From NCBI GenBank assembly GCA_000723505.1, contig HG934468.1, positions 1,706,798 through 1,770,797 on the forward strand: a stretch of DNA of 64,000 bases. Direction: 5' to 3'. Of the stretch, positions 1 through 64,000 are shown one piece after another. A model generated the notes under the pieces. It was not told the origin of the DNA, did no database searches, and saw only the letters and a list, made by a program, of their open reading frames with translations. The stretch's first letter is position 1, and every line of letters starts with the position of its first letter. The translations under genes were made by a program, and so were the position numbers. The DNA comes from Mucinivorans hirudinis (GTDB taxonomy: Bacteria; Bacteroidota; Bacteroidia; Bacteroidales; Rikenellaceae).

Positions 1-1935
1 CCAATCGGTCACACCCGAAATTGTGCCGTCGAACTCCTGACCAAGTTTATCTTCCATAAACTCAACCATCTTATACTTTATCGAAGCCCTCTCAGCCTCT
101 GCCGCCCGAACCTCCATAGCCGAGGACTGCTCGCACAACTGCTCGTATAAATCCTCTTTTGCGGACTTACCACCATCCAGATAGTGTTGCAAAAGGCGGT
201 GAACCATCATATCGGGATAGCGGCGAATGGGCGACGTGAAGTGTGTATAGTACTCGAAACCAAGACCATAGTGCCCTATATTGTGTGTCGAGTATGCAGC
301 CTTTGCCATCGAGCGAATGGCGAGTGTCGAAATCAAATTCTCCTCCTTTTTGCCCTTCAAACTCTCTAATAATTTGGTAAGCTCCTTAGCCACAGCCCGC
401 CCCTTGTCGGCTTTGAATGTGTATCCGAACCGACTGATAAATCCTTTGAATTTATCGAATTTTTCTTGATTAGGCTTGTCGTGAATGCGATAGACAAACG
501 TGCGCTCCTTCTGCCCCGCTTTTTTCTTGCCGATAAACTGAGCTACGCGACGATTGGCAAGCAACATAAACTCCTCGATAAGGTGGTTGGAATCTTTTGC
601 CTGCTTGAAATATACCCCAAGCGGCTTTCCGGATTCATCCAAGATAAACTTCGCTTCGTCGCGTTCAAAACCGATAGAGCCGTTGCGAAAACGCTCTTTT
701 CTTAACTTTTTAGCCAAATTATCTAGAATTAGCATCTCGTCCTTGCACTCACCCTCGCCCCCCTCGATAATCGCTTGCGCCTCTTCGTAGCTGAACCGCT
801 TGTCGGACAATATCACCGTTCTGCCAAACCACTCGCTAACTAATTGACCCTCATCCGTTAGCTCGAAAATAGCAGAAAAACAAAGTTTCTCCTCATTCGG
901 GCGGAGTGAGCACAAAAAGTTGCTCAACTTTTCGGGCAACATCGGCACTGTTCTATCCACAAGATAGACACTTGTAGCGCGCGAAATAGCCTCATTATCA
1001 ATATCCGTACCCTCCCTTACATAATGAGTAACGTCGGCAATATGCACCCCCACCTCCCAGTTTCCATTAGCCAATTTCTCGAGCGATAGCGCATCATCAA
1101 AATCCTTTGCGTCGGCAGGGTCTATGGTGAAGGTTGCCACCCCCCGCATATCGCGCCGCTTGGCAATCTCCTTTTTGAGTATCTTCGCCGAGATTTTCTC
1201 CGCCTGCTTCTCCAGCTCCTCGGGGAATTTATATGGAAGCTCGAACTCGGCAAGGATAGCGTGCATCTCTGTAGTGTTATCGCCCACATTTCCAAGCACA
1301 TCAACAACCGTGCCGATAGGGTTTTTCTGATTCTCGCTCCACTCCAAAATCTTCACAACTACTTTTTGTCCATTCTGTGCGCCGTTTATATGTCGCTCAG
1401 GCACAAATATATCCACTGTCATTGTGCGACTATCAATCGAAACGAAGGCAAACCGCTCCGAAATCTCAATTCGCCCCACAAATTGGCGGCGCCCCTGCTC
1501 AATAATGCGCGTTATTTCTCCCTCCTCTCGCCCATCGCGGCGGCGGGCTATGACGGTAACCTCCACCGTGTCGCCGTGCATAGCGTGGTGGGTATTTCGC
1601 TGGTCTACAATGATATCCTTGTCCAAACCCTCGACAACGATATATGCCACTCCGCTCGCATTCATCTCCACCCTACCTGTGTAGAGGGGCATCGCCTTGC
1701 GGGTGAGCTGAAACCCTCCGCGGCTAACTTTTTCTATGACACCCTCCTCCGCAAGCATAATCAATATCGTGTAGACGGCATCTTTGTCCGAAACGCCCAT
1801 ACGCGCTGCCACCTGTTTCACATTGTAGCTCTGCGCGGGGTTGTTATTGAAAATCTGGAAGATGTAGTGTTTGTACTCTTTTAGTGTATCGGCGGTGATA
1901 TTCTCTTCCCGCTTAGATTTTTTTCTCTTAGCCAT
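1..1935 (-). CDS. rnr: Ribonuclease R, 3' part cut by window edge
   Basis: Hydrolytic 3'-5' exoribonuclease that degrades structured RNA in the cytoplasm. The frame opens at an ATG at 1935 (MAKRKKSKREE) and stays open to base 1, so 645 codons are visible and the S1 domain and stop lie outside the window. An N-terminal winged-helix segment (about residues 20-60) is followed by cold-shock/OB segments and then the RNB catalytic core. TIDPADAKDFDDALS near residue 270 supplies the metal-binding aspartates, and THFTSPIRRYPD and MMVHRLL mark the end of the core. The Lys/Arg-rich start is usual for the family. It lies 179 bp downstream of the outer-membrane protein gene on the same strand, with a hairpin between. 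Confidence 0.95.
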   Translation of the reverse strand, partial: MAKRKKSKREENITADTLKEYKHYIFQIFNNNPAQSYNVKQVAARMGVSDKDAVYTILIMLAEEGVIEKVSRGGFQLTRKAMPLYTGRVEMNASGVAYIVVEGLDKDIIVDQRNTHHAMHGDTVEVTVIARRRDGREEGEITRIIEQGRRQFVGRIEISERFAFVSIDSRTMTVDIFVPERHINGAQNGQKVVVKILEWSENQKNPIGTVVDVLGNVGDNTTEMHAILAEFELPYKFPEELEKQAEKISAKILKKEIAKRRDMRGVATFTIDPADAKDFDDALSLEKLANGNWEVGVHIADVTHYVREGTDIDNEAISRATSVYLVDRTVPMLPEKLSNFLCSLRPNEEKLCFSAIFELTDEGQLVSEWFGRTVILSDKRFSYEEAQAIIEGGEGECKDEMLILDNLAKKLRKERFRNGSIGFERDEAKFILDESGKPLGVYFKQAKDSNHLIEEFMLLANRRVAQFIGKKKAGQKERTFVYRIHDKPNQEKFDKFKGFISRFGYTFKADKGRAVAKELTKLLESLKGKKEENLISTLAIRSMAKAAYSTHNIGHYGLGFEYYTHFTSPIRRYPDMMVHRLLQHYLDGGKSAKEDLYEQLCEQSSAMEVRAAEAERASIKYKMVEFMEDKLGQEFDGTISGVTDW

Positions 1936-2030
1936 AACGAAATATAGTTTGGGTAAAGTTACGTAAACTTTTCCGAAAAAAACAAAAAATCTTCTTTGAT
2001 TGCACAACTGCAACAGGGTGACTCCAAATC

Positions 2031-2070
2031 ACAACTGCCACGACTCGAACCTTCGAGTTGTGGCAGTTGT
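2031..2070 (-). terminator. 19-bp stem-loop between the outer-membrane gene and rnr
   Basis: Arms 2031-2049 and 2052-2070 pair over 19 bp with a single mismatch and a 2-base loop. It sits 45 bases past the stop of the outer-membrane gene and 95 bases before the rnr start. No T run follows directly on the minus strand, so it may be a processing or attenuation structure instead of a classic intrinsic terminator. Confidence 0.45.
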
Positions 2071-2114
2071 CGGTTCTGCTTTCAGCTACTTCCAAAAGCC
2101 GGTTTAGAGAAGAA

Positions 2115-5063
2115 TTAGTGTCCCATCATACCTCCGCGTCCACCGCCACCTGAACCCATTCTCATAATCATACGTTCGCGCTCAGGTGTCATTTCATCTT
2201 CGGTGCTGCGACGTTGATTTCCCTTGCGTGTGTCGAACTTATACATCAAGCTAAACATCACATAACGTGTGAGCATCGAATAGTTCCAGCTATAGGACAT
2301 ATCGCCGTTCGAAGCCATATCTTGGACAAAGCTACGACTCTGGTTCATAATATCGTATGCCTGCACCTTGAATTCGCCTGCACGGTTTTTGAGGAATTTG
2401 AAACCGACAGCGGCATTGATAATGAAGTAGTGTTGGTCTGAGTTTGCCGCCGTGCTAATGACATTGTTCCACGAGCCGTCCGCATTGACAAATAGGAATT
2501 TAGTCAAATATATGTTAGCCGTTCCCTGCAAATTATGTGACCATTTGCGAGTAAAGAGTGTGTTTTTGTCATTTATATTTGTCGATAGATTCAAAGAGGG
2601 GTAGTAGCGAATCGTAAAATCTATATTTTCGCTAACATTGCTCGTTAATACGAAGTTACCTCCCGAAATATTGCTATTATTCGTATTCAACAAACCGTTT
2701 TGCAGAGACGGACTCTTTGCGTAACGATAATTCACACCTGCCGACAGGTTGCTTTTGATGAGCTTCAGCGGTAGCGTATATGTGGCATAAGTCCCCCAGT
2801 TCCAAGCTCCGTTAAGGTTTGTGTAGGTGGAGTAAGTGGAGTTTTTGGCAATGACGACACCATTGATTTCCGTATCCTTTTCAAGTATCCTTCTATCCGC
2901 AACCACGCTATTCTCTTGAAGCGAAACCATTGCCATAATATTGAAGTTAGTGTTGTTATCCAAGTTGGCAATATTGTAGCGCACGTTTACAAAGTTTTGA
3001 TAGCTTTGGCGCAAGTCGGGATTACCCTTTGATACGCTCAACGGATTGGTCATATCCAGCACATCTTGAAGTTGGGTAACCGATGGGAAGTTTGCATTAC
3101 GACGCAAATCCAATTGGATGCTCTGTCCCAACTTTGGCACCAGACGCAATCGCGCGCTAGGCTGGATGGCGCTGAAGTTGTATTTCTGGTGAGGGACAAT
3201 CCAGCCGGGGCGCTGCTGGTCGCTATTCTGTATTGCGTAGAGGTAGTCCAGACCGAAATTGATGGTAACATCGCGCCCCTTGGCATAGTTGTATGCCAAG
3301 CCGGTCGTGTGGGTTGTGTAGTTTCTGTTGATATAGTTTGTTGTTGCTGTGTCTATTATATCGTATCTTTGTGCTATGTCATTCCAGTTCAACCCGTTCT
3401 GGTCTGCAAAGGTGCGATTGTAGTTCAGGTTGTAGTTTGCCGATATTTTTGCGTATTGGGTGAGTGGCTCGTTGTATGTGAACGAACCTGCCACATTATG
3501 ACCTCTCGTGTTGAGATTAACGACACGGTCGATAGTCGAAAAATCAATGCCGCTCATTGCACTAGCTCGCTTGATTTGGGAGTACTGCTCATTATCGCCC
3601 ATACCCCTATTTGCACTACCCGTTCCACCCACAGACAGCGTCCTACCTGCCTTGCCCAATGCACGTTGCCACCACAAAGAACCATTCAAGTTATACGATT
3701 CCAGCTTGGTTGTGTAGCTATTGTCCGAAGAGTTGATAAAAGCCCCCTTGTTGAGTTCATATCCTTGACGGCTCTCATTATACGAAGCGCTGTAACCTTG
3801 ATTGAGACCGTAACTGATGCTGGTGTTAAAGTTAATGCGGTTCTTTTGTGTTGGCGACCACTCCATTCGAGATTGGAAGCTATGTCTGTTGTCAAAGCTG
3901 TTGGCTTGGCTGCGACTTGTCGTATTGCGATTGTTAATCAACTGGCTGCTCTCATTTTTAGTTCTCGACCAACCGTTAGCATTTTGAAAGTTATAGGTAA
4001 TTGTCAGTTTCAACTTATCGGTAAAAGTTCCGTTGTAGTTCAATCCCAAGTTCGAGGATTGAGTAATACCACCTCGTGAGTTTGTTTGAAATGACCCTGT
4101 ACTCACCCCCTCCGAGCGCATCATACCGCGCCCACCGCCGAAACCGCCACTGCTCCCGCCAATATCGCTAAGATTAAAACCCTGATTGTTTACATTGTTT
4201 GAACCTCCGGTAATGGTGAAACGGTGGTCACCGCGCCAGATGCTGATACCGCCACCCACGGAATAACGAGCCCCGAGATTATTCAATACTCCCGCTTCAT
4301 CCTTGTAGGTCTGGTCTGTTCCGTATCCTGTCCAAGCCTTACCGAAGACACTGCGGCTCACGCCACCCTTTGTGGTGATATTGATTGTTCTGATACGCTC
4401 CCCATCGTCCATCCCCGAGAAGCGAGCATTATCCGACTGACCGTCAAAGAAACCGATACTCTCCACCGCGTCACTTGGCAAGGCGCGAAGTGCTTGTGTG
4501 GGGTCACTCTCAAAAAACTCCTTGCCGTCCACCATAACCTTCGTAATCTTCTGCCCCTGTGAATTGATAGAGCCATCGGCATCAACTGTTACCCCCGGCA
4601 TCTTCTTCAATAAATCCTCAGCCGAAGCATCGGGATTGGTTTTGAATCCCGCCGCGTTATACTGTACAGTATCGCCCTTGATAATAGCCATCTTAGAGTC
4701 GGCAGTAACCATTGCTGCATCGAGTCCGATTGCCGAAGGCTGAAGAGTAATTGTGCCAAGATTTACTGCTGTTTTTCCCGCTTCTATTTTCGTGAAATAG
4801 TCCTTCATCCCCATATAGGAGACGGTAATGTCGCTCTCTTTCTCGCGCGAGCGAACGGTGAATTGCCCATTGGCATCTGTTGCCACCACACGACCGGGCT
4901 GAGACAGTTTAGTCGAGTCCTTGGCGTTCAGTGTTACAACTGCGCCGATTACGGGGAGTCCATCCTCCTTGGATATGACCTTTCCCGTTATCGTTACCGT
5001 GCTCTGGGCAAGGGCAGTGATAGCCACCACTGAGAGGGAAATCAGAAAAAAGAGACGTTTCAT
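2115..5063 (-). CDS. Outer-membrane beta-barrel protein with carboxypeptidase-regulatory-like domain
   Basis: Predicted outer-membrane protein of 982 residues. A Sec signal peptide (MKRLFFLISLSVVAITALAQ) leads into a CarboxypepD_reg-like beta-sandwich (about 22-110, VTITGKVISKEDGLPVIGA). A TonB-receptor plug-like segment follows (about 130-215, LLKKMPGVTVDADGSINSQ and VMVDGKEFF). From about 230 to the end the alternating aromatic pattern is that of the OMP_b-brl_3 barrel family. The C-terminus is a Gly/Met-rich tail (GSGGGGRGGMMGH), an odd end for a barrel, whose last strand usually closes with an aromatic residue. No SusD-like partner is adjacent, so the substrate is unknown. It is divergent from mnmE. 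Confidence 0.85.
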   Translation of the reverse strand: MKRLFFLISLSVVAITALAQSTVTITGKVISKEDGLPVIGAVVTLNAKDSTKLSQPGRVVATDANGQFTVRSREKESDITVSYMGMKDYFTKIEAGKTAVNLGTITLQPSAIGLDAAMVTADSKMAIIKGDTVQYNAAGFKTNPDASAEDLLKKMPGVTVDADGSINSQGQKITKVMVDGKEFFESDPTQALRALPSDAVESIGFFDGQSDNARFSGMDDGERIRTINITTKGGVSRSVFGKAWTGYGTDQTYKDEAGVLNNLGARYSVGGGISIWRGDHRFTITGGSNNVNNQGFNLSDIGGSSGGFGGGRGMMRSEGVSTGSFQTNSRGGITQSSNLGLNYNGTFTDKLKLTITYNFQNANGWSRTKNESSQLINNRNTTSRSQANSFDNRHSFQSRMEWSPTQKNRINFNTSISYGLNQGYSASYNESRQGYELNKGAFINSSDNSYTTKLESYNLNGSLWWQRALGKAGRTLSVGGTGSANRGMGDNEQYSQIKRASAMSGIDFSTIDRVVNLNTRGHNVAGSFTYNEPLTQYAKISANYNLNYNRTFADQNGLNWNDIAQRYDIIDTATTNYINRNYTTHTTGLAYNYAKGRDVTINFGLDYLYAIQNSDQQRPGWIVPHQKYNFSAIQPSARLRLVPKLGQSIQLDLRRNANFPSVTQLQDVLDMTNPLSVSKGNPDLRQSYQNFVNVRYNIANLDNNTNFNIMAMVSLQENSVVADRRILEKDTEINGVVIAKNSTYSTYTNLNGAWNWGTYATYTLPLKLIKSNLSAGVNYRYAKSPSLQNGLLNTNNSNISGGNFVLTSNVSENIDFTIRYYPSLNLSTNINDKNTLFTRKWSHNLQGTANIYLTKFLFVNADGSWNNVISTAANSDQHYFIINAAVGFKFLKNRAGEFKVQAYDIMNQSRSFVQDMASNGDMSYSWNYSMLTRYVMFSLMYKFDTRKGNQRRSTEDEMTPERERMIMRMGSGGGGRGGMMGH

Positions 5064-5097
5064 TATATTGTGTTTTTTTTTGTTCTACACAATAGAC

Positions 5098-5105
5098 TAT
5101 CTTTG
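5098..5105 (+). promoter_or_regulatory. -7 box of the mnmE promoter
   Basis: TATCTTTG matches the Bacteroidota TAnnTTTG -7 element and lies 39 bases before the mnmE ATG. The best upstream TTTG (5079-5082) is only 15 bases away, shorter than the usual spacing of about 17-23, so the -33 part is weak. Confidence 0.6.
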
Positions 5106-5144
5106 CACTACAAAGTTTAATCGCCCACCCAAAATATTTTAGCA

Positions 5145-6461
5145 ATGTCCCATCTCGCCTCCACAATCGTAGCACCCGCCACCGCCCAAGGCGGAGCAAT
5201 CTCCATAATTCGTCTTAGCGGAAGCAACGGTACGGATATTATAAAAAGGCATTTCAGTCGCCCACTAGAAGATAGACGAGCACTTTTCGGCTCATTCTCA
5301 GATGGTGATAAGATTATAGACGAGGTTGTTGTAACCTACTTCAAAGCTCCACGCTCCTATACGGGAGAAGATTGTGTGGAGATTTCTTGCCACGGTTCTC
5401 AGTGGATAGTTTCGGAAATAGTCCGCTTGCTAATCTCCTCCGGAGCAGTTGCCGCCTCCCCCGGCGAATTCACCCAGCGAGCATTTCTCAACGGCAAAAT
5501 CGCCCTCTCCCAAGCCGAAGCCGTTGCCGACTTGATAGCCTCCGACTCTCGCGCCTCGGCTCAGGTGGCTATTCAGCAGATGCGGGGGGGATATGCACAG
5601 GAGTTAAGAGTTTTGAATTATGAACTATTAAATATTCTGTCTCTACTGGAATTGGAGTTGGATTTTGCGGAAGAGGATGTTGAGTTTGCCGACCGTGGCG
5701 TGCTGGGTGGTCTGATAGAGAAATTGCATTGCCGTGTGAGAGATTTGGCGTCGTCATTCTCGCTGGGCAATGTGCTTAAAAATGGTGTACCGGTAGCCAT
5801 TGTGGGGAAACCTAACGTCGGAAAATCGACACTTTTGAACAGATTGGTGGGCGAAGAGCGCGCCATTGTCTCTTCCGTTGCCGGAACTACGCGCGACTAT
5901 ATTGAGGAGGCAATCACCATTGATGGTATCGTTTTCAGGTTTATTGATACTGCCGGTTTGCGTTCTTCCACCGATGAGATTGAGCTTATCGGCATAGAAC
6001 GCACATATGAAAAATTGCGCCAAGCTGCAATAGTTATTCAATTAATCGACAATATGGATGACGTTGAGGAGTTGTCGTTGTCGGCTGAGCAAAAGTTGAT
6101 GGTTGTTCTCAATAAAATTGATTCAAATCCCACCGTCCCCACTCCCCCCGATACTCTAAAAATCTCTGCAAAAAACGGCATAGGTATCTCGGAGCTACGA
6201 TTCGCCCTACTTTCTCTCATCCCCAAGGGGTCGCTTTCGCAGCACTCTTTGGTAGTAAGTAATGCTCGTCACTATGAGGCGTTACAGCGCGGAGCTTCAG
6301 CCTTTTCACGCGCCCTTCAAGCATTATCCGATGCTCTCCCCAGCGACCTGATCGCCTCCGAAATCCGCAACGGACTCTACTCACTCCAAGAAATCACCGG
6401 CGAAATCACCACAGACGATATTCTCGGCAATATCTTTAAGAATTTCTGCATCGGAAAGTAA
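5145..6461 (+). CDS. mnmE: tRNA uridine-5-carboxymethylaminomethyl modification GTPase MnmE
   Basis: With MnmG, MnmE builds the cmnm5 modification on the wobble uridine of certain tRNAs. All family parts are visible in 438 residues: the N-terminal folate-binding domain (STIVAPATAQGGAISIIRLS, SYTGEDCVEISCHG), a helical domain, and an inserted G domain. That domain shows G1 GKPNVGKST near residue 221, G2 AGTTRDY, G3 DTAGLR, G4 NKID and G5 SAK. The obligatory C-terminal FCIGK carries the essential cysteine. The ATG at 5145 gives the family's usual start. The gene ends 172 bp before a tyrosine integrase, so its 3' flank is the left edge of a mobile region. Confidence 0.97.
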   Translation: MSHLASTIVAPATAQGGAISIIRLSGSNGTDIIKRHFSRPLEDRRALFGSFSDGDKIIDEVVVTYFKAPRSYTGEDCVEISCHGSQWIVSEIVRLLISSGAVAASPGEFTQRAFLNGKIALSQAEAVADLIASDSRASAQVAIQQMRGGYAQELRVLNYELLNILSLLELELDFAEEDVEFADRGVLGGLIEKLHCRVRDLASSFSLGNVLKNGVPVAIVGKPNVGKSTLLNRLVGEERAIVSSVAGTTRDYIEEAITIDGIVFRFIDTAGLRSSTDEIELIGIERTYEKLRQAAIVIQLIDNMDDVEELSLSAEQKLMVVLNKIDSNPTVPTPPDTLKISAKNGIGISELRFALLSLIPKGSLSQHSLVVSNARHYEALQRGASAFSRALQALSDALPSDLIASEIRNGLYSLQEITGEITTDDILGNIFKNFCIGK

Positions 6462-6562
6462 CTTAAGAAAACAATATCAAATAAAAAGTAAATAAATATA
6501 CTGTATTTCAGGATATTACATGTTTATTTCCGACTTTGATTATACTTCGCTTTCGATAATAT

Positions 6563-6631
6563 GTCGCAAAATTTGCAACGTATTTGATATTTTTATTACC
6601 TTTGTTGCAAATAACAAGCTAAATTTGCGAC
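6563..6631 (+). promoter_or_regulatory. Integrase promoter flanked by inverted 8-bp motifs
   Basis: A TTTG at 6572-6575 and TACCTTTG at 6597-6604, 21 bases apart, make a good Bacteroidota promoter 30 bases before the integrase ATG. GTCGCAAA (6563-6570) with TTTGCAAC (6572-6579) is mirrored by GTTGCAAA (6604-6611) with TTTGCGAC (6624-6631). The motifs cover or abut both promoter boxes, which suggests an operator or recombinase arm sites. Confidence 0.55.
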
Positions 6632-6633
6632 AC

Positions 6634-7755
6634 ATGGAAATCAAGCTAATCAAACGAGCACTGAAGTCCGGGCGAACATCGCTCGTGCTGGAGTATTATA
6701 GCGGCTACACGGTCGCAGACAACGGTACCACCAAAGCCAATCGCAAGTACGAAACTTTGGAGTACTACCTACACACCAATCCAAAGAACAAAGAGGAGCG
6801 AGACCACAATAAAATCAATCTCGAAATGGCAGAGAGGGTCAAAGCCAAACGCCTACTCGCCGAGCAGAACAAGCAGTATGGTTTCTCGGTCGAGTATAAG
6901 ATCCGCACCAATCTCGTTGAGTACATCAAGCGGTTAATAAACGAAAGGAAAGAGTCGCCCGGCAACTACGGCAATTGGGATAGTGCCCTGAAACACCTTG
7001 TCGCTTACGCAGGTTCAGATACTACTTTCGAGATGGTTGACAAGGCATTTGTGGAGGGTTTCAAAAAATACTTGGCAAAAGATGCTAGAACAAAAAGCAA
7101 CACAAAGCTGTCAGCGAGTAGCCAAAGTAGCTACTTCCTAAAACTCAAAGCCACACTTAATCAAGCTGTTGAAGATGGAATAATCCCCAACACGCCTGCC
7201 GCAAAGGTTAAGCCTGCCAAGCTCGATGATGTGCAGCGTGAGTACCTCACTTTTGAGGAGTTGCGGCGACTTGTCCAAGCTGATTGCAAATACCCTATAC
7301 TGAAAGAGGCGTTTTTGTTTTCGTGTCTGACCGGTATGAGGTGGAGCGACATTCAAAAACTAATGTGGTCTGAGGTGCAAGAGTATGACGGCACAACACG
7401 CATTGTATTCCGCCAAAAGAAGACCAAGGGTTTTGAGTATCTCGACATTTCCGACCAAGCGGTTCGTTTCCTCGGTACACGTCAGAAGCCAGATGATAGA
7501 GTTTTTCATGGCTTAAAATACTCGGCATGGCACAATCTCGCCCTGCGTGAATGGTGCTTAAAGGCTGATATTAAAAAGCACATCACGTTCCATTGTGGTC
7601 GCCACTCGTTCGCCGTTTTGCAGCTATCACTCGGCACTGAAATTTACACTGTATCAAAACTACTCGGACACAAAGAGCTGAAAACCACCCAAATTTACGC
7701 CCAGATAATGGACGACAAAAAACGTGAGGCGGTAAATAAAATACCTGAATTATAA
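6634..7755 (+). CDS. Tyrosine recombinase / integrase of the first mobile element
   Basis: Site-specific recombinase that would integrate and excise the element to its right. I start it at 6634 (MEIKLIKRALKSGR): the upstream in-frame extension to 6520 lies in promoter sequence, and -7/-33 boxes sit just before 6634. The 373-residue protein has an N-terminal arm-binding segment, a SAM-like core-binding domain (about 85-190) and a catalytic domain. Visible catalytic residues are Arg in TGMRWSDI, Lys in KTKGFEYL, His/Arg in HCGRHSF, His in LLGHKELKTT and the nucleophile in QIYAQIM. This is the Bacteroides phage/transposon integrase layout. I could not identify att sites. Confidence 0.93.
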   Translation: MEIKLIKRALKSGRTSLVLEYYSGYTVADNGTTKANRKYETLEYYLHTNPKNKEERDHNKINLEMAERVKAKRLLAEQNKQYGFSVEYKIRTNLVEYIKRLINERKESPGNYGNWDSALKHLVAYAGSDTTFEMVDKAFVEGFKKYLAKDARTKSNTKLSASSQSSYFLKLKATLNQAVEDGIIPNTPAAKVKPAKLDDVQREYLTFEELRRLVQADCKYPILKEAFLFSCLTGMRWSDIQKLMWSEVQEYDGTTRIVFRQKKTKGFEYLDISDQAVRFLGTRQKPDDRVFHGLKYSAWHNLALREWCLKADIKKHITFHCGRHSFAVLQLSLGTEIYTVSKLLGHKELKTTQIYAQIMDDKKREAVNKIPEL

Positions 7756-7783
7756 AAAATAATGCCAAATAATGGAATAGTAT

Positions 7784-7814
7784 TTTGAAAAACGAAATAT
7801 TTGCACTATTTTTG
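7784..7814 (+). promoter_or_regulatory. Promoter of the toxin-antitoxin pair
   Basis: TTTG (7784-7787) and TATTTTTG (7807-7814) are separated by 19 bases, matching the Bacteroidota consensus. The toxin ATG follows 18 bases later. Confidence 0.65.
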
Positions 7815-7832
7815 CGTTAACAATAGAGACAA

Positions 7833-8126
7833 ATGAGAATTATTGCACATAGAACTTTGGTTCTATTTTATACAAAACACACCTCAGCCAAGTCTGCACT
7901 TGAGGAGTGGTACACCAAAACGGCAAAGGCTAATTGGGAGAATTTTGCAGATATGAAAAAGGAATTTAACTCTGTTGACAGCGTCGGAAATCAGCGTTAT
8001 GTGTTTAATATCAAGGGTAATGATTACAGGTTGGTAGCTGTGGTCAAATTCAAAATTAAGATGGTCTACATCAGATACATTGGAACACATAAAGATTACG
8101 ACAAAATCGACTGCTCTGAAATTTAA
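7833..8126 (+). CDS. higB: HigB-family toxin (mRNA interferase)
   Basis: Small 97-residue protein of the HigB/RelE-like fold, which cleaves translated mRNA when not bound by its antitoxin. The start MRIIAHRTLVLFYTKHTSA, the central NQRYVFNIKGNDYRLV and the C-terminal YIRYIGTHKDYDKIDC are characteristic of the HigB_toxin family. The toxin comes first and the XRE antitoxin follows after 5 bases, the usual reversed order of higBA. It probably stabilises the mobile element. Confidence 0.9.
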   Translation: MRIIAHRTLVLFYTKHTSAKSALEEWYTKTAKANWENFADMKKEFNSVDSVGNQRYVFNIKGNDYRLVAVVKFKIKMVYIRYIGTHKDYDKIDCSEI

Positions 8127-8131
8127 GAATT

Positions 8132-8497
8132 ATGACACGAATTGAAAACGAAATGCAGTACATTGCAGCAATGGAACGCATTGAAGAGTTACTGCCAATT
8201 GTTGATGAACAGACACCCGAAAATGATAAAAATTCGGTTGAACTTGTTTTGCTTTCTAACCTTGTGGCAGATTATGACGAAGAACACTATCCTATTAAAC
8301 AACCATCATTGGCTGATGTCTTAAAGCTCAGAATGTTTGAGATGCGGTTAACACAAAAGAATATTGCCGAGATGTTGGGTGTTAGTCCGTCCAGAATTAG
8401 CGAGTATTTAACTGGAAAAAGCGAGCCGACATTGAAGGTTGCAAGAGATATTAATCGTAAACTTTCAATAGACGCTTCAATAATATTGGGTGTATAA
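8132..8497 (+). CDS. higA: HigA-family antitoxin, XRE helix-turn-helix
   Basis: Antitoxin partner of 121 residues. An acidic N-terminal part (about 1-65) is the likely toxin-binding half. The C-terminal part is a Cro/CI-type HTH (about 66-121) with LTQKNIAEMLGVSPSRISEY as the recognition unit, then LTGKSEPTLKVARDI. HigA proteins bind the promoter of their own operon, and a promoter is visible upstream of the toxin. It is co-transcribed with higB. Confidence 0.9.
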   Translation: MTRIENEMQYIAAMERIEELLPIVDEQTPENDKNSVELVLLSNLVADYDEEHYPIKQPSLADVLKLRMFEMRLTQKNIAEMLGVSPSRISEYLTGKSEPTLKVARDINRKLSIDASIILGV

Positions 8498-8612
8498 TCG
8501 GACAAATTGTCTCCTTAGGCGGACAATTGCGGACAGTTCAAGGACTTATGATTATTTTGAGAACTTTTATTATAACTTTGCTTTGAGTTTAATTATCGGA
8601 GCAAAGTTTTTT

Positions 8613-9587
8613 ATGAATAAAATCGAATATATACGTCAGTCGCACAAGCTCACCAATAGCAGGCTGAGAAAGTGGTTAGATACAAAGTATCAGATATTCA
8701 ACGAACGCAACCATTATGCGGCTCTTTTGTGGAAGGTCGCCGCTTGGGTTATTTTTGGCATGGTCAGCTTCATTAGTTGGCTCAGTTTCGTTGTCTCGAT
8801 TTTTGTGGACTCGAAATACACTACCCACTATATGGAGTGCGAAATTGCAAACGACAAACTCTCGGACGTTGATGCATATAGATACCTGCTTAATAAGCAG
8901 CTTGAGTACACTCGCCGCCTCTCATACGGCTCAGTCCCCCCGAAAGAGCAGCGACGAATCGACAAAACCTTTGAATATCTATTTTCGCTATACCCTGCCC
9001 CAAATATCGAGGAGGAAGATCCGGCAGACGACCGCCACCGTGAGGTTGTCGAAAATATCGCTGAGGTTAAAGAGATTGTCACCGCCGTAGCCGACTATAC
9101 AGAGAAAAAGCAAGAGGAGGAGGCTGAGCGAAAAGAAAAAGAAACAGCATTGATTGCCCAAGCTCAAAAACGCAAGGAGAGTAACATCAATCGTTCAGGT
9201 TTCGAGCCTATACCTATTGACTTTTGCCCTCGCCTAACCGACCATCAGATAGAGATCCTTGCTAAAAATATTAATAAAATCGGTGCATTCAAACGTGACG
9301 TTACAGCCAGAGAGATAGAGCTGATATTGATTTGCAAACATACCGAGCCGCTGCAATGCTCCCACAACAAACTCTTGGCACTGCTGCTTGAATTGCTCAG
9401 TATAGACATGTTTATCACCTCTAAATGGCAAAGAGTAGCCGATCATTATAACTGCTTCACATCAAAACATGGCAAACGCTTAACCGCCAAAGACCTCTCG
9501 TCTGCCAAACAACAAGCAGACATCATAGACTCGAAAAAGTACGATATGATTACTCAATGTATCGAGGAATTAAAAAGCGGCAAATAA
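8613..9587 (+). CDS. Unknown membrane-anchored protein with coiled coil
   Basis: I do not recognise this protein of about 324 residues. The best start is the ATG at 8613 (MNKIEYIRQSHKLTNSR), 32 bases past a TAACTTTG -7 box at 8573-8580; the longer frame back to 8490 lacks protein-like sequence. One strong membrane segment (VAAWVIFGMVSFISWLSFVV, about residues 45-65) is followed by a Glu/Lys-rich stretch likely to be coiled coil (about 155-185). The C-terminal half (ITSKWQRVADHYNCFTSKHG) is helical and somewhat RteC-like in position and style, but the match is too weak to name. It sits between the toxin-antitoxin and replication genes. Confidence 0.75.
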   Translation: MNKIEYIRQSHKLTNSRLRKWLDTKYQIFNERNHYAALLWKVAAWVIFGMVSFISWLSFVVSIFVDSKYTTHYMECEIANDKLSDVDAYRYLLNKQLEYTRRLSYGSVPPKEQRRIDKTFEYLFSLYPAPNIEEEDPADDRHREVVENIAEVKEIVTAVADYTEKKQEEEAERKEKETALIAQAQKRKESNINRSGFEPIPIDFCPRLTDHQIEILAKNINKIGAFKRDVTAREIELILICKHTEPLQCSHNKLLALLLELLSIDMFITSKWQRVADHYNCFTSKHGKRLTAKDLSSAKQQADIIDSKKYDMITQCIEELKSGK

Positions 9588-9611
9588 CATCCAACTCTCC
9601 AAAACCCATCG

Positions 9612-9640
9612 GCAATCTCCACACGGAGGTTGCTTTTTTT
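9612..9640 (+). terminator. Intrinsic terminator
   Basis: GCAATCTCC (9612-9620) pairs with GGAGGTTGC (9625-9633) across a 4-base loop and is followed by seven T. It ends the transcript of the preceding gene. The rest of 9641-9810 holds no gene I can support. Confidence 0.8.
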
Positions 9641-9810
9641 GTGTCCGTACGTCAGGTAAATCAAGCTCCAAACATTGGAAACCTTGTCAACGAAAGTAAA
9701 AACATTGGCAGACAATTTAGCCAGCTTTTTTATGCCGTTTCTTTGCCGATGTAATTACAAGTCTGACGAATGCGCATCGTCATATTGTTTAATATTAACG
9801 CTTTAATAAA

Positions 9811-10101
9811 ATGAGTGAAAATCAATCTGTCGAACAACGACTCGACACAATCGAACGACTACTGCGTGGGCAAAAGTCAGTTCTCACGTTTGAAGAGGGG
9901 TGCGAATTTACAGGACTATCCAAGACCTATATGTATAAACTCACCCATCGCAACAAAATCCCATTTTTCAAACCACACGGTAAAAATATCTACTTCAGCC
10001 GTGAGGAGCTCGAAAAGTGGCTAATGCGGAATCAGACTAAGAGCACGCAGCAAAAAGAGCAGGAGGCAATAGACTATGTTGCTCGCAAAAGGAGACCGTA
10101 G
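9811..10101 (+). CDS. Excisionase-like helix-turn-helix protein
   Basis: Protein of 96 residues with a MerR-type HTH_17 domain (about 30-80): SVLTFEEGCEFTGLSKTYMY, then the wing KIPFFKPHGKNIYFSREELE. Such proteins act as excisionases or recombination directionality factors in Bacteroides mobile elements, or as regulators of the replication genes behind them. A short coiled segment precedes the HTH. It is related in layout to the protein at 27592-27984 in the second element. It is followed after 3 bases by the next gene. Confidence 0.85.
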   Translation: MSENQSVEQRLDTIERLLRGQKSVLTFEEGCEFTGLSKTYMYKLTHRNKIPFFKPHGKNIYFSREELEKWLMRNQTKSTQQKEQEAIDYVARKRRP

Positions 10102-10104
10102 GCG

Positions 10105-10509
10105 ATGACCTACCTTGATTACATCAACCTCTTTTGGCAACAAGATGATGCCGAAAACTTCACTACGACCGAAACACGGCTCTACTTCCTGCTGCTGAAA
10201 CTCGCCAATCGCAATCGATGGCAGGGCGAAGTGGTGATTGGAGATAGGCACTTATCGGCAATGGTCGGCGTTTCGCTCGGCTCGTTCAAGGGGGCAAGGC
10301 TGACGTTGCACAGTAGAGAGCTTATCGAGTTTGACATCGGAGGTCGTGGTTATCGCCACAAAACAAGGTATCGACTTAGGTGCACAGTTAGGTGTCAACC
10401 GTTGACACCTAACCCACCACCATACCTTATAAAGAATAAGAACAAGAATAATTCTATTAAAAATGGAGCGAAAAAAGGATTTAATATCAGCGAGAGTGAT
10501 TTCGACTAA
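10105..10509 (+). CDS. Winged-helix replication-type protein
   Basis: Protein of 134 residues. The first about 90 look like a DnaD/RepA-type winged helix (MTYLDYINLFWQQDDAENF, TETRLYFLLLKLANRNRW, LSAMVGVSLGSFKGAR). The C-terminus is a Lys/Asn-rich linker (KNKNKNNSIKNGAKKGF). It precedes and overlaps by 47 bases a DnaC-like ATPase. In Bacteroidetes mobilizable elements this pair usually serves element replication or primosome loading. The specific role here is inferred from position. Confidence 0.75.
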   Translation: MTYLDYINLFWQQDDAENFTTTETRLYFLLLKLANRNRWQGEVVIGDRHLSAMVGVSLGSFKGARLTLHSRELIEFDIGGRGYRHKTRYRLRCTVRCQPLTPNPPPYLIKNKNKNNSIKNGAKKGFNISESDFD

Positions 10510-11179
10510 CCTGTCGAGAGTACTCAGTGAAATGAAAAATCAGACGGACGAGACGGAGGCGAAACTCGCCGTGAGTAGGTTTCGATTGGAGTGCTCATAC
10601 GAGGAGTTTTTGCGGCTGCTCGGTCAAGCAGCTCGACATATCTTACTGCAAATGGGTAACCGCCGAGAGTTTGTCATCGACAATTTCAACGAGCCGACCA
10701 TTCGGCAACTGCATCTCTATCTGTCTCGCAACCCTGATTTTTCGGGCGACCTCGACAAGGGGGTAATGTTGCAGGGCAAATACGGTTCTGGCAAAACTAT
10801 TTTGATGCGGAGCTATGCCCATATTCAAAATTACATAATCACACGGCTGGAGTTACGCTATCCACTCGTCTCGTTTGCCACATCAATGGATATTGTCGGC
10901 ACTATCAAACAAGATGGTGTGAAACAGTTTGCTCGGCGTGAGTTGATAATCGATGAGTTCGGACGTGAGCCCAAAGCTGTGATGGATTTCGGCAACACAA
11001 TCCGTCCACTTGCCGAGCTTATCAGTCTGAGAGCAGAGACCGGAGCTATCACTCACGCCACCTCGAATTTTTCGTTAGAGACTCTCTCCGGCGACGATTT
11101 CTACGGCAAAATGATAGGCGATAGACTGCGTGCGATGTTTAATTTCATTGTGGTTGATGGCGACTCTCGAAGGGCTTAA
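10463..11179 (+). CDS. DnaC-like AAA+ ATPase (helicase loader)
   Basis: Protein of 238 residues with Walker A GKYGSGKT (about residue 105) and Walker B ELIIDEFGRE (about 155), then a sensor-like ITHATSNFSLE and an Arg-rich end (GDRLRAMF). The order and spacing are those of DnaC/IstB-type loaders. With the preceding winged-helix gene it probably loads a helicase on the element's origin. The last 90 bases before the IS110 insertion carry nothing else. The overlapping start at 10463 (MERKKD) gives a complete N-terminal helical region. Confidence 0.82.
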   Translation: MERKKDLISARVISTNLSRVLSEMKNQTDETEAKLAVSRFRLECSYEEFLRLLGQAARHILLQMGNRREFVIDNFNEPTIRQLHLYLSRNPDFSGDLDKGVMLQGKYGSGKTILMRSYAHIQNYIITRLELRYPLVSFATSMDIVGTIKQDGVKQFARRELIIDEFGREPKAVMDFGNTIRPLAELISLRAETGAITHATSNFSLETLSGDDFYGKMIGDRLRAMFNFIVVDGDSRRA

Positions 11180-11287
11180 AAGTCGAAAGTTAAAGTTAAG
11201 CAAGTTTATGTCGGCGTTTAACATCTCCGACCCACTTGCCTCCCGATGGTCAGAAAATTTAGAATTATGAAATTCTCATAATCTCCT

Positions 11288-11319
11288 TTTGAGCATACCA
11301 ACAGAGATGAGTATCTTTG
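11288..11319 (+). promoter_or_regulatory. Promoter inside the left end of IS110 copy 1
   Basis: TTTG (11288-11291) and TATCTTTG (11312-11319) with a 20-base spacer form a near-ideal Bacteroidota promoter 27 bases before the transposase ATG. The identical promoter is at 46594-46625 on the minus strand in copy 2. Confidence 0.75.
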
Positions 11320-12510
11320 CCTATTGATTAACTAACACTATGTTCAATGGAAGAGATACTATTTACCCCCTACATTGGGGTTGGTTGCGGGATTGATGTC
11401 CATAAGGATTTGATAGTTGCAACCATTCAACGAGGCAACGAAGTTGTCGGCACAAAGGAGTTTGACGGTTTTACCGTTTCCTTGGAATCTTTGCGTGATT
11501 GGTGCAAAGATGCGGGTGTCACTCATATTGCGATGGAGAGCACCGGTATTTATTGGAAGCCTGTGTTCAATATTTTGGAGGATGATTTTGAGGTTATTTT
11601 GGTTAATGCTCGGCACGTAAAGAATGTGCCTGGTCATAAGACCGACAAGAAGGATAGCAAATGGTTGAGCAAATTATTGGTAAGCGGACTACTCAAAGGT
11701 AGCTTTATCCCTCCACGCGACATAAGAGATTTACGAGATTTAGTTCGCTACAAGAAGAAGTTAGTAGCTCATAGTGCATCAGAGAAGAATCGTATAATCA
11801 AGATATTGGAGGATTGCAATATCAAGTTATCAAGTGTATTGAGTGATGTTGATGGAGCCGTTGGTCGCAATATCATCAGTGCATTGATAGATGGAGAGAG
11901 TGATGTAAATCAATTAATGCGGTTTTATCACGGCAAGATAAAGACACCTCGTAGTGAGTTTGTCAAAGCTTTGCAGGGTAAGGTTAGCGATCATCATCGT
12001 TTTATGTTGCAGTTTCATCGAGATGTGATAGCTAATGATGATGCTATGTTGGAGCGGTTGGATGCAGAAATAGCCAAGGCTGTTTCTGATTATGAAGTTG
12101 AATTGGAGCTATTGGAGACCATACCGGGTGTTGGGCGAGATAGTGCCATTGGTATTATAAGCGAGATAGGTGTTGATATGGAACGATTTCCTGATGAGAA
12201 CCATTTAAGTTCTTATTGTGGTGTAAGTCCGGGCAATAATGAGAGTGCGGGTAAAAAAAAAGTACAAAGACCATAAAGGGTAATAGCCATATTACTTCGA
12301 TATTGGTAGAGTGTGGGTGGGGGGCAACACGTAAGAAGGATTGTTATTTGAAGCGAAAGTATGAGAGTTTGGTAGGCAGACGAGGTAAGAAGCGAGCACT
12401 TGTAGCCATTGGGCATAAAATTATTGTAGCCGCATACTTCATTTTGTGGGAGTGTAATATAAACTCTGTCCGGTAAATATTTCGAGTTAAATTTCTACAA
12501 ATATAATTTT

Positions 12511-12645
12511 TTCTTTTCGGCTTTACAAATGCTTTTTCAAGGCGGTTTTTGGATGTGTGCAAGGGCGGCGAGGCACGAGCCGTTTATATACCCTTGCTCA
12601 CATCCGGAAACTGCCTTTTCTTTGCGTTTGGAAAACCGAAAAGAA
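12511..12645 (-). repeat. Long imperfect inverted repeat behind the IS256 transposase gene
   Basis: Arms of about 55 bases (12511-12565 and 12591-12645) can pair with scattered mismatches. The outer TTCTTTTCGG/CCGAAAAGAA and the inner part near GGATGTGNGCAAGGG are almost perfect. It starts 10 bases past the transposase stop, so it may end the transcript or block read-through between element and host. Confidence 0.65.
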
Positions 12646-12655
12646 TAAACAAGGG

Positions 12656-13873
12656 CTATAACTCCATAGGCATCCTTTCGCCAAACTTTATCCGTAATTG
12701 ACCTGCTGTTAACGCCCAATTCGGAAGGGGTTGAGTCCATTTCTTGGAGATGTTGAGCACCGCTAAGTAGAGTAACTTCATCAATGCCATATCATTAGGG
12801 AAAACACCCTTCGTCTTGGTAACTTTCCGTGCCTGACGATGAAATCCCTCAACAGCATTAGTTGTGTAGATAAGTCTGCGAATATGCTCATCATAAGCAA
12901 AATAGGCACTAAGCTTATCCCAATTTCGTCGCCACGAGCCTATAACAACAGGGTATTTCTGCCCCCATTTATCCTCCAATTTATCAAGATTGAGTTCGGC
13001 TAAATCCAGAGTGGGAGCTTGATAGACCGTCTTCAAATCACCCATAAACTCCTTTTTGTCTTTGGAGGCAATGTATTTCAATGAGTTGCGGATTTGATGA
13101 ACGATGCAGCTCTGAATGATTACTTGCGGGAAAATGGTGGCTATTGCCTCGGCAAAGCCCGTAAGGTTGTCAATGCAGGCAATCAAAACATCTTTCATCC
13201 CACGTGCTTTCAAATCGGTCAATACACTCAACCAGAAGTTCGCTCCCTCACTCTCAGATACATACATCCCGATTAACTCTTTGCGACCATCCTTATTGAC
13301 TGCCAGCACATTATAAACGGCTCGGCTCTCCGTACGTCCACCATCTTTGACCTTGTAGTGCATCGCATCGAGCCAAACGATAGTGTACATCGACTCCAAA
13401 GGACGACTTTGCCACTCCTTGACCTTGGGAACTATACGTTCGATAATTTCACTCAGCGTATTGTGCGATATCTCAACGTCATACATCTCTTCGATATGAG
13501 CAGATATATCCCTCAGGCTCATACCCATACCATACAAACTGATGATCTTGGAGGACATATTATCCGCCAAAATGGTCTCCCGTTTCCTGAGAATCTCGGG
13601 TGTAAAACTGCTATGACGATCCTGAGGTGTCTCTATTTCAATCTCACCTGCCATCGTTTTGACTCGTTTGCTTCCTCGACCGTTACGCTTGTTGCCTTGC
13701 TGGCGTTCCGCCTCGTCGAGATGAGCTGCCATTTCGCCATCCAAAGCGGCTTCTAAAAATTCTTTCAACAGTGGAGCAAATGCCCCATCTTTGCCCGTGA
13801 GTGACTCCCCACTCCGAAGCTGAGATAATGCCTTATCACGCATTATTTGATACTCCTGACTTCTCCTATCCAT
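12656..13873 (-). CDS. IS256-family (Mutator) transposase
   Basis: DDE transposase of 405 residues, a full family length. The catalytic Asp residues are in IVWLDAMHYK and LIACIDNLTGF, and the Glu is in NAVEGFHRQARK. The N-terminus has the usual EFLEAALDGEMAAHLDEAE segment and the TPRD/TFxPEI-like region (ETPQDRHSSFTPEIL). The HTH-like SLRDISAHIEEMY precedes the catalytic core. The ATG at 13873 lies 45 bases inside the element's right end. The gene appears intact. Confidence 0.95.
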   Translation of the reverse strand: MDRRSQEYQIMRDKALSQLRSGESLTGKDGAFAPLLKEFLEAALDGEMAAHLDEAERQQGNKRNGRGSKRVKTMAGEIEIETPQDRHSSFTPEILRKRETILADNMSSKIISLYGMGMSLRDISAHIEEMYDVEISHNTLSEIIERIVPKVKEWQSRPLESMYTIVWLDAMHYKVKDGGRTESRAVYNVLAVNKDGRKELIGMYVSESEGANFWLSVLTDLKARGMKDVLIACIDNLTGFAEAIATIFPQVIIQSCIVHQIRNSLKYIASKDKKEFMGDLKTVYQAPTLDLAELNLDKLEDKWGQKYPVVIGSWRRNWDKLSAYFAYDEHIRRLIYTTNAVEGFHRQARKVTKTKGVFPNDMALMKLLYLAVLNISKKWTQPLPNWALTAGQLRIKFGERMPMEL

Positions 13874-14099
13874 AATACAAAGGTAAGTGTTTTTGGACAG
13901 AGTTCAGATTACAGTCTCCATTTTGTTAAACAAACAGCCCTATCGTGAGCCTGAATTACACGACCACAATCCTCGCAAGCAGAAGAAGCAGATACGAAAC
14001 TATTTGAATCGTTTATCGGCATTAGGTGTTGATGTTAGTGTATTTTTATGAAATGGGCCGCATCTCACCAAGCTACATTTTTTATTTCGTTTTAAGCAA

Positions 14100-14322
14100 G
14101 CATTATATTTAAGGCAACAACATAGGTCGCATTTTTTCTGAGACTTCCCTTAGAAGAGCTTGAGTATGAAATTGACCTATGTCCAAAGAGATTTGGGCAC
14201 AAAATTAAGAACCAACAGGTGTTACCACTGCCTTTATAGGCACGGAGTACGAAGATGAAAATTTAATCTCTTAATTATACCTTAAATAGCTATTATACAA
14301 ATTAATACAAAAATATACACAG
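14100..14322 (+). ncRNA. Candidate bridge/seek RNA of IS110 copy 1
   Basis: The 3' non-coding part of the element is structured. ACATAGGTC (14120-14128) pairs with GACCTATGT (14174-14182), CCAAA with TTTGG (14183-14196), and TGCCT with AGGCA near 14230-14242. TATGAAATT (14165-14173) sits right against the first stem and equals the left junction of the element. AGATGAAAATT (14253-14263) equals the right junction of copy 2. IS110-family recombinases are guided by an RNA from the element's non-coding end, and these segments are the natural guide candidates. Limits are approximate and transcription is not shown. Confidence 0.5.
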
Positions 14323-14628
14323 ATGAAAGATTATTTTTTAGGGCTTCGGCTCACCTATTCAGAGTTTCATCGACTCGGAGCAATGAGCCGAAAAAGCGGC
14401 AAGAGCAAAAGTGAAATTGTGCGAGATTTACTCTCTCACGGCTACGTCCGTGAACGCATCAAGCGAGAGCATATCGACACCATTCGCAAGCTCACAGGCG
14501 AGGCGACCAATCTCAATCAACTTGCCAAACGAGCCAACACCTTCGGCTACTCGGCTGCCGCAACAGGTGTCGAAGTGCTTGCTGCACGAATAGAGGGAAT
14601 CATAAAGATGATAAAAGATGATGGCTAA
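14323..14628 (+). CDS. MobC-like mobilization (relaxosome) protein
   Basis: Protein of 101 residues with an N-terminal ribbon-helix-helix-like segment (YFLGLRLTYSEFHRLGAMSR) and the MobC pattern SEIVRDLLSHGYV, EATNLNQLAKRANTFG. It would bind oriT and help the relaxase nick. It overlaps the relaxase start by 8 bases, so they are translationally coupled. Its ATGAAA start is the right junction of IS110 copy 1; the original promoter and ribosome site are now 3 kb away, replaced by IS sequence. Confidence 0.85.
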   Translation: MKDYFLGLRLTYSEFHRLGAMSRKSGKSKSEIVRDLLSHGYVRERIKREHIDTIRKLTGEATNLNQLAKRANTFGYSAAATGVEVLAARIEGIIKMIKDDG

Positions 14629-15538
14629 AATTGTCAAGGGCAAGACCTTTAGCGGTTGCGTGAGATACGTGCTCGACAAGGAGAAAGCGGAGCTGTTAGA
14701 GACCACAGGGCTACAATTGGGAGATTCTTCGCAAATCGCCTCAGACTTTGAGTTGCAAGCAATGCTCAACCCCAAAGTCAAGAACACAGTCGGACACATA
14801 TCGCTCAACTTCGCATTGCAAGATGAGCGGCTCGCTGGCGATGACTCTTTGATGCTGACAATAACCAAAGAGTATCTGGAGCGTATGGATATTCGCAACA
14901 CTCAATATCTAATCGCTCGCCACACCGACCGCAACCACAGCCATTGCCACATCATTTACAACCGAGTCGATTGCGACGGAAAAACCATCTCCGACAAAAA
15001 CGACCGATTCCGCAGCGAGAAGATTTGTAAAATGCTAACCGCCAGACACCGCCTCCACTTTGCCCAAGGCAAAGAGCAGGTCAACGAGAACCGCCTGCGA
15101 CACAAGGATGCAAAGAAGTACCACATCTACAATGCAATAAAGGCAACATTGCCCATTTGTCGCTCGTGGGAGAGTTTTCAGAACAGACTCGATGCACAGG
15201 GCGTAAATATGGAGTTTAAGTACAAAAGCGGCAGCGACGAGCGGCAAGGGGTTAAATTTGAGTATGACGGTGTTAGCTTCTCAGGCTCAAAGATTGACCG
15301 AGCGTACAGCTTTATGCACCTTGATAACCATTTTGCCAATCAGAACCACCACAGAGTCGAACGCCACGTATCACAAGCCGCTGCTCAAACCGAACATAGC
15401 GTGGCGAGCGAAGTGGCTGGCGGACTACTCTCAATCCTCTCATCGCCATTGGAAGTCAATGGCAACTACGAAGATCAAGCCGAATTCGACCGTCTGGAAA
15501 GACTCAAAAAGAAGAAACGGCGAGGTCGAAGAATGTAA
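14621..15538 (+). CDS. Relaxase, MobA/VirD2-like (MobP type)
   Basis: DNA strand-transferase that nicks oriT for conjugal mobilization. About 305 residues from the ATG at 14621 (MAKIVKGKTFSGCVRYVL), one codon after an alternative ATG. The nucleophilic Tyr is probably in CVRYVLDKEKA. The metal site is the HUH-type HTDRNHSHCHIIYNRV near residue 100. The rest of the relaxase domain (NRLRHKDAKKYHIYNAI, GVSFSGSKIDRAYSF) is present and ends in a basic tail (KKKKRRGRRM). No type IV secretion genes are in the window, so the element is mobilizable and not self-transmissible as seen here. Confidence 0.9.
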   Translation: MAKIVKGKTFSGCVRYVLDKEKAELLETTGLQLGDSSQIASDFELQAMLNPKVKNTVGHISLNFALQDERLAGDDSLMLTITKEYLERMDIRNTQYLIARHTDRNHSHCHIIYNRVDCDGKTISDKNDRFRSEKICKMLTARHRLHFAQGKEQVNENRLRHKDAKKYHIYNAIKATLPICRSWESFQNRLDAQGVNMEFKYKSGSDERQGVKFEYDGVSFSGSKIDRAYSFMHLDNHFANQNHHRVERHVSQAAAQTEHSVASEVAGGLLSILSSPLEVNGNYEDQAEFDRLERLKKKKRRGRRM

Positions 15539-15568
15539 ACAGTTATAAACCAATTAAAATTTCAAAAA

Positions 15569-16006
15569 ATGAAAACTACATCAAAAGTCAATTACGACAA
15601 TTTTTTAGCAGACTTCAATCTCTACTTGTGCGAATGGTTCGCCGAGCGAGACGCTGCTCAATTCAATCACATCTCCAACGGAATGATTTTTACCGCCAAA
15701 ACCATAGATTTCGACCTCTATATTCGGCTATGGGAACATAGCGGAGGTATGGGGTTGCCTGATGGCACGGTTATTATCGCCAGAGCAGTGTTCTCGAAAG
15801 ACGAGCACCGCAATTTTGAAAATCTCTTGTATTTTCTCAAAATGTACGCTCCTCTCTACGGCTTTACCAATATTGCCATCGAATTTCCGCCAATTAATAG
15901 TGTTGGTGATTTGAGTCGCTATGGTTTTGCCGCCTCGGACAACTCATTAGCAAGTAAGTGGCACTACACGACCTTTGAGTCGTTGCAAGTGCCTTCCAAA
16001 ATGTAA
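15569..16006 (+). CDS. Hypothetical protein behind the relaxase
   Basis: Not recognised. It has 145 residues and is soluble, with aromatic-rich strands (FDLYIRLWEHSGGMGLPDGT) and a region resembling a small alpha/beta or GNAT-like fold (NFENLLYFLKMYAPLYGFTN). It starts 30 bases after the relaxase stop with a good ATG and ends just before a large stem-loop. Codon use resembles the mobilization genes, so it probably belongs to that module. Confidence 0.7.
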   Translation: MKTTSKVNYDNFLADFNLYLCEWFAERDAAQFNHISNGMIFTAKTIDFDLYIRLWEHSGGMGLPDGTVIIARAVFSKDEHRNFENLLYFLKMYAPLYGFTNIAIEFPPINSVGDLSRYGFAASDNSLASKWHYTTFESLQVPSKM

Positions 16007-16010
16007 CGCA

Positions 16011-16136
16011 GCCAATGCCTTTGTTCGCAAAGGTAAAGCCTAAAAACCAAGCAGTCAAGACCGTGCAAAGTTGCTACGCAAGTCTTGACTGCTTATTTTG
16101 TTAGGCTAAATGCTAGTCGCTACCAAAGGCAATGGC
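16011..16136 (+). repeat. Large three-tier inverted repeat between mobilization and restriction genes
   Basis: Three nested arm pairs share one axis. The outer pair is GCCAATGCCTTTG (16011-16023) with CAAAGGCAATGGC (16124-16136), one mismatch. The middle is GCCTAA (16038-16043) with TTAGGC (16101-16106). The inner is AAGCAGTCAAGAC (16049-16061) with GTCTTGACTGCTT (16082-16094), perfect. The inner hairpin followed by ATTTTGTT can act as a terminator; the whole could also be an oriT, an end of the element or a folded RNA. Confidence 0.75.
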
Positions 16137-16147
16137 TCAGAGTAATG

Positions 16148-16179
16148 CTTGTACTATTGAATTATATTATATATCTTTG
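16148..16179 (+). promoter_or_regulatory. Promoter of the type I restriction operon
   Basis: TATCTTTG (16172-16179) is a consensus -7 box. CTTG (16148-16151) lies 20 bases upstream as an imperfect -33. The regulator ATG follows at 16210. Confidence 0.6.
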
Positions 16180-16209
16180 TTTGATATATGTAGCATTAAT
16201 ACTACACCA

Positions 16210-16407
16210 ATGAATCGAATAAAAGAAGTTTTAGAGAGCAAAGGTATATCGCAAACATGGCTTGCCAAGCAACTTGGCAAGAGTTTTTGTATGGTCAACG
16301 CCTATGCTTGCAACCGCCGACAACCCAATTTAGAGCTACTCTTCGAGATAGCAAAAATTTTGGAAGTGGACGTGAAAGAATTAATTGAAAGCAAAGAAGA
16401 AAAATAA
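16210..16407 (+). CDS. XRE-family helix-turn-helix regulator of the restriction operon
   Basis: Single-domain Cro/CI-type repressor of 65 residues starting at the ATG at 16210 (MNRIKEVLESKGISQTWLAK), downstream of the promoter; the longer frame starts inside a repeat. The recognition helix is in QLGKSFCMVNAYACNRRQ. It ends 3 bases before hsdM, so it is co-transcribed. It probably delays or limits restriction expression. It closely resembles the regulator at 43726-43932 in the other defence-like operon. Confidence 0.88.
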   Translation: MNRIKEVLESKGISQTWLAKQLGKSFCMVNAYACNRRQPNLELLFEIAKILEVDVKELIESKEEK

Positions 16408-16410
16408 TAT

Positions 16411-18864
16411 ATGGCAATTAAAAAATCTGAGTTATATAATACTCTATGGAAAAGTTGTGACGAACTTAGAGGGGGGATGGATGCAAGCCAATACAAAGAT
16501 TATGTATTGGTTATGCTCTTTGTGAAGTATATTAGTGACAAATCAAAGAATGATAAGAATTTTTCGATTGATATTCCGAATGGATGTTATTTTGATGATT
16601 TTATTGCTCTTAAAGGCAAAGACTCGATAGGCGAAGGAATAAACAAGATATTAGAAAAATTAGCAGATGCCAACACACAATTAACAAGTGTAATTACGGT
16701 GGCTGATTTTGCTGATGAAAGTAAATTAGGTAAAGGAGACGATCTAATAAAGACCGTTAGTAACTTGATTGGAGTGTTTCAATCATCGGGATTAGACTTT
16801 GGCAAGAATCGCTCGGAAGATGATGATCTGATGGGTGATGCCTATGAATATTTAATGAAGAACTTTGCCACTGAGAGTGGGAAAAGTAAGGGGCAATTTT
16901 ATACGCCAGCAGAAGTTAGTCGTGTAATGGCAAAGGTTATCGGGATTCAACGAGCAAAGAGTGCTAACGAATCGCTTTATGACCCAACTTGTGGTTCGGG
17001 CTCTCTGCTACTAAAAGCTCTTGCTGAAGCACCCGTGGAGGTTACAGTGTATGGTCAGGAGAAAGATGTTGCTACTCACGGTTTGGCGAAAATGAATATG
17101 ATATTGCACGGAATTGACGATGCTGATATTCGCCAAGGAGATACGATTAATGATCCGCAGCTAAAAGAGAACGATACTTTACGCACTTTTGACTACATAG
17201 TTGCAAATCCTCCATTTTCAACAAAATCTTGGTTAAAGAGTGCAAAATCAGAAGATACCTATGGTCGTTGGGGCTCAAAAATTGGAATACCACCCGAGAA
17301 AAACGGAGATTATGCTTTTCTACTGCATATCATTCGTTCATTGAAACAGTATGGTACAGGAGCGTGCATCTTACCTCACGGTGTTTTGTTTCGTGGCAAT
17401 GCGGAGTATGCTATTCGTAAAAATATCATCAAGTACATTAAAGGCATAATAGGACTTCCGTCAAATTTATTTTTTGGAACAGGTATTCCTGCTTGTATCT
17501 TGATATTGGATAAACGAGACGCTGATAATCGGAAGGGGATCTTTATGATAGACGCCAAGGGTGGATACGTTAAAGATGGAGCCAAAAACCGACTCAGAGA
17601 GCAAGATGTTCGTCGTATTGTAGACGTATGGGAGGCTCACAAAGATGTGCCACATTATGCTCGTTTTGTCTCTTTTGATGAGATAGAGACTTCCAATGAT
17701 TTCAATTTGAATTTACCACGATATATTCCGTCTGCTGATAGTGAGATTTTGCAAGATATTGAGGCACATCTGCAAGGAGGATTACCACTTCACGACATTG
17801 AACAGATGGAGCAGTATTGGAGCTCTTGCCCGACATTACGTGGTGAGCTATTTGTAGAAAATACGCCACGTGTTGGATATGCTCAATTGAAAGTATCGAA
17901 ATCAGAGATACGTCAAACGATACAGGTCAATCGTGATTATCAAACGCAGTCGCAACTGTTCCGTCGTCATTTAGATGATTGGAAGAGTGAAGTTAGCCCC
18001 AAATTATTTGCACTCAATCAAGGAATCAAACCCAAGGGCTATGCCAAGGAGCTGGGTGATTCTATTTTACGCCATTTTATTCAAGATGCACTTTTGGTGG
18101 ATGGCTATAATGCCTATGACGTATTTATGAACTATTGGAATGAGACGATGCAAGATGATTTGTATTTGATTTCTGAGGTTGGTTGGTGTGCCGAGCTTTA
18201 TGTTCCACAGCCGGCAGAGAAGAAGAGCAAAAGTGGCGAAGTGAAAAAGTCGAAACGCAAGGAGCCGAAATCAATCTATGACCTTGCCTGCGATTTGTTA
18301 CCTGTTGATTTGGTTGTTAAGAGATATTTTGATGATTTGAGCCAGACTCTTGCCTCTGCCGAGGAGCAGTTGGCTGAGTATGAGAGCCAGAAAGCAGAGA
18401 TGGAGGAGATGTATAAGGAAGACTACCTTGATGAGACGGTTTTTGAAGGTAAGAAGATAACCGATGCGTCGTTGAAAAAGCGAGAGAAACTACTCAAAGA
18501 TACCAAGTCGGACAAAGAAGAGCGGAATGTAATAGCTTGTTACATTGACCTTCGTGGCTCTATTTCGGCAGCAAAGAGGGTTATTCGTGTATGCAATACA
18601 GATTTATTGGCTTTGGTGGTTGGCAAATATAAGGAGTTAAGCTCTGATGAGGTTCGTGATATGGTTGTCGATGATAAGTGGTTTGGCACGTTGACACATA
18701 GGCTTGAGGAACAAATGGTACAGATTAGTCAACAACTCACCTCTTCGGTTGTCTCGCTCGTGGAGCGTTACGAGAGCACCTTACCGGAGCTCGATCGCAC
18801 TGCTCAAGAGTTAGAAGATAAAGTAACCGCCCATTTACGTACAATGGGATTTAATTGGGCATAA
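16411..18864 (+). CDS. hsdM: Type I restriction-modification DNA methyltransferase subunit
   Basis: Adenine-N6 methyltransferase of the HsdR2M2S1 complex, 817 residues. The N-terminal helical N12-type domain (LYNTLWKSCDELRGGMDASQ) is followed by the catalytic domain: SAM motif I DPTCGSGSLLLKA near residue 190 and the NPPF catalytic motif near 266 (VANPPFSTKSW). It is longer than the usual 500-550 residues. The extra C-terminal third (about 500-817) contains a Lys-rich linker (KKSKSGEVKKSKRK) and a long coiled coil, the form seen in many Bacteroidetes HsdM. HsdS starts 2 bases past its stop. Confidence 0.95.
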   Translation: MAIKKSELYNTLWKSCDELRGGMDASQYKDYVLVMLFVKYISDKSKNDKNFSIDIPNGCYFDDFIALKGKDSIGEGINKILEKLADANTQLTSVITVADFADESKLGKGDDLIKTVSNLIGVFQSSGLDFGKNRSEDDDLMGDAYEYLMKNFATESGKSKGQFYTPAEVSRVMAKVIGIQRAKSANESLYDPTCGSGSLLLKALAEAPVEVTVYGQEKDVATHGLAKMNMILHGIDDADIRQGDTINDPQLKENDTLRTFDYIVANPPFSTKSWLKSAKSEDTYGRWGSKIGIPPEKNGDYAFLLHIIRSLKQYGTGACILPHGVLFRGNAEYAIRKNIIKYIKGIIGLPSNLFFGTGIPACILILDKRDADNRKGIFMIDAKGGYVKDGAKNRLREQDVRRIVDVWEAHKDVPHYARFVSFDEIETSNDFNLNLPRYIPSADSEILQDIEAHLQGGLPLHDIEQMEQYWSSCPTLRGELFVENTPRVGYAQLKVSKSEIRQTIQVNRDYQTQSQLFRRHLDDWKSEVSPKLFALNQGIKPKGYAKELGDSILRHFIQDALLVDGYNAYDVFMNYWNETMQDDLYLISEVGWCAELYVPQPAEKKSKSGEVKKSKRKEPKSIYDLACDLLPVDLVVKRYFDDLSQTLASAEEQLAEYESQKAEMEEMYKEDYLDETVFEGKKITDASLKKREKLLKDTKSDKEERNVIACYIDLRGSISAAKRVIRVCNTDLLALVVGKYKELSSDEVRDMVVDDKWFGTLTHRLEEQMVQISQQLTSSVVSLVERYESTLPELDRTAQELEDKVTAHLRTMGFNWA

Positions 18865-18866
18865 CT

Positions 18867-20078
18867 ATGGAGACAATACGCAAAGGTTACAAACAGACTG
18901 ACATTGGTATTATTCCAGAGGATTGGGAAGTGAAAACAATAGGCAAGATTTTCACATCATTCCCTACTGCTTCGTTTAGTCGAGAACAATTAGGAGATGG
19001 AAATGTGAAATATATTCACTATGGTGACATACACACTAAATTTGGTGCGATAGTTAATGTTGAAACAACTGATTTGCCAACTGTTTCGGATAGTCAATCA
19101 AATAGATATGTTAAACTAAAAAACGGAGATATAATACTTGCCGATGCCTCAGAAGACTATGAGGGAGTTGGAAAATGTATAGAAATTTTGAATTGTCAAA
19201 ATACGCCAGCAATCTCAGGTTTACACACAATCCCTTTAAGAGATTCTAATAATGAGTTTGTTGATGGATTACGGGGGTACATATTTCAGAGTAAGAATGT
19301 AAAAAGCCAGTTAGATAGACAAGCGGTAGGCACAAAAGTTTACAGTATATCTTATAACTCTATTAAAGAGTGCCTGATTCCTATTCCAACAAAAATTGAG
19401 CAGCGAGCAATTGCGGAGGTATTGAGTGAGATTGATTTGTTGATTGAGGTGTTGGACAAAAAGATAGCCAAAAAGCGAGCCATCAAAGACGGAGCAATGC
19501 AACAACTACTCACCGCAAAAAAACGCCTCCCCGGATTCTCTGACCCTTGGGTCGAGAAGAAACTTGGAGATATCTTAGATTACGAACAACCAACTAACTA
19601 CATTATACAATGTAATGATTATTTGGACTCTGGTATTCCTGTATTAACTGCAGGCAAGACGTTTATACTTGGATATACTCATGAAACTACAGGCATTTAC
19701 GATAATGTACCGGTAATTATATTTGACGACTTTACTACAGCGTCAAAATATGTTGATTTTCCTTTCAAGGTAAAATCCTCTGCAATGAAAATTCTCACCA
19801 TTAACAATATAGATTATAATCTACGCTTTATTTTTGAGCTGATGCAAATCATAGATTTTCCCTTATCTGACCATCAAAGATATTGGATATCGGAGTATAG
19901 CGAGTTAATCATACAACTACCCAATAATCGAAAAGAACAGCAAGCGATTGCTGAAATTCTAACCGATATGGACGATGAAATAGAGCTATTAGAGCAACAA
20001 CGCTCAAAATACACCGCCCTCAAACAAGGCGCAATGCAACAACTCCTAACAGGACAAATAAGACTTAAAACAAAATAA
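18867..20078 (+). CDS. hsdS: Type I restriction-modification specificity subunit
   Basis: DNA-sequence recognition subunit, about 403 residues from the ATG at 18867 (METIRKGYKQTDIGIIPEDW). Two target recognition domains (about 10-165 and 215-350) are each followed by a conserved helical spacer: EQRAIAEVLSEIDLLIEVLD with GAMQQLLTAKKRLPG, and EQQAIAEILTDMDDEIELLE with GAMQQLLTGQIRL. Only one specificity gene is present, and no inverted repeats suggesting TRD shuffling were seen. Confidence 0.95.
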   Translation: METIRKGYKQTDIGIIPEDWEVKTIGKIFTSFPTASFSREQLGDGNVKYIHYGDIHTKFGAIVNVETTDLPTVSDSQSNRYVKLKNGDIILADASEDYEGVGKCIEILNCQNTPAISGLHTIPLRDSNNEFVDGLRGYIFQSKNVKSQLDRQAVGTKVYSISYNSIKECLIPIPTKIEQRAIAEVLSEIDLLIEVLDKKIAKKRAIKDGAMQQLLTAKKRLPGFSDPWVEKKLGDILDYEQPTNYIIQCNDYLDSGIPVLTAGKTFILGYTHETTGIYDNVPVIIFDDFTTASKYVDFPFKVKSSAMKILTINNIDYNLRFIFELMQIIDFPLSDHQRYWISEYSELIIQLPNNRKEQQAIAEILTDMDDEIELLEQQRSKYTALKQGAMQQLLTGQIRLKTK

Positions 20079-20089
20079 AAATAATAACA

Positions 20090-20476
20090 ATGGAAGTTAA
20101 ATTAACAACAAATGATGCGGATATTATTAGCACTGGTAGTGTAATAATTCCCAAAGATAAGTATGTTGAATTTGAGATAGAGAACTTAAAGTTTAGAATT
20201 GAATTCGTGCTTGATAAAAACGATGATGGAACCTTAAAGGAAAGTCGAATAGCTACAAATGTTGTTGGAGAAGCACCAGAGCAAAGACTTGAAATCAGAT
20301 TCATTAATCACGTAAATTTATTTATGGCTACTCCTCCCTCAATTTTCCATGCTGCAACAATCAATAATCGCTCCTTGCTTTTGAATTTTGCAATAATGTC
20401 TCTCAATAACTCCAATGTTGAGATCGAAAGCAAATTATTTCATTATACCTGGTGTCTTAAAAAGGAGGGGGAGTAA
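20090..20476 (+). CDS. Hypothetical protein in the restriction operon
   Basis: A 128-residue soluble beta-rich protein (KYVEFEIENLKFRIEFVLD, LEIRFINHVNLFMATPPSIF) of a small uncharacterised family often found beside a tiny membrane protein; I recall the family as DUF6864-like but cannot verify it. It starts 12 bases after hsdS and ends 2 bases before the next gene, so it is part of the operon. It is probably an accessory restriction or standalone anti-phage gene. Confidence 0.75.
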   Translation: MEVKLTTNDADIISTGSVIIPKDKYVEFEIENLKFRIEFVLDKNDDGTLKESRIATNVVGEAPEQRLEIRFINHVNLFMATPPSIFHAATINNRSLLLNFAIMSLNNSNVEIESKLFHYTWCLKKEGE

Positions 20477-20478
20477 CT

Positions 20479-20856
20479 ATGAGTAATACATATATCACAC
20501 CATCGAATACGGGTTATCCCAGCAGCTTAAAAGAGATTAAGTTAACCCAAGAGCATGAACAAATAATAACTGCAGCAAAAAACACTCATGAATTAGCACT
20601 TAAGGAGAGCGATCATCTTCACGAGTTAAAAAAGATTGATAAAATATTAGGACAAATTGGTAGGTTTTTTGGTGGAGAAGAACATGCATCTAGAAATATA
20701 ACAGCAACAATATGTTTATCCCTAATATTTGGTGCAACCATTGTTTCTGTAATAGTTTATTTCGGCGAAAAAGATATATTGTTTATTAAGAGTATTTGGA
20801 TTAGCATTATTCCTGTAATAAGTTTATCATTAGGCTACCTTTTCGGTAAAAAATAA
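20479..20856 (+). CDS. Small protein with two membrane segments in the restriction operon
   Basis: A 125-residue protein, not recognised. Residues 1-70 are soluble and helical (EHEQIITAAKNTHELALKES). Two membrane helices follow (ATICLSLIFGATIVSVIVYF and SIWISIIPVISLSLGYLFG), ending in GKK. Gene spacing of 2 and 5 bases ties it to the preceding hypothetical gene and to hsdR. The pair of a soluble and a membrane protein resembles effector-sensor pairs in defence islands, but this is only context. Confidence 0.75.
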   Translation: MSNTYITPSNTGYPSSLKEIKLTQEHEQIITAAKNTHELALKESDHLHELKKIDKILGQIGRFFGGEEHASRNITATICLSLIFGATIVSVIVYFGEKDILFIKSIWISIIPVISLSLGYLFGKK

Positions 20857-20861
20857 ATACT

Positions 20862-23800
20862 ATGACACACATCGGCGAAATAGAGCGTATAACGCAAAAT
20901 AGATTGGTGCGGTTGTTTGAGCAAAACCTCAAATACACATACCTCGGTAATTGGGAAGAGCGTGAGGATAACCGAAATATAGAAGAGGAGTTACTCCAAA
21001 AATCACTTCTAAGCAGAGGATATACGCAACAAGAGGTCGCAAAGGCAATCCCAAAGCTAAAAGAGGTGGCTAACAACATAACCCCCGGACTATACAACGC
21101 AAATAAAGAGGTGTATGGTTTGTTACGCTATGGCGTGAATATCAAAACCGACGCCGACAAAAACTCCAAACAAATCCACCTAATCGACTGGGGAAATCCC
21201 CTTGCAAATGATTTTGCTTTCGCCCAAGAGGTCAGTATCAGAGGTTGCAATACAAAGCGTCCTGATATTGTGATATATGTTAATGGTATAGCCCTTGCTG
21301 TGATTGAGCTCAAACGCTCGACGGTATCTGTGTCTGAGGGTATTCGCCAAAACTTAGACAATCAAGAGGAGCACTTTATTCAACCGTTTTTCACTACCGT
21401 TCAATTACTATTTGCAGGTAACGACTCGCAAGGACTACATTATGGAGTAATCAAAACAAAAGAAAAATTCTGGTTGCGGTGGAAAGAAAAAGACGATTCA
21501 ATAGCAAATGAGCTCGACCGTAGTACAATGCAAATGTTCAATAAAGAGCGGTTACTCGAATTTATTAAAGATTTCTTAATCTTTGACGGCGGTATCAAAA
21601 AAGCGGCACGTCCAAATCAATACTTCGCCATCAAAGCTGCCCAACCACGTGTTAGAACCAAAGACAGTGGGATTATATGGCACTCGCAAGGCTCTGGAAA
21701 AAGCCTCACGATGGTGTGGTTGGCAAAGTGGATTATCAAAAATATTGATGATGCTCGAATTGTGATTATCACAGACCGTGATGAACTCGACCGCCAAATA
21801 GAAGGCAATTTCCTTGACACAGGAGAAGAGATAGTTAGAGCTAAATCAGGAGACCAGCTAATCACTGCACTCAACAAAGCAACACCTTCGCTTATATGTT
21901 CGCTTATACACAAGTTTGGAAATAATTCCGATGAGCAAGCTATTGAGGTTGGTGGAAAACGATCAACAAAATCGCTCGAGAAATACATCGAAGACCTAAA
22001 AACTCAAAAACTACCAAAAGGTTTCGCGGCAAAAGGTAATATCTTTGTCTTCATAGATGAGTGCCACCGAACTCAAGGCGGCACACTCCACGAGGCAATG
22101 AAAATCATTATGGGCGAAGATGTGATGCTCATTGGTTTTACGGGAACTCCATTGCTAAAAACTGATAAAAAAAGTTCTGCCGAAACATTCCTTCCCCGAA
22201 ATAATAATTTAACGCCATATATTCATACTTATAAATTTGATGAAGCTGTTGAGGATAAAGTTATTCTTGACCTTAGATATGAAGCCAGAGATGTAGAACA
22301 ATATTTGGGCAAAGAAGAGAAGTTAGACGAATGGTTTGAGTCTCATACTATTGGTCTATCATCAGTTGCAAAAGCGGCACTTAAAGATCGTTGGGTGAAA
22401 CTCGAAAAACTATTCTCGAGCAAAGAGAGAATGCAGAGAATAGTGGCTGACATCTGTATGGATATGGATAAAAAGCCAGCTCTCTCATCTGGATATGGAA
22501 ATGCTATGCTTGTTGCCGATAGCATTTATCAAGCCTATAGATATTGGGACTTGTTTCAGTCTACCGCACTCAAAGAGAATTGTGCTGTTGTTACAAGCTA
22601 TGATGCAAATATTGCAGATATCAAAGGCGAAACAACGGGTGATGGTGATGGAGAGGCGAAATTCAAATATGATGCAGCCAAGAGAATGATGGGTGATAGA
22701 AAAGTTGATGAGTTTGAGCAATGGGCTAAAAATGAGTTTATCAAACATCCAGCGTCTATGAAATTGCTTATTGTTGTCGACAAACTTCTTACCGGTTTTG
22801 ATGCTCCAGCGGCAACATATATGTATATTGATAAAAAGATGCAAAATCACGACCTATTCCAAGCTATATGCCGAGTCAATAGAGTTGACGAGGAAGATAA
22901 AGACTATGGGTATATTGTCGATTATCAAGATCTTTTTAATTCAATTCGAAATGCCATTGAAGACTACACGTCAGAAGCGTTAGACGGATATGATAAAGAA
23001 GATATAGAGGGTCTGCTCTCAAATAGGTTGGAGGAGGCGAAAAAAGATTTGGACGAGGCTCTACAATGTGTAATAACTCTATGTGAGGTCGTGATTCCGC
23101 AAACAAGAGAGGCGTATTTCGAATACTTTGTGTATGGTAACAACACCCCTTTTGATGAGCAACCAGCAGAAAGCGAGGCGAATGCAGAGAAACGTGAAAA
23201 ACTGTATAAATTAGTCGGAAACTTGGTTCGGCGATATGTGAATATTGCTAATGAAATGGCAGGTGCAGGTTATTCGCAAGAAGAGGCTGCCGACATCAAA
23301 AAAAGAGTAGATTATTACAATAGCATAAAAGATGAAATTAAGCTCAAAAGTGGTGATGCTCTTGATTTGAAACGATTTGACCCAATGATGAGGCAATTAA
23401 TTGATAATTGGGTACGTGCAGATGACAGCGAAAAACTATTTGAATTTGAAGACATTTCCTTCTTAGACTTAATAGATAAAGAAGGTTATGATGCAATTGA
23501 TAAGCTCCCTACATCAATTAAAAGTAGTGAAAAATCTGTTGCAGAGACTCTTCTGGCTAATATGTATAGAGTTGTTAATAGTGAAAGACCTAATAATCCT
23601 GCATATTATGACAAGGTATCTCAGATGCTTAGACAGCTTTTAGAGGATGTGAAAAACGGCAAATTATCATACAAAGAACTAATCGATAAGCTCATCCAGA
23701 AAGTTAGAGACGTTAAAAATCAAAAAGGGGCATATCCGGCAAACATATCCACCTTGGGCTTAAAGGCACTTTATGATAACCTTGAAAAGGATGAAGAGCT

Positions 23801-23975
23801 AGCCATCAAGGTTCATTATGCAGTCAAAAATAGTGCTAAAGATAGTTGGAGAGATTTGAGTGTGCCAACTAAAATGAGAAAAGTTCGTCGTGCCGTTATG
23901 GAGGCTCTTAACTCCGACGATGATGAGTACATCAGTAAAGTAATGGGGATTATTTTAAGACATAAGGAGTATTGA
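20862..23975 (+). CDS. hsdR: Type I restriction endonuclease subunit
   Basis: Motor and nuclease subunit of 1037 residues that translocates DNA and cuts it when the HsdMS complex meets an unmethylated site. The N-terminal PD-(D/E)xK nuclease is visible as RPDIVIYVNGIALAVIELKR (about 133-152). The SF2 translocase has Walker A HSQGSGKSLTMVW near residue 277, DECHRTQGG near 399, GFTGTPLL near 427 and motif VI AICRVNRVDE. A helical C-terminal domain binds the methylase. All motifs are intact, so restriction should be functional. Its TGA overlaps the next ATG (TGATG). Confidence 0.96.
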   Translation: MTHIGEIERITQNRLVRLFEQNLKYTYLGNWEEREDNRNIEEELLQKSLLSRGYTQQEVAKAIPKLKEVANNITPGLYNANKEVYGLLRYGVNIKTDADKNSKQIHLIDWGNPLANDFAFAQEVSIRGCNTKRPDIVIYVNGIALAVIELKRSTVSVSEGIRQNLDNQEEHFIQPFFTTVQLLFAGNDSQGLHYGVIKTKEKFWLRWKEKDDSIANELDRSTMQMFNKERLLEFIKDFLIFDGGIKKAARPNQYFAIKAAQPRVRTKDSGIIWHSQGSGKSLTMVWLAKWIIKNIDDARIVIITDRDELDRQIEGNFLDTGEEIVRAKSGDQLITALNKATPSLICSLIHKFGNNSDEQAIEVGGKRSTKSLEKYIEDLKTQKLPKGFAAKGNIFVFIDECHRTQGGTLHEAMKIIMGEDVMLIGFTGTPLLKTDKKSSAETFLPRNNNLTPYIHTYKFDEAVEDKVILDLRYEARDVEQYLGKEEKLDEWFESHTIGLSSVAKAALKDRWVKLEKLFSSKERMQRIVADICMDMDKKPALSSGYGNAMLVADSIYQAYRYWDLFQSTALKENCAVVTSYDANIADIKGETTGDGDGEAKFKYDAAKRMMGDRKVDEFEQWAKNEFIKHPASMKLLIVVDKLLTGFDAPAATYMYIDKKMQNHDLFQAICRVNRVDEEDKDYGYIVDYQDLFNSIRNAIEDYTSEALDGYDKEDIEGLLSNRLEEAKKDLDEALQCVITLCEVVIPQTREAYFEYFVYGNNTPFDEQPAESEANAEKREKLYKLVGNLVRRYVNIANEMAGAGYSQEEAADIKKRVDYYNSIKDEIKLKSGDALDLKRFDPMMRQLIDNWVRADDSEKLFEFEDISFLDLIDKEGYDAIDKLPTSIKSSEKSVAETLLANMYRVVNSERPNNPAYYDKVSQMLRQLLEDVKNGKLSYKELIDKLIQKVRDVKNQKGAYPANISTLGLKALYDNLEKDEELAIKVHYAVKNSAKDSWRDLSVPTKMRKVRRAVMEALNSDDDEYISKVMGIILRHKEY

Positions 23976-24670
23976 TGGAATATATTAGCATAGGTAGTTT
24001 GTCTATTGAGGTCATTCGAAAAAACATTAAGAACATACACTTACGTGTATATCCTCCAGATTGTCGCGTTCAGATTTCTGCTCCCGAAAAAATGGAGTTA
24101 GACTCGATTCGTCTTTTTGCAATAACCAAATCGAGTTGGATAAAAAAGAAACAACAAGAGCTAATAGACTATTCAAGACAATCTGAAAGAGAGTATGTGT
24201 CTGGTGAAAATCACTATTTCAAAGGCAAACGATATAGACTGAAGGTGATTTTTCAGCATAATGAACCACATGTTGAGCTGCAAGGTAATCAATTTATGGT
24301 GCTATACGTGAGAAGAGAGGCGACAATTGAGCGTAGGGCTGAGATTGTTAAAGATTGGTATCGTAATAGACTCAAAGAGATAATAGAACCATTAATCTCA
24401 AAGTGGGAAAAGTGCCTCGACGTTACAGTTGAGAACTGGGAACTCAAACAGATGAAAACACTTTGGGGAAGCTGCAATCAAAAAAATAAGAGTATCTTGT
24501 TTAATCTCGAACTTGCAAAAAAACCAATTCATTGCATTGAATATATAATCGCACATGAACTAACCCACCTCGTAGAACGAAACCATAATGAACGGTTCTT
24601 AGCTTTGCTTGATGTAAATATACCTAATTGGAGAATCATCAAGGAAGAGCTAAATGAATTTATTGTGTAA
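23975..24670 (+). CDS. YgjP/SprT-like zinc metallopeptidase
   Basis: Predicted zinc protease of about 231 residues with HELTHLVERNHNERF (about 190-205) giving the HExxH...H site, preceded by the family's WGSCNQKNKSILFNLELA. Members of this DUF45/M48-like family commonly close type I restriction operons. A role in regulating the restriction complex by proteolysis is plausible but unproved. The start is the ATG at 23975 that overlaps the hsdR stop. The operon ends here. Confidence 0.9.
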   Translation: MEYISIGSLSIEVIRKNIKNIHLRVYPPDCRVQISAPEKMELDSIRLFAITKSSWIKKKQQELIDYSRQSEREYVSGENHYFKGKRYRLKVIFQHNEPHVELQGNQFMVLYVRREATIERRAEIVKDWYRNRLKEIIEPLISKWEKCLDVTVENWELKQMKTLWGSCNQKNKSILFNLELAKKPIHCIEYIIAHELTHLVERNHNERFLALLDVNIPNWRIIKEELNEFIV

Positions 24671-24898
24671 TTGTGAAGATTCATATATCATATCTTGGTG
24701 AAATAATAGGCGAATTAACCGCTAACAAAAAAAGCCAATTAAAAGTACACCAATAGTTTGCAACTAATTTACAGTTCAGTCTGTGGTTTAATCATATAAC
24801 TAATTTATTTACAGCGTTTTATATCACGTAAATCTATTACTGCATCGGCAAATAACTCGCTGATTTACAGTGAATTACATTCAAAACATTTTTACTTT

Positions 24899-24925
24899 AA
24901 GTGCTCATTTTGAGCACTTTTTTTG
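24899..24925 (+). terminator. Intrinsic terminator behind the restriction operon
   Basis: AAGTGCTCA (24899-24907) pairs with TGAGCACTT (24911-24919) over a 3-base loop and runs into a T tract. It lies 229 bases after the last operon gene. The stretch 24671-24898 holds no gene but contains TTTACAG at least three times (TTTACAGTT, TTTACAGCG, TTTACAGTG). Confidence 0.85.
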
Positions 24926-25050
24926 TTTTACTTTTATTCTAAGTAAACTTCCGTTTACTCTGTTTTACTACATTTTCCGACCATTTTCTTAGCCATTTCT
25001 TAGCCAATGTCAGACGGGTTGAATTTCTTTGACCCAGAATGTCGTCGGGC

Positions 25051-25115
25051 TGTTATGAGGTGATATGAGCAGTTATGTAGTGATATGTAGTGTTACGAGC
25101 AGTTATGAGGTGATA
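25051..25115 (+). repeat. Imperfect 20-bp direct repeats (iteron-like) upstream of the second integrase module
   Basis: GTTATGAGGTGATATGAGCA, GTTATGTAGTGATATGTAGT, the 10-mer GTTACGAGCA, and GTTATGAGGTGATAT follow each other directly. Such arrays are typical binding sites for multi-domain recombination or replication proteins. The next gene encodes a protein with five or so HTH units, an attractive binder. The remaining 25116-25237 shows nothing else. Confidence 0.6.
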
Positions 25116-25237
25116 TTTCAGATATTTCCCCCAGAATTTCGCCGCCACTCTGCATTTTAGGTGCAATATCGAGAGAAATAACCACAGACGATATGTTGGC
25201 TTATATCTCTTCATTTTCTGAATTAACAATTAAACAT

Positions 25238-26383
25238 ATGAGTAGCAATTTTGAAATCACAAAGACCTGTGAGCTTTGTGGCAGTAGCTTTATTGCCCGA
25301 AAACTCACAACCCAATACTGTTCACATCAATGCTCGCAGCGTGCCTATAAACTCAGAAAAAGAGATGAGAAAATAAAAGCTGCGGTAGATAATCAAACAG
25401 TACAACCTGCATCGACAGAAAATATATCGAACCAATTTAACCCAATTCAAAACGATTCTCCTAATCTTAAAATAGAGATTCTGAATTTGGATGACGTGGC
25501 TGTACTTATGGGCATAAACAGAATGACCGTGTATCGCTACTGCGTTCAAGGCAAATTAAAATGTATTAAGATGAACAGGAAAATTTTTATCAGGCGCAAT
25601 GACATTGAGCAGCTCTTTGAAAGTGCGCCACCCTACGTGGTAACTCCAAGAAAAGCAAAAACGCAAGAACCGACTGAGGCGGTATCTGAAGAGTGTATTA
25701 CCGAATTTTACACGGCGGATGAGTTAGCAACGAAATTTGGGTACTCCAAATCTGCTATTCATAAGATGGCGGCAAGTAAACACATTCCCAAGACAACTCA
25801 TAATGGGAGCTATCTGTACAGCAAGAGACACTTTGATGAAGCATTTGCCGGAAAACAAGTTGATGAGTCAATTACTGAATGGTACACAGTGGAGCAAATT
25901 ATGGTGCTCTACTCTATGACCAAAAATTCGGTTTACTCCTTAACCAGCGAACGGGCAATCACCAAAAAGAACCAATCCGGCAAGACTCTCTATGCTAAAT
26001 CAGAGATAGACACAGTTCTCCAGCCTCGTTTGGGCGATACATCAATTACCGAGTGGTACTCATCAGATGAAATTAGAGAGGAGTATGGCCTTGAGCCAAG
26101 TTATATTGCAAATTTCGTCTTTGTCAATAAAATACCCAAAAAAAGAATCGGTAACAAAGGCTACTACTCCAAACAGCACTTTGACAAAGCGGTCGCAGAG
26201 CGTAAACCATCTACAGAGTACATTACTGTCGATAAAGCTATGGAGTTATACCGCATGAGCAGAGATGCAGTATATGCCTGCGTAAAACGTCACAACATAC
26301 CTAAGATTAAAGAGGGGCCGATCATCAAGCTGCAAAAGTCGGCACTCGAAGCATTGTTTAATCCAGTAAAATTATACATATAG
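25238..26383 (+). CDS. Multi-HTH DNA-binding protein with N-terminal zinc finger
   Basis: About 381 residues from the ATG at 25238 (MSSNFEITKTCELCGSSF). A CxxC...CxxxC zinc finger (CELCGSSFIARK, YCSHQCSQRA) opens the protein. At least four MerR/HTH_17-like units follow at near-regular spacing: DDVAVLMGINRMTVYRYC, ADELATKFGYSKSAIHKM, VEQIMVLYSMTKNSVYSL, SDEIREEYGLEPSYIANF, and a final VDKAMELYRMSRDAVYACV. The units are separated by ITEWY/ITEFY linkers. Such proteins accompany integrases in Bacteroidetes elements and probably organise recombination or regulate it. The integrase starts 2 bases later. Confidence 0.88.
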   Translation: MSSNFEITKTCELCGSSFIARKLTTQYCSHQCSQRAYKLRKRDEKIKAAVDNQTVQPASTENISNQFNPIQNDSPNLKIEILNLDDVAVLMGINRMTVYRYCVQGKLKCIKMNRKIFIRRNDIEQLFESAPPYVVTPRKAKTQEPTEAVSEECITEFYTADELATKFGYSKSAIHKMAASKHIPKTTHNGSYLYSKRHFDEAFAGKQVDESITEWYTVEQIMVLYSMTKNSVYSLTSERAITKKNQSGKTLYAKSEIDTVLQPRLGDTSITEWYSSDEIREEYGLEPSYIANFVFVNKIPKKRIGNKGYYSKQHFDKAVAERKPSTEYITVDKAMELYRMSRDAVYACVKRHNIPKIKEGPIIKLQKSALEALFNPVKLYI

Positions 26384-26385
26384 TT

Positions 26386-27498
26386 ATGGCAAAAAAGTCA
26401 GCAACCCTACGACAAGATGAAATTTCAAAAGGACGAATTTCTCTTTACATTCAGTATTACCCCCCTATCCGTAATCCACGCACAATGAAAATGGTGCAAC
26501 GTGAGACACTGAACATCTATCTCCACAAAAACCCTGCGGACGACATCGAGCGAAAGCACAATGAGGATATGATGGTCAAAGCAAAGACTATTCACGCTCA
26601 GAGAGTGCAATCCATTGTCAACGATGAATACGACTTCTTTGACAAGCATCTGCTTGATGAGGATTTCCTGAAATACTACTACGAGTATGTAAAGACCAAG
26701 CCCGGCAAATGGCTCTATGTATTTCAGCATTTTATCCGGTTCGTTGATGGCAAATGTTCGTTCAAAGAGGTTACGGTCGATCTGTGTCGCCGTTTTGGTG
26801 AATATCTACTCAACGATGCCACACAACTCGAAAACAGCAATGTGAAGTTAAAAACGAACTCCGCAGCCGGCTATTTTTCGACATTCAGAGCTATGCTGAA
26901 AATAGCCTATCGAGAGAAACGGCTCAAGGAGAATGTAAATGACTACATCGAAAAGATTCAGTGGGAACAAACCAAGCGTGAGTACCTCACCTTTGATGAA
27001 GTGCAAAAGCTTATCGACACTCCGTGCGATATACCCGTATTAAAATACGCCTCGATGTTTTCAATAATGACAGGGTTGCGTATCAGTGATATTCTACAGC
27101 TCGAATGGGAACACATAGTTAACCTTCCTCGCCAAGGGTGGTCAATCCGTATGGTTACGCAGAAGACCAAAACGCAAGCCAATCTACCTATTAGCGATGA
27201 GGCTCTCGAATGGTGCGGTAAACGCACGACAGGACGTGTATTTAAGAATCTTCAGCGGTCAATGGTGCAGTTCCCATTGCAAAGATGGATTAAAGAGGCC
27301 GGGATTGAAAAACATATCACGTTCCATTGCTTTCGCCACACATTTGCAGCATTACAGCTCTCCTCGGGCGAGGATATATACACCGTATCGAAGATGTTGA
27401 CGCACAAACACGTCTCAACTACTGAGATTTATGCTGATTTGGTTAGCGAGAAGAAAGTGAAATCGGCAAACCGAATCTCGTTTAAGAAAAAGGAGTGA
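26386..27498 (+). CDS. Tyrosine recombinase / integrase of the second mobile element
   Basis: Site-specific recombinase of 370 residues. The N-terminal arm domain (SKGRISLYIQYYPPIRNP) and SAM-like domain (about 85-190) precede the catalytic part: Arg in TGLRISDILQLEW, Lys in TQKTKTQANL, His/Arg in HCFRHTFAAL, His in MLTHKHVSTTE, Tyr in EIYADLV. Sequence differs clearly from the integrase at 6634, so this marks a separate integration event. It is co-transcribed with the preceding multi-HTH gene. Confidence 0.93.
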   Translation: MAKKSATLRQDEISKGRISLYIQYYPPIRNPRTMKMVQRETLNIYLHKNPADDIERKHNEDMMVKAKTIHAQRVQSIVNDEYDFFDKHLLDEDFLKYYYEYVKTKPGKWLYVFQHFIRFVDGKCSFKEVTVDLCRRFGEYLLNDATQLENSNVKLKTNSAAGYFSTFRAMLKIAYREKRLKENVNDYIEKIQWEQTKREYLTFDEVQKLIDTPCDIPVLKYASMFSIMTGLRISDILQLEWEHIVNLPRQGWSIRMVTQKTKTQANLPISDEALEWCGKRTTGRVFKNLQRSMVQFPLQRWIKEAGIEKHITFHCFRHTFAALQLSSGEDIYTVSKMLTHKHVSTTEIYADLVSEKKVKSANRISFKKKE

Positions 27499-27591
27499 TA
27501 GTCGATTTATGCAAAATATTTTTCGATTTTTCCGAAAACATTAAACCGCTCGTAAATGTATGCTCTATTCTTTTTGAAATAGCATACAACT

Positions 27592-27984
27592 ATGGCAAAC
27601 GGCACATTAACTTTTGATCAGCTCCCACAGGCTGTTGAGACGCTAAACAAAAATATCGAGTCGCTTATCGGACTGATAAATACGATGAGTGAACGCATAT
27701 CGGTGATTGAGCAGACAATGACAGGTAGAGAGATTCCTATGGACGTAGAAGAGGCTTCGGTCTTGATTAAACGCACCAAAGGGACTCTCTACAAAATGGT
27801 TTGCAACAAGGAGGTTCCATTTCACAAGAAGGGCAACCGGCTTATCTTTTACAAAAATGAGCTACTCGATTGGTTCTCGGATGATACAGACAAAGAAGCA
27901 GGAGCAAGTGGCATTGTATCTACTGTTGTTGACGAGTCCGAGATTACCGATTTGGCAAAATTAATACGCAAGAACCGAGTATAA
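27592..27984 (+). CDS. Excisionase-like helix-turn-helix protein of the second element
   Basis: Protein of 130 residues. A coiled N-terminal segment (AVETLNKNIESLIGLINTMS) precedes an HTH_17 domain (PMDVEEASVLIKRTKGTLYK, VPFHKKGNRLIFYKNELLD). The tail ends in LAKLIRKNRV. It has the same architecture as the protein at 9811, the likely directionality factor of the first element. It is separated from the integrase by 93 bases and likely has its own promoter. Confidence 0.85.
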   Translation: MANGTLTFDQLPQAVETLNKNIESLIGLINTMSERISVIEQTMTGREIPMDVEEASVLIKRTKGTLYKMVCNKEVPFHKKGNRLIFYKNELLDWFSDDTDKEAGASGIVSTVVDESEITDLAKLIRKNRV

Positions 27985-28002
27985 ATCTTAAATCAAAACA
28001 CA

Positions 28003-28218
28003 ATGACACAACAAATTGCCACACAAATGCAGCAAGAGTACACAACTATTATGAAAGAGACAAAGGAGTTGCTTAATGCAGCTTTCGATGCGGTTGACTT
28101 AACATTCAAAGAACATCTTCGGGACATCCATCGTCAAGATGCTTTGAGTAGAGCAATAAACTCATCAAAAAGTGCGTGTGATTCTTTGAATGAGTATCGT
28201 ATTCGATTAGAGATATAA
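28003..28218 (+). pseudogene. Small protein whose C-terminus is replaced by an IS3 insertion
   Basis: The visible frame (71 residues) ends in RIRLEI with the stop TAA lying inside the IS3 left end. Removing the IS and one AGA duplication continues the frame past 29559 to a TAA at 29594-29596, adding 12 residues and dropping the Ile. The original protein would have had 82 residues. The sequence is helical (ETKELLNAAFDAVDLTFKEH) with no recognised domain. The loss is small and the product may still fold. Confidence 0.7.
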
Positions 28219-28306
28219 TACTTCCCTCTCTTCGGACAGTTTTTGTATCTGCTTAAGATAGTATTTGTTTCTTTGCTCTCGGGTTATTGTTAGTTGTTGT
28301 TTTAGT

Positions 28307-28352
28307 GTTTGTTTCATTTCGTTGCCCTTAAGGGCAACGAAATGAAACAAAC
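28307..28352 (-). repeat. 46-bp perfect palindrome downstream of orfB, IS3 copy 1
   Basis: Two 23-base arms meet at CCCTTAAGGG with no loop. It lies directly behind the orfB stop (28358). As RNA it would form a very stable hairpin ending transcription or hiding the transposase message from read-through; as DNA it can extrude a cruciform. An identical copy is at 40125-40170. Confidence 0.85.
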
Positions 28353-28357
28353 TTTTT

Positions 28358-29476
28358 CTATGCCGCCGTCATATAGACCTCACTCGGAGTCTTGTATTCA
28401 AGCGATTGATGTAGCCTTTCGGTGTTGTAAAGACGAAAATACTCAGTCAAGCCATCATATAACTCTTTGCCGCTGCCGGGGTTCGACAGGTAAATATACT
28501 CATATTTTACGCTGCGCCACAACCTTTCGACAAAAATATTATCCAAAGCCCTACCTTTACCGTCCATACTTATCTGTATCTCATTTTCTTCAAGTATCTT
28601 AACGAACTCCTTGGCCGTGAACTCACTCCCTTGGTCGGTGTTGAATATCTCCGGCTTGCCGTATCTGGCAATAGCCTCTTTGAGCAACTCTTGGCAGAAC
28701 TCGCTACCTCTGGGTATTGCTTATCCCCCAAGCCAACACAAAGCGTGAATGCCAATCAATGATGGCGCACAGGTACATATAACCTCCATTCATTGGGATA
28801 TAGGTGATGTCGGTACTCCAAACCTGATTTACCCTGTCAATAGTTAATCCTCGCAATAGATAGGGGTATATCTTATGCTCCTTATTATGCCACGTGGTGT
28901 TAGGCTTGGGGTAGATAGCACTGATGCACATATCCCGAAAGTAACGACGCACTCGCTTAGGGCTTATCGTAAAACCTTTCTTTCGCAAGTGTTCAGTCAT
29001 CCGCTCGACACCATAGAAAGGCATTTTGGTATAGGTGCGGTCTATCTCTGCTTTAACAGCAAGCTCATCTGCACTTGCTCTTCCTTTGCTCGCATAGTAT
29101 ATGCCACTGCGGCAAATGTTTAGCAATATGCACTGCTGAACTAAACTCAGCCGAGGATGATTCTTTTCTACCATCTCTCTACGCTCGGCTAACGGGATTT
29201 GAGTAGCTCCCACTTTTTTTTTAAGAACTCGTTCTCTATCTCAAGCTGACCAATCTTGCGATAAAGATTGTTCTCTACCTGCTCATCAGACTTGACTTTA
29301 CGCTCCTTGTCAGTCGAGAAAATGGCGGTCGCTCCCTCCTTGAACTGCTTCTTCCATACCCCAACCTGCGTCGGATGAACTTCATAAATCGAAGCAATCT
29401 CATTGACTGTCTTCAAGCCCTTGATAGCTTCCAAGGCTACTGCCGCTTTGGTCTCTGCCGAAATCTTTTTCCTCAT
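28358..29476 (-). pseudogene. IS3-family transposase OrfA/OrfB, frameshifted in OrfB
   Basis: OrfA (29189-29476) is intact and identical to copy 2: an HTH_8-type domain (SAETKAAVALEAIKGLKTVN, IASIYEVHPTQVGVWKKQF) plus leucine-zipper-like end. An A9G run gives the -1 shift to OrfB. OrfB (29213 down to 28358) is broken near 28705-28713, where a short scrambled segment with one extra base (CCTCTGGG in place of TCGTGAG) shifts the frame right after AWGISNT. The catalytic Asp of STDIT lies before the break and the second Asp and Glu after it, so the product is dead. Confidence 0.92.
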
Positions 29477-29607
29477 CGTTTGTCTCCTTTTTTATGAGAC
29501 CAAAGATAACCAAATTATAGCTTAAACTGCTGTCCTATTTTGGGGGAGTATTATAAGATGATGCTAAACTTAACTCAATCAATAGACGGGGAATAACAGA
29601 GATATGT

Positions 29608-29615
29608 TATCTTTG
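29608..29615 (+). promoter_or_regulatory. -7 box of the histone-like gene
   Basis: TATCTTTG, consensus Bacteroidota -7 box, 38 bases before the ATG at 29653. The -33 region would lie close to the IS3 right end, about 30 bases upstream. Confidence 0.6.
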
Positions 29616-29652
29616 CTCTCCAAATTTTATACCAACTAAAAAACAAATTACG

Positions 29653-29826
29653 ATGAAAGAACTACTTGAAAAAATCGAAGCTGCATACGCGGCATTCAAA
29701 ACAGACGCAACGGCTCAGGCTGAAAATGGCAATAAAGCTGCCGGTACTCGTGCTCGCAAGGCATCCTTGGAACTTGAGAAACTGATGAAAGAGTTTCGCA
29801 AAACATCTATCGAGGCTTCAAAATAG
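29653..29826 (+). CDS. Histone H1-like (Hc1-type) nucleoid protein
   Basis: A 57-residue basic helical protein: MKELLEKIEAAYAAFKTDAT, then NGNKAAGTRARKASLELEK and FRKTSIEASK. This matches the small histone-H1-like family conserved across Bacteroidales chromosomes. It likely binds DNA nonspecifically. It has its own promoter and an intrinsic terminator, and lies between the second integrase module and the large minus-strand operon, perhaps a remnant of the ancestral chromosome between insertions. Confidence 0.85.
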   Translation: MKELLEKIEAAYAAFKTDATAQAENGNKAAGTRARKASLELEKLMKEFRKTSIEASK

Positions 29827-29847
29827 TCTGTGTGACTTTGAAGCGTT

Positions 29848-29880
29848 ACTGAGATCCCAGCAACGGGGTCTCAGTTTTTT
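29848..29880 (+). terminator. Terminator shared by convergent genes
   Basis: ACTGAGATCCC (29848-29858) pairs with GGGGTCTCAGT (29865-29875), followed by a T run to 29880. It serves the histone-like gene. The facing minus-strand operon ends at 29879, right at the hairpin foot, so the stem may also stop transcripts from that side. Confidence 0.85.
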
Positions 29881-30151
29881 ATTTTATGACCCTGCGTGCA
29901 ATCCAGAGAAAGACCATAAAGATAAAAAATGAGATGGTAAATATGGTGATTATGGATATCCAAATGGGGAAACCAAGCCCCCAACTAAGAGCAAACGCCG
30001 TACCCTCCAAAATGCCCAGTGGATTTATAGACTCCAACTGAAACACATCACTCTGGGGAGCTATCAGAAATGACAATACACAAAACAGCAATATCAGCCC
30101 AGTGACCGATATTGCTATTGTTTTGAGGTTGTATTTGGTGATGTTGTTCAC
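29879..30151 (-). CDS. Small membrane protein, last gene of the ZorAB-like operon
   Basis: A 90-residue protein with two or three hydrophobic helices (TIAISVTGLILLFCVLSFLI, FPIWISIITIFTISFFIFMV) and a short basic end (ARRVIK). No family recognised. The start is a GTG at 30151, 2 bases after the preceding stop, so it is translated from the same message. It is a candidate accessory subunit of the envelope complex. Confidence 0.65.
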   Translation of the reverse strand: MNNITKYNLKTIAISVTGLILLFCVLSFLIAPQSDVFQLESINPLGILEGTAFALSWGLGFPIWISIITIFTISFFIFMVFLWIARRVIK

Positions 30152-30153
30152 TC

Positions 30154-30927
30154 CTATACCTTACGAAGAGAATAGCCTAATTTTGAAAAATGTCGCTTGA
30201 AAAAACCATCCTGTACAGTTAGAATAAATTTGGGTAATTCCTTTTGGAGTATTAGGAGTATCTCCGCAGCACGATCTCGTTCCGACTGGATGGACTTAGT
30301 ATCATTGAGCAACTTGTTTATTCGTTTAGCCTCAGCCCCACCTTTCAGACTTTCAAAAAGGGCTTTTTCGATGTCAGCAACGACTAAATCAAGACTTTGC
30401 AGCATGGCAATATTTGTTGTTGAGTAATCGCCTAAAATATGAATATCCGTAATAATTGAGGCAAAAGCATTTGAGTATGAACGCTCAGCTCCAGACACAC
30501 CAAAGTTTAATGTCTTCCCTACATTTTCCATAGTAAGCCGATTCCTTCGTGCTTGTTCAGCAATAACTTTGTCCCAAAAAGCATTTACTACATCTGGAGT
30601 CCATTGTCGTTCTTCTACTAACTCCTGCAAAATCTTACTGCTTTTAGGGTTTGAATTAAAGCCCCAATGAAAAAAGGTTCTATGCCCATATTTATGCCAA
30701 GTAAATTGATGGTGAGGCTCGTCTCTCAATCCATTGAAATACCCGATTGGCAGGTCTATATTATTATGAATGGCTAATATAAGAGCATCTATTTTGCCGT
30801 CTCTGTCAAATGGCAAAACGGAATATATATCAGCTTCGTGACCGCCCGATTGTCCATGCTTTAAAGACTTCGCAAAAATATGGTTGAATAAGCATAAGCA
30901 TAATAAGGCTATAAATATTTTTCTCAT
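30154..30927 (-). CDS. Secreted His-rich protein, possibly a zinc-dependent hydrolase
   Basis: 257 residues with a signal peptide (MRKIFIALLCLCLFNHIFAK). Eight histidines lie within residues 24-87 (HGQSGGHEAD, HHQFTWHKYGHRTFFHWGF) and another acidic/His motif near 158-171 (SIITDIHILGDYST). The last pattern resembles the HxxxD / H...GD metal ligands of zinc-dependent phospholipase C and S1/P1 nucleases, but similarity is weak and the assignment is a guess. It would act in the periplasm. The C-terminal half is helical. It is the ninth gene of the operon after the regulator. Confidence 0.75.
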   Translation of the reverse strand: MRKIFIALLCLCLFNHIFAKSLKHGQSGGHEADIYSVLPFDRDGKIDALILAIHNNIDLPIGYFNGLRDEPHHQFTWHKYGHRTFFHWGFNSNPKSSKILQELVEERQWTPDVVNAFWDKVIAEQARRNRLTMENVGKTLNFGVSGAERSYSNAFASIITDIHILGDYSTTNIAMLQSLDLVVADIEKALFESLKGGAEAKRINKLLNDTKSIQSERDRAAEILLILQKELPKFILTVQDGFFKRHFSKLGYSLRKV

Positions 30928-30936
30928 GGTTCATTT

Positions 30937-31668
30937 TTAGAAAATTCTATACTTCTTGAGGACAGAAATACTCATCGCAAAATTCAAATTTGCGCCAGAC
31001 TCATCTAAGCCTGCAGTAGTAATGCCAATGGCTTCGCCATATTGATTTATCAAAGCCCCTCCACTGCTTCCATGATCGATAGGCACACTGATTTGTAAGA
31101 TGTTCTCATTTCTAATTTGCGATATCTCTCCTGACGAGAAAGTATTTTCTAAACCACGAGGGCTACCAATAGCATATGCTTTATCCCCAACTTTTGAATT
31201 AGATGAACATAATGGTATATAGGTAACTTTTTTTCTACCAATATCCACACTAAAAATAATGTAATCAAGATTTTCATCATATCCGATGACCTCTTTTATC
31301 TTTAAAACACGGCCATCTGTCAACTTTATATTTTCGAGTCCTTTTGTTGTTCCTTTGAAAACATGATAATTACTAGCAGCAACTCCTTCTCCTGACACAA
31401 AAAAACCAGAACCTTGAAAGCTTGTAACCCCATCAGACGTAAAAATCATAAATACAGCAGAGTTATATTTTTCAAATATTTCTGGACCTGACAATGTTTT
31501 TTTTTCTTTAGAAGAGGTATTTGAAGCGTCATTTCGTCTGAGAGAGTTTTCTGTCTTGCTACCTTGAGTTGTTTGTTGTGATTTCGTATTCACAAATTTC
31601 CTTCCTGACTTTCTTTCACATGACATTAGAATCACACACAGAATAATTATTATAAATAAGCTGCGCAT
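30937..31668 (-). CDS. Lipoprotein trypsin-like serine protease
   Basis: 243 residues. A lipoprotein signal peptide with lipobox LMSC (Cys17) is followed by a disordered Ser/Lys-rich linker (about 20-58) and a trypsin-2-type (DegP-like) domain. The triad is visible: His102 in SNYHVF, Asp135 in ENLDYIIF, Ser202 in DHGSSGGAL. No PDZ domain follows, so it is a bare protease tethered to a membrane on the periplasmic side. It is placed right behind the ZorB-like gene (3-base gap), which suggests a role in sensing or executing a response at the envelope. Confidence 0.9.
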   Translation of the reverse strand: MRSLFIIIILCVILMSCERKSGRKFVNTKSQQTTQGSKTENSLRRNDASNTSSKEKKTLSGPEIFEKYNSAVFMIFTSDGVTSFQGSGFFVSGEGVAASNYHVFKGTTKGLENIKLTDGRVLKIKEVIGYDENLDYIIFSVDIGRKKVTYIPLCSSNSKVGDKAYAIGSPRGLENTFSSGEISQIRNENILQISVPIDHGSSGGALINQYGEAIGITTAGLDESGANLNFAMSISVLKKYRIF

Positions 31669-31671
31669 AGT

Positions 31672-32313
31672 TTATTGATTATTTATTGTTCCATATTTTG
31701 GTACAATATGAATAAGAAAACGTTGATTTGCTTTCTCGCTGCCCTCTCTCATGAAATTAGTACCGCTAAGTTTCCCATCTCCACTACCAGAAATAAGAAC
31801 TTCACACTTATCTCCGAAATTTATCCCGCTCTCTTCCCAGAACTTTTTTAACTCTAAAGCTCGTTGGTAACTTAGTTCATAATTAAGTTGATAGTTATCT
31901 TTTGATGCTTGCCCTTCTATAATTAATAAATATTGAATATTGTCTTTGGAATTTTCATCAATAAATGTAACTATTGACTCTCCTGCATCTTTTAATTTCT
32001 GCCTCGTTGTTCCATCAATATTATTATTCATATTTGAACTACCGACAGCAAACCAAACCGGAATTTTCAAAATATGCTTTTTGTACTCAGGACGATATTC
32101 AAAATAAGCTGTGTCTATATTGTGAGTAGCCTTTTCAACTTCACGAATTTTATCTAATTGAGATTGTGTTGCAATTCGTTCTTTTTCAATGATAACCATT
32201 CTTTTATGAAGTAGAGCGATAGTAAGTACAAACAACACTAACATGACGAAGAAAAGACTTGTCATTAAATCCGAATAACTCGCCCAAAAATATGTTTCTT
32301 TTTTTTCTTTCAC
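31672..32313 (-). CDS. ZorB-like MotB/OmpA-domain motor anchor
   Basis: 213 residues. The N-terminus has FWASYSDLMTSLFFVMLVLF, a single membrane helix led by an Asp in the position of the proton-carrying Asp of MotB/ZorB (Asp15). After a short coiled region comes an OmpA-like peptidoglycan-binding domain (about 85-205): FAVGSSNMNNNI, LLIIEGQASKDNYQLNYELS, QRALELKKFW and the closing NQRFLIHI. With the ZorA-like protein it should form a proton-driven, wall-anchored complex. It begins 7 bases after that gene. It differs from flagellar MotB by context: no flagellar genes are present. Confidence 0.88.
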   Translation of the reverse strand: MKEKKETYFWASYSDLMTSLFFVMLVLFVLTIALLHKRMVIIEKERIATQSQLDKIREVEKATHNIDTAYFEYRPEYKKHILKIPVWFAVGSSNMNNNIDGTTRQKLKDAGESIVTFIDENSKDNIQYLLIIEGQASKDNYQLNYELSYQRALELKKFWEESGINFGDKCEVLISGSGDGKLSGTNFMREGSEKANQRFLIHIVPKYGTINNQ

Positions 32314-32320
32314 GAGAGTA

Positions 32321-33844
32321 TTATTTTTGGAAAAAAGCCAATATTGAAGGGATTATATAGAGTAATCCGGCTATTGACAAGATCGATAATGTAACGCCGA
32401 CTCCAACCATCATCCATTTTGGAGATGACTGTGATACTTGAACTACTCCATTAGTATTAGAGTTAACCACTCGCTCTATTGCAGCAATCAAATCACCCAG
32501 TTTTTTGTTTTGGTCATTGGTTGCTTTTTCAATATTAACCATACTTGACTTTACAGCAGATATGTTTTTTAACTCTTCAATCATCGCTGTTGTCTCATGT
32601 AATTTTGACTTCAAAATCTGTTCTTGGGTGTCTATTGCTTTTTTGGCTGCATTCTGCTGTTCCAGTATTATCGAACTAAATTGTTCATTTTGTTCGGTAA
32701 CAGTTTTTGAAAAACGCTCCTGCTGTAGCACTGTATACTGGATAAATTCATTCAGTTGTTGGTCTGTACTCTCCTGTAGTCTACGAACGGCATTCTGAAT
32801 AGTCGTATCAACAGCACCAACTGTTTGATTCATTATCCCTTTTCTCTGTTCAATTTGCTGTATCTCGTCCTTAAAGAACACACCAATATCTTCGATGACT
32901 TTTGTCCTATTAAGATGGTCATTTATTTCTGCATTCAGGCGTTCCACTTTTTCAAGGTAATTCCCAACATTATGCATATATTGATTGAACCTTTCAAATT
33001 CACGCACACTGTTCTGGAGCTCTTCGAGAACCTTTACATTTGCTTTAGCAATTTTAGAAACATCCATTCGTTCAATTAGCTGCATGAGCTCAAGCTGATC
33101 CTTTTGTGAACCACTTATTGAAGAAAATGTCGCAGCCATCTCTTTAATATTACTGCCAAAAGAGTGATTGAAGTTGCTCAAGTTTTTTTGTAACGTATAT
33201 ATTGCAGATGTCGTATTACCAGCAAGCGTAGGTAATAATTTAACTTGAATCCAACTTAAAAACGTATTCTTGTTAACGTTTAATTTAGTCTTGGCTTCCT
33301 TCGTCAGATATGCCCCCCTCGTTGTTAGTATGATGCCAACAATACTACTAATCATCGCTAAAGACACACCTCCTAACAACTCCACTATACCCGAACCTGA
33401 TTCAGTCTCCACGGTACTTAATAGATCCTCTATACCTCCTGTGAACACCAATATTCCGACACCAATCAAAATCCCAAGCATAGTGCCAATTAAGCCACAG
33501 TAAAGTGGGATTGGTGTCAATGTTGAGATTTCTTCCTCCACTGCATCGCAATGCCTATCTACAACATCTTTGATTAAATGAAAGTCGCTTGCTGCTCCTT
33601 TGTTCTCCCTCAGATAATCGTTGATCGTATTTGTTATCCCATCGAAAACAGGATTGTGAAAAGCAGATTCGATAAGTGTGTTGCTGTCTTCAAGTTCAAT
33701 AGTGTCTAAAGTCTCCGAGCAATTGTCGGGGAAAATATATTTCAATTCATTCTGTTTCTTACAAGTCTTTCTGTAGAAAATCCATTGATAACTAATAATA
33801 ACGCCTATTATTAGGATGATGAATGCGTAGTGTAGTATCTCCAT
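32321..33844 (-). CDS. ZorA-like MotA/TolQ-type channel protein with long coiled coil
   Basis: 507 residues. Membrane helices lie at about 5-22, 110-132 (PIPLYCGLIGTMLGILIGVG) and 148-170 (IVELLGGVSLAMISSIVGII); the last two are the MotA/TolQ/ExbB signature helices. A long helical coiled-coil region (about 200-460) follows, as in ZorA, whose tail projects into the cytoplasm. Unlike ZorA as I know it, a further hydrophobic helix closes the protein (about 478-505, GVGVTLSILSIAGLLYIIPS). The tail would then be tethered to the membrane at both ends. It lies between a lipoprotein and the ZorB-like gene in the operon. Confidence 0.87.
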   Translation of the reverse strand: MEILHYAFIILIIGVIISYQWIFYRKTCKKQNELKYIFPDNCSETLDTIELEDSNTLIESAFHNPVFDGITNTINDYLRENKGAASDFHLIKDVVDRHCDAVEEEISTLTPIPLYCGLIGTMLGILIGVGILVFTGGIEDLLSTVETESGSGIVELLGGVSLAMISSIVGIILTTRGAYLTKEAKTKLNVNKNTFLSWIQVKLLPTLAGNTTSAIYTLQKNLSNFNHSFGSNIKEMAATFSSISGSQKDQLELMQLIERMDVSKIAKANVKVLEELQNSVREFERFNQYMHNVGNYLEKVERLNAEINDHLNRTKVIEDIGVFFKDEIQQIEQRKGIMNQTVGAVDTTIQNAVRRLQESTDQQLNEFIQYTVLQQERFSKTVTEQNEQFSSIILEQQNAAKKAIDTQEQILKSKLHETTAMIEELKNISAVKSSMVNIEKATNDQNKKLGDLIAAIERVVNSNTNGVVQVSQSSPKWMMVGVGVTLSILSIAGLLYIIPSILAFFQK

Positions 33845-33847
33845 TGT

Positions 33848-34663
33848 TTATTCAAATATTATTCTTGCTTTAGTTTCCACAGCCCAACTGCCATCACTTT
33901 TAAGTGTCGCTTTTCCTTTGATGTCTGTTCTAGCGGTATGATGATTCTCCTTTATTTGTAGATCGCTTGCTGATACTAAGAAATCGGGGGCATCTATTAC
34001 TTTTTTTACGGCTCCTTCGTACAAGGCAAATTCTGCCATATTATCAGCTACTGCCAATTCATAAACAGTACCTTCACAGGGGTTTTCAGTTACATTGTAA
34101 AAAGTATTATTATTACTATTGCATTGTGAAGCATACAGTTTCTTCTTAGCATTAGATTGCGATATGTGGCTTTGATTTGAATTTTGAGTATAAGCATTGT
34201 TTTGTTGTGCCACCTGATAGTTTTTCAGTCGGTTCCAGATTATTCCTTCAATACGATTGATTTCACTATCCGACACTCTGAATCTGCTAAGCATATCCTC
34301 AATCTCGCGTCTGGGGTTAGAATGCGGATATTGCTCCAACGCTCTCCTGCTGGGCTCCTTTGTGTGGTTATTTTTCTTTGAGGTTATTTGATAATCCAGA
34401 TAGTCTAATTTCTTAAAACTAAAGATTAATAAGAAAATACAAATCACATTCAGCCCTAATGATGCATACAGCAGATAATCAGATAAGGAAATGCTATCAT
34501 CTTGAACTTTTTGCGACTGCCTGTCTTGCGGAATTTCAGACTGAGGACTATTTTGCTCTGCATCCTTTTCAGATGGCGATTTCGACAACGAACAACTTGA
34601 CACAGAAACTAAAATAGTGAGAGATAAGAATATAGTAGTTATAATTTTTTTCATTCTAAACAT
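33848..34663 (-). CDS. Lipoprotein-like membrane protein of the operon
   Basis: 271 residues, no family recognised. A lipoprotein signal (IFLSLTILVSVSSC) is followed by a disordered Ser/Gln/Glu-rich stretch, a second membrane helix (LLYASLGLNVICIFLLIFSF), a Gln/Asn-rich linker and a C-terminal domain (about 190-271, VYELAVADNMAEFALYEGAV) ending in ETKARIIFE. Having both a lipobox and an internal membrane helix is unusual. The ATG at 34663 follows the actin-like gene stop by 2 bases; the ATG at 34654 is an equally good start. Confidence 0.75.
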   Translation of the reverse strand: MFRMKKIITTIFLSLTILVSVSSCSLSKSPSEKDAEQNSPQSEIPQDRQSQKVQDDSISLSDYLLYASLGLNVICIFLLIFSFKKLDYLDYQITSKKNNHTKEPSRRALEQYPHSNPRREIEDMLSRFRVSDSEINRIEGIIWNRLKNYQVAQQNNAYTQNSNQSHISQSNAKKKLYASQCNSNNNTFYNVTENPCEGTVYELAVADNMAEFALYEGAVKKVIDAPDFLVSASDLQIKENHHTARTDIKGKATLKSDGSWAVETKARIIFE

Positions 34664-34665
34664 TA

Positions 34666-37600
34666 TTACAGATTAGACAATTCTCTTGCTAAATTATTAA
34701 GCATTCCAACTATTGGCATAAAGAACAAAGTTTCATCAATTTGTTCCTCAGCGCCCCAGCTTCTTAGCTCAGAAGTACGATTCTCAACGCCCTGTTTAGC
34801 ATATTCCATAAGATTTTTACGGCAAATATCTCGCACTACTCCTGCAATTTTTGCATCTGCATTGAATTTCTTCACAAAGAAACTGTCGTTTGATTGATTT
34901 AAAGCAAAAATAAAATCAACAAATCGATCCACTTCACCTACAACTTGCTGTAGTAGCTTTTCATCAACCGAATCAAGTGGACGTTTGTCAATAAACTCAG
35001 AGTCGTTGATGCCTAATAATGCGCATTTTATATTTTCAATATTATCAAAGTTTTGAGGTTCTGGATTGAGAATACCACCTTTGCATGTAGACTCTTTGGG
35101 GTTCGCATCGTATCTTATTTCTATATCGTTGTGCTTGTCATACTTTTGATCATATACGCTCTCAAAAATCAATTTCATATATTTTGTAAGCGTATCATTT
35201 TCTGATGATAATACAGCCAATGTTTTGGAGCCATTCCCGCTAAAAGCAATAGTAAGAGGCATACCTAATCCTTTTGCCTTCATAATCAGTGCAACATAGT
35301 ACAGGATTGCTGAATAGAATATGATAAACACATATTTAAGCTGTTCATTATCCTGTAATTTGTCGAGAAAATTAAGGGAAGGAACATTTTTGCTCCTAAC
35401 TTCATGATTATGTGATAATGCGAAAAAGAAAGCCGTGATATCACTTGAACTTTTGCCTTTTTCTATAATGTTGAATGCACTTTGTAATGTATATAGTCCA
35501 TTGTTAGTGAGGGAATCAACAAACTCTTTTTTGTATAATCGAACAAAACCATTATTATCAGAATCCCAGTTATAGCCATCTCCAAATAATGCATTAGAAG
35601 CAAACCTGAACGAGGAAAGTATTTTGGGATCTTTATTTTCAACCACATATATATCCGTAGTCCCCCCTCCAATATCAATCGTAACAATAGGTTCTTTACC
35701 GCCGCGTTTTTTTATGTAATAGCTATAAGGGGCGACAGATTCTGACATGGAGATTATATTGTCGCAATCAGCCCCAAAGTACTTAACATACAGTTCGTTC
35801 CATATTTTTTTAAAGGTATTGCATTGAGCTTCAGTCATACTGGCTGGATAGAACCAGATGATTTTGGTAGCGGATAGATTACCTCCATTAAGCAACACTT
35901 TGTTCCTTAGCAGGATGTATATATTATCCAGAAATAACTTTACTTGATGTTTTTTTTGCGTTGACCACTTCAATTCTGTTTTAACATTGTTATGTCGAGG
36001 TGTGGGTGCTTTCTCATAGCGAAATGGTATATTACCACTAGCTAAAGAGTATGTGGCCTTATCATAATCAATCTTGTTGTGTTCTGCAAATGCAGTTCTA
36101 ATAGGAAACTGATACATTTCGCTATGACCAATCGAACGTGGAATGAGATTATCATCAAAAGCTGCACCTATGTCTCCATTATCTTCGCCATAATCTATAT
36201 GCAATCTTTGAATTTGCATATCATCACTTAAAATATTAAACGACTGAGATGGCGCATTGTCTATTGAATATTCGACATGCGTATTTGTGGTACCGAAGTC
36301 AACAGCAAATACAAATTTTGCAGAACCAGAGTGGCTTTTAAATTTAGGCAATATAAAATTACTCACCCCTTCTATTTGAACCTCAATACGGTCGATTTTA
36401 TTGTCGATCACATATGATTCGACACTACAAACATCTTCTTTTTCTCTTCGAACAACTTTACCCTTTGCTTTAATTAACTCTTGGTTAAAGTACATTTGTA
36501 ATTCAACTTTCTTAGAACCTTTATCAAATAGAGCGATACGGTAATGAGCAGACTCATTATCCTTGAATGCTATTAATGGCATTATACCTACTCCAAACCG
36601 CTTGTCTATTAATCTTCCTTTATTCCCATTCACATCAACGACACCATCAATAAAGTAGCTGCGTTGATACTCTACATATTTTACAACGCCTTTACCTTTG
36701 ATTGGTATTCTGATAAGAACCGAAACTCCTCCTGCATTTTCTCTTAGCTCAATCATTTTTTTCCCATCATGCATATGCCCCATAAGGTCATCCACAGAGA
36801 AAAATTCAAAAAACAACGGAGTTAAGGGTAATAAGTAAGAAAAATCCTTGTTGGATATATTGCCATCAAAGTAAAATTTGGCATTCAATTCATAAGGCAT
36901 CCTAACGATAGTATCACCCAAAATATCACTAATTGTGAGATATGGATATAGGGTTCCATCCTGAAGCTTTCTCTCACCCCAGTGTATCGCATCAAAAATA
37001 GGGGCTTTGTCTGTTTTTGACCAATTTTCTGTCACATAAAATAAAGACGTATATGTATTGCCTGCTTCAATAGGTAAAACCAATGGCCTCTTTCCTTGAA
37101 AGATTTTCGAATCAACTGTAAAATCGCTATTTACGAAACTAGTTGTCTGTCGTTTGTGCAAAGGATGTCCTAAGATTTCAACTTTATTATTTATATCGGT
37201 AATCTCAATTTGCTGATAATTATCAATATAATTACGGTCAATCTCATCCAAGACGTTCTTCTTCTTATCATCCAGTTTCGAATATGTTTGTGCGAAATAT
37301 TCATCAACTGCCTTAAAATCTTCCGAGAAATTTTCATAACTTGCTTTGAAAGCCCATAGATACTTTATGTACTCGAAATCTCTTTTATACAATGGCTTAA
37401 TGTCATTATCAAATGGTCTGTCTTGTCCGAAAGAAACATTCGACGAAACGTAGCTCAAGCTATTGGCAGTACTAAAAAATAAAGTACAAGGAGAAGTTGC
37501 CCCTATAATATTTAGTTGGGATGGTTTTCCTGGACCAATATAATTCAACATATAGATGCGTTGCATTTTATTGAAATTATACATTTGTGCATCCATTGAC

Positions 37601-38052
37601 GGATTGATATTGGAGTCTTGCTTGAGGAACATATCTATAGTCTCTCCAACAGAACGATGAGCGTCATTTGATGATTGTAATAATTCCTTTAAGTCTTCTG
37701 TTTTATCCCAATATAGTATCTCAAATTTGTCATTTAACTTTTGAATATTGAAAAAAATCTCACCGACATCTAAACTATCAGAAACCATTTTATGGTAAAT
37801 GGTTTTCTTCCTTTCAGCACCAGCTATCCGTCCATCCAAATCAAATGTGTTATTATTGACAATCTCTTCAAAAGCTGTTTTTACCAAGTCTATACGTGCA
37901 AATGGTGACGGAATAGATGTAATCTCTTTTTCAACATTTCCACCTTCAGGATCTTGAATTTCGCTAATTTGGCTTGAACCCAACACTGACGAGGTTTGCC
38001 AATCTTTTATTGTGTCCGATGCTCCTTTATGTAGTCTGAATACTTTTGCCAT
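34666..38052 (-). CDS. Large actin/HSP70-fold ATPase of the operon
   Basis: 1128 residues. The N-terminal half (1-560) is not recognised and is beta-rich. The C-terminal half is an ASKHA-fold ATPase: phosphate-1 loop AVDFGTTNTHVEYS near residue 582, phosphate-2 IVTIDIGGGTTDIYVVE near 792, and the adenosine motif LTIAFSGNGSKTL near 931. Helical segments close the protein. It lies 5 bases downstream of the tubulin-like gene, so an actin-like and a tubulin-like protein are made together. Alternative reading: a DnaK-like chaperone fold used as a scaffold. It is undamaged. Confidence 0.85.
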   Translation of the reverse strand: MAKVFRLHKGASDTIKDWQTSSVLGSSQISEIQDPEGGNVEKEITSIPSPFARIDLVKTAFEEIVNNNTFDLDGRIAGAERKKTIYHKMVSDSLDVGEIFFNIQKLNDKFEILYWDKTEDLKELLQSSNDAHRSVGETIDMFLKQDSNINPSMDAQMYNFNKMQRIYMLNYIGPGKPSQLNIIGATSPCTLFFSTANSLSYVSSNVSFGQDRPFDNDIKPLYKRDFEYIKYLWAFKASYENFSEDFKAVDEYFAQTYSKLDDKKKNVLDEIDRNYIDNYQQIEITDINNKVEILGHPLHKRQTTSFVNSDFTVDSKIFQGKRPLVLPIEAGNTYTSLFYVTENWSKTDKAPIFDAIHWGERKLQDGTLYPYLTISDILGDTIVRMPYELNAKFYFDGNISNKDFSYLLPLTPLFFEFFSVDDLMGHMHDGKKMIELRENAGGVSVLIRIPIKGKGVVKYVEYQRSYFIDGVVDVNGNKGRLIDKRFGVGIMPLIAFKDNESAHYRIALFDKGSKKVELQMYFNQELIKAKGKVVRREKEDVCSVESYVIDNKIDRIEVQIEGVSNFILPKFKSHSGSAKFVFAVDFGTTNTHVEYSIDNAPSQSFNILSDDMQIQRLHIDYGEDNGDIGAAFDDNLIPRSIGHSEMYQFPIRTAFAEHNKIDYDKATYSLASGNIPFRYEKAPTPRHNNVKTELKWSTQKKHQVKLFLDNIYILLRNKVLLNGGNLSATKIIWFYPASMTEAQCNTFKKIWNELYVKYFGADCDNIISMSESVAPYSYYIKKRGGKEPIVTIDIGGGTTDIYVVENKDPKILSSFRFASNALFGDGYNWDSDNNGFVRLYKKEFVDSLTNNGLYTLQSAFNIIEKGKSSSDITAFFFALSHNHEVRSKNVPSLNFLDKLQDNEQLKYVFIIFYSAILYYVALIMKAKGLGMPLTIAFSGNGSKTLAVLSSENDTLTKYMKLIFESVYDQKYDKHNDIEIRYDANPKESTCKGGILNPEPQNFDNIENIKCALLGINDSEFIDKRPLDSVDEKLLQQVVGEVDRFVDFIFALNQSNDSFFVKKFNADAKIAGVVRDICRKNLMEYAKQGVENRTSELRSWGAEEQIDETLFFMPIVGMLNNLARELSNL

Positions 38053-39001
38053 TTGCGCTAAAAATTAATTTTTTGTTTTACAAGTTCGTCTGTAGCATTA
38101 TAAAAGAGCTCAATGAGCTGATGCTCCTTTGAAGAGGCATTATTAACCTTTTGCCCGTTCAAAAAATCATCGTACAGACCATAATTAGATGACAATTTCG
38201 TTATCAATTTCTTTGGTTTCTTTCCTTTGACAATTTCAAATATTTTGTCAGTTTGACTAAGTTCAAATGGAGAAAATCTTCGTTGATTATCATCCATTTC
38301 ATTGAGCCAAGTGATATAGTCAGACTGAATAGCTTTTACATCTTTGACAAACTGAGATTGAAAGAAAGCCTGATCGAACTTCCTCTTTATTCGCCACGGT
38401 TGTGATATATCATCGCGTTCTTTTAAATGTTTACAAAATAGAACAAACTGAGTAAGAGGACGCTGTAGTAATTTCTGTGTATCAGCACCACAATCCTCGA
38501 AGATTACTTGGTTACTGTCTTTGGACAATCCAAACTCTAAATGAGTTGTTGTTTTCCCATCATAATTGGCAAAAGAAAAGTCAATGATAGATAGCGCAGA
38601 AACTAGCTCGATAAAGTGTGCATTATTTTTTTGACCCGCTCCACCATCACAATTTTCATATGAATTACGAATAGTATCAGCGATATAATACAGCGCATTA
38701 ACAGTATTATTATTACTGATATTGTCGTGATAATATGACAACGCTGATTTGGCTTTAGAGATGAATGTGCCAGAATCTATACTGCTATTATCATCTTGCT
38801 TAACATTAAAATATGGCAATACAGTTATTGCTCCAATTTGCGCTTGATTTATTAGGTCATGATTGGGTATTACTTTGTTACTACGGAGTGTTTTTGCTAA
38901 CAAAGGGAATCCACTTGCACCATATAATACTCCCCAAAAATAGGACAGCAGTTTAAGCTATAATTTGGTTATCTTTGGTCTCATAAAAAATGAGACAAAC
39001 T

Positions 39002-39289
39002 ATGAGGAAAAAGATTTCGGCAGAGACCAAAGCGGCAGTAGCCTTGGAAGCTATCAAGGGCTTGAAGACAGTCAATGAGATTGCTTCGATTTATGAAGTT
39101 CATCCGACGCAGGTTGGGGTATGGAAGAAGCAGTTCAAGGAGGGAGCGACCGCCATTTTCTCGACTGACAAGGAGCGTAAAGTCAAGTCTGATGAGCAGG
39201 TAGAGAACAATCTTTATCGCAAGATTGGTCAGCTTGAGATAGAGAACGAGTTCTTAAAAAAAAAGTGGGAGCTACTCAAATCCCGTTAG
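39002..39289 (+). CDS. IS3 OrfA (HTH protein)
   Basis: 95 residues from the ATG at 39002 (MRKKISAETKAAVALEAIKG), which aligns with copy 1 where a GGAG precedes it. HTH_8-type DNA-binding domain (about 5-55), then a leucine-zipper-like segment (NNLYRKIGQLEIENEFLKKK). The A9G run at 39256-39265 near its end is a typical -1 frameshift site that fuses it to OrfB. Confidence 0.93.
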   Translation: MRKKISAETKAAVALEAIKGLKTVNEIASIYEVHPTQVGVWKKQFKEGATAIFSTDKERKVKSDEQVENNLYRKIGQLEIENEFLKKKWELLKSR

Positions 39290-40119
39290 CCGAGCGTAGA
39301 GAGATGGTAGAAAAGAATCATCCTCGGCTGAGTTTAGTTCAGCAGTGCATATTGCTAAACATTTGCCGCAGTGGCATATACTATGCGAGCAAAGGAAGAG
39401 CAAGTGCAGATGAGCTTGCTGTTAAAGCAGAGATAGACCGCACCTATACCAAAATGCCTTTCTATGGTGTCGAGCGGATGACTGAACACTTGCGAAAGAA
39501 GGGTTTTACGATAAGCCCTAAGCGAGTGCGTCGTTACTTTCGGGATATGTGCATCAGTGCTATCTACCCCAAGCCTAACACCACGTGGCATAATAAGGAG
39601 CATAAGATATACCCCTATCTATTGCGAGGATTAACTATTGACAGGGTAAATCAGGTTTGGAGTACCGACATCACCTATATCCCAATGAATGGAGGTTATA
39701 TGTACCTGTGCGCCATCATTGATTGGCATTCGCGCTTTGTGTTGGCTTGGGGGATAAGCAATACTCACGATAGCGAGTTCTGCCAAGAGTTGCTCAAAGA
39801 GGCTATTGCCAGATACGGCAAGCCGGAGATATTCAACACCGACCAAGGGAGTGAGTTCACGGCCAAGGAGTTCGTTAAGATACTTGAAGAAAATGAGATA
39901 CAGATAAGTATGGACGGTAAAGGTAGGGCTTTGGATAATATTTTTGTCGAAAGGTTGTGGCGCAGCGTAAAATATGAGTATATTTACCTGTCGAACCCCG
40001 GCAGCGGCAAAGAGTTATATGATGGCTTGACTGACTATTTTCGTCTTTACAACACCGAAAGGCTACATCAATCGCTTGAATACAAGACTCCGAGTGAGGT
40101 CTATATGACGGCGGCATAG
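39265..40119 (+). CDS. IS3 OrfB transposase (DDE)
   Basis: About 284 residues from the overlap with OrfA; the only in-frame start there is a GTG within the slippery region, so it is probably made as OrfAB by -1 shifting. It has HTH_21 (YGVERMTEHLRKKGFTISPK) and an rve core: Asp in VWSTDITYIPM, Asp in IFNTDQGSEFTAKEF and Glu in NIFVERLWRSVKYE. This copy has the correct AWGISNTHDSEFCQELL where copy 1 is broken. Confidence 0.95.
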   Translation: MGATQIPLAERREMVEKNHPRLSLVQQCILLNICRSGIYYASKGRASADELAVKAEIDRTYTKMPFYGVERMTEHLRKKGFTISPKRVRRYFRDMCISAIYPKPNTTWHNKEHKIYPYLLRGLTIDRVNQVWSTDITYIPMNGGYMYLCAIIDWHSRFVLAWGISNTHDSEFCQELLKEAIARYGKPEIFNTDQGSEFTAKEFVKILEENEIQISMDGKGRALDNIFVERLWRSVKYEYIYLSNPGSGKELYDGLTDYFRLYNTERLHQSLEYKTPSEVYMTAA

Positions 40120-40124
40120 AAAAA

Positions 40125-40170
40125 GTTTGTTTCATTTCGTTGCCCTTAAGGGCAACGAAATGAAACAAAC
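40125..40170 (+). repeat. 46-bp perfect palindrome downstream of orfB, IS3 copy 2
   Basis: Same 23+23-base palindrome as at 28307-28352, starting 5 bases past the orfB stop. Its conservation in both copies makes it part of the element. Confidence 0.85.
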
Positions 40171-40808
40171 ACTAAAACAACAACTAACAATAACCCGAGA
40201 GCAAAGAAACAAATACTATCTTAAGCAGATACAAAAACTGTCCGAAGAGAGGGAAGTATTATACCAGTACCTCCAAAAATAGAGCTTATAATAAAAACCT
40301 TGTCACCTTGCTGAAAGTCATTAGCAAATGATTTAAATTCGGCAGAATCTGCAAACTGATTTAAAACGACACTTCCAATATTAGGATTACCTTTGAAGCC
40401 AACTTTCATATCTGATTCCAGATTTTTCTGAGAAAACAGCATGTTAATCATCGCCTTATTAGACATTGACATAGTGCTAACACTCATATAGTCTTTAAAT
40501 TTAACATCTCGAGTGTTATTCAAAGGCAAACGAAAACTGCAGACAGTTTCTCTTATCTCTGTTTTGAAGAATCCATTATTTGTTGCATTACTACAATCAA
40601 GATTCGCTCTAACTGCATTGTATCTTTTAATCGTTTCGACAGTACGGGTCAAATCTGCCGCTGCGTCATCTGGGTCAATGATGATAGGAACAATGGTGTC
40701 TACTCCACAATCAACACCTGACGCAAGTAACATTGTTAGCGACTTTAGAACCCTTGAACCTGTACCCCCAATTCCAAATATGTAAAGTTTACTCATAGTA
40801 TTTGCTTA

Positions 40809-41282
40809 TTAAAAAGGAGAATATTTAGCATTCCGACTTCCCCATTTGAAGACAAACGTAAATGCAATAAAGAATATAGTTGCAATAAAGAAATTAGCAA
40901 TACCAAAACCCCAACAGTCGCTAACTGAAATTAACGTGTCAACAATTTCATTATTCTCATCTCGAGTGTACATCAGTACATCAGCAATATTTCCGTCAAG
41001 AAAATCGGACACACTCATCGCATATCCTATAAATAAGTTAATAATACCATTTATTAGCAACATAATAGTCCAGCTCCACCATTTATTGAAGCGTGGATGA
41101 TTAATTACATAATAGTAACATAATACAGTTACTAAACTGACAGACAATCCAATTAATCCTATGGTATTAAACTTAATTGGGAGAGTGTAATTTACTCCAT
41201 CAAATCCCCATAGATGGTCACCAAGGTTTTGTCCGAAGAAACTTTCGAACCAACAATACATATTGCCGAGTAGATTTTCCAT
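40809..41282 (-). CDS. Four-helix membrane protein of the operon
   Basis: 157 residues, no family recognised. Hydrophobic helices are TIGLIGLSVSLVTVLCYYYV, WWSWTIMLLINGIINLFIGY and GIANFFIATIFFIAFTFVF, with a weaker one at the N-terminus. It lies between the vWA-like lipoprotein gene (5-base gap) and the tubulin-like gene (12-base gap). It is probably an inner-membrane partner of the motor complex. Confidence 0.75.
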   Translation of the reverse strand: MENLLGNMYCWFESFFGQNLGDHLWGFDGVNYTLPIKFNTIGLIGLSVSLVTVLCYYYVINHPRFNKWWSWTIMLLINGIINLFIGYAMSVSDFLDGNIADVLMYTRDENNEIVDTLISVSDCWGFGIANFFIATIFFIAFTFVFKWGSRNAKYSPF

Positions 41283-42274
41283 TTTTATTATTTATTTATA
41301 TTTACAACCAATTCGCTATATACCTCTCCATCTTTTGTGTAAGCCTCATAAATTCCACTCAAAAGATATTTTATACCGTAGGTTTTTAGTGAATTAGTCC
41401 CATTAATACCAATGCCATCATTGTCGTTTATTTCCTCAATCCAAGATGGAAGAGTGCTTTTCAATTTTATATGCAGAGAGGTGGGCTTTACAATGCCAGA
41501 AGATAATTTCAAAATATGAGTAAACTGTTTTTTTTGCTTGGACTTCGAAATTTCAATCTGATAGTCTTTGTCTGATAGTTCATATTTGTTAGCATCAAGT
41601 AGATATGCATCATCACATAATAAATTAGAAAAGTCTACATTTACATTAAACCTAAGTAATTTCTCACCACTACCTTTTGTGTCTTTTTTTGCCTTAATAA
41701 TAGAGTTACTCGAGCTCTTCTTATCTAAGCTAAAGTTTCCCGAACCGTGTTGAATCGCATAATTTACACCGTCATTTTTTACAGAAATTGCGAATGTATT
41801 TACGATACCATCACCTTTAAACTTGGCTGATGGACATTTTTCTGTCAACTTTGCCAAATGGTCATTATGACCAACAATTAAGATGTAGTATGGTCTATTA
41901 CCTGTATATGAGTAGGGCGTGTCGTTTTTGTCATAAAAACTTCCCGCGAATTTTGACGATAACTGATATACAATTACTGAATGTTGAGGAAATTTAGACA
42001 AATGCTCCGACACTCTACTTTTTATTCCTATTTGTTGATTGACCAAGTATTCCTCGGCATTTTTACCTTTACCGGGGGAGAAGATTAGATCAGAAACCAA
42101 AATGCTTACGGTAGAATCTGAAGTACCTTGTAAAACTTTTTTAATGACTTCTGAAAGATCTGTAACGCCAATATTTCCTCCCATTTGAGTAAATGAAGAA
42201 GGTTCTAATTTCAAAATGAAATCCTCAATATCACTTCCTCTTGGAATTACCTTGCTGTTAATATAGCTTGAGTT

Positions 42275-43420
42275 CAACTTATAAATGCAACTGATGGCGG
42301 TAAGGAGTACTGTTAAGAAGCAAGCATATTTTTTCAGAGAGGGGGGATAAGGGAAACCTCATCGCCCGCCTCCGCTGAATGGATAAAAATTTGTATCTTG
42401 CAGCCTCCTCCGTCCAAAAAATCAGTTGCAGATGAGCAAACAATTAACCGTAGAGCAAAGATACACAATTTTTGCAATGCAGCAAAAGTCGTATCCACAA
42501 AAAGAGATAGCCGAAACTATCGGGGTTTCAAAAAGTACTATCAGCCGAGAACTAAGACGAAACTGTGATAAACGCAGTGGTAAATATGTAATGGATTTGG
42601 CTCAACGAAAAGCTGATGAGCGAAAAAAGAGCAAACGGCATAAACAGACCTTTACTCTCAAAATGCAAAAAAGAGTTAAAAGGATGTTAAAGATAGGGTT
42701 TAGCCCCGAACAAATTACAGGTAGATGCAGACTGTTGGGTAAAGAAATGGTCTCGCACGAAACCATTTACAAATGGATTTGGGCGGATAAACTAAGTGGT
42801 GGGGAACTCTACAAACTACTACGAAGGCAAGGACGAAAATATGCAAAACGAGGCTCAAAGAATGCTGGGCGTGGGTTTATTCCAAACAGGATAGATATAG
42901 ACCAGCGACCAGCAGTTGTTGAGCTTAAAGAACGATTCGGGGATTTAGAAATTGATACCATTATCGGTAAGAACCACAAAGGAGCGATTCTTACCATAAA
43001 TGACAGAGCAACAAGTAGAGTTTGGATTCGTAAGCTGTCGGGGAAAGAAGCCACCCCATTAGCCGAAAAAACCACATCTGCATTGAAAAAAGTCAAAGAA
43101 CTTATACACACTATGACGGCTGACAATGGAAAAGAATTTGCTAAACACGAGGAAATTGCACAAAAATTAGAATTAAATTTCTATTTTTGTAAACCTTACC
43201 ATTCGTGGGAACGTGGTGCCAATGAGAATACTAATGGACTTATCAGGCAATATATCCCAAAGGGTACGGATTTTAGTGAGATAACCGACAAGCAGATTAA
43301 ATGGATTGAAAACAAACTAAATAATAGACCTCGTAAAAGACTCGGATACCTCACGCCAAAGGAAAAATTTAAACAAATTATTAACCAGAATTCAGTTGCA
43401 TTTCCAGGTTGAATTCAGCT
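42275..43420 (+). mobile_element. IS30-family insertion sequence
   Basis: About 1.15 kb. Both ends share TTCAACNTNNAAATGCAACTGA-type inverted sequence (left near 42273-42293, right near 43392-43413). AGTT (42271-42274, 43421-43424) is the duplication that restores the host frame; the exact ends may be off by a few bases because the right repeat lies about 9 bases inside. Confidence 0.85.
42432..43412 (+). CDS. IS30-family transposase
   Basis: 326 residues from the ATG at 42432 (MSKQLTVEQRYTIFAMQQKS). HTH_38 domain with SKSTISRELRRN, then the DDE core: Asp in DLEIDTIIGK, Asp in TMTADNGKEFAKH and Glu in GANENTNGLIRQYIPKGTDF. The closing NNRPRKRLGYLTPKE is the family's usual end. It appears intact, so this element may still move. 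Confidence 0.95.
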   Translation: MSKQLTVEQRYTIFAMQQKSYPQKEIAETIGVSKSTISRELRRNCDKRSGKYVMDLAQRKADERKKSKRHKQTFTLKMQKRVKRMLKIGFSPEQITGRCRLLGKEMVSHETIYKWIWADKLSGGELYKLLRRQGRKYAKRGSKNAGRGFIPNRIDIDQRPAVVELKERFGDLEIDTIIGKNHKGAILTINDRATSRVWIRKLSGKEATPLAEKTTSALKKVKELIHTMTADNGKEFAKHEEIAQKLELNFYFCKPYHSWERGANENTNGLIRQYIPKGTDFSEITDKQIKWIENKLNNRPRKRLGYLTPKEKFKQIINQNSVAFPG

Positions 43421-43725
43421 AGTTTAATCTTAAGGAGTCGGTGAGATTTGATATCTTTATATCTGTTAAATAGTTATATACTGTCTGCTCAAACTCTGTT
43501 ATACCTTTTACATACCCATTCATACTTGCAGAGTTTTCCACATAAACATTATAAATAGGCTTACAAGTAACCTTTTGAGCGTTCTGATTTTTTTCCGTCT
43601 GACTTTCAGTATCAACTTTTCGTCTTGGACTTGAATCACATCCAGAAAAGACAGCAATAACAAGTATAAATTTAATTAGGTATTTTGTGAAATTAGGCAT
43701 CAGGCTTTTCGTTTAGTTATGTCAA

Positions 43726-43932
43726 TTAGAGTTGTTTGCTATCATTTAATAAATCCTTTCTGTTAACTCCTAAGAGTTTAGCTATTTTCTCGAGATTATC
43801 AAGTGATGGTTGGATAACATTAGTGCACCACTTAGACACAGTTGATGGGTCTTTACCCAATTGCCTTGCTAACCATTTCCCCGTTCTTCCTTGCTCGACA
43901 AGCACAACTTTTATCCGATTTATATTTTCCAT
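43726..43932 (-). CDS. XRE-family regulator heading the ZorAB-like operon
   Basis: Single-domain HTH protein of 68 residues from the ATG at 43932 (MENINRIKVVLVEQGRTGKW). The recognition unit is QLGKDPSTVSKWCTNVIQPS, followed by the family's LEKIAKLLGVNRKDLL. A promoter lies directly upstream and the first structural gene starts 25 bases after its stop. The longer frame to 44055 would read through that promoter and is rejected. It closely resembles the regulator at 16210-16407. Confidence 0.88.
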   Translation of the reverse strand: MENINRIKVVLVEQGRTGKWLARQLGKDPSTVSKWCTNVIQPSLDNLEKIAKLLGVNRKDLLNDSKQL

Positions 43933-43959
43933 TACTTCAGTTTTTATGGATATTAAAAA

Positions 43960-43991
43960 CAAAAGTATTGAAAATAATGTACGCATACAAA
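43960..43991 (-). promoter_or_regulatory. Promoter of the ZorAB-like operon
   Basis: On the minus strand TTTG (43991-43988) and TACTTTTG (43967-43960) are spaced by 20 bases, a good Bacteroidota promoter 27 bases before the regulator ATG. It is the only clear promoter seen for the operon. Confidence 0.7.
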
Positions 43992-44038
43992 ATAAATTTG
44001 AAAAACTTTTGTTCGGCTTATAATTCTGTACAACAACC

Positions 44039-44806
44039 TCATACAGCACATACATTACTTACATTTATCAAGCAGGTGTCAGATGTTAACGATGCCACGT
44101 ATTTCACCCCATTGTTGAGTTCAAACTTCAAAAATGCGCCATCTTGTCGGACGTTTGATATTTGTTCAAAATTGACGGGAAAAGGTTGGTTGTCACCTTC
44201 GAAAATCACCCCTTCACGACCATAACGAAAGCTGGTGACGTGGGGGAAATTCTGCAAATATCGTTTTGCGTGATGGGTGGTGATGAAATAGCCGTGGAGC
44301 TCATCGAACATATTTAAGACTTCTAATCCGGCTTTAAGAGCCTTGCGAACGGTTGATGCAGTTCCGCTGCGGGGTTTGCCACTATCATAAGCGATAAGTT
44401 CGCTACTGTTGGCAATCATCCAGTCGTTGCGTTTGTGGTAGGCATCTTTGTCATAACCCCTATCGGTGATAAACTCTAGATGGTCAGCAGCTTCGTAGAT
44501 TCTTTTGTAGCGTTGCTTATCCTTGGGGCTATACATCAACTCTTGGCCCATAAATGGGATTGCGGCAATTAACACAATGTCTGGGTATTTCGTTTTGAGT
44601 TTCAGTACCTCTTCGGCACAAAGCATATCCCAACCGATGGCCATGCCGCAGATATAAACATTCTTACCCTCTTGATAGCACTCTTCGAGACAGAATGAGA
44701 GTTCGGTTCGGATTACATTATCAAGGTTTGCATCCGGACGACCGTCTGCTGTTGTGAGCGATCTGTTACCGGTGAACGCTACGGTTTTTTCTTTGGCGAT
44801 TTCCAT
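44039..44806 (-). CDS. SLOG-superfamily (DUF1273/YpsA-like) protein
   Basis: About 255 residues from the ATG at 44806 (MEIAKEKTVAFTGNRSLTTA); the longer frame to 44893 lacks family sequence. The Rossmann-like SLOG motifs are present: VAFTGNRS, GMAIGWDMLCAEEVL, AAIPFMGQE and GKPRSGTASTVRKAL. SLOG proteins bind or make nucleotide-derived ligands and are frequent in bacterial conflict systems. A C-terminal extension of about 70 residues (YLQNFPHVTSFRYGREGVIF) is not part of the core. It reads toward the operon regulator, with its stop 107 bases upstream of that gene's ATG. Confidence 0.82.
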   Translation of the reverse strand: MEIAKEKTVAFTGNRSLTTADGRPDANLDNVIRTELSFCLEECYQEGKNVYICGMAIGWDMLCAEEVLKLKTKYPDIVLIAAIPFMGQELMYSPKDKQRYKRIYEAADHLEFITDRGYDKDAYHKRNDWMIANSSELIAYDSGKPRSGTASTVRKALKAGLEVLNMFDELHGYFITTHHAKRYLQNFPHVTSFRYGREGVIFEGDNQPFPVNFEQISNVRQDGAFLKFELNNGVKYVASLTSDTCLINVSNVCAV

Positions 44807-45029
44807 GAGGTTTTTAAGTTTTATATTACTAAACCTGCAAAAAAAGGTGCAACCCCAACAAGCTACAACCTCGAGGCATCGCCAAACGCCCAATCAAGAT
44901 AGCAAGTCAGGGCGCACCATATCTTTTGATATAATCCACCTGCCATGCTTATCATCTTGATCTGTTAATTGGCGATTTCCGAGACTGTGATAAACAAAAT
45001 ATGTTGGTGTGCAAATTTTCTGCACTACG

Positions 45030-45037
45030 CAAAAGTA
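45030..45037 (-). promoter_or_regulatory. -7 box upstream of the SLOG gene
   Basis: TACTTTTG on the minus strand, consensus -7. The region where a -33 should be is only about 27 bases from the IS110 copy 2 boundary and has no TTTG. The leader to the ATG at 44806 is long, about 215 bases, and holds no gene. Confidence 0.45.
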
Positions 45038-45069
45038 GTTATTTTCTTTGGAATAGCATTAATTTTCAT

Positions 45070-45292
45070 CTGTGTATATTTTTGTATTAATTTGTATAAT
45101 AGCTATTTAAGGTATAATTAAGAGATTAAATTTTCATCTTCGTACTCCGTGCCTATAAAGGCAGTGGTAACACCTGTTGGTTCTTAATTTTGTGCCCAAA
45201 TCTCTTTGGACATAGGTCAATTTCATACTCAAGCTCTTCTAAGGGAAGTCTCAGAAAAAATGCGACCTATGTTGTTGCCTTAAATATAATGC
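45070..45292 (-). ncRNA. Candidate bridge/seek RNA of IS110 copy 2
   Basis: Identical to 14100-14322. The ATGAAATT-bearing segment is at 45219-45227 and the AGATGAAAATT segment at 45129-45139, both on the minus strand. Same structure and same doubts as in copy 1. Confidence 0.5.
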
Positions 45293-45340
45293 TTGCTTAA
45301 AACGAAATAAAAAATGTAGCTTGGTGAGATGCGGCCCATT

Positions 45341-46566
45341 TCATAAAAATACACTAACATCAACACCTAATGCCGATAAACGATTCAAATAGTTTCGTAT
45401 CTGCTTCTTCTGCTTGCGAGGATTGTGGTCGTGTAATTCAGGCTCACGATAGGGCTGTTTGTTTAACAAAATGAAGTATGCGGCTACAATAATTTTATGC
45501 CCAATGGCTACAAGTGCTCGCTTCTTACCTCGTCTGCCTACCAAACTCTCATACTTTCGCTTCAAATAACAATCCTTCTTACGTGTTGCCCCCCACCCAC
45601 ACTCTACCAATATCGAAGTAATATGGCTATTACCCTTTATGGTCTTTGTACTTTTTTTTTACCCGCACTCTCATTATTGCCCGGACTTACACCACAATAA
45701 GAACTTAAATGGTTCTCATCAGGAAATCGTTCCATATCAACACCTATCTCGCTTATAATACCAATGGCACTATCTCGCCCAACACCCGGTATGGTCTCCA
45801 ATAGCTCCAATTCAACTTCATAATCAGAAACAGCCTTGGCTATTTCTGCATCCAACCGCTCCAACATAGCATCATCATTAGCTATCACATCTCGATGAAA
45901 CTGCAACATAAAACGATGATGATCGCTAACCTTACCCTGCAAAGCTTTGACAAACTCACTACGAGGTGTCTTTATCTTGCCGTGATAAAACCGCATTAAT
46001 TGATTTACATCACTCTCTCCATCTATCAATGCACTGATGATATTGCGACCAACGGCTCCATCAACATCACTCAATACACTTGATAACTTGATATTGCAAT
46101 CCTCCAATATCTTGATTATACGATTCTTCTCTGATGCACTATGAGCTACTAACTTCTTCTTGTAGCGAACTAAATCTCGTAAATCTCTTATGTCGCGTGG
46201 AGGGATAAAGCTACCTTTGAGTAGTCCGCTTACCAATAATTTGCTCAACCATTTGCTATCCTTCTTGTCGGTCTTATGACCAGGCACATTCTTTACGTGC
46301 CGAGCATTAACCAAAATAACCTCAAAATCATCCTCCAAAATATTGAACACAGGCTTCCAATAAATACCGGTGCTCTCCATCGCAATATGAGTGACACCCG
46401 CATCTTTGCACCAATCACGCAAAGATTCCAAGGAAACGGTAAAACCGTCAAACTCCTTTGTGCCGACAACTTCGTTGCCTCGTTGAATGGTTGCAACTAT
46501 CAAATCCTTATGGACATCAATCCCGCAACCAACCCCAATGTAGGGGGTAAATAGTATCTCTTCCAT
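45341..46566 (-). CDS. IS110-family transposase, made by -1 frameshift
   Basis: The 0 frame runs 46566 to 45637 (309 residues) and the -1 frame from the A9G run at 45660-45651 to a TGA at 45341, adding 103 residues for a product of about 408. The DEDD RuvC-like domain is residues 1-160; the Tnp_20 domain spans the shift, with the likely catalytic serine in NESAGKKK just before it and STKTIKGNSHITS just after. Both copies have exactly nine A, so a sequencing error is unlikely. Promoter at 46594-46625. Confidence 0.9.
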
Positions 46567-46746
46567 TGAACATAGTGTTAGTTAATCAATAGGCAAAGAT
46601 ACTCATCTCTGTTGGTATGCTCAAAAGGAGATTATGAGAATTTCATAGATTATTGTATAGGTAGTGAGCCATACCAAAGGCAGATAGTTGCCTTTTCATT
46701 TAAAAAGTTAGCAAACTTGGACAAAGCAAGTCTTGTCAAGCATATC

Positions 46747-46754
46747 TACCTTTG
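46747..46754 (+). promoter_or_regulatory. -7 box of the zinc-ribbon/AraC operon
   Basis: TACCTTTG, consensus -7, 46 bases before the ATG at 46800. No well-spaced TTTG upstream. It lies about 100 bases from the IS110 copy 2 end. Confidence 0.55.
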
Positions 46755-46799
46755 CACTTGCTGAATCAATCGAAATATCAACATCTAAATTTAAAAGAA

Positions 46800-47072
46800 A
46801 TGGAACAGAAGATTTGTCAGAGTTGCGGTATGCCAATGGTAACACCTGAAGAATTTGGAACAAATAATGATGGTAGTCTCAATCAAGATTATTGTTGTTA
46901 TTGTTATAAAGATGGTAACTTTACATCCCAGTTTACAATGGATGAAATGATTGCACACTGTGCTCAATATGTGGAGGATTTTAATAGTGACTCCGACACT
47001 AAACTGACTAAAGAACAAGCTATTGAACAAATGAAACAGGACTTCCCAACCCTCAAGCGTTGGAGTAAATAG
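46800..47072 (+). CDS. Small zinc-ribbon protein
   Basis: 90 residues from the ATG at 46800 (MEQKICQSCGMPMVTPEEFG). Zn_ribbon_2-type domain with CxxCG and YCCYCYKDG as metal ligands, and the family end KEQAIEQMKQDFPTLKRW. Function of such standalone proteins is unknown. The same domain is repeated at the N-terminus of the AraC-type protein two genes downstream. Confidence 0.85.
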   Translation: MEQKICQSCGMPMVTPEEFGTNNDGSLNQDYCCYCYKDGNFTSQFTMDEMIAHCAQYVEDFNSDSDTKLTKEQAIEQMKQDFPTLKRWSK

Positions 47073-47083
47073 ATATCAAAAAC

Positions 47084-47596
47084 ATGAAAGAGTTTACAAA
47101 AGCACTTATATCAGATAAATCGAGTGACAAATTTGCCGATGAACAAAAGCTGTTCGGGCAATTTGTCGGTGATTGGGATTTTGAATGGATTGATGGCAAA
47201 GGAACGGATAAGGAGAGGCACGTTAGAGGTGAATGGTTGTTTTCATGGATATTAGATGGCGCAGCAATTCAAGATGTATTTATTTGTCCCTCACGTGCTG
47301 AACGTTTGAAAAACGAACAACCTGATGCAACTTATGGCACCACATTGAGGGTCTATAATCCAACGAGTGGAACTTGGAATATTTGTTTCGCCTATTATGG
47401 TAGCATGGTCACCTTGGAAGCTAAACAAGAAGGGGAACAAATTGTTGTAAGAATGTTGCATACCAATGGTTTTATAAAGCATTGGGTATTTTCAGACATA
47501 ACCGATAATTCGTTTCATTGGGAAGATAAGATGTCGCTGGACAATGGAGCAACATGGGTAGTTACAGGAGAGCTGTTTGCAACCCGTAAAGAGTAA
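47084..47596 (+). CDS. Lipocalin-like / DUF1579-type protein
   Basis: 170 residues. Alternating beta strands with FVGDWDFEWIDGKGTDKERH, GEWLFSWILDGAAIQDVFI and VYNPTSGTWNICFAYYGSM fit a lipocalin-like beta barrel of the DUF1579 kind. No signal peptide, so cytoplasmic. Ligand unknown. Its TAA overlaps the next ATG (TAATG), so it is translationally coupled to the AraC-type regulator. Confidence 0.75.
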   Translation: MKEFTKALISDKSSDKFADEQKLFGQFVGDWDFEWIDGKGTDKERHVRGEWLFSWILDGAAIQDVFICPSRAERLKNEQPDATYGTTLRVYNPTSGTWNICFAYYGSMVTLEAKQEGEQIVVRMLHTNGFIKHWVFSDITDNSFHWEDKMSLDNGATWVVTGELFATRKE

Positions 47597-48738
47597 TGTT
47601 AATGGAACAAACTAAAATCGAAGCGATTTGTCAAAGTTGCGGTATGCCGATGTTGGCAACCGAGCATTTCGGAACAAAAAGCGACAATAGTCCTTCAGCG
47701 GACTATTGTTGTTATTGCTTTCAGAGTGGGCATTTTACCCACGACATGAGCATAGAAGATGCTATCGAAAGCAATGTCTCTTATATGGATGGCTCTGAGA
47801 AGATAGATGGGAGAACTTTGACCAAAAGCGAAGCTGCCCTTAGAATGCATGTTCAATTTCCCTCTTTGAAACGATGGTCAGCACACGAAAGCACCCACAA
47901 AGAATATTTCAAAGCCATAAATCGCGCTGTTGATTACATAAACGAACACTTAAATCAACCCGTAAATTTATATGACTTAGCCAACATCGTAAATATTTCA
48001 GAGTTCCATTTTCACCGGATATTCAAAGCATTGGTGGGCGAAAGTCCCGGAGAATATATACAGCGTTTACGTTTGGAGAAGGCGATATTTAAACTCCAAA
48101 CGACCAAATTAACACTTACGGAAATTGCAGAACAAATAGGATATCAAAGTCCTCATGCGCTATCCAAGGCTTTCAAAAAACGTTTTGGAACATCACCATC
48201 TGTTTTTCGTGCACAACCTTCTGATTTATCTTTTCCTATCAACGAGCCCGAATTTTTACTCATAGAGCCTGAGATAAAAGAGATAAACCCCAAAAAGGTT
48301 ATGACTTTTCAAATTGCGAACCCCTTTGAAAACAAAGATGCCTTTGTTCAAGGATGGAGGAAATTGGTCCAATTTATGAATGTCACTGGTATTCCCGATG
48401 CGACCCACGAATATTTAAGTTTGAGTCGTGATGTGTCGACCATTACGGAGTCGAGTAAATGCCGTACTTATGTCTGTATCTCCACAAATCCGAATATCAA
48501 ACCCGAAGGCGAGTTTGGACAGCAAATTATAGCAGGTGGGTTGTATGCAGTATTTACCTATAAGGGAGCATACAAAAACCTTGAGTCAGTCTATTGCTCT
48601 ATATACCGTAACTGGATTCCCAATAGTAAATACGAATTACGAGATGTCGCTTTTTTTGAGAAATATCTAAATACTCCGGATGTTGTGTCTCAAGATGAGT
48701 TGCTAACAGAAGTGTATATCCCCGTTTCTATCCTTTGA
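47596..48738 (+). CDS. AraC-family regulator with zinc-ribbon head and GyrI-like tail
   Basis: 380 residues. Residues about 10-90 repeat the zinc ribbon of 46800-47072 (CQSCGMPM, YCCYCFQSG, ALRMHVQFPSLKRWS). Residues 105-205 are an AraC DNA-binding domain (LNQPVNLYDLANIVNISEFH, ALSKAFKKRFGTSPSVF). Residues 225-380 are an effector-binding GyrI-like domain (KKVMTFQIANPFENKDAFVQ). It is expected to sense a small molecule and control this three-gene operon. The fused zinc ribbon is unusual. Confidence 0.88.
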   Translation: MLMEQTKIEAICQSCGMPMLATEHFGTKSDNSPSADYCCYCFQSGHFTHDMSIEDAIESNVSYMDGSEKIDGRTLTKSEAALRMHVQFPSLKRWSAHESTHKEYFKAINRAVDYINEHLNQPVNLYDLANIVNISEFHFHRIFKALVGESPGEYIQRLRLEKAIFKLQTTKLTLTEIAEQIGYQSPHALSKAFKKRFGTSPSVFRAQPSDLSFPINEPEFLLIEPEIKEINPKKVMTFQIANPFENKDAFVQGWRKLVQFMNVTGIPDATHEYLSLSRDVSTITESSKCRTYVCISTNPNIKPEGEFGQQIIAGGLYAVFTYKGAYKNLESVYCSIYRNWIPNSKYELRDVAFFEKYLNTPDVVSQDELLTEVYIPVSIL

Positions 48739-48772
48739 TATAGGTAAAATGGATACTGAGTTTTCATAGACT

Positions 48773-49792
48773 TTATGTCAGCCACGGATTCTTATACGGG
48801 TCATAATCAGTCTGGAACGTTGACAGCTGCCAGTCTGTGATGGGTTGCTTATCATCTGCCAGCTTGCGGGGAATCTGAGGGTTTAGGCGAAGTTTTGAGG
48901 CATCGTTCAGCCACTTCATTGAGTCCTCGTAGTCTCGCATCCGCACCACGCCAACGTTGTTCGGAGCTACTAATTTTGTCAATTCATAGACCGCCAAGCG
49001 AACCATATGTTTCTTGAGGTTGTAGTTCCGGGGGTCTCCCAACACGATGTTGTGGCCCACGATAGGCACATCGGCATTGACATCCATTCCAGGATAGAAA
49101 ACTTTGCCCTCATACACCACATACTCGTGCCCCTCCAAGTTATAATCGTTATATGCCGAGGCATAATCGGCAATAGCACCCCAGCAATCGGACTCTAAGG
49201 GGTCGACATTGTTATCAAAGCTCTCCAGCGACATCAGTGTATAGAACGCCCCATTGAATAAAACTACACTCCACAGAGTGTAATCTACGGGCAGCCATTC
49301 ATCAACCTCTTTCTCCACCCAGCCATTGACCAGCGGAATACGAATATCCGAGAACTTATAGCCGTTGTCGTTGAGGCAACGATAGACAATGCCGTTGTAA
49401 AGCACAATATCACCCACACGATAGGTCTCAAACTGAGAATAGCGGGGCAAGTCATCAGGGTTGAGATTCGTATCGACATACTCCTCCCAAAACTCTTTGG
49501 TTGCTGGAGTCTTGTAGCCGCTCATCGAGCGAATCACCTCGTAGATGCGTCCATCGAAGTAGATATGCACGCCAACAGGAAAGGTTATCTTGCGGTCGTG
49601 CTCGGCAATGAACTTGCCTTTGAGAAACTCTTTCTCAATCTCGTAGTTCTCGCTGAGATACTCCGTTATACTCATTTCGGCGGACTGCTCGGCTTGAATA
49701 AAACGCTCGCCATCGCCACGGGTAAGTTGAGCAAGGGCATCGGCTGTGATGATGCCCAAGTAGTCGTTATCGTTTAAAAATCGTCTGTACAT
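48773..49792 (-). CDS. Phage structural protein, DUF1320-like with an inserted binding module
   Basis: 339 residues. The N-terminus (FLNDNDYLGIITADALAQLT) and C-terminus (YNLKKHMVRLAVYELTKLVA, RMRDYEDSMKWLNDASK) look like the two halves of a DUF1320/gp36 head-completion protein. Between them (about 110-240) lie aromatic-rich strand repeats such as YRVGDIVLYNGIVYRCLNDN, like small carbohydrate-binding modules. It sits next to the large terminase, so it is probably part of the head or neck. It is the last gene of the prophage segment seen, 34 bases from the converging AraC gene. Confidence 0.7.
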   Translation of the reverse strand: MYRRFLNDNDYLGIITADALAQLTRGDGERFIQAEQSAEMSITEYLSENYEIEKEFLKGKFIAEHDRKITFPVGVHIYFDGRIYEVIRSMSGYKTPATKEFWEEYVDTNLNPDDLPRYSQFETYRVGDIVLYNGIVYRCLNDNGYKFSDIRIPLVNGWVEKEVDEWLPVDYTLWSVVLFNGAFYTLMSLESFDNNVDPLESDCWGAIADYASAYNDYNLEGHEYVVYEGKVFYPGMDVNADVPIVGHNIVLGDPRNYNLKKHMVRLAVYELTKLVAPNNVGVVRMRDYEDSMKWLNDASKLRLNPQIPRKLADDKQPITDWQLSTFQTDYDPYKNPWLT

Positions 49793-49796
49793 TTTT

Positions 49797-51389
49797 CTAA
49801 TAGTTAAATCCGTTATAGACCGCCGGAGCCGTCACGATGCCACTGTCGCCGTTGTCAGTTCCGCTTTTGAACTTGTACCAGCTATCACGCAGGTAGTAGC
49901 AAAGCAGATAATCAAGACAGTCTGAAAGGTGTCCATACTTCTCATACTTTACACCGGTTTTGGGGTCGGTGGTCTTATGCTTTGCTTTCGTGCCGTCTTC
50001 GTTGCGGAGCTGGTAAATCAAATCCTCAGTAAGTTTGCGGCACTTCAAATCAATCTCAATCGTCCAGCCATTGTAGCCGTCAAATAGCTCGTTGGCAAAC
50101 TCGCATCGTGTCACCTGTGGTGGCTGTTTGCGGAGCAGTTTCAGTTTTGGACGCAAAATCCCCTTGCCAAAAGTCTCCATAATTACCGTGTAGTTGTTCA
50201 CCCCGTCTTCCGTAGCAGAAGAGCGTTGCAATCCTGACGGGTCGCCTGTAACATCTACGCCGCCAATATGCTTCTCTCGATAGAGTTTTTGTTGCATCCG
50301 TCGAGCTAATGCCGGAGTGTTGTTCTCTTTGTCTTGTGGTTTGCCTAATATCTCCTCTATGATGTAAAGTTTCTTATTCTCATAATCCACCTGAGCCAGC
50401 AGTACTGACATTTGCGGAGCAACGTTGAAGTCCCAAACGGTAATCAGTGGCCTGGTTGGGTCATAGACTTTCTCTTTGAGTCCTGTGATAAGGTGCTTTG
50501 AGCCGTCAAACTTTCCGTAGATTGCCATATCGTTTGCCTCCACAAAATCCCAGTTACCATATAGCAGACGCTCTTTGGTGGCTTGGTCAGATATTTTGTT
50601 GAGTGCCGCCTCGTAGGTCTGACGAAAGCCGATATCGGGGTTATCAAAGACGCTGAATGGAACGTAAAACTCACCCTCTCGACAGGTAACTCTATCGCCG
50701 TTATCGTCCTGCACAAATCGCCCACGCACCCAGTTGGTCGTCGGGTTGGTGGTAAGTAACATCTTCGACACCATAAAGGTCTCGTGCGTTCGCCAACGAA
50801 GACGGGAAAACAAAACCTCTATAGCCTTCTGCGAAATCTCTGACACCTCATCCACGGCACATATAGTCGCCTCCATCGACCCAAACCGCTCAAAGTTCGG
50901 GTCAGAGGGTTGGTCGGCCATATCGAGCATCAAGATCACCGAGTCGTTCCAAAACCGCAGCGTACCGGCAATGTTGTTGACACGGTAATGCACATCTTCT
51001 ACAAGCCCCCACCGCTTAATCACCATTCGAATCGTGTTCCAAGTCGATTCTTTGAGTGACTTCAATGTCTTACGGGCGACAACCGCCCGAATCTCCCCAA
51101 ACCTGATACAACTACTCACCAACCAAACCGAAGCAAGGTAACTCTTGCCTCCGCCGGCCGCGCCACCTCCGAGTATGAGTTGTGGAATGTTGTGATTACC
51201 GCATTTGCCACAAAATGGCTTGTATTGCGGATTGTTGTTTTGGTCGTGACCGATGAGTTGTTGCTGGATAAATCCACCACACAACGGACACTCCGGCTGC
51301 AACAGTTTCCATAGCTCATACTGCTTTGGCGAGGGGCTGAAGTCGATGTGGAGATTGTCGGGCGCAATGAGTTTACGCAACTTCCCCAT
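49797..51389 (-). CDS. Phage terminase large subunit
   Basis: DNA-packaging motor and nuclease, 530 residues. An N-terminal zinc ribbon (CPLCGGF, FCGKCGN) precedes the ATPase: Walker A GGGAAGGGKSYLASVW near 75 and Walker B AVDEVSEISQKAIEVLFSRL, with a coupling motif LTTNPTTNW. The RNase H-like nuclease has TVWDFNVAPQ, GGVDVTGDPSG and HLSDCLDYLL. It starts directly at the stop of the next upstream gene (one-base overlap). The small subunit is 2.2 kb upstream, an unusual separation. Confidence 0.95.
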   Translation of the reverse strand: MGKLRKLIAPDNLHIDFSPSPKQYELWKLLQPECPLCGGFIQQQLIGHDQNNNPQYKPFCGKCGNHNIPQLILGGGAAGGGKSYLASVWLVSSCIRFGEIRAVVARKTLKSLKESTWNTIRMVIKRWGLVEDVHYRVNNIAGTLRFWNDSVILMLDMADQPSDPNFERFGSMEATICAVDEVSEISQKAIEVLFSRLRWRTHETFMVSKMLLTTNPTTNWVRGRFVQDDNGDRVTCREGEFYVPFSVFDNPDIGFRQTYEAALNKISDQATKERLLYGNWDFVEANDMAIYGKFDGSKHLITGLKEKVYDPTRPLITVWDFNVAPQMSVLLAQVDYENKKLYIIEEILGKPQDKENNTPALARRMQQKLYREKHIGGVDVTGDPSGLQRSSATEDGVNNYTVIMETFGKGILRPKLKLLRKQPPQVTRCEFANELFDGYNGWTIEIDLKCRKLTEDLIYQLRNEDGTKAKHKTTDPKTGVKYEKYGHLSDCLDYLLCYYLRDSWYKFKSGTDNGDSGIVTAPAVYNGFNY

Positions 51390-51823
51390 TAGGCTATCTC
51401 GATTGTGATGTTTTTCTCTTTGCTGAGAATTTCGTTCAATCGGTCAGAGGTTGATCTCGACTCTGTTACCTTTCCCTTGATGGTGTTATTTCCAACAATG
51501 ATGCAACCAGCCGAGTCAGCGTCCGTTGTTCCGGAGTGAATAAGAATACCCAGAAAATGAGGCACATCGTGCAGGTATGGCAACACTCGTTTGAACTTTG
51601 GGCTCATCTGCATCGTCACTTTGTAGGTGCCGTATGGTATAGCAGTTTCTGCATAGACCTTCTCTTTGCATCGGCACGCTATGCCCTGCGGAGTGTCGGG
51701 ACATAGCAACGGGAGGATTCTCACTTTGTCCTCAATGGTGTTGCAGAAGAACTCGCCGTCGATGAACAGGTCGCCCACGGTGTAGGTTTCGCCTTTGAAT
51801 TTGCGTTTTAGAAGTAGTTTCAT
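51389..51823 (-). CDS. Phage DUF5675-type protein (L,D-transpeptidase-like motif)
   Basis: 144 residues. IPYGTYKVTMQMSPKFKRVL, then LGILIHSGTTDADSAGCIIV, resembles the HxG...SxGC catalytic motif of YkuD-like enzymes. The family, which I take to be DUF5675, is common beside lysis or packaging genes of Bacteroidetes phages. A role in peptidoglycan cleavage during lysis is plausible. Confidence 0.75.
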   Translation of the reverse strand: MKLLLKRKFKGETYTVGDLFIDGEFFCNTIEDKVRILPLLCPDTPQGIACRCKEKVYAETAIPYGTYKVTMQMSPKFKRVLPYLHDVPHFLGILIHSGTTDADSAGCIIVGNNTIKGKVTESRSTSDRLNEILSKEKNITIEIA

Positions 51824-51900
51824 CTTTGAATGTATTTCGATTTACACTCAAAGAATAGGCGTATTGCTCGCTGAAAGTTTGAATTTTATGCCCTAACGCC

Positions 51901-51933
51901 AAAAAAGCCGAAACGTATCATACGCCTCGGCTT
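51901..51933 (-). terminator. Intrinsic terminator behind the HU gene
   Basis: On the minus strand AAGCCGA (51933-51927) pairs with TCGGCTT (51911-51905), followed by a T run (51906-51901). It ends the HU transcript. Confidence 0.8.
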
Positions 51934-51952
51934 ATAAAATATCATATCAATC

Positions 51953-52261
51953 CTACTTTTTCTTTGCCTCTTTTGAAAGTTTGTCTATCGTTTCATCAGT
52001 GGGCTTAAACTTTCGAGTAGCTCGGAATGCAACCGATGCTTTAGAAGGTATTTGCACTTGTGAGCGATTCTTTGGGTGAACTGTCACTTTGGGTTTATGA
52101 TATTTGAGAGAAAACTTACCAAAGTTGGCAATATTGACCTCTTCCCCATTTTCCAAAGCCCTTAAAATCTCTTCAAACAATGGTTCTACAATTTTATTGA
52201 CCTCCCACTGTGCGTAATCGGTTTTCCGTGCTATTTCGGCTACAAGTATTCGTTTATCCAT
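51953..52261 (-). CDS. HU/IHF-type DNA-bending protein
   Basis: 102 residues of the bacterial histone-like family: MDKRILVAEIARKTDYAQWE, LENGEEVNIANFGKFSLKYH, and the beta-arm region PKNRSQVQIPSKASVAFRA, then a Lys-rich tail. It is placed between phage packaging and lysis genes with its own promoter and terminator, so it may support phage DNA packing or replication. Confidence 0.9.
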   Translation of the reverse strand: MDKRILVAEIARKTDYAQWEVNKIVEPLFEEILRALENGEEVNIANFGKFSLKYHKPKVTVHPKNRSQVQIPSKASVAFRATRKFKPTDETIDKLSKEAKKK

Positions 52262-52287
52262 CTAATCATCTTGTTATTTAGAACGCG

Positions 52288-52295
52288 CAAAGATA
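52288..52295 (-). promoter_or_regulatory. -7 box of the phage HU gene
   Basis: TATCTTTG on the minus strand, 26 bases before the ATG at 52261. The fit is exact; a -33 was not clear. Confidence 0.6.
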
Positions 52296-52318
52296 GCGAT
52301 TTGTCTCGATTTATTGAG

Positions 52319-52918
52319 CTATTTGGCGATGTGTATATACTCTGAATAAGTGATTTCAACGTGTGGATTGTCGCTCGTGATAGTTTGATGTACGGCTTTG
52401 ACCTTTTTCCAGAAGAGCCAGCGGCGTTTATACTCAACCCACACCGCTTGCCGAAGCGTAACGGGCAGGTGAATCGAGCCGACTAACGACTCGTTTTCGA
52501 TTGTACCGGCGAGTTTCAGATATGGCGTATTCATCGAAACACTTTTGATAACCACCGGCACTGTATCACGAATAATAATAGAGTCGCGAATCTGTGCAGC
52601 AATGGGTGCATTGACCTCCAATTGATGCTTGGCTGCGGACTCCAGATTCTTGATTTTAATGCCCATCTGTTTAATCTTTGCGACATCCTCGGCTCGGTAG
52701 TATTCAAACTCATCTGAGCTCATCAAAAGCCGTTTGACATCGGTGGCCATAGTTGCCGAGTCGATTTGCCACTGCCTCATATCCGAAAGCAGTGCATCGT
52801 TGTTTAACTGATAGCGATCTCGCTCTTGTCGGATAGCTACGATACGTTTTTGTTGCAACCAAACTGCCACTCCCAGCAGAATGATTACGATAATTCCCGC
52901 TATTTTAATCTTGCTCAT
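52319..52918 (-). CDS. Phage membrane/coiled-coil protein (DUF6549-like, spanin-like)
   Basis: 199 residues from the ATG at 52918 (MSKIKIAGIIVIILLGVAVW), which overlaps the preceding stop. One N-terminal membrane helix, then a coiled coil (about 25-100) and a beta-rich C-terminal domain (DTVPVVIKSVSMNTPYLKLA). The layout matches proteins found in Bacteroides phages near lysis genes, so an inner-membrane spanin role is possible but unproved. Confidence 0.75.
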   Translation of the reverse strand: MSKIKIAGIIVIILLGVAVWLQQKRIVAIRQERDRYQLNNDALLSDMRQWQIDSATMATDVKRLLMSSDEFEYYRAEDVAKIKQMGIKIKNLESAAKHQLEVNAPIAAQIRDSIIIRDTVPVVIKSVSMNTPYLKLAGTIENESLVGSIHLPVTLRQAVWVEYKRRWLFWKKVKAVHQTITSDNPHVEITYSEYIHIAK

Positions 52919-53117
52919 AAGCGGAAGCTTTAGGAATAAACCAAACAAATTCATCTTTATACGTTTCAGGGATTAGTACCATATAACCCTTTGCCTTACG
53001 ACTTTTGTCCGTAAGGTCTTCCAAAACAATCCCCTGTTCACCCAGCAGTGCGTCTAAGCGCAGCTCTGTCAGTTCCGGCGAAGGGATAATTGTTATTTTA
53101 CTGCCTTCTGTAATCAT
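52905..53117 (-). CDS. Small phage protein
   Basis: 70 residues, SH3-like beta pattern (GSKITIIPSPELTELRLDAL, GEQGIVLEDL). Not recognised. Overlaps the next gene by 14 bases, so translationally coupled in the lysis-type cluster. Confidence 0.65.
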   Translation of the reverse strand: MITEGSKITIIPSPELTELRLDALLGEQGIVLEDLTDKSRKAKGYMVLIPETYKDEFVWFIPKASAYEQD

Positions 53118-53127
53118 AGCTAACCCA

Positions 53128-53418
53128 TTATTTTTTCGTTTTTAATAGTTCTTTTATGTCGGAGCGCATCTCTCGCAGGTCGGTTTGAATCGACACGAAC
53201 TGTGTCATTGTGGCTTCGAATACCGCCTTATCGAGCTTGATAGCGTCGATGCGGTCGTACTGATCTGCTATCTTTGCCTCCAACGCCGTACATTTGGCAT
53301 TAAGGGCTGAAATCTGCTGAGTGTTGCTGACGTGCTGAACATAGAAGGTGATTACAAAAGATGCAATCACAATGAGCACTCGGAGGTTTGTGGTGATAAA
53401 GTCTTTAAATTGAGTCAT
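53128..53418 (-). CDS. Small phage membrane protein with coiled coil
   Basis: 96 residues. A membrane helix (LRVLIVIASFVITFYVQHV) followed by a coiled coil (ALNAKCTALEAKIADQYDRI, TDLREMRSDIKELLK). Holin or spanin-like by position and form only. Confidence 0.7.
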   Translation of the reverse strand: MTQFKDFITTNLRVLIVIASFVITFYVQHVSNTQQISALNAKCTALEAKIADQYDRIDAIKLDKAVFEATMTQFVSIQTDLREMRSDIKELLKTKK

Positions 53419-53423
53419 TCGTA

Positions 53424-53579
53424 TTATGGGATTAAAATTGAAAATGCTTCTTTGACCGCTCGGATAAGTCCCTGAGCCGATTCACTATCTTTGAACACAC
53501 CGAAGAACACCAACCCCACAATCAGGGTGATGTAGATTATCCTTTCGGCTGTTTGTCTGCTAATCTTCACTCTCTTCAT
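53424..53579 (-). CDS. Very small phage membrane protein
   Basis: 51 residues from the ATG at 53579 (MKRVKISRQTAERIIYITLI), one membrane helix and a short tail. Overlaps the end of the small terminase gene by 20 bases. It could be a holin. No family recognised. Confidence 0.6.
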   Translation of the reverse strand: MKRVKISRQTAERIIYITLIVGLVFFGVFKDSESAQGLIRAVKEAFSILIP

Positions 53580-54057
53580 TGTGTGTAGGAGGATTTTGGG
53601 GTACAATCACATTAAAGATGATGTTGCCCGAGTTATCTTTATTTCTATTGCTCTCTGATGCCGAATGCTTAATCGGGAATATCTCCATCAAAGCTTTAGC
53701 TGCGTTCACCGACACAGCACGCAGCGGAGCGGGAGATACAGGCACACCAAATTTGTCGATATACTCACCCTTAGCAGTCTCAGACATCACCGCTTTGAGA
53801 GTCTCTGCCACCTGTAATTTCACCGCAATCGTTTCAGTCTCAATATCACGCACCTTAACAAGCTCCTTGATATACGAGGCGATGTGTTCTTGCGCCATCA
53901 AACGACGAGCAGCCAGAGCTATGTTCTTGCGATTCTCGCCGAACACCTCACGATAGCACGCCTCGGCTTGTCCTGCAAACTCTTTGTCACCATCGACAAA
54001 AAGGTCGCAGAACTCCATTTCGCTCTCAGTCAGTTTTATTTCGTTATTCTCTTCCAT
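53560..54057 (-). CDS. Phage terminase small subunit
   Basis: 165 residues. LTESEMEFCDLFVDGDKEFA, GQAEACYREVFGENRKNIAL and AARRLMAQEHIASYIKELVK are the Terminase_2-type DNA-binding and oligomerisation pattern; the C-terminus is polar and disordered. It recognises the packaging site and works with the large subunit at 49797-51389. Confidence 0.82.
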   Translation of the reverse strand: MEENNEIKLTESEMEFCDLFVDGDKEFAGQAEACYREVFGENRKNIALAARRLMAQEHIASYIKELVKVRDIETETIAVKLQVAETLKAVMSETAKGEYIDKFGVPVSPAPLRAVSVNAAKALMEIFPIKHSASESNRNKDNSGNIIFNVIVPQNPPTHNEESED

Positions 54058-54068
54058 ATCTAAAATTG

Positions 54069-54091
54069 AGCCCGGAAGGGATATCCGGGCT
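54069..54091 (-). other. GC-rich hairpin between phage genes
   Basis: AGCCCGGA (54069-54076) pairs with TCCGGGCT (54084-54091) over a 7-base loop, in the short gap before the small terminase. On the minus strand CAATTTTA follows, so it could be a weak terminator or attenuator. Confidence 0.5.
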
Positions 54092-54104
54092 GCTCTTATT
54101 CCTT

Positions 54105-54371
54105 CTATTTAAGAATAGTGGTTTGCTGGTCGGGAGGTTTAATGAGATGTGATTTTTCTTGAATTAATTGCTCCATCAGCAGTTCGTAAAAAACCTGTGC
54201 CAGGGCATTGGCTGCTGCTTCGGCATCGGCGAGTGAGTTGATGGTTCGCATATTAAAGGCGATGTTCAGGTCGTAGCCCGAGATTACAGCCATCATCTCC
54301 TGACCGCTGTAATCCATCGCCCCGTAGGTCATTCTCTCTGACTCTTTGAAGGTAATTTGTTTCTCGTCCAT
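54105..54371 (-). CDS. Hypothetical phage protein
   Basis: 88 residues (MAVISGYDLNIAFNMRTINS, ANALAQVFYELLMEQLIQEK). Not recognised. Follows the exonuclease gene by 3 bases, so same transcript. Confidence 0.65.
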   Translation of the reverse strand: MDEKQITFKESERMTYGAMDYSGQEMMAVISGYDLNIAFNMRTINSLADAEAAANALAQVFYELLMEQLIQEKSHLIKPPDQQTTILK

Positions 54372-54374
54372 AAC

Positions 54375-55148
54375 TTAAATTTTAAAGTGGGTACGTGTTT
54401 TCTCCTGCTTTGCCATTACAAAGCCTTCTGTTCCCTCTTGTCTGAGTCGTGATGCACAAACGGCAGCGATATTGAGAGTTGCCGTAACGTCTGCACCAGC
54501 ATCGTGGGCATCATCTAAGAGGATTCCGAAACGCTCGGCAAGTATCTCCAACTTGTAAGAGGTTACATCCGCTCGATTACAAAAAGCCAGTCGCCCAAGG
54601 TCGATGGTGTCGATGTAGTGAGGCTGAAAATTGCCGTAAAAGTCGGTCGTTCCGGCAAAGCACTTCTCAAACTCTTTACTCAGCGCGGCATAAGCCATCA
54701 TCTGCTGCAAGAAACCAATGTCGAAAGTGATATTCTGCCCGATGAGTATCGGTTTGCATTGAGCACCTTTGGAGAGTGTGTGCTTTTGGACAAATTCAAC
54801 AACCTCAGTGGCAACCTCCTTAATGTCAAAGCCCATCAGATTGAGTGTCTCCATCGTGATTGCCGTGTATGCCAAAGCCTCTTTTTCATACTTCATCAGT
54901 ACGCCCTCTGCCTCCTCTTCAATAGCGTGGCGAGTTTTCAGCACCTTACGTTTGGGAGTACCACCAATATCCTGCTTGTTGTATGGGGTGATATACTTCT
55001 GGTACGCTCCCAAAACCTCCCAGTTATCCAATCTTACTGCCTGCATCGCTATCTGAGTGCAGGCACAATCCCTACAATCCAATCCACCGGTCTCAAAGTC
55101 CAGAACAATGGCGGTATATATCTTTGGTTCTACCTTTGGCGCTGCCAT
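54375..55148 (-). CDS. Phage DnaQ-like 3'-5' exonuclease
   Basis: 257 residues from the ATG at 55148. DEDDh motifs: IVLDFETGGL (Asp-x-Glu), NITFDIGFLQ and the final DAHDAGADVTATLNI (His and Asp). It probably proofreads for the split polymerase alpha encoded upstream, which has no exonuclease domain of its own. It overlaps the kinase gene by 19 bases. Confidence 0.9.
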   Translation of the reverse strand: MAAPKVEPKIYTAIVLDFETGGLDCRDCACTQIAMQAVRLDNWEVLGAYQKYITPYNKQDIGGTPKRKVLKTRHAIEEEAEGVLMKYEKEALAYTAITMETLNLMGFDIKEVATEVVEFVQKHTLSKGAQCKPILIGQNITFDIGFLQQMMAYAALSKEFEKCFAGTTDFYGNFQPHYIDTIDLGRLAFCNRADVTSYKLEILAERFGILLDDAHDAGADVTATLNIAAVCASRLRQEGTEGFVMAKQEKTRTHFKI

Positions 55149-55663
55149 CTGCAAATCTTTTTATAGGTTTCGTAAATCTTCATATCGAACTCCTCGATCG
55201 TGCCGTTGTTCTCAATCACGCAGTCGTAATAGCCCAGCGGTAGTGGTTCTCGGTCTTCGTCTCGCATAATCCGACATAGTGGTATGCCTCGCTCAAGCAA
55301 GGTGTCCATTGTCGCCTCCACACGAATGGAGATAATATCGAACTTGTGGCTCTTATTCTCTTTGAGGAATCGCAGTCCACGCTCATCGACCACGTAGGCA
55401 CAGTAACCTTTGGGCGGCACCTGCTCCTCAAGGGCGAAGTATTCATAGTCGGCAAATTTGGTGTAGGATAGCATCTGGGAGCGTCCGAAACGGTGAGCAT
55501 TTTTGATGTAGTAATGGTCCACACCCTCAATTTCACCCTCTCGCATCGGGCGTGTCGTGTGCGATACAATCAGATACACGCCTAACTGCTCTTGCAGCAT
55601 TTTTGAAAGGTAGGTCTTGCCCGAGCCGCTTGCCCCGACAATGGCGATAATAGTTGGTTTCAT
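55130..55663 (-). CDS. Guanylate-kinase-like nucleotide kinase (phage)
   Basis: 177 residues. P-loop GASGSGKTYLSKM, SHTTRPMREGEIEGVDHYYI (NMP-binding part of the guanylate kinase family) and a shortened lid. Could supply nucleotides or phosphorylate a modified base. Same transcript as its neighbours. Confidence 0.82.
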   Translation of the reverse strand: MKPTIIAIVGASGSGKTYLSKMLQEQLGVYLIVSHTTRPMREGEIEGVDHYYIKNAHRFGRSQMLSYTKFADYEYFALEEQVPPKGYCAYVVDERGLRFLKENKSHKFDIISIRVEATMDTLLERGIPLCRIMRDEDREPLPLGYYDCVIENNGTIEEFDMKIYETYKKICRWQRQR

Positions 55664-55675
55664 TGTTGTGAAAAG

Positions 55676-56017
55676 TTAGATGATTTCTAAAATTGTTGAT
55701 TTGTAAGAACTTAAACTATTAGCCCCCAAGTAATCGCTGTATCTGATTTGGGCGGAGACTACAATCACGTTATCTTTTAGGTTTTTAATCTTCTCGGCGT
55801 ACTCTTGGAGCGTATCATCCCAAAGCACCATTTCGACTGCATCGTTGTTCTGCTGGAGGGTGATTTTCAGAAAGCGGCGTTTCTCACCGGTCATCTTGTC
55901 TGTGTAGGATTTCTCTTCTGTCTCGATGACCGTGGCACAAATGGCCACACGCTTACTCTCATTATCGAGGTTGAGCACATCAGCCAAATTCATATAGGCG
56001 GCTCGACCCTTGAACAA
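55676..56017 (-). CDS. OB-fold domain, probable C-terminal piece of the phage polymerase
   Basis: 113 residues. An OB-fold of the kind that ends DnaE proteins (RVAICATVIETEEKSYTDKM, RFLKITLQQNNDAVEMVLWD, VIVVSAQIRYSDYLG). It is in the same frame as the polymerase gene at 56060-57853, from which only one TAA and 14 codons (VDYRGIFDSSKSKE) separate it. The only start is a TTG. Either read-through joins them or a nonsense mutation cut the polymerase. Confidence 0.7.
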   Translation of the reverse strand: MFKGRAAYMNLADVLNLDNESKRVAICATVIETEEKSYTDKMTGEKRRFLKITLQQNNDAVEMVLWDDTLQEYAEKIKNLKDNVIVVSAQIRYSDYLGANSLSSYKSTILEII

Positions 56018-56059
56018 CTCTTTGCTCTTGGAGGAGTCGAAAATCCCTCTGTAATCGAC

Positions 56060-57853
56060 TTATCCCACGCCCGAAAGGGCTATTTGTTGCATCGACCAAT
56101 AGTGAGGTTTGAGCACCATATCGGCAGGAAAATCCTGTTCACTGAGCGTAAATCCTAATAGCTCGGCAGCCTGTTGAACGATGCGGTAGCGGTCGGTTAT
56201 CACATCAACACCCTCGATATTGTCAAAGCACCCGGCAAGAATCATATTGCGAATATGCCGTGCATTGACCGGGACACGTGATTGTTGCTCAGTATTGTCG
56301 GGGTCATCCCAATACTCATAGCGTTTGAGTTTGTGTTTAAATATCCTATGGATAAAGTTCTCAAGCGAAGTGAAGAGCCCGTTTTTGGTTCGTTCTTCGA
56401 TAACATAGCTTGCCGCCTTGCTTCCGACCATCTTTATGCGGGTAAGCGACCAGAAAATCTTATCCTGAGCATAGTCGGTTGTAAAGTGCACATCAGACAC
56501 ATTGATATCCGGAGGCACAATCTTAGCAACTGAGCATTGCTCCATCTCGGACATCAACGTCGATATCTCCTTGTCATCGGCCCATTGGAGTGCAACGGTG
56601 TAGAATGCCGTAGGAAAGTTGGCTTTGAGGTAAGCTCCAACATAGGCGGTAATGGCATAAGCGGTTGCGTGCGACTTATTGAAAAGATAGGACCCACCGG
56701 ACTCAATCATCTCCCAAATCTTCACGGCATCTTCCTCTGGGCAACCTCTCTGGGCAGCTCCACTGAGAAACTTCTCTTTCATAGCGTGGATCTTGTCGAT
56801 ACGCTTTTTTGAGATGAGTTTCAGCAAGCTTACACCTTCACCAAGCGAGAAACCACCCACCTCACGAGCTATCTGAGCCAGTGATTCCTGATAAGTCAGC
56901 TGACCAAAGCTATCTTTGAGTGCATCGTAAGTCCCCCATAGGTATTGAGGTTCGACCTCGCCACGTTTGCAGAGCAGGTATTTCTCTGCCGAGCCTGATT
57001 CTAACGTTGCCGGGCGATACAAGGCATTAGCCGCTATCAGGTCATTGATACAGTCGGGGCGCATATCCATCAGATACTTGGTCATTCCACGAGATGAGAA
57101 TTGAAACACATTTTGGCAATGACCATCAGAGAGAATCTGATAGGTTTTTTCATCATCCAAATCTCCTTTCACAATCTCTTCAAACGATAATCCGGCATTA
57201 TACACCCTGTTGCATTCATTGATGGTCTGATTGATTTTAGATAGCTCCTTGATGCCCAAACAGTCGTTTTTGAGCAGTCCGACCTCATCTAATGAGTAGC
57301 CGTCAAACTCGGACACCAGAACACCATCTACTTTTTTAATAGGCGTATAGTCGAAACACTCCATCGGCTGACCGTCTTTGGTTTCGGGGGTAATAAGTAT
57401 GGCTGAAGCGTGAACCGATGCGGAGCGAGGTTGCCCCATCAGCGGACGAATATCCTCAATCACCTGCGGATAACGAGTAATAAAATCCTTAACCTTCCTG
57501 TTGGTTGCCGCCAGCTTAAAGAGGTCTGTCCACGTCATTTTATCATCGTCAAAAATGGCGGTGATATAGTTGGTGATACTCAGTGGCACTTTGTGCACAC
57601 GGGCAACGTCCTTGATAGCGGCTTTGATTTTTAGTGTAGTCAGTGTTCCGGCGGAGAACACACGCTGTTTGCCGCCTGTGTTATATCGTCTCTCCAAATA
57701 CTCCTTGACCTCACCACGGCGGTCTGATTGGTAGTCGATATCCACGTCAGCCAATACGCCACCGGTGCCCTGCAAGTAACCATCTCCCACGCAGCTATCC
57801 AAGACTGCCACTAAATCGGGAGCTTGTTTTACCTCTATCTTATTTATTCTCAT
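56060..57853 (-). CDS. Phage DNA polymerase III alpha-type, C-terminal piece
   Basis: 597 residues with the polymerase C-family palm and fingers: VLADVDIDYQSDRRGEVKEY carries the second catalytic Asp pair, followed by ASVHASAILITPETKDGQP, VGLLKNDCLGIKELSKINQ and GGSYLFNKSHATAYA. The N-terminal PHP and the first part of the palm are in the gene at 58576-60312, with a DNA methyltransferase gene between. It ends in HYWSMQQIALSGVG at an in-frame TAA. The N-terminal 40 residues, before VLADVD, have no match to DnaE. Confidence 0.9.
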   Translation of the reverse strand: MRINKIEVKQAPDLVAVLDSCVGDGYLQGTGGVLADVDIDYQSDRRGEVKEYLERRYNTGGKQRVFSAGTLTTLKIKAAIKDVARVHKVPLSITNYITAIFDDDKMTWTDLFKLAATNRKVKDFITRYPQVIEDIRPLMGQPRSASVHASAILITPETKDGQPMECFDYTPIKKVDGVLVSEFDGYSLDEVGLLKNDCLGIKELSKINQTINECNRVYNAGLSFEEIVKGDLDDEKTYQILSDGHCQNVFQFSSRGMTKYLMDMRPDCINDLIAANALYRPATLESGSAEKYLLCKRGEVEPQYLWGTYDALKDSFGQLTYQESLAQIAREVGGFSLGEGVSLLKLISKKRIDKIHAMKEKFLSGAAQRGCPEEDAVKIWEMIESGGSYLFNKSHATAYAITAYVGAYLKANFPTAFYTVALQWADDKEISTLMSEMEQCSVAKIVPPDINVSDVHFTTDYAQDKIFWSLTRIKMVGSKAASYVIEERTKNGLFTSLENFIHRIFKHKLKRYEYWDDPDNTEQQSRVPVNARHIRNMILAGCFDNIEGVDVITDRYRIVQQAAELLGFTLSEQDFPADMVLKPHYWSMQQIALSGVG

Positions 57854-58604
57854 TGCTCAATCTCTCTTTTGCTGTTTTAAATATGGTGGAATCTATCTCT
57901 ATCCCTATAAATTTGCGCCCTGTGTTTCGGCAGGCAACACCGGTGGAGCCACTGCCCATTGCAAAGTCGATTACCGTGTCGCCCTCTTTGGTGTAGGTGC
58001 CAATCAGATACTCTAAAAGAGCAACCGGTTTCTGGGTCGGATGCAGGGCTGAGGTCTGTTTGTCGGTTTTGAACTTCAATACACTGCGAGGGTATCGCTC
58101 CGTAGAGTCGTAGTTACCGTAATTGTCGTGTTTGCGGTATATGTCACCTGCACGGCATTTTAGTTGATGCTCTGGGGCTACTACTTTGCGTTTATGTCCA
58201 TAAGTTTTGATTGGATAGTATGCCGGAAGTTTTTGGTAGAAGACCAGTATATCTTCGTGGCATTTGAGCGGCATACGCTTAGCATTGAGAAACCCTGTGC
58301 CTTGGGTCTTCTCCCACACCCAGTTATAGCGGAGGTTCTTCAGGTTTGATGAACCCAGCGTTGAAGTGAAAGGTTGCTGAGCAAAGAGCAAAATCGCTGT
58401 ATTTGGTTCGGTAATCATATCCAAGCAGCTCCACATCTGCGTTGTGTCGATGACCGAATCCCATTTGCAGTTTGTGGTGCCGAAAGGAATATCCGAGAGC
58501 ACCAAATCCGCGTTAAAACCGCTATCAGCCAACTGAGGCATCACCTCAAGGCAATCGCCCAAGTAGAGGGTCGTATTACTGTCTATGATTGTTGGTTTTA
58601 CCAT
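57840..58604 (-). CDS. Phage N4/N6-type DNA methyltransferase, between two polymerase pieces
   Basis: 254 residues, beta-class order: catalytic motif IV SDIPFGTTNCKWDS (DIPF variant of DPPY) first, SAM motif I DFAMGSGSTGVA near the end, and HPTQKPVALLEYLIGTY between. It overlaps the upstream polymerase piece by 29 bases and the downstream piece by 14 bases, each in a different frame. It could protect phage DNA from host restriction such as the type I system in this window. Confidence 0.92.
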   Translation of the reverse strand: MVKPTIIDSNTTLYLGDCLEVMPQLADSGFNADLVLSDIPFGTTNCKWDSVIDTTQMWSCLDMITEPNTAILLFAQQPFTSTLGSSNLKNLRYNWVWEKTQGTGFLNAKRMPLKCHEDILVFYQKLPAYYPIKTYGHKRKVVAPEHQLKCRAGDIYRKHDNYGNYDSTERYPRSVLKFKTDKQTSALHPTQKPVALLEYLIGTYTKEGDTVIDFAMGSGSTGVACRNTGRKFIGIEIDSTIFKTAKERLSNENK

Positions 58605-60312
58605 TGCCGAAGTAGTTAATCATCCATAAGTAATCTCTATGGTCGAACACTACATCGTCGCCATCAATCAATTGATCTGCATATACTACCTGCTCCGTGC
58701 CATCACGAATGACGAGCAGTTGAGCATCTTTATCAAGTTTGAGAACCTTGCCGTTGTCGAGTGTCATTTCTACATAGGCGTTGGTTTTCATCTCGTTTAC
58801 GAACTTAGTCGTCTGTGTCGGATAGAGCCCGGCACGCTCGGGGAGCAGAAAACGCTCGAAAAGCAAATCAAACTTTATCGGGTCGATAAGCGTTAGCCCC
58901 AGCAAGTACATCACCAAGCATCCGCCAGCCGAACCACGACCGCAACCCACCAATATACCATTGGCACGAGCCCAATTCACCGTATCGTACTGCACGAGCA
59001 TATAGTCAACATTGTCGGTCGATTCAAGGATATAGACCTCGTGTTCCAACCGTTTACGATACTGCTCACTCTTGTCGGCAGGGACAAGCCGTGCGAACCC
59101 CTCTTCAAGCAGAGAGAGAAACATCGTGTGTCGGTCGTCATATTTTTGTTGCTCCTCGGGGGTCATATCGTATCGGGGCATAAAATTTCTATCGGTCTCA
59201 TACATCGCCATAGCTTTTTCGGCTATCTCGACTGTTGGTTGGCACATCTTCTCAAAAAGCTTCTCCACATTCCACTTGTCGTTAAAGAGTGGTTTGAGTA
59301 CCGCAAAATGCTCATCCACATCTTTGAAGTATTGCTCATCACTCTGTCTGTGTGCTGCTCCGGTTGCCACCTTACCCAGCAGGATTTTGTTTTTCGCATC
59401 ATCGCGGTCCAGATAGTAGCAATCCACTATTAGAATAGGGTCTATCTCGAATGAAAGGGTTAGCGGATTGCCAAAATTCTCAAAGAAAGTGGCAGCAGAG
59501 TTCAGCACCTCCACATCAATTCGGTCAGCTTTATACTCGCTCAAATCAACCTGAAAGTAGCACCGCTCAAATCTCTGTTTGAATCCGCTAATCAGACGAC
59601 GGTTCGCTTTGAGCCACCCTCCAGAGAGTTTGCCGAAGACCAATATGTTGCCTTCACCGTATTGGTTTAGGGTCTCGACAGAGATAGTTTGATTCTCAGA
59701 ATCGACCATCACTGCCTTTTGAATCCGAAGCAGGTTTTGAAGACCTATCTGATTAATTGCATAGACCTTCATCTCTACTTTCTCATCTAAATGCTCTACT
59801 GTGAGCGAGTAGCCGAAAACGTGTTTAATTCCGGCAGCCTTGCACTCCTTTTGTAGGTTGAGTGTTGCCGCCATTGTGTTATAGTCGCATATTCCGATGG
59901 CTGAGTGGCCAAGGTATTTCGCCTTCCGTACCCAGAGCGACAAATCGCCCGAACCGCTAAGAAGCTCATACGGAGTATGCACACCCAAGTTCACAAATGG
60001 AGTTTGTAATTGAGTCGGTTTGCGTTTGCCTACATATTTAAGGATGTTGAAGCGGAACTCCTCTCGCAAATCGTAGTAGTACCAGTTGTTGCCAAATGGG
60101 AAAACCACATAAAAGATTCCCTCTTCCATCAACACCTCAGGGCTCTCCATCAGGTTAAACTTCAATTGCTCGGCATCGGATTTGAAAATGGAGGTTACCC
60201 TCGTTAGGTCGGCAAGAAAGAGTTTGCCAAACTCTTCTATCTCAATAACCTCATCATCTAATTGACTGTATGATATTTTGTTGGCTTCAAGCCAAGGTAT
60301 AAGTTCGTTCAT
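58576..60312 (-). CDS. Phage DNA polymerase III alpha-type, N-terminal piece with Hint-like tail
   Basis: 578 residues. The PHP domain is visible as VNLGVHTPYELLSGSGDLSL and AKYLGHSAIGICDYNTMAAT. The start of the polymerase palm is VGCGRGSAGGCLVMYLLGLT and LLFERFLLPERAG. The final about 85 residues do not match DnaE: TLDNGKVLKLDKDAQLLVIR and VVYADQLIDGDDVVF resemble the block B region of Hint/intein domains, without the usual Thr/His or a Cys nucleophile. The protein then ends, and the rest of the palm is in the gene at 56060-57853. Its end overlaps the methyltransferase start. Confidence 0.88.
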   Translation of the reverse strand: MNELIPWLEANKISYSQLDDEVIEIEEFGKLFLADLTRVTSIFKSDAEQLKFNLMESPEVLMEEGIFYVVFPFGNNWYYYDLREEFRFNILKYVGKRKPTQLQTPFVNLGVHTPYELLSGSGDLSLWVRKAKYLGHSAIGICDYNTMAATLNLQKECKAAGIKHVFGYSLTVEHLDEKVEMKVYAINQIGLQNLLRIQKAVMVDSENQTISVETLNQYGEGNILVFGKLSGGWLKANRRLISGFKQRFERCYFQVDLSEYKADRIDVEVLNSAATFFENFGNPLTLSFEIDPILIVDCYYLDRDDAKNKILLGKVATGAAHRQSDEQYFKDVDEHFAVLKPLFNDKWNVEKLFEKMCQPTVEIAEKAMAMYETDRNFMPRYDMTPEEQQKYDDRHTMFLSLLEEGFARLVPADKSEQYRKRLEHEVYILESTDNVDYMLVQYDTVNWARANGILVGCGRGSAGGCLVMYLLGLTLIDPIKFDLLFERFLLPERAGLYPTQTTKFVNEMKTNAYVEMTLDNGKVLKLDKDAQLLVIRDGTEQVVYADQLIDGDDVVFDHRDYLWMINYFGNGKTNNHRQ

Positions 60313-61346
60313 CGTTGTTGGATTTTAGTAAGTTTATATTCGAGTGGTGTTTTAAGGCGATGGGCAAAAATTTCAAATATCTCTGCTCGGGTGAGGTCTT
60401 GCCAATCCTTCGTGGGGTCGGCAATGTCTGCAATGAGCACATCGAAGTAGCTGGCAAGCTCCGAAGCTGTCTGTTTGATAGCCTCCACCGCATCACCATC
60501 ATAGCCCAGAACCACCGTTTTGACCCCTTTGGACTGAAGTTTATAGATTTGCACATTGGAGATTTTCTTGCCGAAGGTGGCAACCACTGCAATCTCTCGG
60601 CTGTCGTATAGTTCCAGCTTGCGAGTGAGTGCCACTACATCAAAAATGCCCTCGACAATAATCACCGTGTCAGTCTCATCCTCGATGACGGCATCGTAGT
60701 TATAGAGCAACTTGATAAAGTCGTTCTGCGTGGAGTTATTGAAGCGTCTGATTTGATATTCGCCCCTGATTTTGGCTTTGCGGTTGTAGCTGTCAATTTC
60801 GTCCTTACTCCAGATATGGCGAGCCACATAGCCCACCGTATCGCCTTCATCTATGACCGGGAAAATCACATAGTCATCAAATCGGCGGTTGAGCCCCTTA
60901 GTGGTGCCGACCGGAAAATATTCGTAGTCATCCATACTGAAACCACGGTTTTTCAGGTAAGGGTGCGAGAAGGTTCGTCTGTAAAAATCCGGCAGCTCGA
61001 CAATACCCAACGAGTCGTCAATCTCATCGTCCTGCTCCAAGGGGAACAGCAGTTCTGGGTTCAGCTCCGCTTCAAGGTCGATGGTCTGCGTTACCGCCAG
61101 ATCCATACGCCCGATATCTTCCAACAGCCTACCGAGAGTCTGGTTTGAGCGACCGCACGAAAAGCAGTGGCTCATAAACTGTCTCTTGCGCTGACTTTCC
61201 TTGCCGATGTATATGCCAAACTTACCCTCCTTGCCACAGTACGGGCAGCGACAAATCAGGTTCTTATTGCCGCCGTCCCGCTGTGCCGAAAGGTGTCGTG
61301 TCAGCTCCTCAATAAGATACTGGGTCTCTGTCTTAGTCAGTATCAT
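60309..61346 (-). CDS. Phage DnaG-like primase (zinc ribbon and TOPRIM)
   Basis: 345 residues from the ATG at 61346 (MILTKTETQYLIEELTRHLS), which overlaps the helicase end by 14 bases. The zinc ribbon is CRCPYCGKEG and HCFSCGRSN (about 35-75), and the TOPRIM core VIIVEGIFDVVALTRKLE and GYDGDAVEAIKQTASEL. ATGA overlap with the polymerase gene. It lays primers at the phage fork. Confidence 0.9.
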   Translation of the reverse strand: MILTKTETQYLIEELTRHLSAQRDGGNKNLICRCPYCGKEGKFGIYIGKESQRKRQFMSHCFSCGRSNQTLGRLLEDIGRMDLAVTQTIDLEAELNPELLFPLEQDDEIDDSLGIVELPDFYRRTFSHPYLKNRGFSMDDYEYFPVGTTKGLNRRFDDYVIFPVIDEGDTVGYVARHIWSKDEIDSYNRKAKIRGEYQIRRFNNSTQNDFIKLLYNYDAVIEDETDTVIIVEGIFDVVALTRKLELYDSREIAVVATFGKKISNVQIYKLQSKGVKTVVLGYDGDAVEAIKQTASELASYFDVLIADIADPTKDWQDLTRAEIFEIFAHRLKTPLEYKLTKIQQR

Positions 61347-62709
61347 GGGTCGGAGCATCAAGGGTGGAAGTTTTTTCTGCGTCGTAGAACACCTCATTAT
61401 CGTAGTCAGTGACGATATGAATGGTGTCGCCCTTTTTAAAGAATCGGGACTTGGCAATATGGAGTCGCATACGGTTGAAATGCCTCTCCGCTGCGGTTTG
61501 GTTCAAACTAATAAGGTGGGTACATGGGCGTGCAAGCCCTTTCGCCTCGGAACAGTTGTATTCGGTCAATACATTTTTGTCGTTGTTGAGCCAGTCACGG
61601 TTCTCGATGGTAGCTTGATAAGTTACCACCATCCAAACTTTCTCATCGCCTGCCAAGTCTTTGAGGTCATTGGCAACGGCTATGCGTTTACTGCGTTCGT
61701 GTTCAGCATTCCACAATCGGCGACTGGCATCGGTCAATAGGTCCATTGAGTCGATCACCACAATGTCGGGTTGTCGTCCTGTCTTTTTTCGATATTCGGC
61801 AATGCTGTTTTTGATGTCAAGCGTTGATACTCTTGCGTTAAATCGTGGGTAGGTGCGAACTGCAATAGAGCCTTTGAGGGCACTGACACTCTGTTCATAT
61901 CGTTTCATCTCCAACTCACTGATTTTGCCACGCTCGAACTGATAGGCGTTTTTCCGTATCAATCCACCCGAATAGGCGTTCAACGCCTCCTCTTCCGAGC
62001 CTTCCAACTGAAAATGCAGCGTATGCAGTCCATCTTCTTGATTGGCAGCAACCCCAATATGCTTTACGATATGCGATTTACCAACTCCCGTAGAGGCGAG
62101 GAAACAAGTAAGCTGACCACGCAGGTTACGACCATCATTTAGAGCATCTAAATATTCGATGTAGAAGCGTGAAACCTGTGGCAGGGAGGACATTTTTTCT
62201 TCCAGTTCACGCTGTCGATTCTTTTTGTATCGCTCCGAAAAGGTAGCCCCGACATCAATAAATGCGTTTGACTTGAGTGTGAACCCCGATAACCACTCAG
62301 CATACTCTTTCAACAGGGCTTCCGCTTTCTCCTGTTTGCTCTGATTGTAGAGCTTGCCCACCTCGGTATAGACATTTTGAAGCCGCACACCCTTGATGTA
62401 GTTCTCGAACATATCAAGCACAATCTCAGAGGTCGAGTCACCATCATACTCAACGATGGTGTTTATCAACTCTATCGCATCGTAGTCGCTATTGAAGGCT
62501 TGTGAAAGGATAGCGTAGGATGGAGGTGTTTTGTAGTTCTTGAAGTGATTGGCGAAGAGCTCCTGTACTCGCTGAAACGAGCGGTCAGGCAGAAACTCCT
62601 TCTCCATATACTGCACAAGAACACTGCACACCCCATCGTTACGCATAGCCGTGGCATATAACTCATAGAGGAACTCAACGCTCAGAGGATTAGTTTTTCT
62701 CTTCTCCAT
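61333..62709 (-). CDS. Phage DnaB-like replicative helicase
   Basis: 458 residues. RecA-like core with Walker A FLASTGVGKSHIVKHIG (about 205), Walker B VIDSMDLLTD, and an Arg-rich SEAKGLARPCTHLISLNQTA region. The N-terminal domain is helical. Directly upstream of primase. No separate loader is visible in the segment. Confidence 0.9.
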   Translation of the reverse strand: MEKRKTNPLSVEFLYELYATAMRNDGVCSVLVQYMEKEFLPDRSFQRVQELFANHFKNYKTPPSYAILSQAFNSDYDAIELINTIVEYDGDSTSEIVLDMFENYIKGVRLQNVYTEVGKLYNQSKQEKAEALLKEYAEWLSGFTLKSNAFIDVGATFSERYKKNRQRELEEKMSSLPQVSRFYIEYLDALNDGRNLRGQLTCFLASTGVGKSHIVKHIGVAANQEDGLHTLHFQLEGSEEEALNAYSGGLIRKNAYQFERGKISELEMKRYEQSVSALKGSIAVRTYPRFNARVSTLDIKNSIAEYRKKTGRQPDIVVIDSMDLLTDASRRLWNAEHERSKRIAVANDLKDLAGDEKVWMVVTYQATIENRDWLNNDKNVLTEYNCSEAKGLARPCTHLISLNQTAAERHFNRMRLHIAKSRFFKKGDTIHIVTDYDNEVFYDAEKTSTLDAPTHDTD

Positions 62710-62711
62710 GC

Positions 62712-63323
62712 CTATAAACCCTCTTTTTTAAGCCGACCATCTACGGTGAGCACATCTCTCATATTCTTCTTAGCTAAGAATATGCGGCTTTTTATGGTTT
62801 CGGAGTTCTTGGTTTTCAGATTGCCATTCTGATAGGATATTTCGACAATCTCATCCATTCGATAGCCTGCCTGCTGAAGCAACAAAGCCTCCCTGTGAAT
62901 TTCAGGGAGAGCGTCTAAGGCTTCGAGAATCTCATCGTTGTAATGCTCCCGAAAGTTGTCGAGTCCCATACAATTGCAGCTCAACGATTCGACACTGTCA
63001 GCGATGTCATTCAGTTCGATGTTATCTTTTTTCTTGGGCACTTTGCTGTTTTGACGGTTCAGATCAAAAATATAGCGTTGCGCCACCGAATAGATCCAAC
63101 TCTTGAGCCCACGTGAGGGATTGTAGCTTTCGATGTATCGAAAGAAATTTACCAACACCTCGCTGTAATTATCCTCAATATCCTTCTGGTCGTTTGTATA
63201 CTTGATACATATACTGTAAACTAACCTCTTGTGAGGTAGGATATACTTTGTAAATAGTTCCGTCCTGCGCTTGATAGACTCCGGATCTAAGTCTCTCACG
63301 GACGGCAATAATTGCTTTTTCAC
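62712..63323 (-). CDS. Phage sigma-70-family factor
   Basis: 203 residues with region 2 (LVYSICIKYTNDQKDIEDNY, YNPSRGLKSWIYSVAQRYIF) and region 4 (ALPEIHREALLLQQAGYRMD). The start is a GTG at 63323; an overlapping ATG frame exists but is shorter and less likely. A phage sigma factor upstream of the replication genes suggests temporal control of the phage. It is followed at once by the helicase gene. Confidence 0.85.
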   Translation of the reverse strand: MKKQLLPSVRDLDPESIKRRTELFTKYILPHKRLVYSICIKYTNDQKDIEDNYSEVLVNFFRYIESYNPSRGLKSWIYSVAQRYIFDLNRQNSKVPKKKDNIELNDIADSVESLSCNCMGLDNFREHYNDEILEALDALPEIHREALLLQQAGYRMDEIVEISYQNGNLKTKNSETIKSRIFLAKKNMRDVLTVDGRLKKEGL

Positions 63324-63405
63324 TCATTCCAGCCATAATCGTAATACTTAATCTGTTATTCAATCTTCAAGCTTATTTCAGCGTCAGTTTATATGTGGGA
63401 CGTTG

Positions 63406-63449
63406 TAGTGATTAGTGATATCAACAAAAGTGTGAGCCACTAATCACTA
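63406..63449 (-). repeat. 12-bp perfect inverted repeat before the sigma gene
   Basis: TAGTGATTAGTG (63406-63417) and CACTAATCACTA (63438-63449) with a 20-base spacer, in the gap between the antirepressor-like gene and the sigma gene. Could be an operator or a terminator without a T run. Confidence 0.6.
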
Positions 63450-63464
63450 TCAACCAAACACCAT

Positions 63465-64000
63465 TTACTCCTTACCAAGGAATTTATTTACAAAGTAGAT
63501 AAGCCCCTTACCTGTGACTTTGGGTGTGCTCTTCACTATGGATGAGCCATCGGGATTATTGATGGTTCGCTTCTTTATCTCAAACAATCCTTGCTCCATC
63601 GCTCTTTGGGTAGGGATATTGTGGCTCTCTCCCTTAGTGCAGAGGTAATTATTATCTCGAAGCCACTCAAAAAGTCTGTTTTGCCCTATCTCGACTCCGT
63701 TTTGGCATAGGATTTTTGCCAGTTCCCCGACAAGGCAACTACTGTGCGATGTCTCGACCGCTGAGGCAAAGAGGACTTTGGGAGCTTGCAGGACAAGAGT
63801 TTTTCGTTGTTGCTCTATCTCTTCCGACTGCGTTGCTGCCAACTTCAACGCTTCGGAATAGGTTTGAGGAATCTTAAACCCACCGTACATTTTTTCTCGC
63901 TCTAACTCTTCCCAGCGGTCTATAATAGCAGCTCTTAATGTTACATCGTAACCACTGGCAAGCAACAAGCACGCTTTCTTGTTGAGTATATACATAAAAT
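63465..64000 (-). CDS. Phage antirepressor-type protein (KilAC-like), 5' end outside
   Basis: At least 176 residues; the frame continues past the window edge, so the true start is outside. YILNKKACLLLASGYDVTLR with AAIIDRWEELE is the end of a Rha/Bro-N-type domain, followed by a coiled region and a KilAC-like C-terminal domain (GELAKILCQNGVEIGQNRLF, WLRDNNYLC, VTGKGLIYFVNKFLG). Such proteins oppose the phage repressor or alter host regulation. Confidence 0.85.
   Translation of the reverse strand, partial: FMYILNKKACLLLASGYDVTLRAAIIDRWEELEREKMYGGFKIPQTYSEALKLAATQSEEIEQQRKTLVLQAPKVLFASAVETSHSSCLVGELAKILCQNGVEIGQNRLFEWLRDNNYLCTKGESHNIPTQRAMEQGLFEIKKRTINNPDGSSIVKSTPKVTGKGLIYFVNKFLGKE

Follow-up and report, generated by a model that had tools for sequence, protein, structure and literature searches.

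Sites of the sso type usually lie close to the 3′ end of the displaced strand, so that they become single-stranded late. The sso sites (ssoA with its CS-6 motif, sso1 of ICEBs1) are palindromic single-strand sites at which host RNA polymerase primes the second strand (PMC4595007), and the CS-6 consensus is given as TAGCG(T/A) in two further papers (PMC10333310, PMC10378824). The Frpo/ssi sites of F-like plasmids are described in two reports as long imperfect hairpins of the transferred strand that are said to rebuild host promoter boxes, and their promoters express genes in the recipient (PMC9849209, PMC11541004). These sources place single-strand promoters or origins in F-like plasmids, Gram-positive plasmids and ICEBs1 (PMC9849209, PMC11541004, PMC4595007). 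For Bacteroides, the consensus of the main sigma factor is reported as TAnnTTTG at −7 and TTTG at about −33 (PMC7366714). A literature search for Bacteroides single-strand origins, single-stranded DNA promoters and complementary strand synthesis returned no description of such a site; subscription papers mostly lay outside this search, and earlier reports may exist.

The present analysis concerns a three-tier hairpin at 16010..16137 (128 bases) of a 64,000-nucleotide window, the whole stretch of DNA that was analysed, from Mucinivorans hirudinis. Folds, family and covariation identify it, with the minus strand as supposed functional strand and strand of the covariance model. We propose, with moderate confidence, that it may serve as a strand-specific folded promoter or priming site, comparable to sso and Frpo, of an integrative mobilizable element.

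The hairpin within its mobilizable element

Arms of 13, 6 and 13 bases with a common axis had been noticed in the original prediction, and the pairing confirms them. The outer arms (16011-16023 and 16124-16136) pair at 12 of 13 positions, with one A-A mismatch, and extend in a repeat search to 16010-16028 and 16119-16137 at 84%; the middle arms (16037-16042 and 16102-16107) pair at 6/6 and the inner arms (16049-16061 and 16082-16094) at 13/13 positions, one axis being common to all three tiers. For the stretch 16007-16140 the folding energy is −58.2 kcal/mol on the plus strand and −63.4 kcal/mol on the minus strand, the z-scores of the fold are −7.68 and −7.87, respectively, and none of 200 dinucleotide shuffles equalled it on either strand. 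The hairpin is far beyond chance and conserved in relatives, unlike a chance combination without any relative. It is not the top fold of the window; among 3992 scanned segments of 128 bases the best lay at about 12513, in another hairpin. The expectation that the structure exceeds a simple terminator was borne out by the relatives, where a T run (at least 6 T in the ten bases 3′ of the hairpin) was found in 0/50 on the plus strand and 12/50 on the minus strand. An intrinsic terminator, for which the T run after the stem is wanting, was rejected.

The integrated element runs from the 3′ end of mnmE to about 24857, with the hairpin between the relaxase gene and a type I restriction-modification (R-M) cargo. 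The 3′ end of mnmE (5145-6461) carries the attL-side repeat (6442..6463), followed by a tyrosine integrase (6520..7755, plus strand, by Pfam) and an oriT-like block, GCAAGTTTATG, with the inverted repeat GTCGG/CCGAC (11200..11231). IS110-type and IS256-type insertion sequences (11347-13873) stand between this block and mobC, parting the two by about 3 kb. On the plus strand there follow mobC, encoding a MobC/NikA-like accessory protein (14323..14628, by Pfam), the relaxase (14618..15538; PF03432, the best NCBIfam models being MOBP/MobB, below their cut-offs) and a 145-aa ORF without family match (15569..16006), which stops 3 bases before the hairpin. On the other side, an ordinary double-strand promoter candidate, TTG-N20-TATCTTTG (16149..16179, plus strand, recognized by its sequence), precedes an operon of HTH and R-M genes, namely an XRE-type HTH regulator (16210..16407), HsdM (16411..18864), HsdS (18855..20078) and HsdR (20862..23975), all on the plus strand. 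Two small ORFs, one with a DUF6864 match and one matchless, lie between hsdS and hsdR (20090-20856). The last gene, for a YgjP-like metallopeptidase (23972..24670, plus strand), is followed by an attR-like repeat of the mnmE 3′ end (24836..24857, best stretch 17/20). Soon after this repeat, a second integrase and an HTH_17 gene at 25193-27498 suggest a tandem element.

Given the attR-like repeat at 24836-24857 and the attL side at mnmE, the hairpin is internal and sits at the junction of backbone and cargo. The suggestion that it could be an element end is thus unsupported, and the hairpin was rejected as an att site. A 14-base direct repeat at the hairpin edges was absent from 51/52 loci, several of which have too short a left flank. 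The companion claim, that the repeat separates the mobile backbone from the cargo, held up: the mobilization backbone meets variable cargo at the hairpin. Pfam neighbours of the family members comprise type I R-M (window), a reverse transcriptase (L176), AbiEii with Mrr (L204), AbiH (L207) and NYN (L202).

A hairpin family with covarying stems

Blast found the hairpin in 3 of 200 genomes of the same family, source genome included. A covariance model was built from six members on the minus strand, because this strand folds better; it matched 39 of 268 genomes of the taxonomic family, in 11 of 22 genera, and 3 of 393 genomes of an order-wide sample (two of the same family, the third weak, E 0.0041), both searches using strict filters that lose weak matches. 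Subtraction of 11 opposite-strand duplicates, one partial match (L006) and the IS256 match from 65 model matches left 52 members, among which L189 and L212, probably the two contig ends of one hairpin, are both counted. A second member occurs in the same genome (G000:C1:2577865-2578030). Within the genus, the source genome alone of four has the hairpin, the other three genomes being 65-84% complete. A similarity search left it unmatched in plasmids and phages, and an exact 24-base pattern in viral contigs and an inner pattern in genome contigs gave zero matches. The original prediction pointed to the ends or oriTs of related elements as places where the repeat might recur; the relatives did yield a family of hairpins, whose member in the window is not the element end and probably not the oriT.

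An early motif search of gathered loci picked the window, L003/L005/L092, L025, L027/L064, L040/L089 and L091; it could miss more diverged members, and the L004 member was known before it. A motif match in L048 was judged spurious, and the HTH gene was abandoned as a guide to hairpin loci, being far more widespread than the hairpin. In L091 the hairpin (1226-1327) lies away from the HTH gene at 7515. The L091 record is titled Clostridia bacterium, and its hairpin is very like those of Alistipes records, so that the contig is probably misbinned.

For covariation, 36 better-scoring members were used, in an alignment fitted to the model, which favours pairing: both sides had changed in 32 of 47 pairs, and pairs filled 89.3% of the paired cells, compared with 72.3% after shuffling and 34.5-52.3% when the partners were slid. 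The changes spare the helix that holds GTAGCG/CTTTGC (0/6 pairs changed on both sides; 10/13 and 18/22 in the flanking helices). The stems, the outer one included, vary freely in sequence and the internal loops are near-invariant, a conservation that is partly selected, since the model used to retrieve the members contains the motif columns. Fixed in sequence are GTAGCG in the 5′ arm and CTTTGC in the 3′ arm, with a family motif TTG-N19-21-TAnnTTTG on the strand corresponding to the window minus strand. The hairpin represents a well-supported new family of DNA hairpins.

Strong covariation together with near-invariant internal loops is also what one would expect of a structured RNA, either a non-coding RNA or a 3′-UTR element with a conserved internal-loop motif, as had been considered from the outset. 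For a known RNA the answer is negative: among the Rfam covariance models none matched the hairpin at the gathering score and none credibly at relaxed E. A new RNA is conceivable, but only 2 of 50 members show a promoter-like match on the better-folding strand in the 250 nt before the hairpin, and the fixed TTG-N20-TAnnTTTG would go unexplained. We regard an RNA as improbable.

Integron attC sites are folded imperfect hairpins with an unpaired spacer and extrahelical bases, found at cassette borders. An attC-like joint for the exchange of cargo and backbone modules would accord with the many pairs of relatives that lose homology within a few bases of the hairpin edge, on either side. The left homology of L187/L195 (5.6 kb) ends at offset 0 and the right homology of L171/L175 (about 1.8 kb) starts at offset 0; in L173 and L174 an extra gene, GNAT-like by eye, stands between the relaxase stop and the hairpin, compared with a few dozen bases in L172 and L175, and homology resumes at the edge. 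Other pairs, however, are alike well past the edge (L177/L178 to +253, L091/L166 to +1803), and homologous recombination inside a shared site of 130 bases, or functional conservation, would give the same breakpoints. Moreover, the conserved parts are promoter-like with an outer stem that varies freely, and a single family hairpin was found in the element of the window, all of which makes a recombination joint distinctly improbable.

A promoter-like motif on the folded strand

The minus-strand 3′ arm of the window reads CTTG-N20-TACCTTTGCG. Sequence and family spacing identify a −33-like TTG in it (16056..16058, minus strand; CAA on plus), which is followed after 20 bases by a −7-like element, TACCTTTG (16028..16035, minus strand), assigned from sequence and the family motif count. 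A conserved block of the 5′ arm, GTAGCGACTAGC (16112..16123, minus strand), faces the −7 element and is part of two internal loops. Behind the TTG, at least five of the six fixed bases of TAnnTTTG are present in 42 of the 52 members and all six in 31, the two n positions being freer than the fixed bases; at the level of five or more, the controls matched in 1/52 (opposite strand) and 114/10400 (shuffles). In the 47 members with four or more matching bases, the spacing is 20 (33 members), 21 (9) or 19 (5). Among 163 ordinary promoter candidates taken from this DNA, the TTG stands at spacing 20 in 21 and at 19 in 11, with 0-7 at the other spacings, and the spacing of the hairpin motif is that of these ordinary candidates, which constitutes an independent calibration. 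In DNA folds the A of the −7 box is open in 37/43 and the base ten further on in 31/43, with the spacer mostly paired, and the model strand (window minus) folds better in 47/52 members. The motif is weak in group 3, where an integrase stands beside the hairpin and TTCC or worse replaces TTTG, and the conserved CCTTG may be part of a shared apical motif instead of a −33 box.

A scan for promoters located in hairpins picked out 1 of the 15 promoter-like matches of the window. In the family loci it picked out 25 of 113, of which 20 were the family hairpin and 5 lay elsewhere, a background of 5 in 25; for other Bacteroidota loci the figure was 7 of 150. The seven comprise two known members (L091, L092), a second hairpin of similar design in L082 and L086 and three weaker cases. 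L082 and L086, from Paraprevotella xylaniphila and Bacteroides faecichinchillae, respectively, carry, around 6100-6260, a hairpin of unrelated sequence whose 3′ arm contains TTG-N19-TACCTTTGC and whose −7 region is open; by gene names we take both to be the same CTnDOT-like type of element. An ordinary promoter could equally account for this case.

The promoter points along the 3′ arm from loop to base, so that the polymerase would exit by the 5′ flank, using the same strand as template. The steps envisaged for a folded promoter would then be as follows. On transfer of the element the minus strand, as the putative transferred strand, would become single-stranded and fold into the hairpin, whose 3′ arm, paired with the 5′ arm of the same strand, would rebuild the Bacteroidota promoter TTG-N20-TACCTTTG; the A of the −7 box and a position near the start site would already be open. 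The host RNA polymerase, carrying the main sigma factor, would start there, within a region that promoter polarity puts at 16121..16137 (RNA of plus sense, copied from the folded minus strand toward the R-M genes), leave the base of the hairpin and copy the 5′ flank. The resulting RNA could serve as a primer for the second strand over cargo and integrase; in the window element it might double as sense RNA for the HTH and hsdM-S-R genes. A double-strand promoter needs no covarying arm and an RNA needs no promoter of fixed spacing; a folded promoter strand needs both. The choice of transferred strand, the use by polymerase, the priming and zygotic expression are what we infer for this site.

Unlikely, in our estimate, is a double-strand antisense promoter combined with an insulator at the 3′ ends of mobile genes, where antisense RNA would act against relaxase, integrase or transposase and the inverted repeat would block transcription. 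The nearest left ORF is indeed sense in 41 of 52 loci (8 antisense, 3 none), and 30 of these 41 end within 50 bases of the hairpin, with the motif reading back into the left ORF; the IS256 hairpin described below shares the topology, and the IS hairpins have a T-rich stretch after the inner stem. What such a promoter would leave unexplained is that a 5′ arm covaries with the promoter spacer, that the A of the −7 box is open and that one strand folds better than the other; the T-run counts among the relatives likewise go against it.

Hairpin orientation is constant toward the PF03432 relaxase (21/21 C0 ORFs in 20 loci) and toward the C10 relaxase cluster (4/4 ORFs), one tested member of which is Mob_Pre; as the orientation is fixed with both classes, the hairpin is not specific to one relaxase. 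Neither class occurs within 5.5 kb in 28 of the 52 loci, many of them cut by contig ends. Conversely, 40 of 60 further relaxase matches were followed up, 6 in the source genome and 34 in others: 37 of these loci had no promoter hairpin within about 5 kb, and the remaining ones comprised one promoter hairpin on the expected strand and two weak ones on the other strand, the scan counting 1/41 opposite-strand and 2/29 same-strand matches. In L259, from another family of the order, a further hairpin with a promoter (79% paired) is found about 1.9 kb upstream of the point where the relaxase gene ends, on the opposite strand to this gene. The family, its covariation, the promoter-like motif with its spacing, the predicted open positions and the orientation to the mob genes are all computed observations.

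Origins of transfer contain inverted repeats, and the hairpin adjoins a relaxase gene, both in favour of the mobilization origin that the original prediction had listed first; this reading found no support, and we consider it highly improbable. Upstream of the mob genes, both here and in relatives, there is a separate conserved oriT-like block, GCAAGTTTRTG plus an inverted repeat of variable sequence. It is present in exact form in 10 of the 52 hairpin loci, many of which are too short to reach it, where 0.6 matches are expected by chance, is co-directional with the relaxase in 10/10 exact matches, and recurs in 16 of the 40 further relaxase loci, among them all six others examined in the source genome. 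With 37 of 40 loci of the same relaxase class lacking the hairpin, and with the hairpin accompanying two relaxase classes, it is probably not the oriT of the element. In the usual anatomy of an oriT, the inverted repeat lies on the 5′ side of the nick in the strand that is cut; by this rule the anatomy of the oriT-like block suggests that the better-folding minus strand is the one transferred. The hairpin lies about 4.8 kb from the block, two insertion sequences included, on what would be the late side; in L189 the order is reversed.

In the window the promoter direction is sense for HTH and hsdM-S-R. Sense expression of the cargo is not borne out as a general role by the nearest right-hand ORFs (determined mechanically, at least 100 aa, within 1.5 kb), which are sense in 24, antisense in 25 and missing in 3 of the 52 loci, and this split makes second-strand priming the likelier general role than driving cargo.

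The strongest hairpin of the window (12510-12646, DNA z −8.93), similar in design to the one at 16010..16137, lies just after the stop of the IS256-type transposase, and the stretch has eleven near-full copies in the genome, window copy included. The relatives found in three other genomes differ from it entirely in their stems and keep the apical motif and TTG-N20-TTTCTTTG, one having N21 and TTTCTTCG instead. With folds judged by eye, the hairpin is present in 3/3 distinct IS256 3′ ends at ≥73% identity and in 0/16 distant ones (≤54% identity), 4 of the 16 being copies of a single IS within the same genome; another 8 IS256 loci were left out, their 3′ end uncovered or their flank too short. 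Copy-out transposition could yield a single-stranded circle. The hairpins of IS256 and of the islands could either provide a strand-specific start on single-stranded circles or act as antisense promoters or insulators. The presence of such a hairpin on an IS256-type transposon, which has no conjugative stage, lowers confidence in a purely conjugative role and points to a broader class. It is a tentative generalization, more doubtful than the local proposal, that mobile DNA of Bacteroidota may possess its own class of folded single-strand promoter (TTG-N20-TAnnTTTG), in mobilizable islands and an IS256-type transposon, possibly on a single-stranded circle, by which the element would be read or copied before it is double-stranded, here possibly with the R-M operon first in the new host. 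If the folded-promoter reading is right, it would account for the start-up of gut Bacteroidota islands after entry into a new cell, early expression of the R-M cargo would become testable, and the covariance model would locate such elements.

Comparison with known systems

The hairpin resembles attC as a folded imperfect hairpin at a module border and differs from it in that no conserved R-box was seen and the conserved part matches a promoter. With a MOBP oriT it shares an inverted repeat near the relaxase gene, but the element has its separate oriT-like block. As to the CS-6 motif of sso, TAGCG occurs in 47 of the 52 members and is followed by A or T in 39, a five-base match that may be due to chance; unlike in ssoA, TAGCG lies opposite the supposed start region and not in a terminator loop. 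On plasmid F, intended as a positive control, a sigma-70 version of the scan gave 0 matches at Frpo, and the Frpo fold showed no clear box; the likeness to Frpo is one of description. In contrast to Frpo, the hairpin follows the Bacteroidota promoter consensus, measures about 130 bases, has no fixed cargo orientation and lies beside the mob genes. What it would have in common with Frpo is a hairpin stable on one strand, host promoter boxes at their native spacing and a promoter arm that runs from loop to base.
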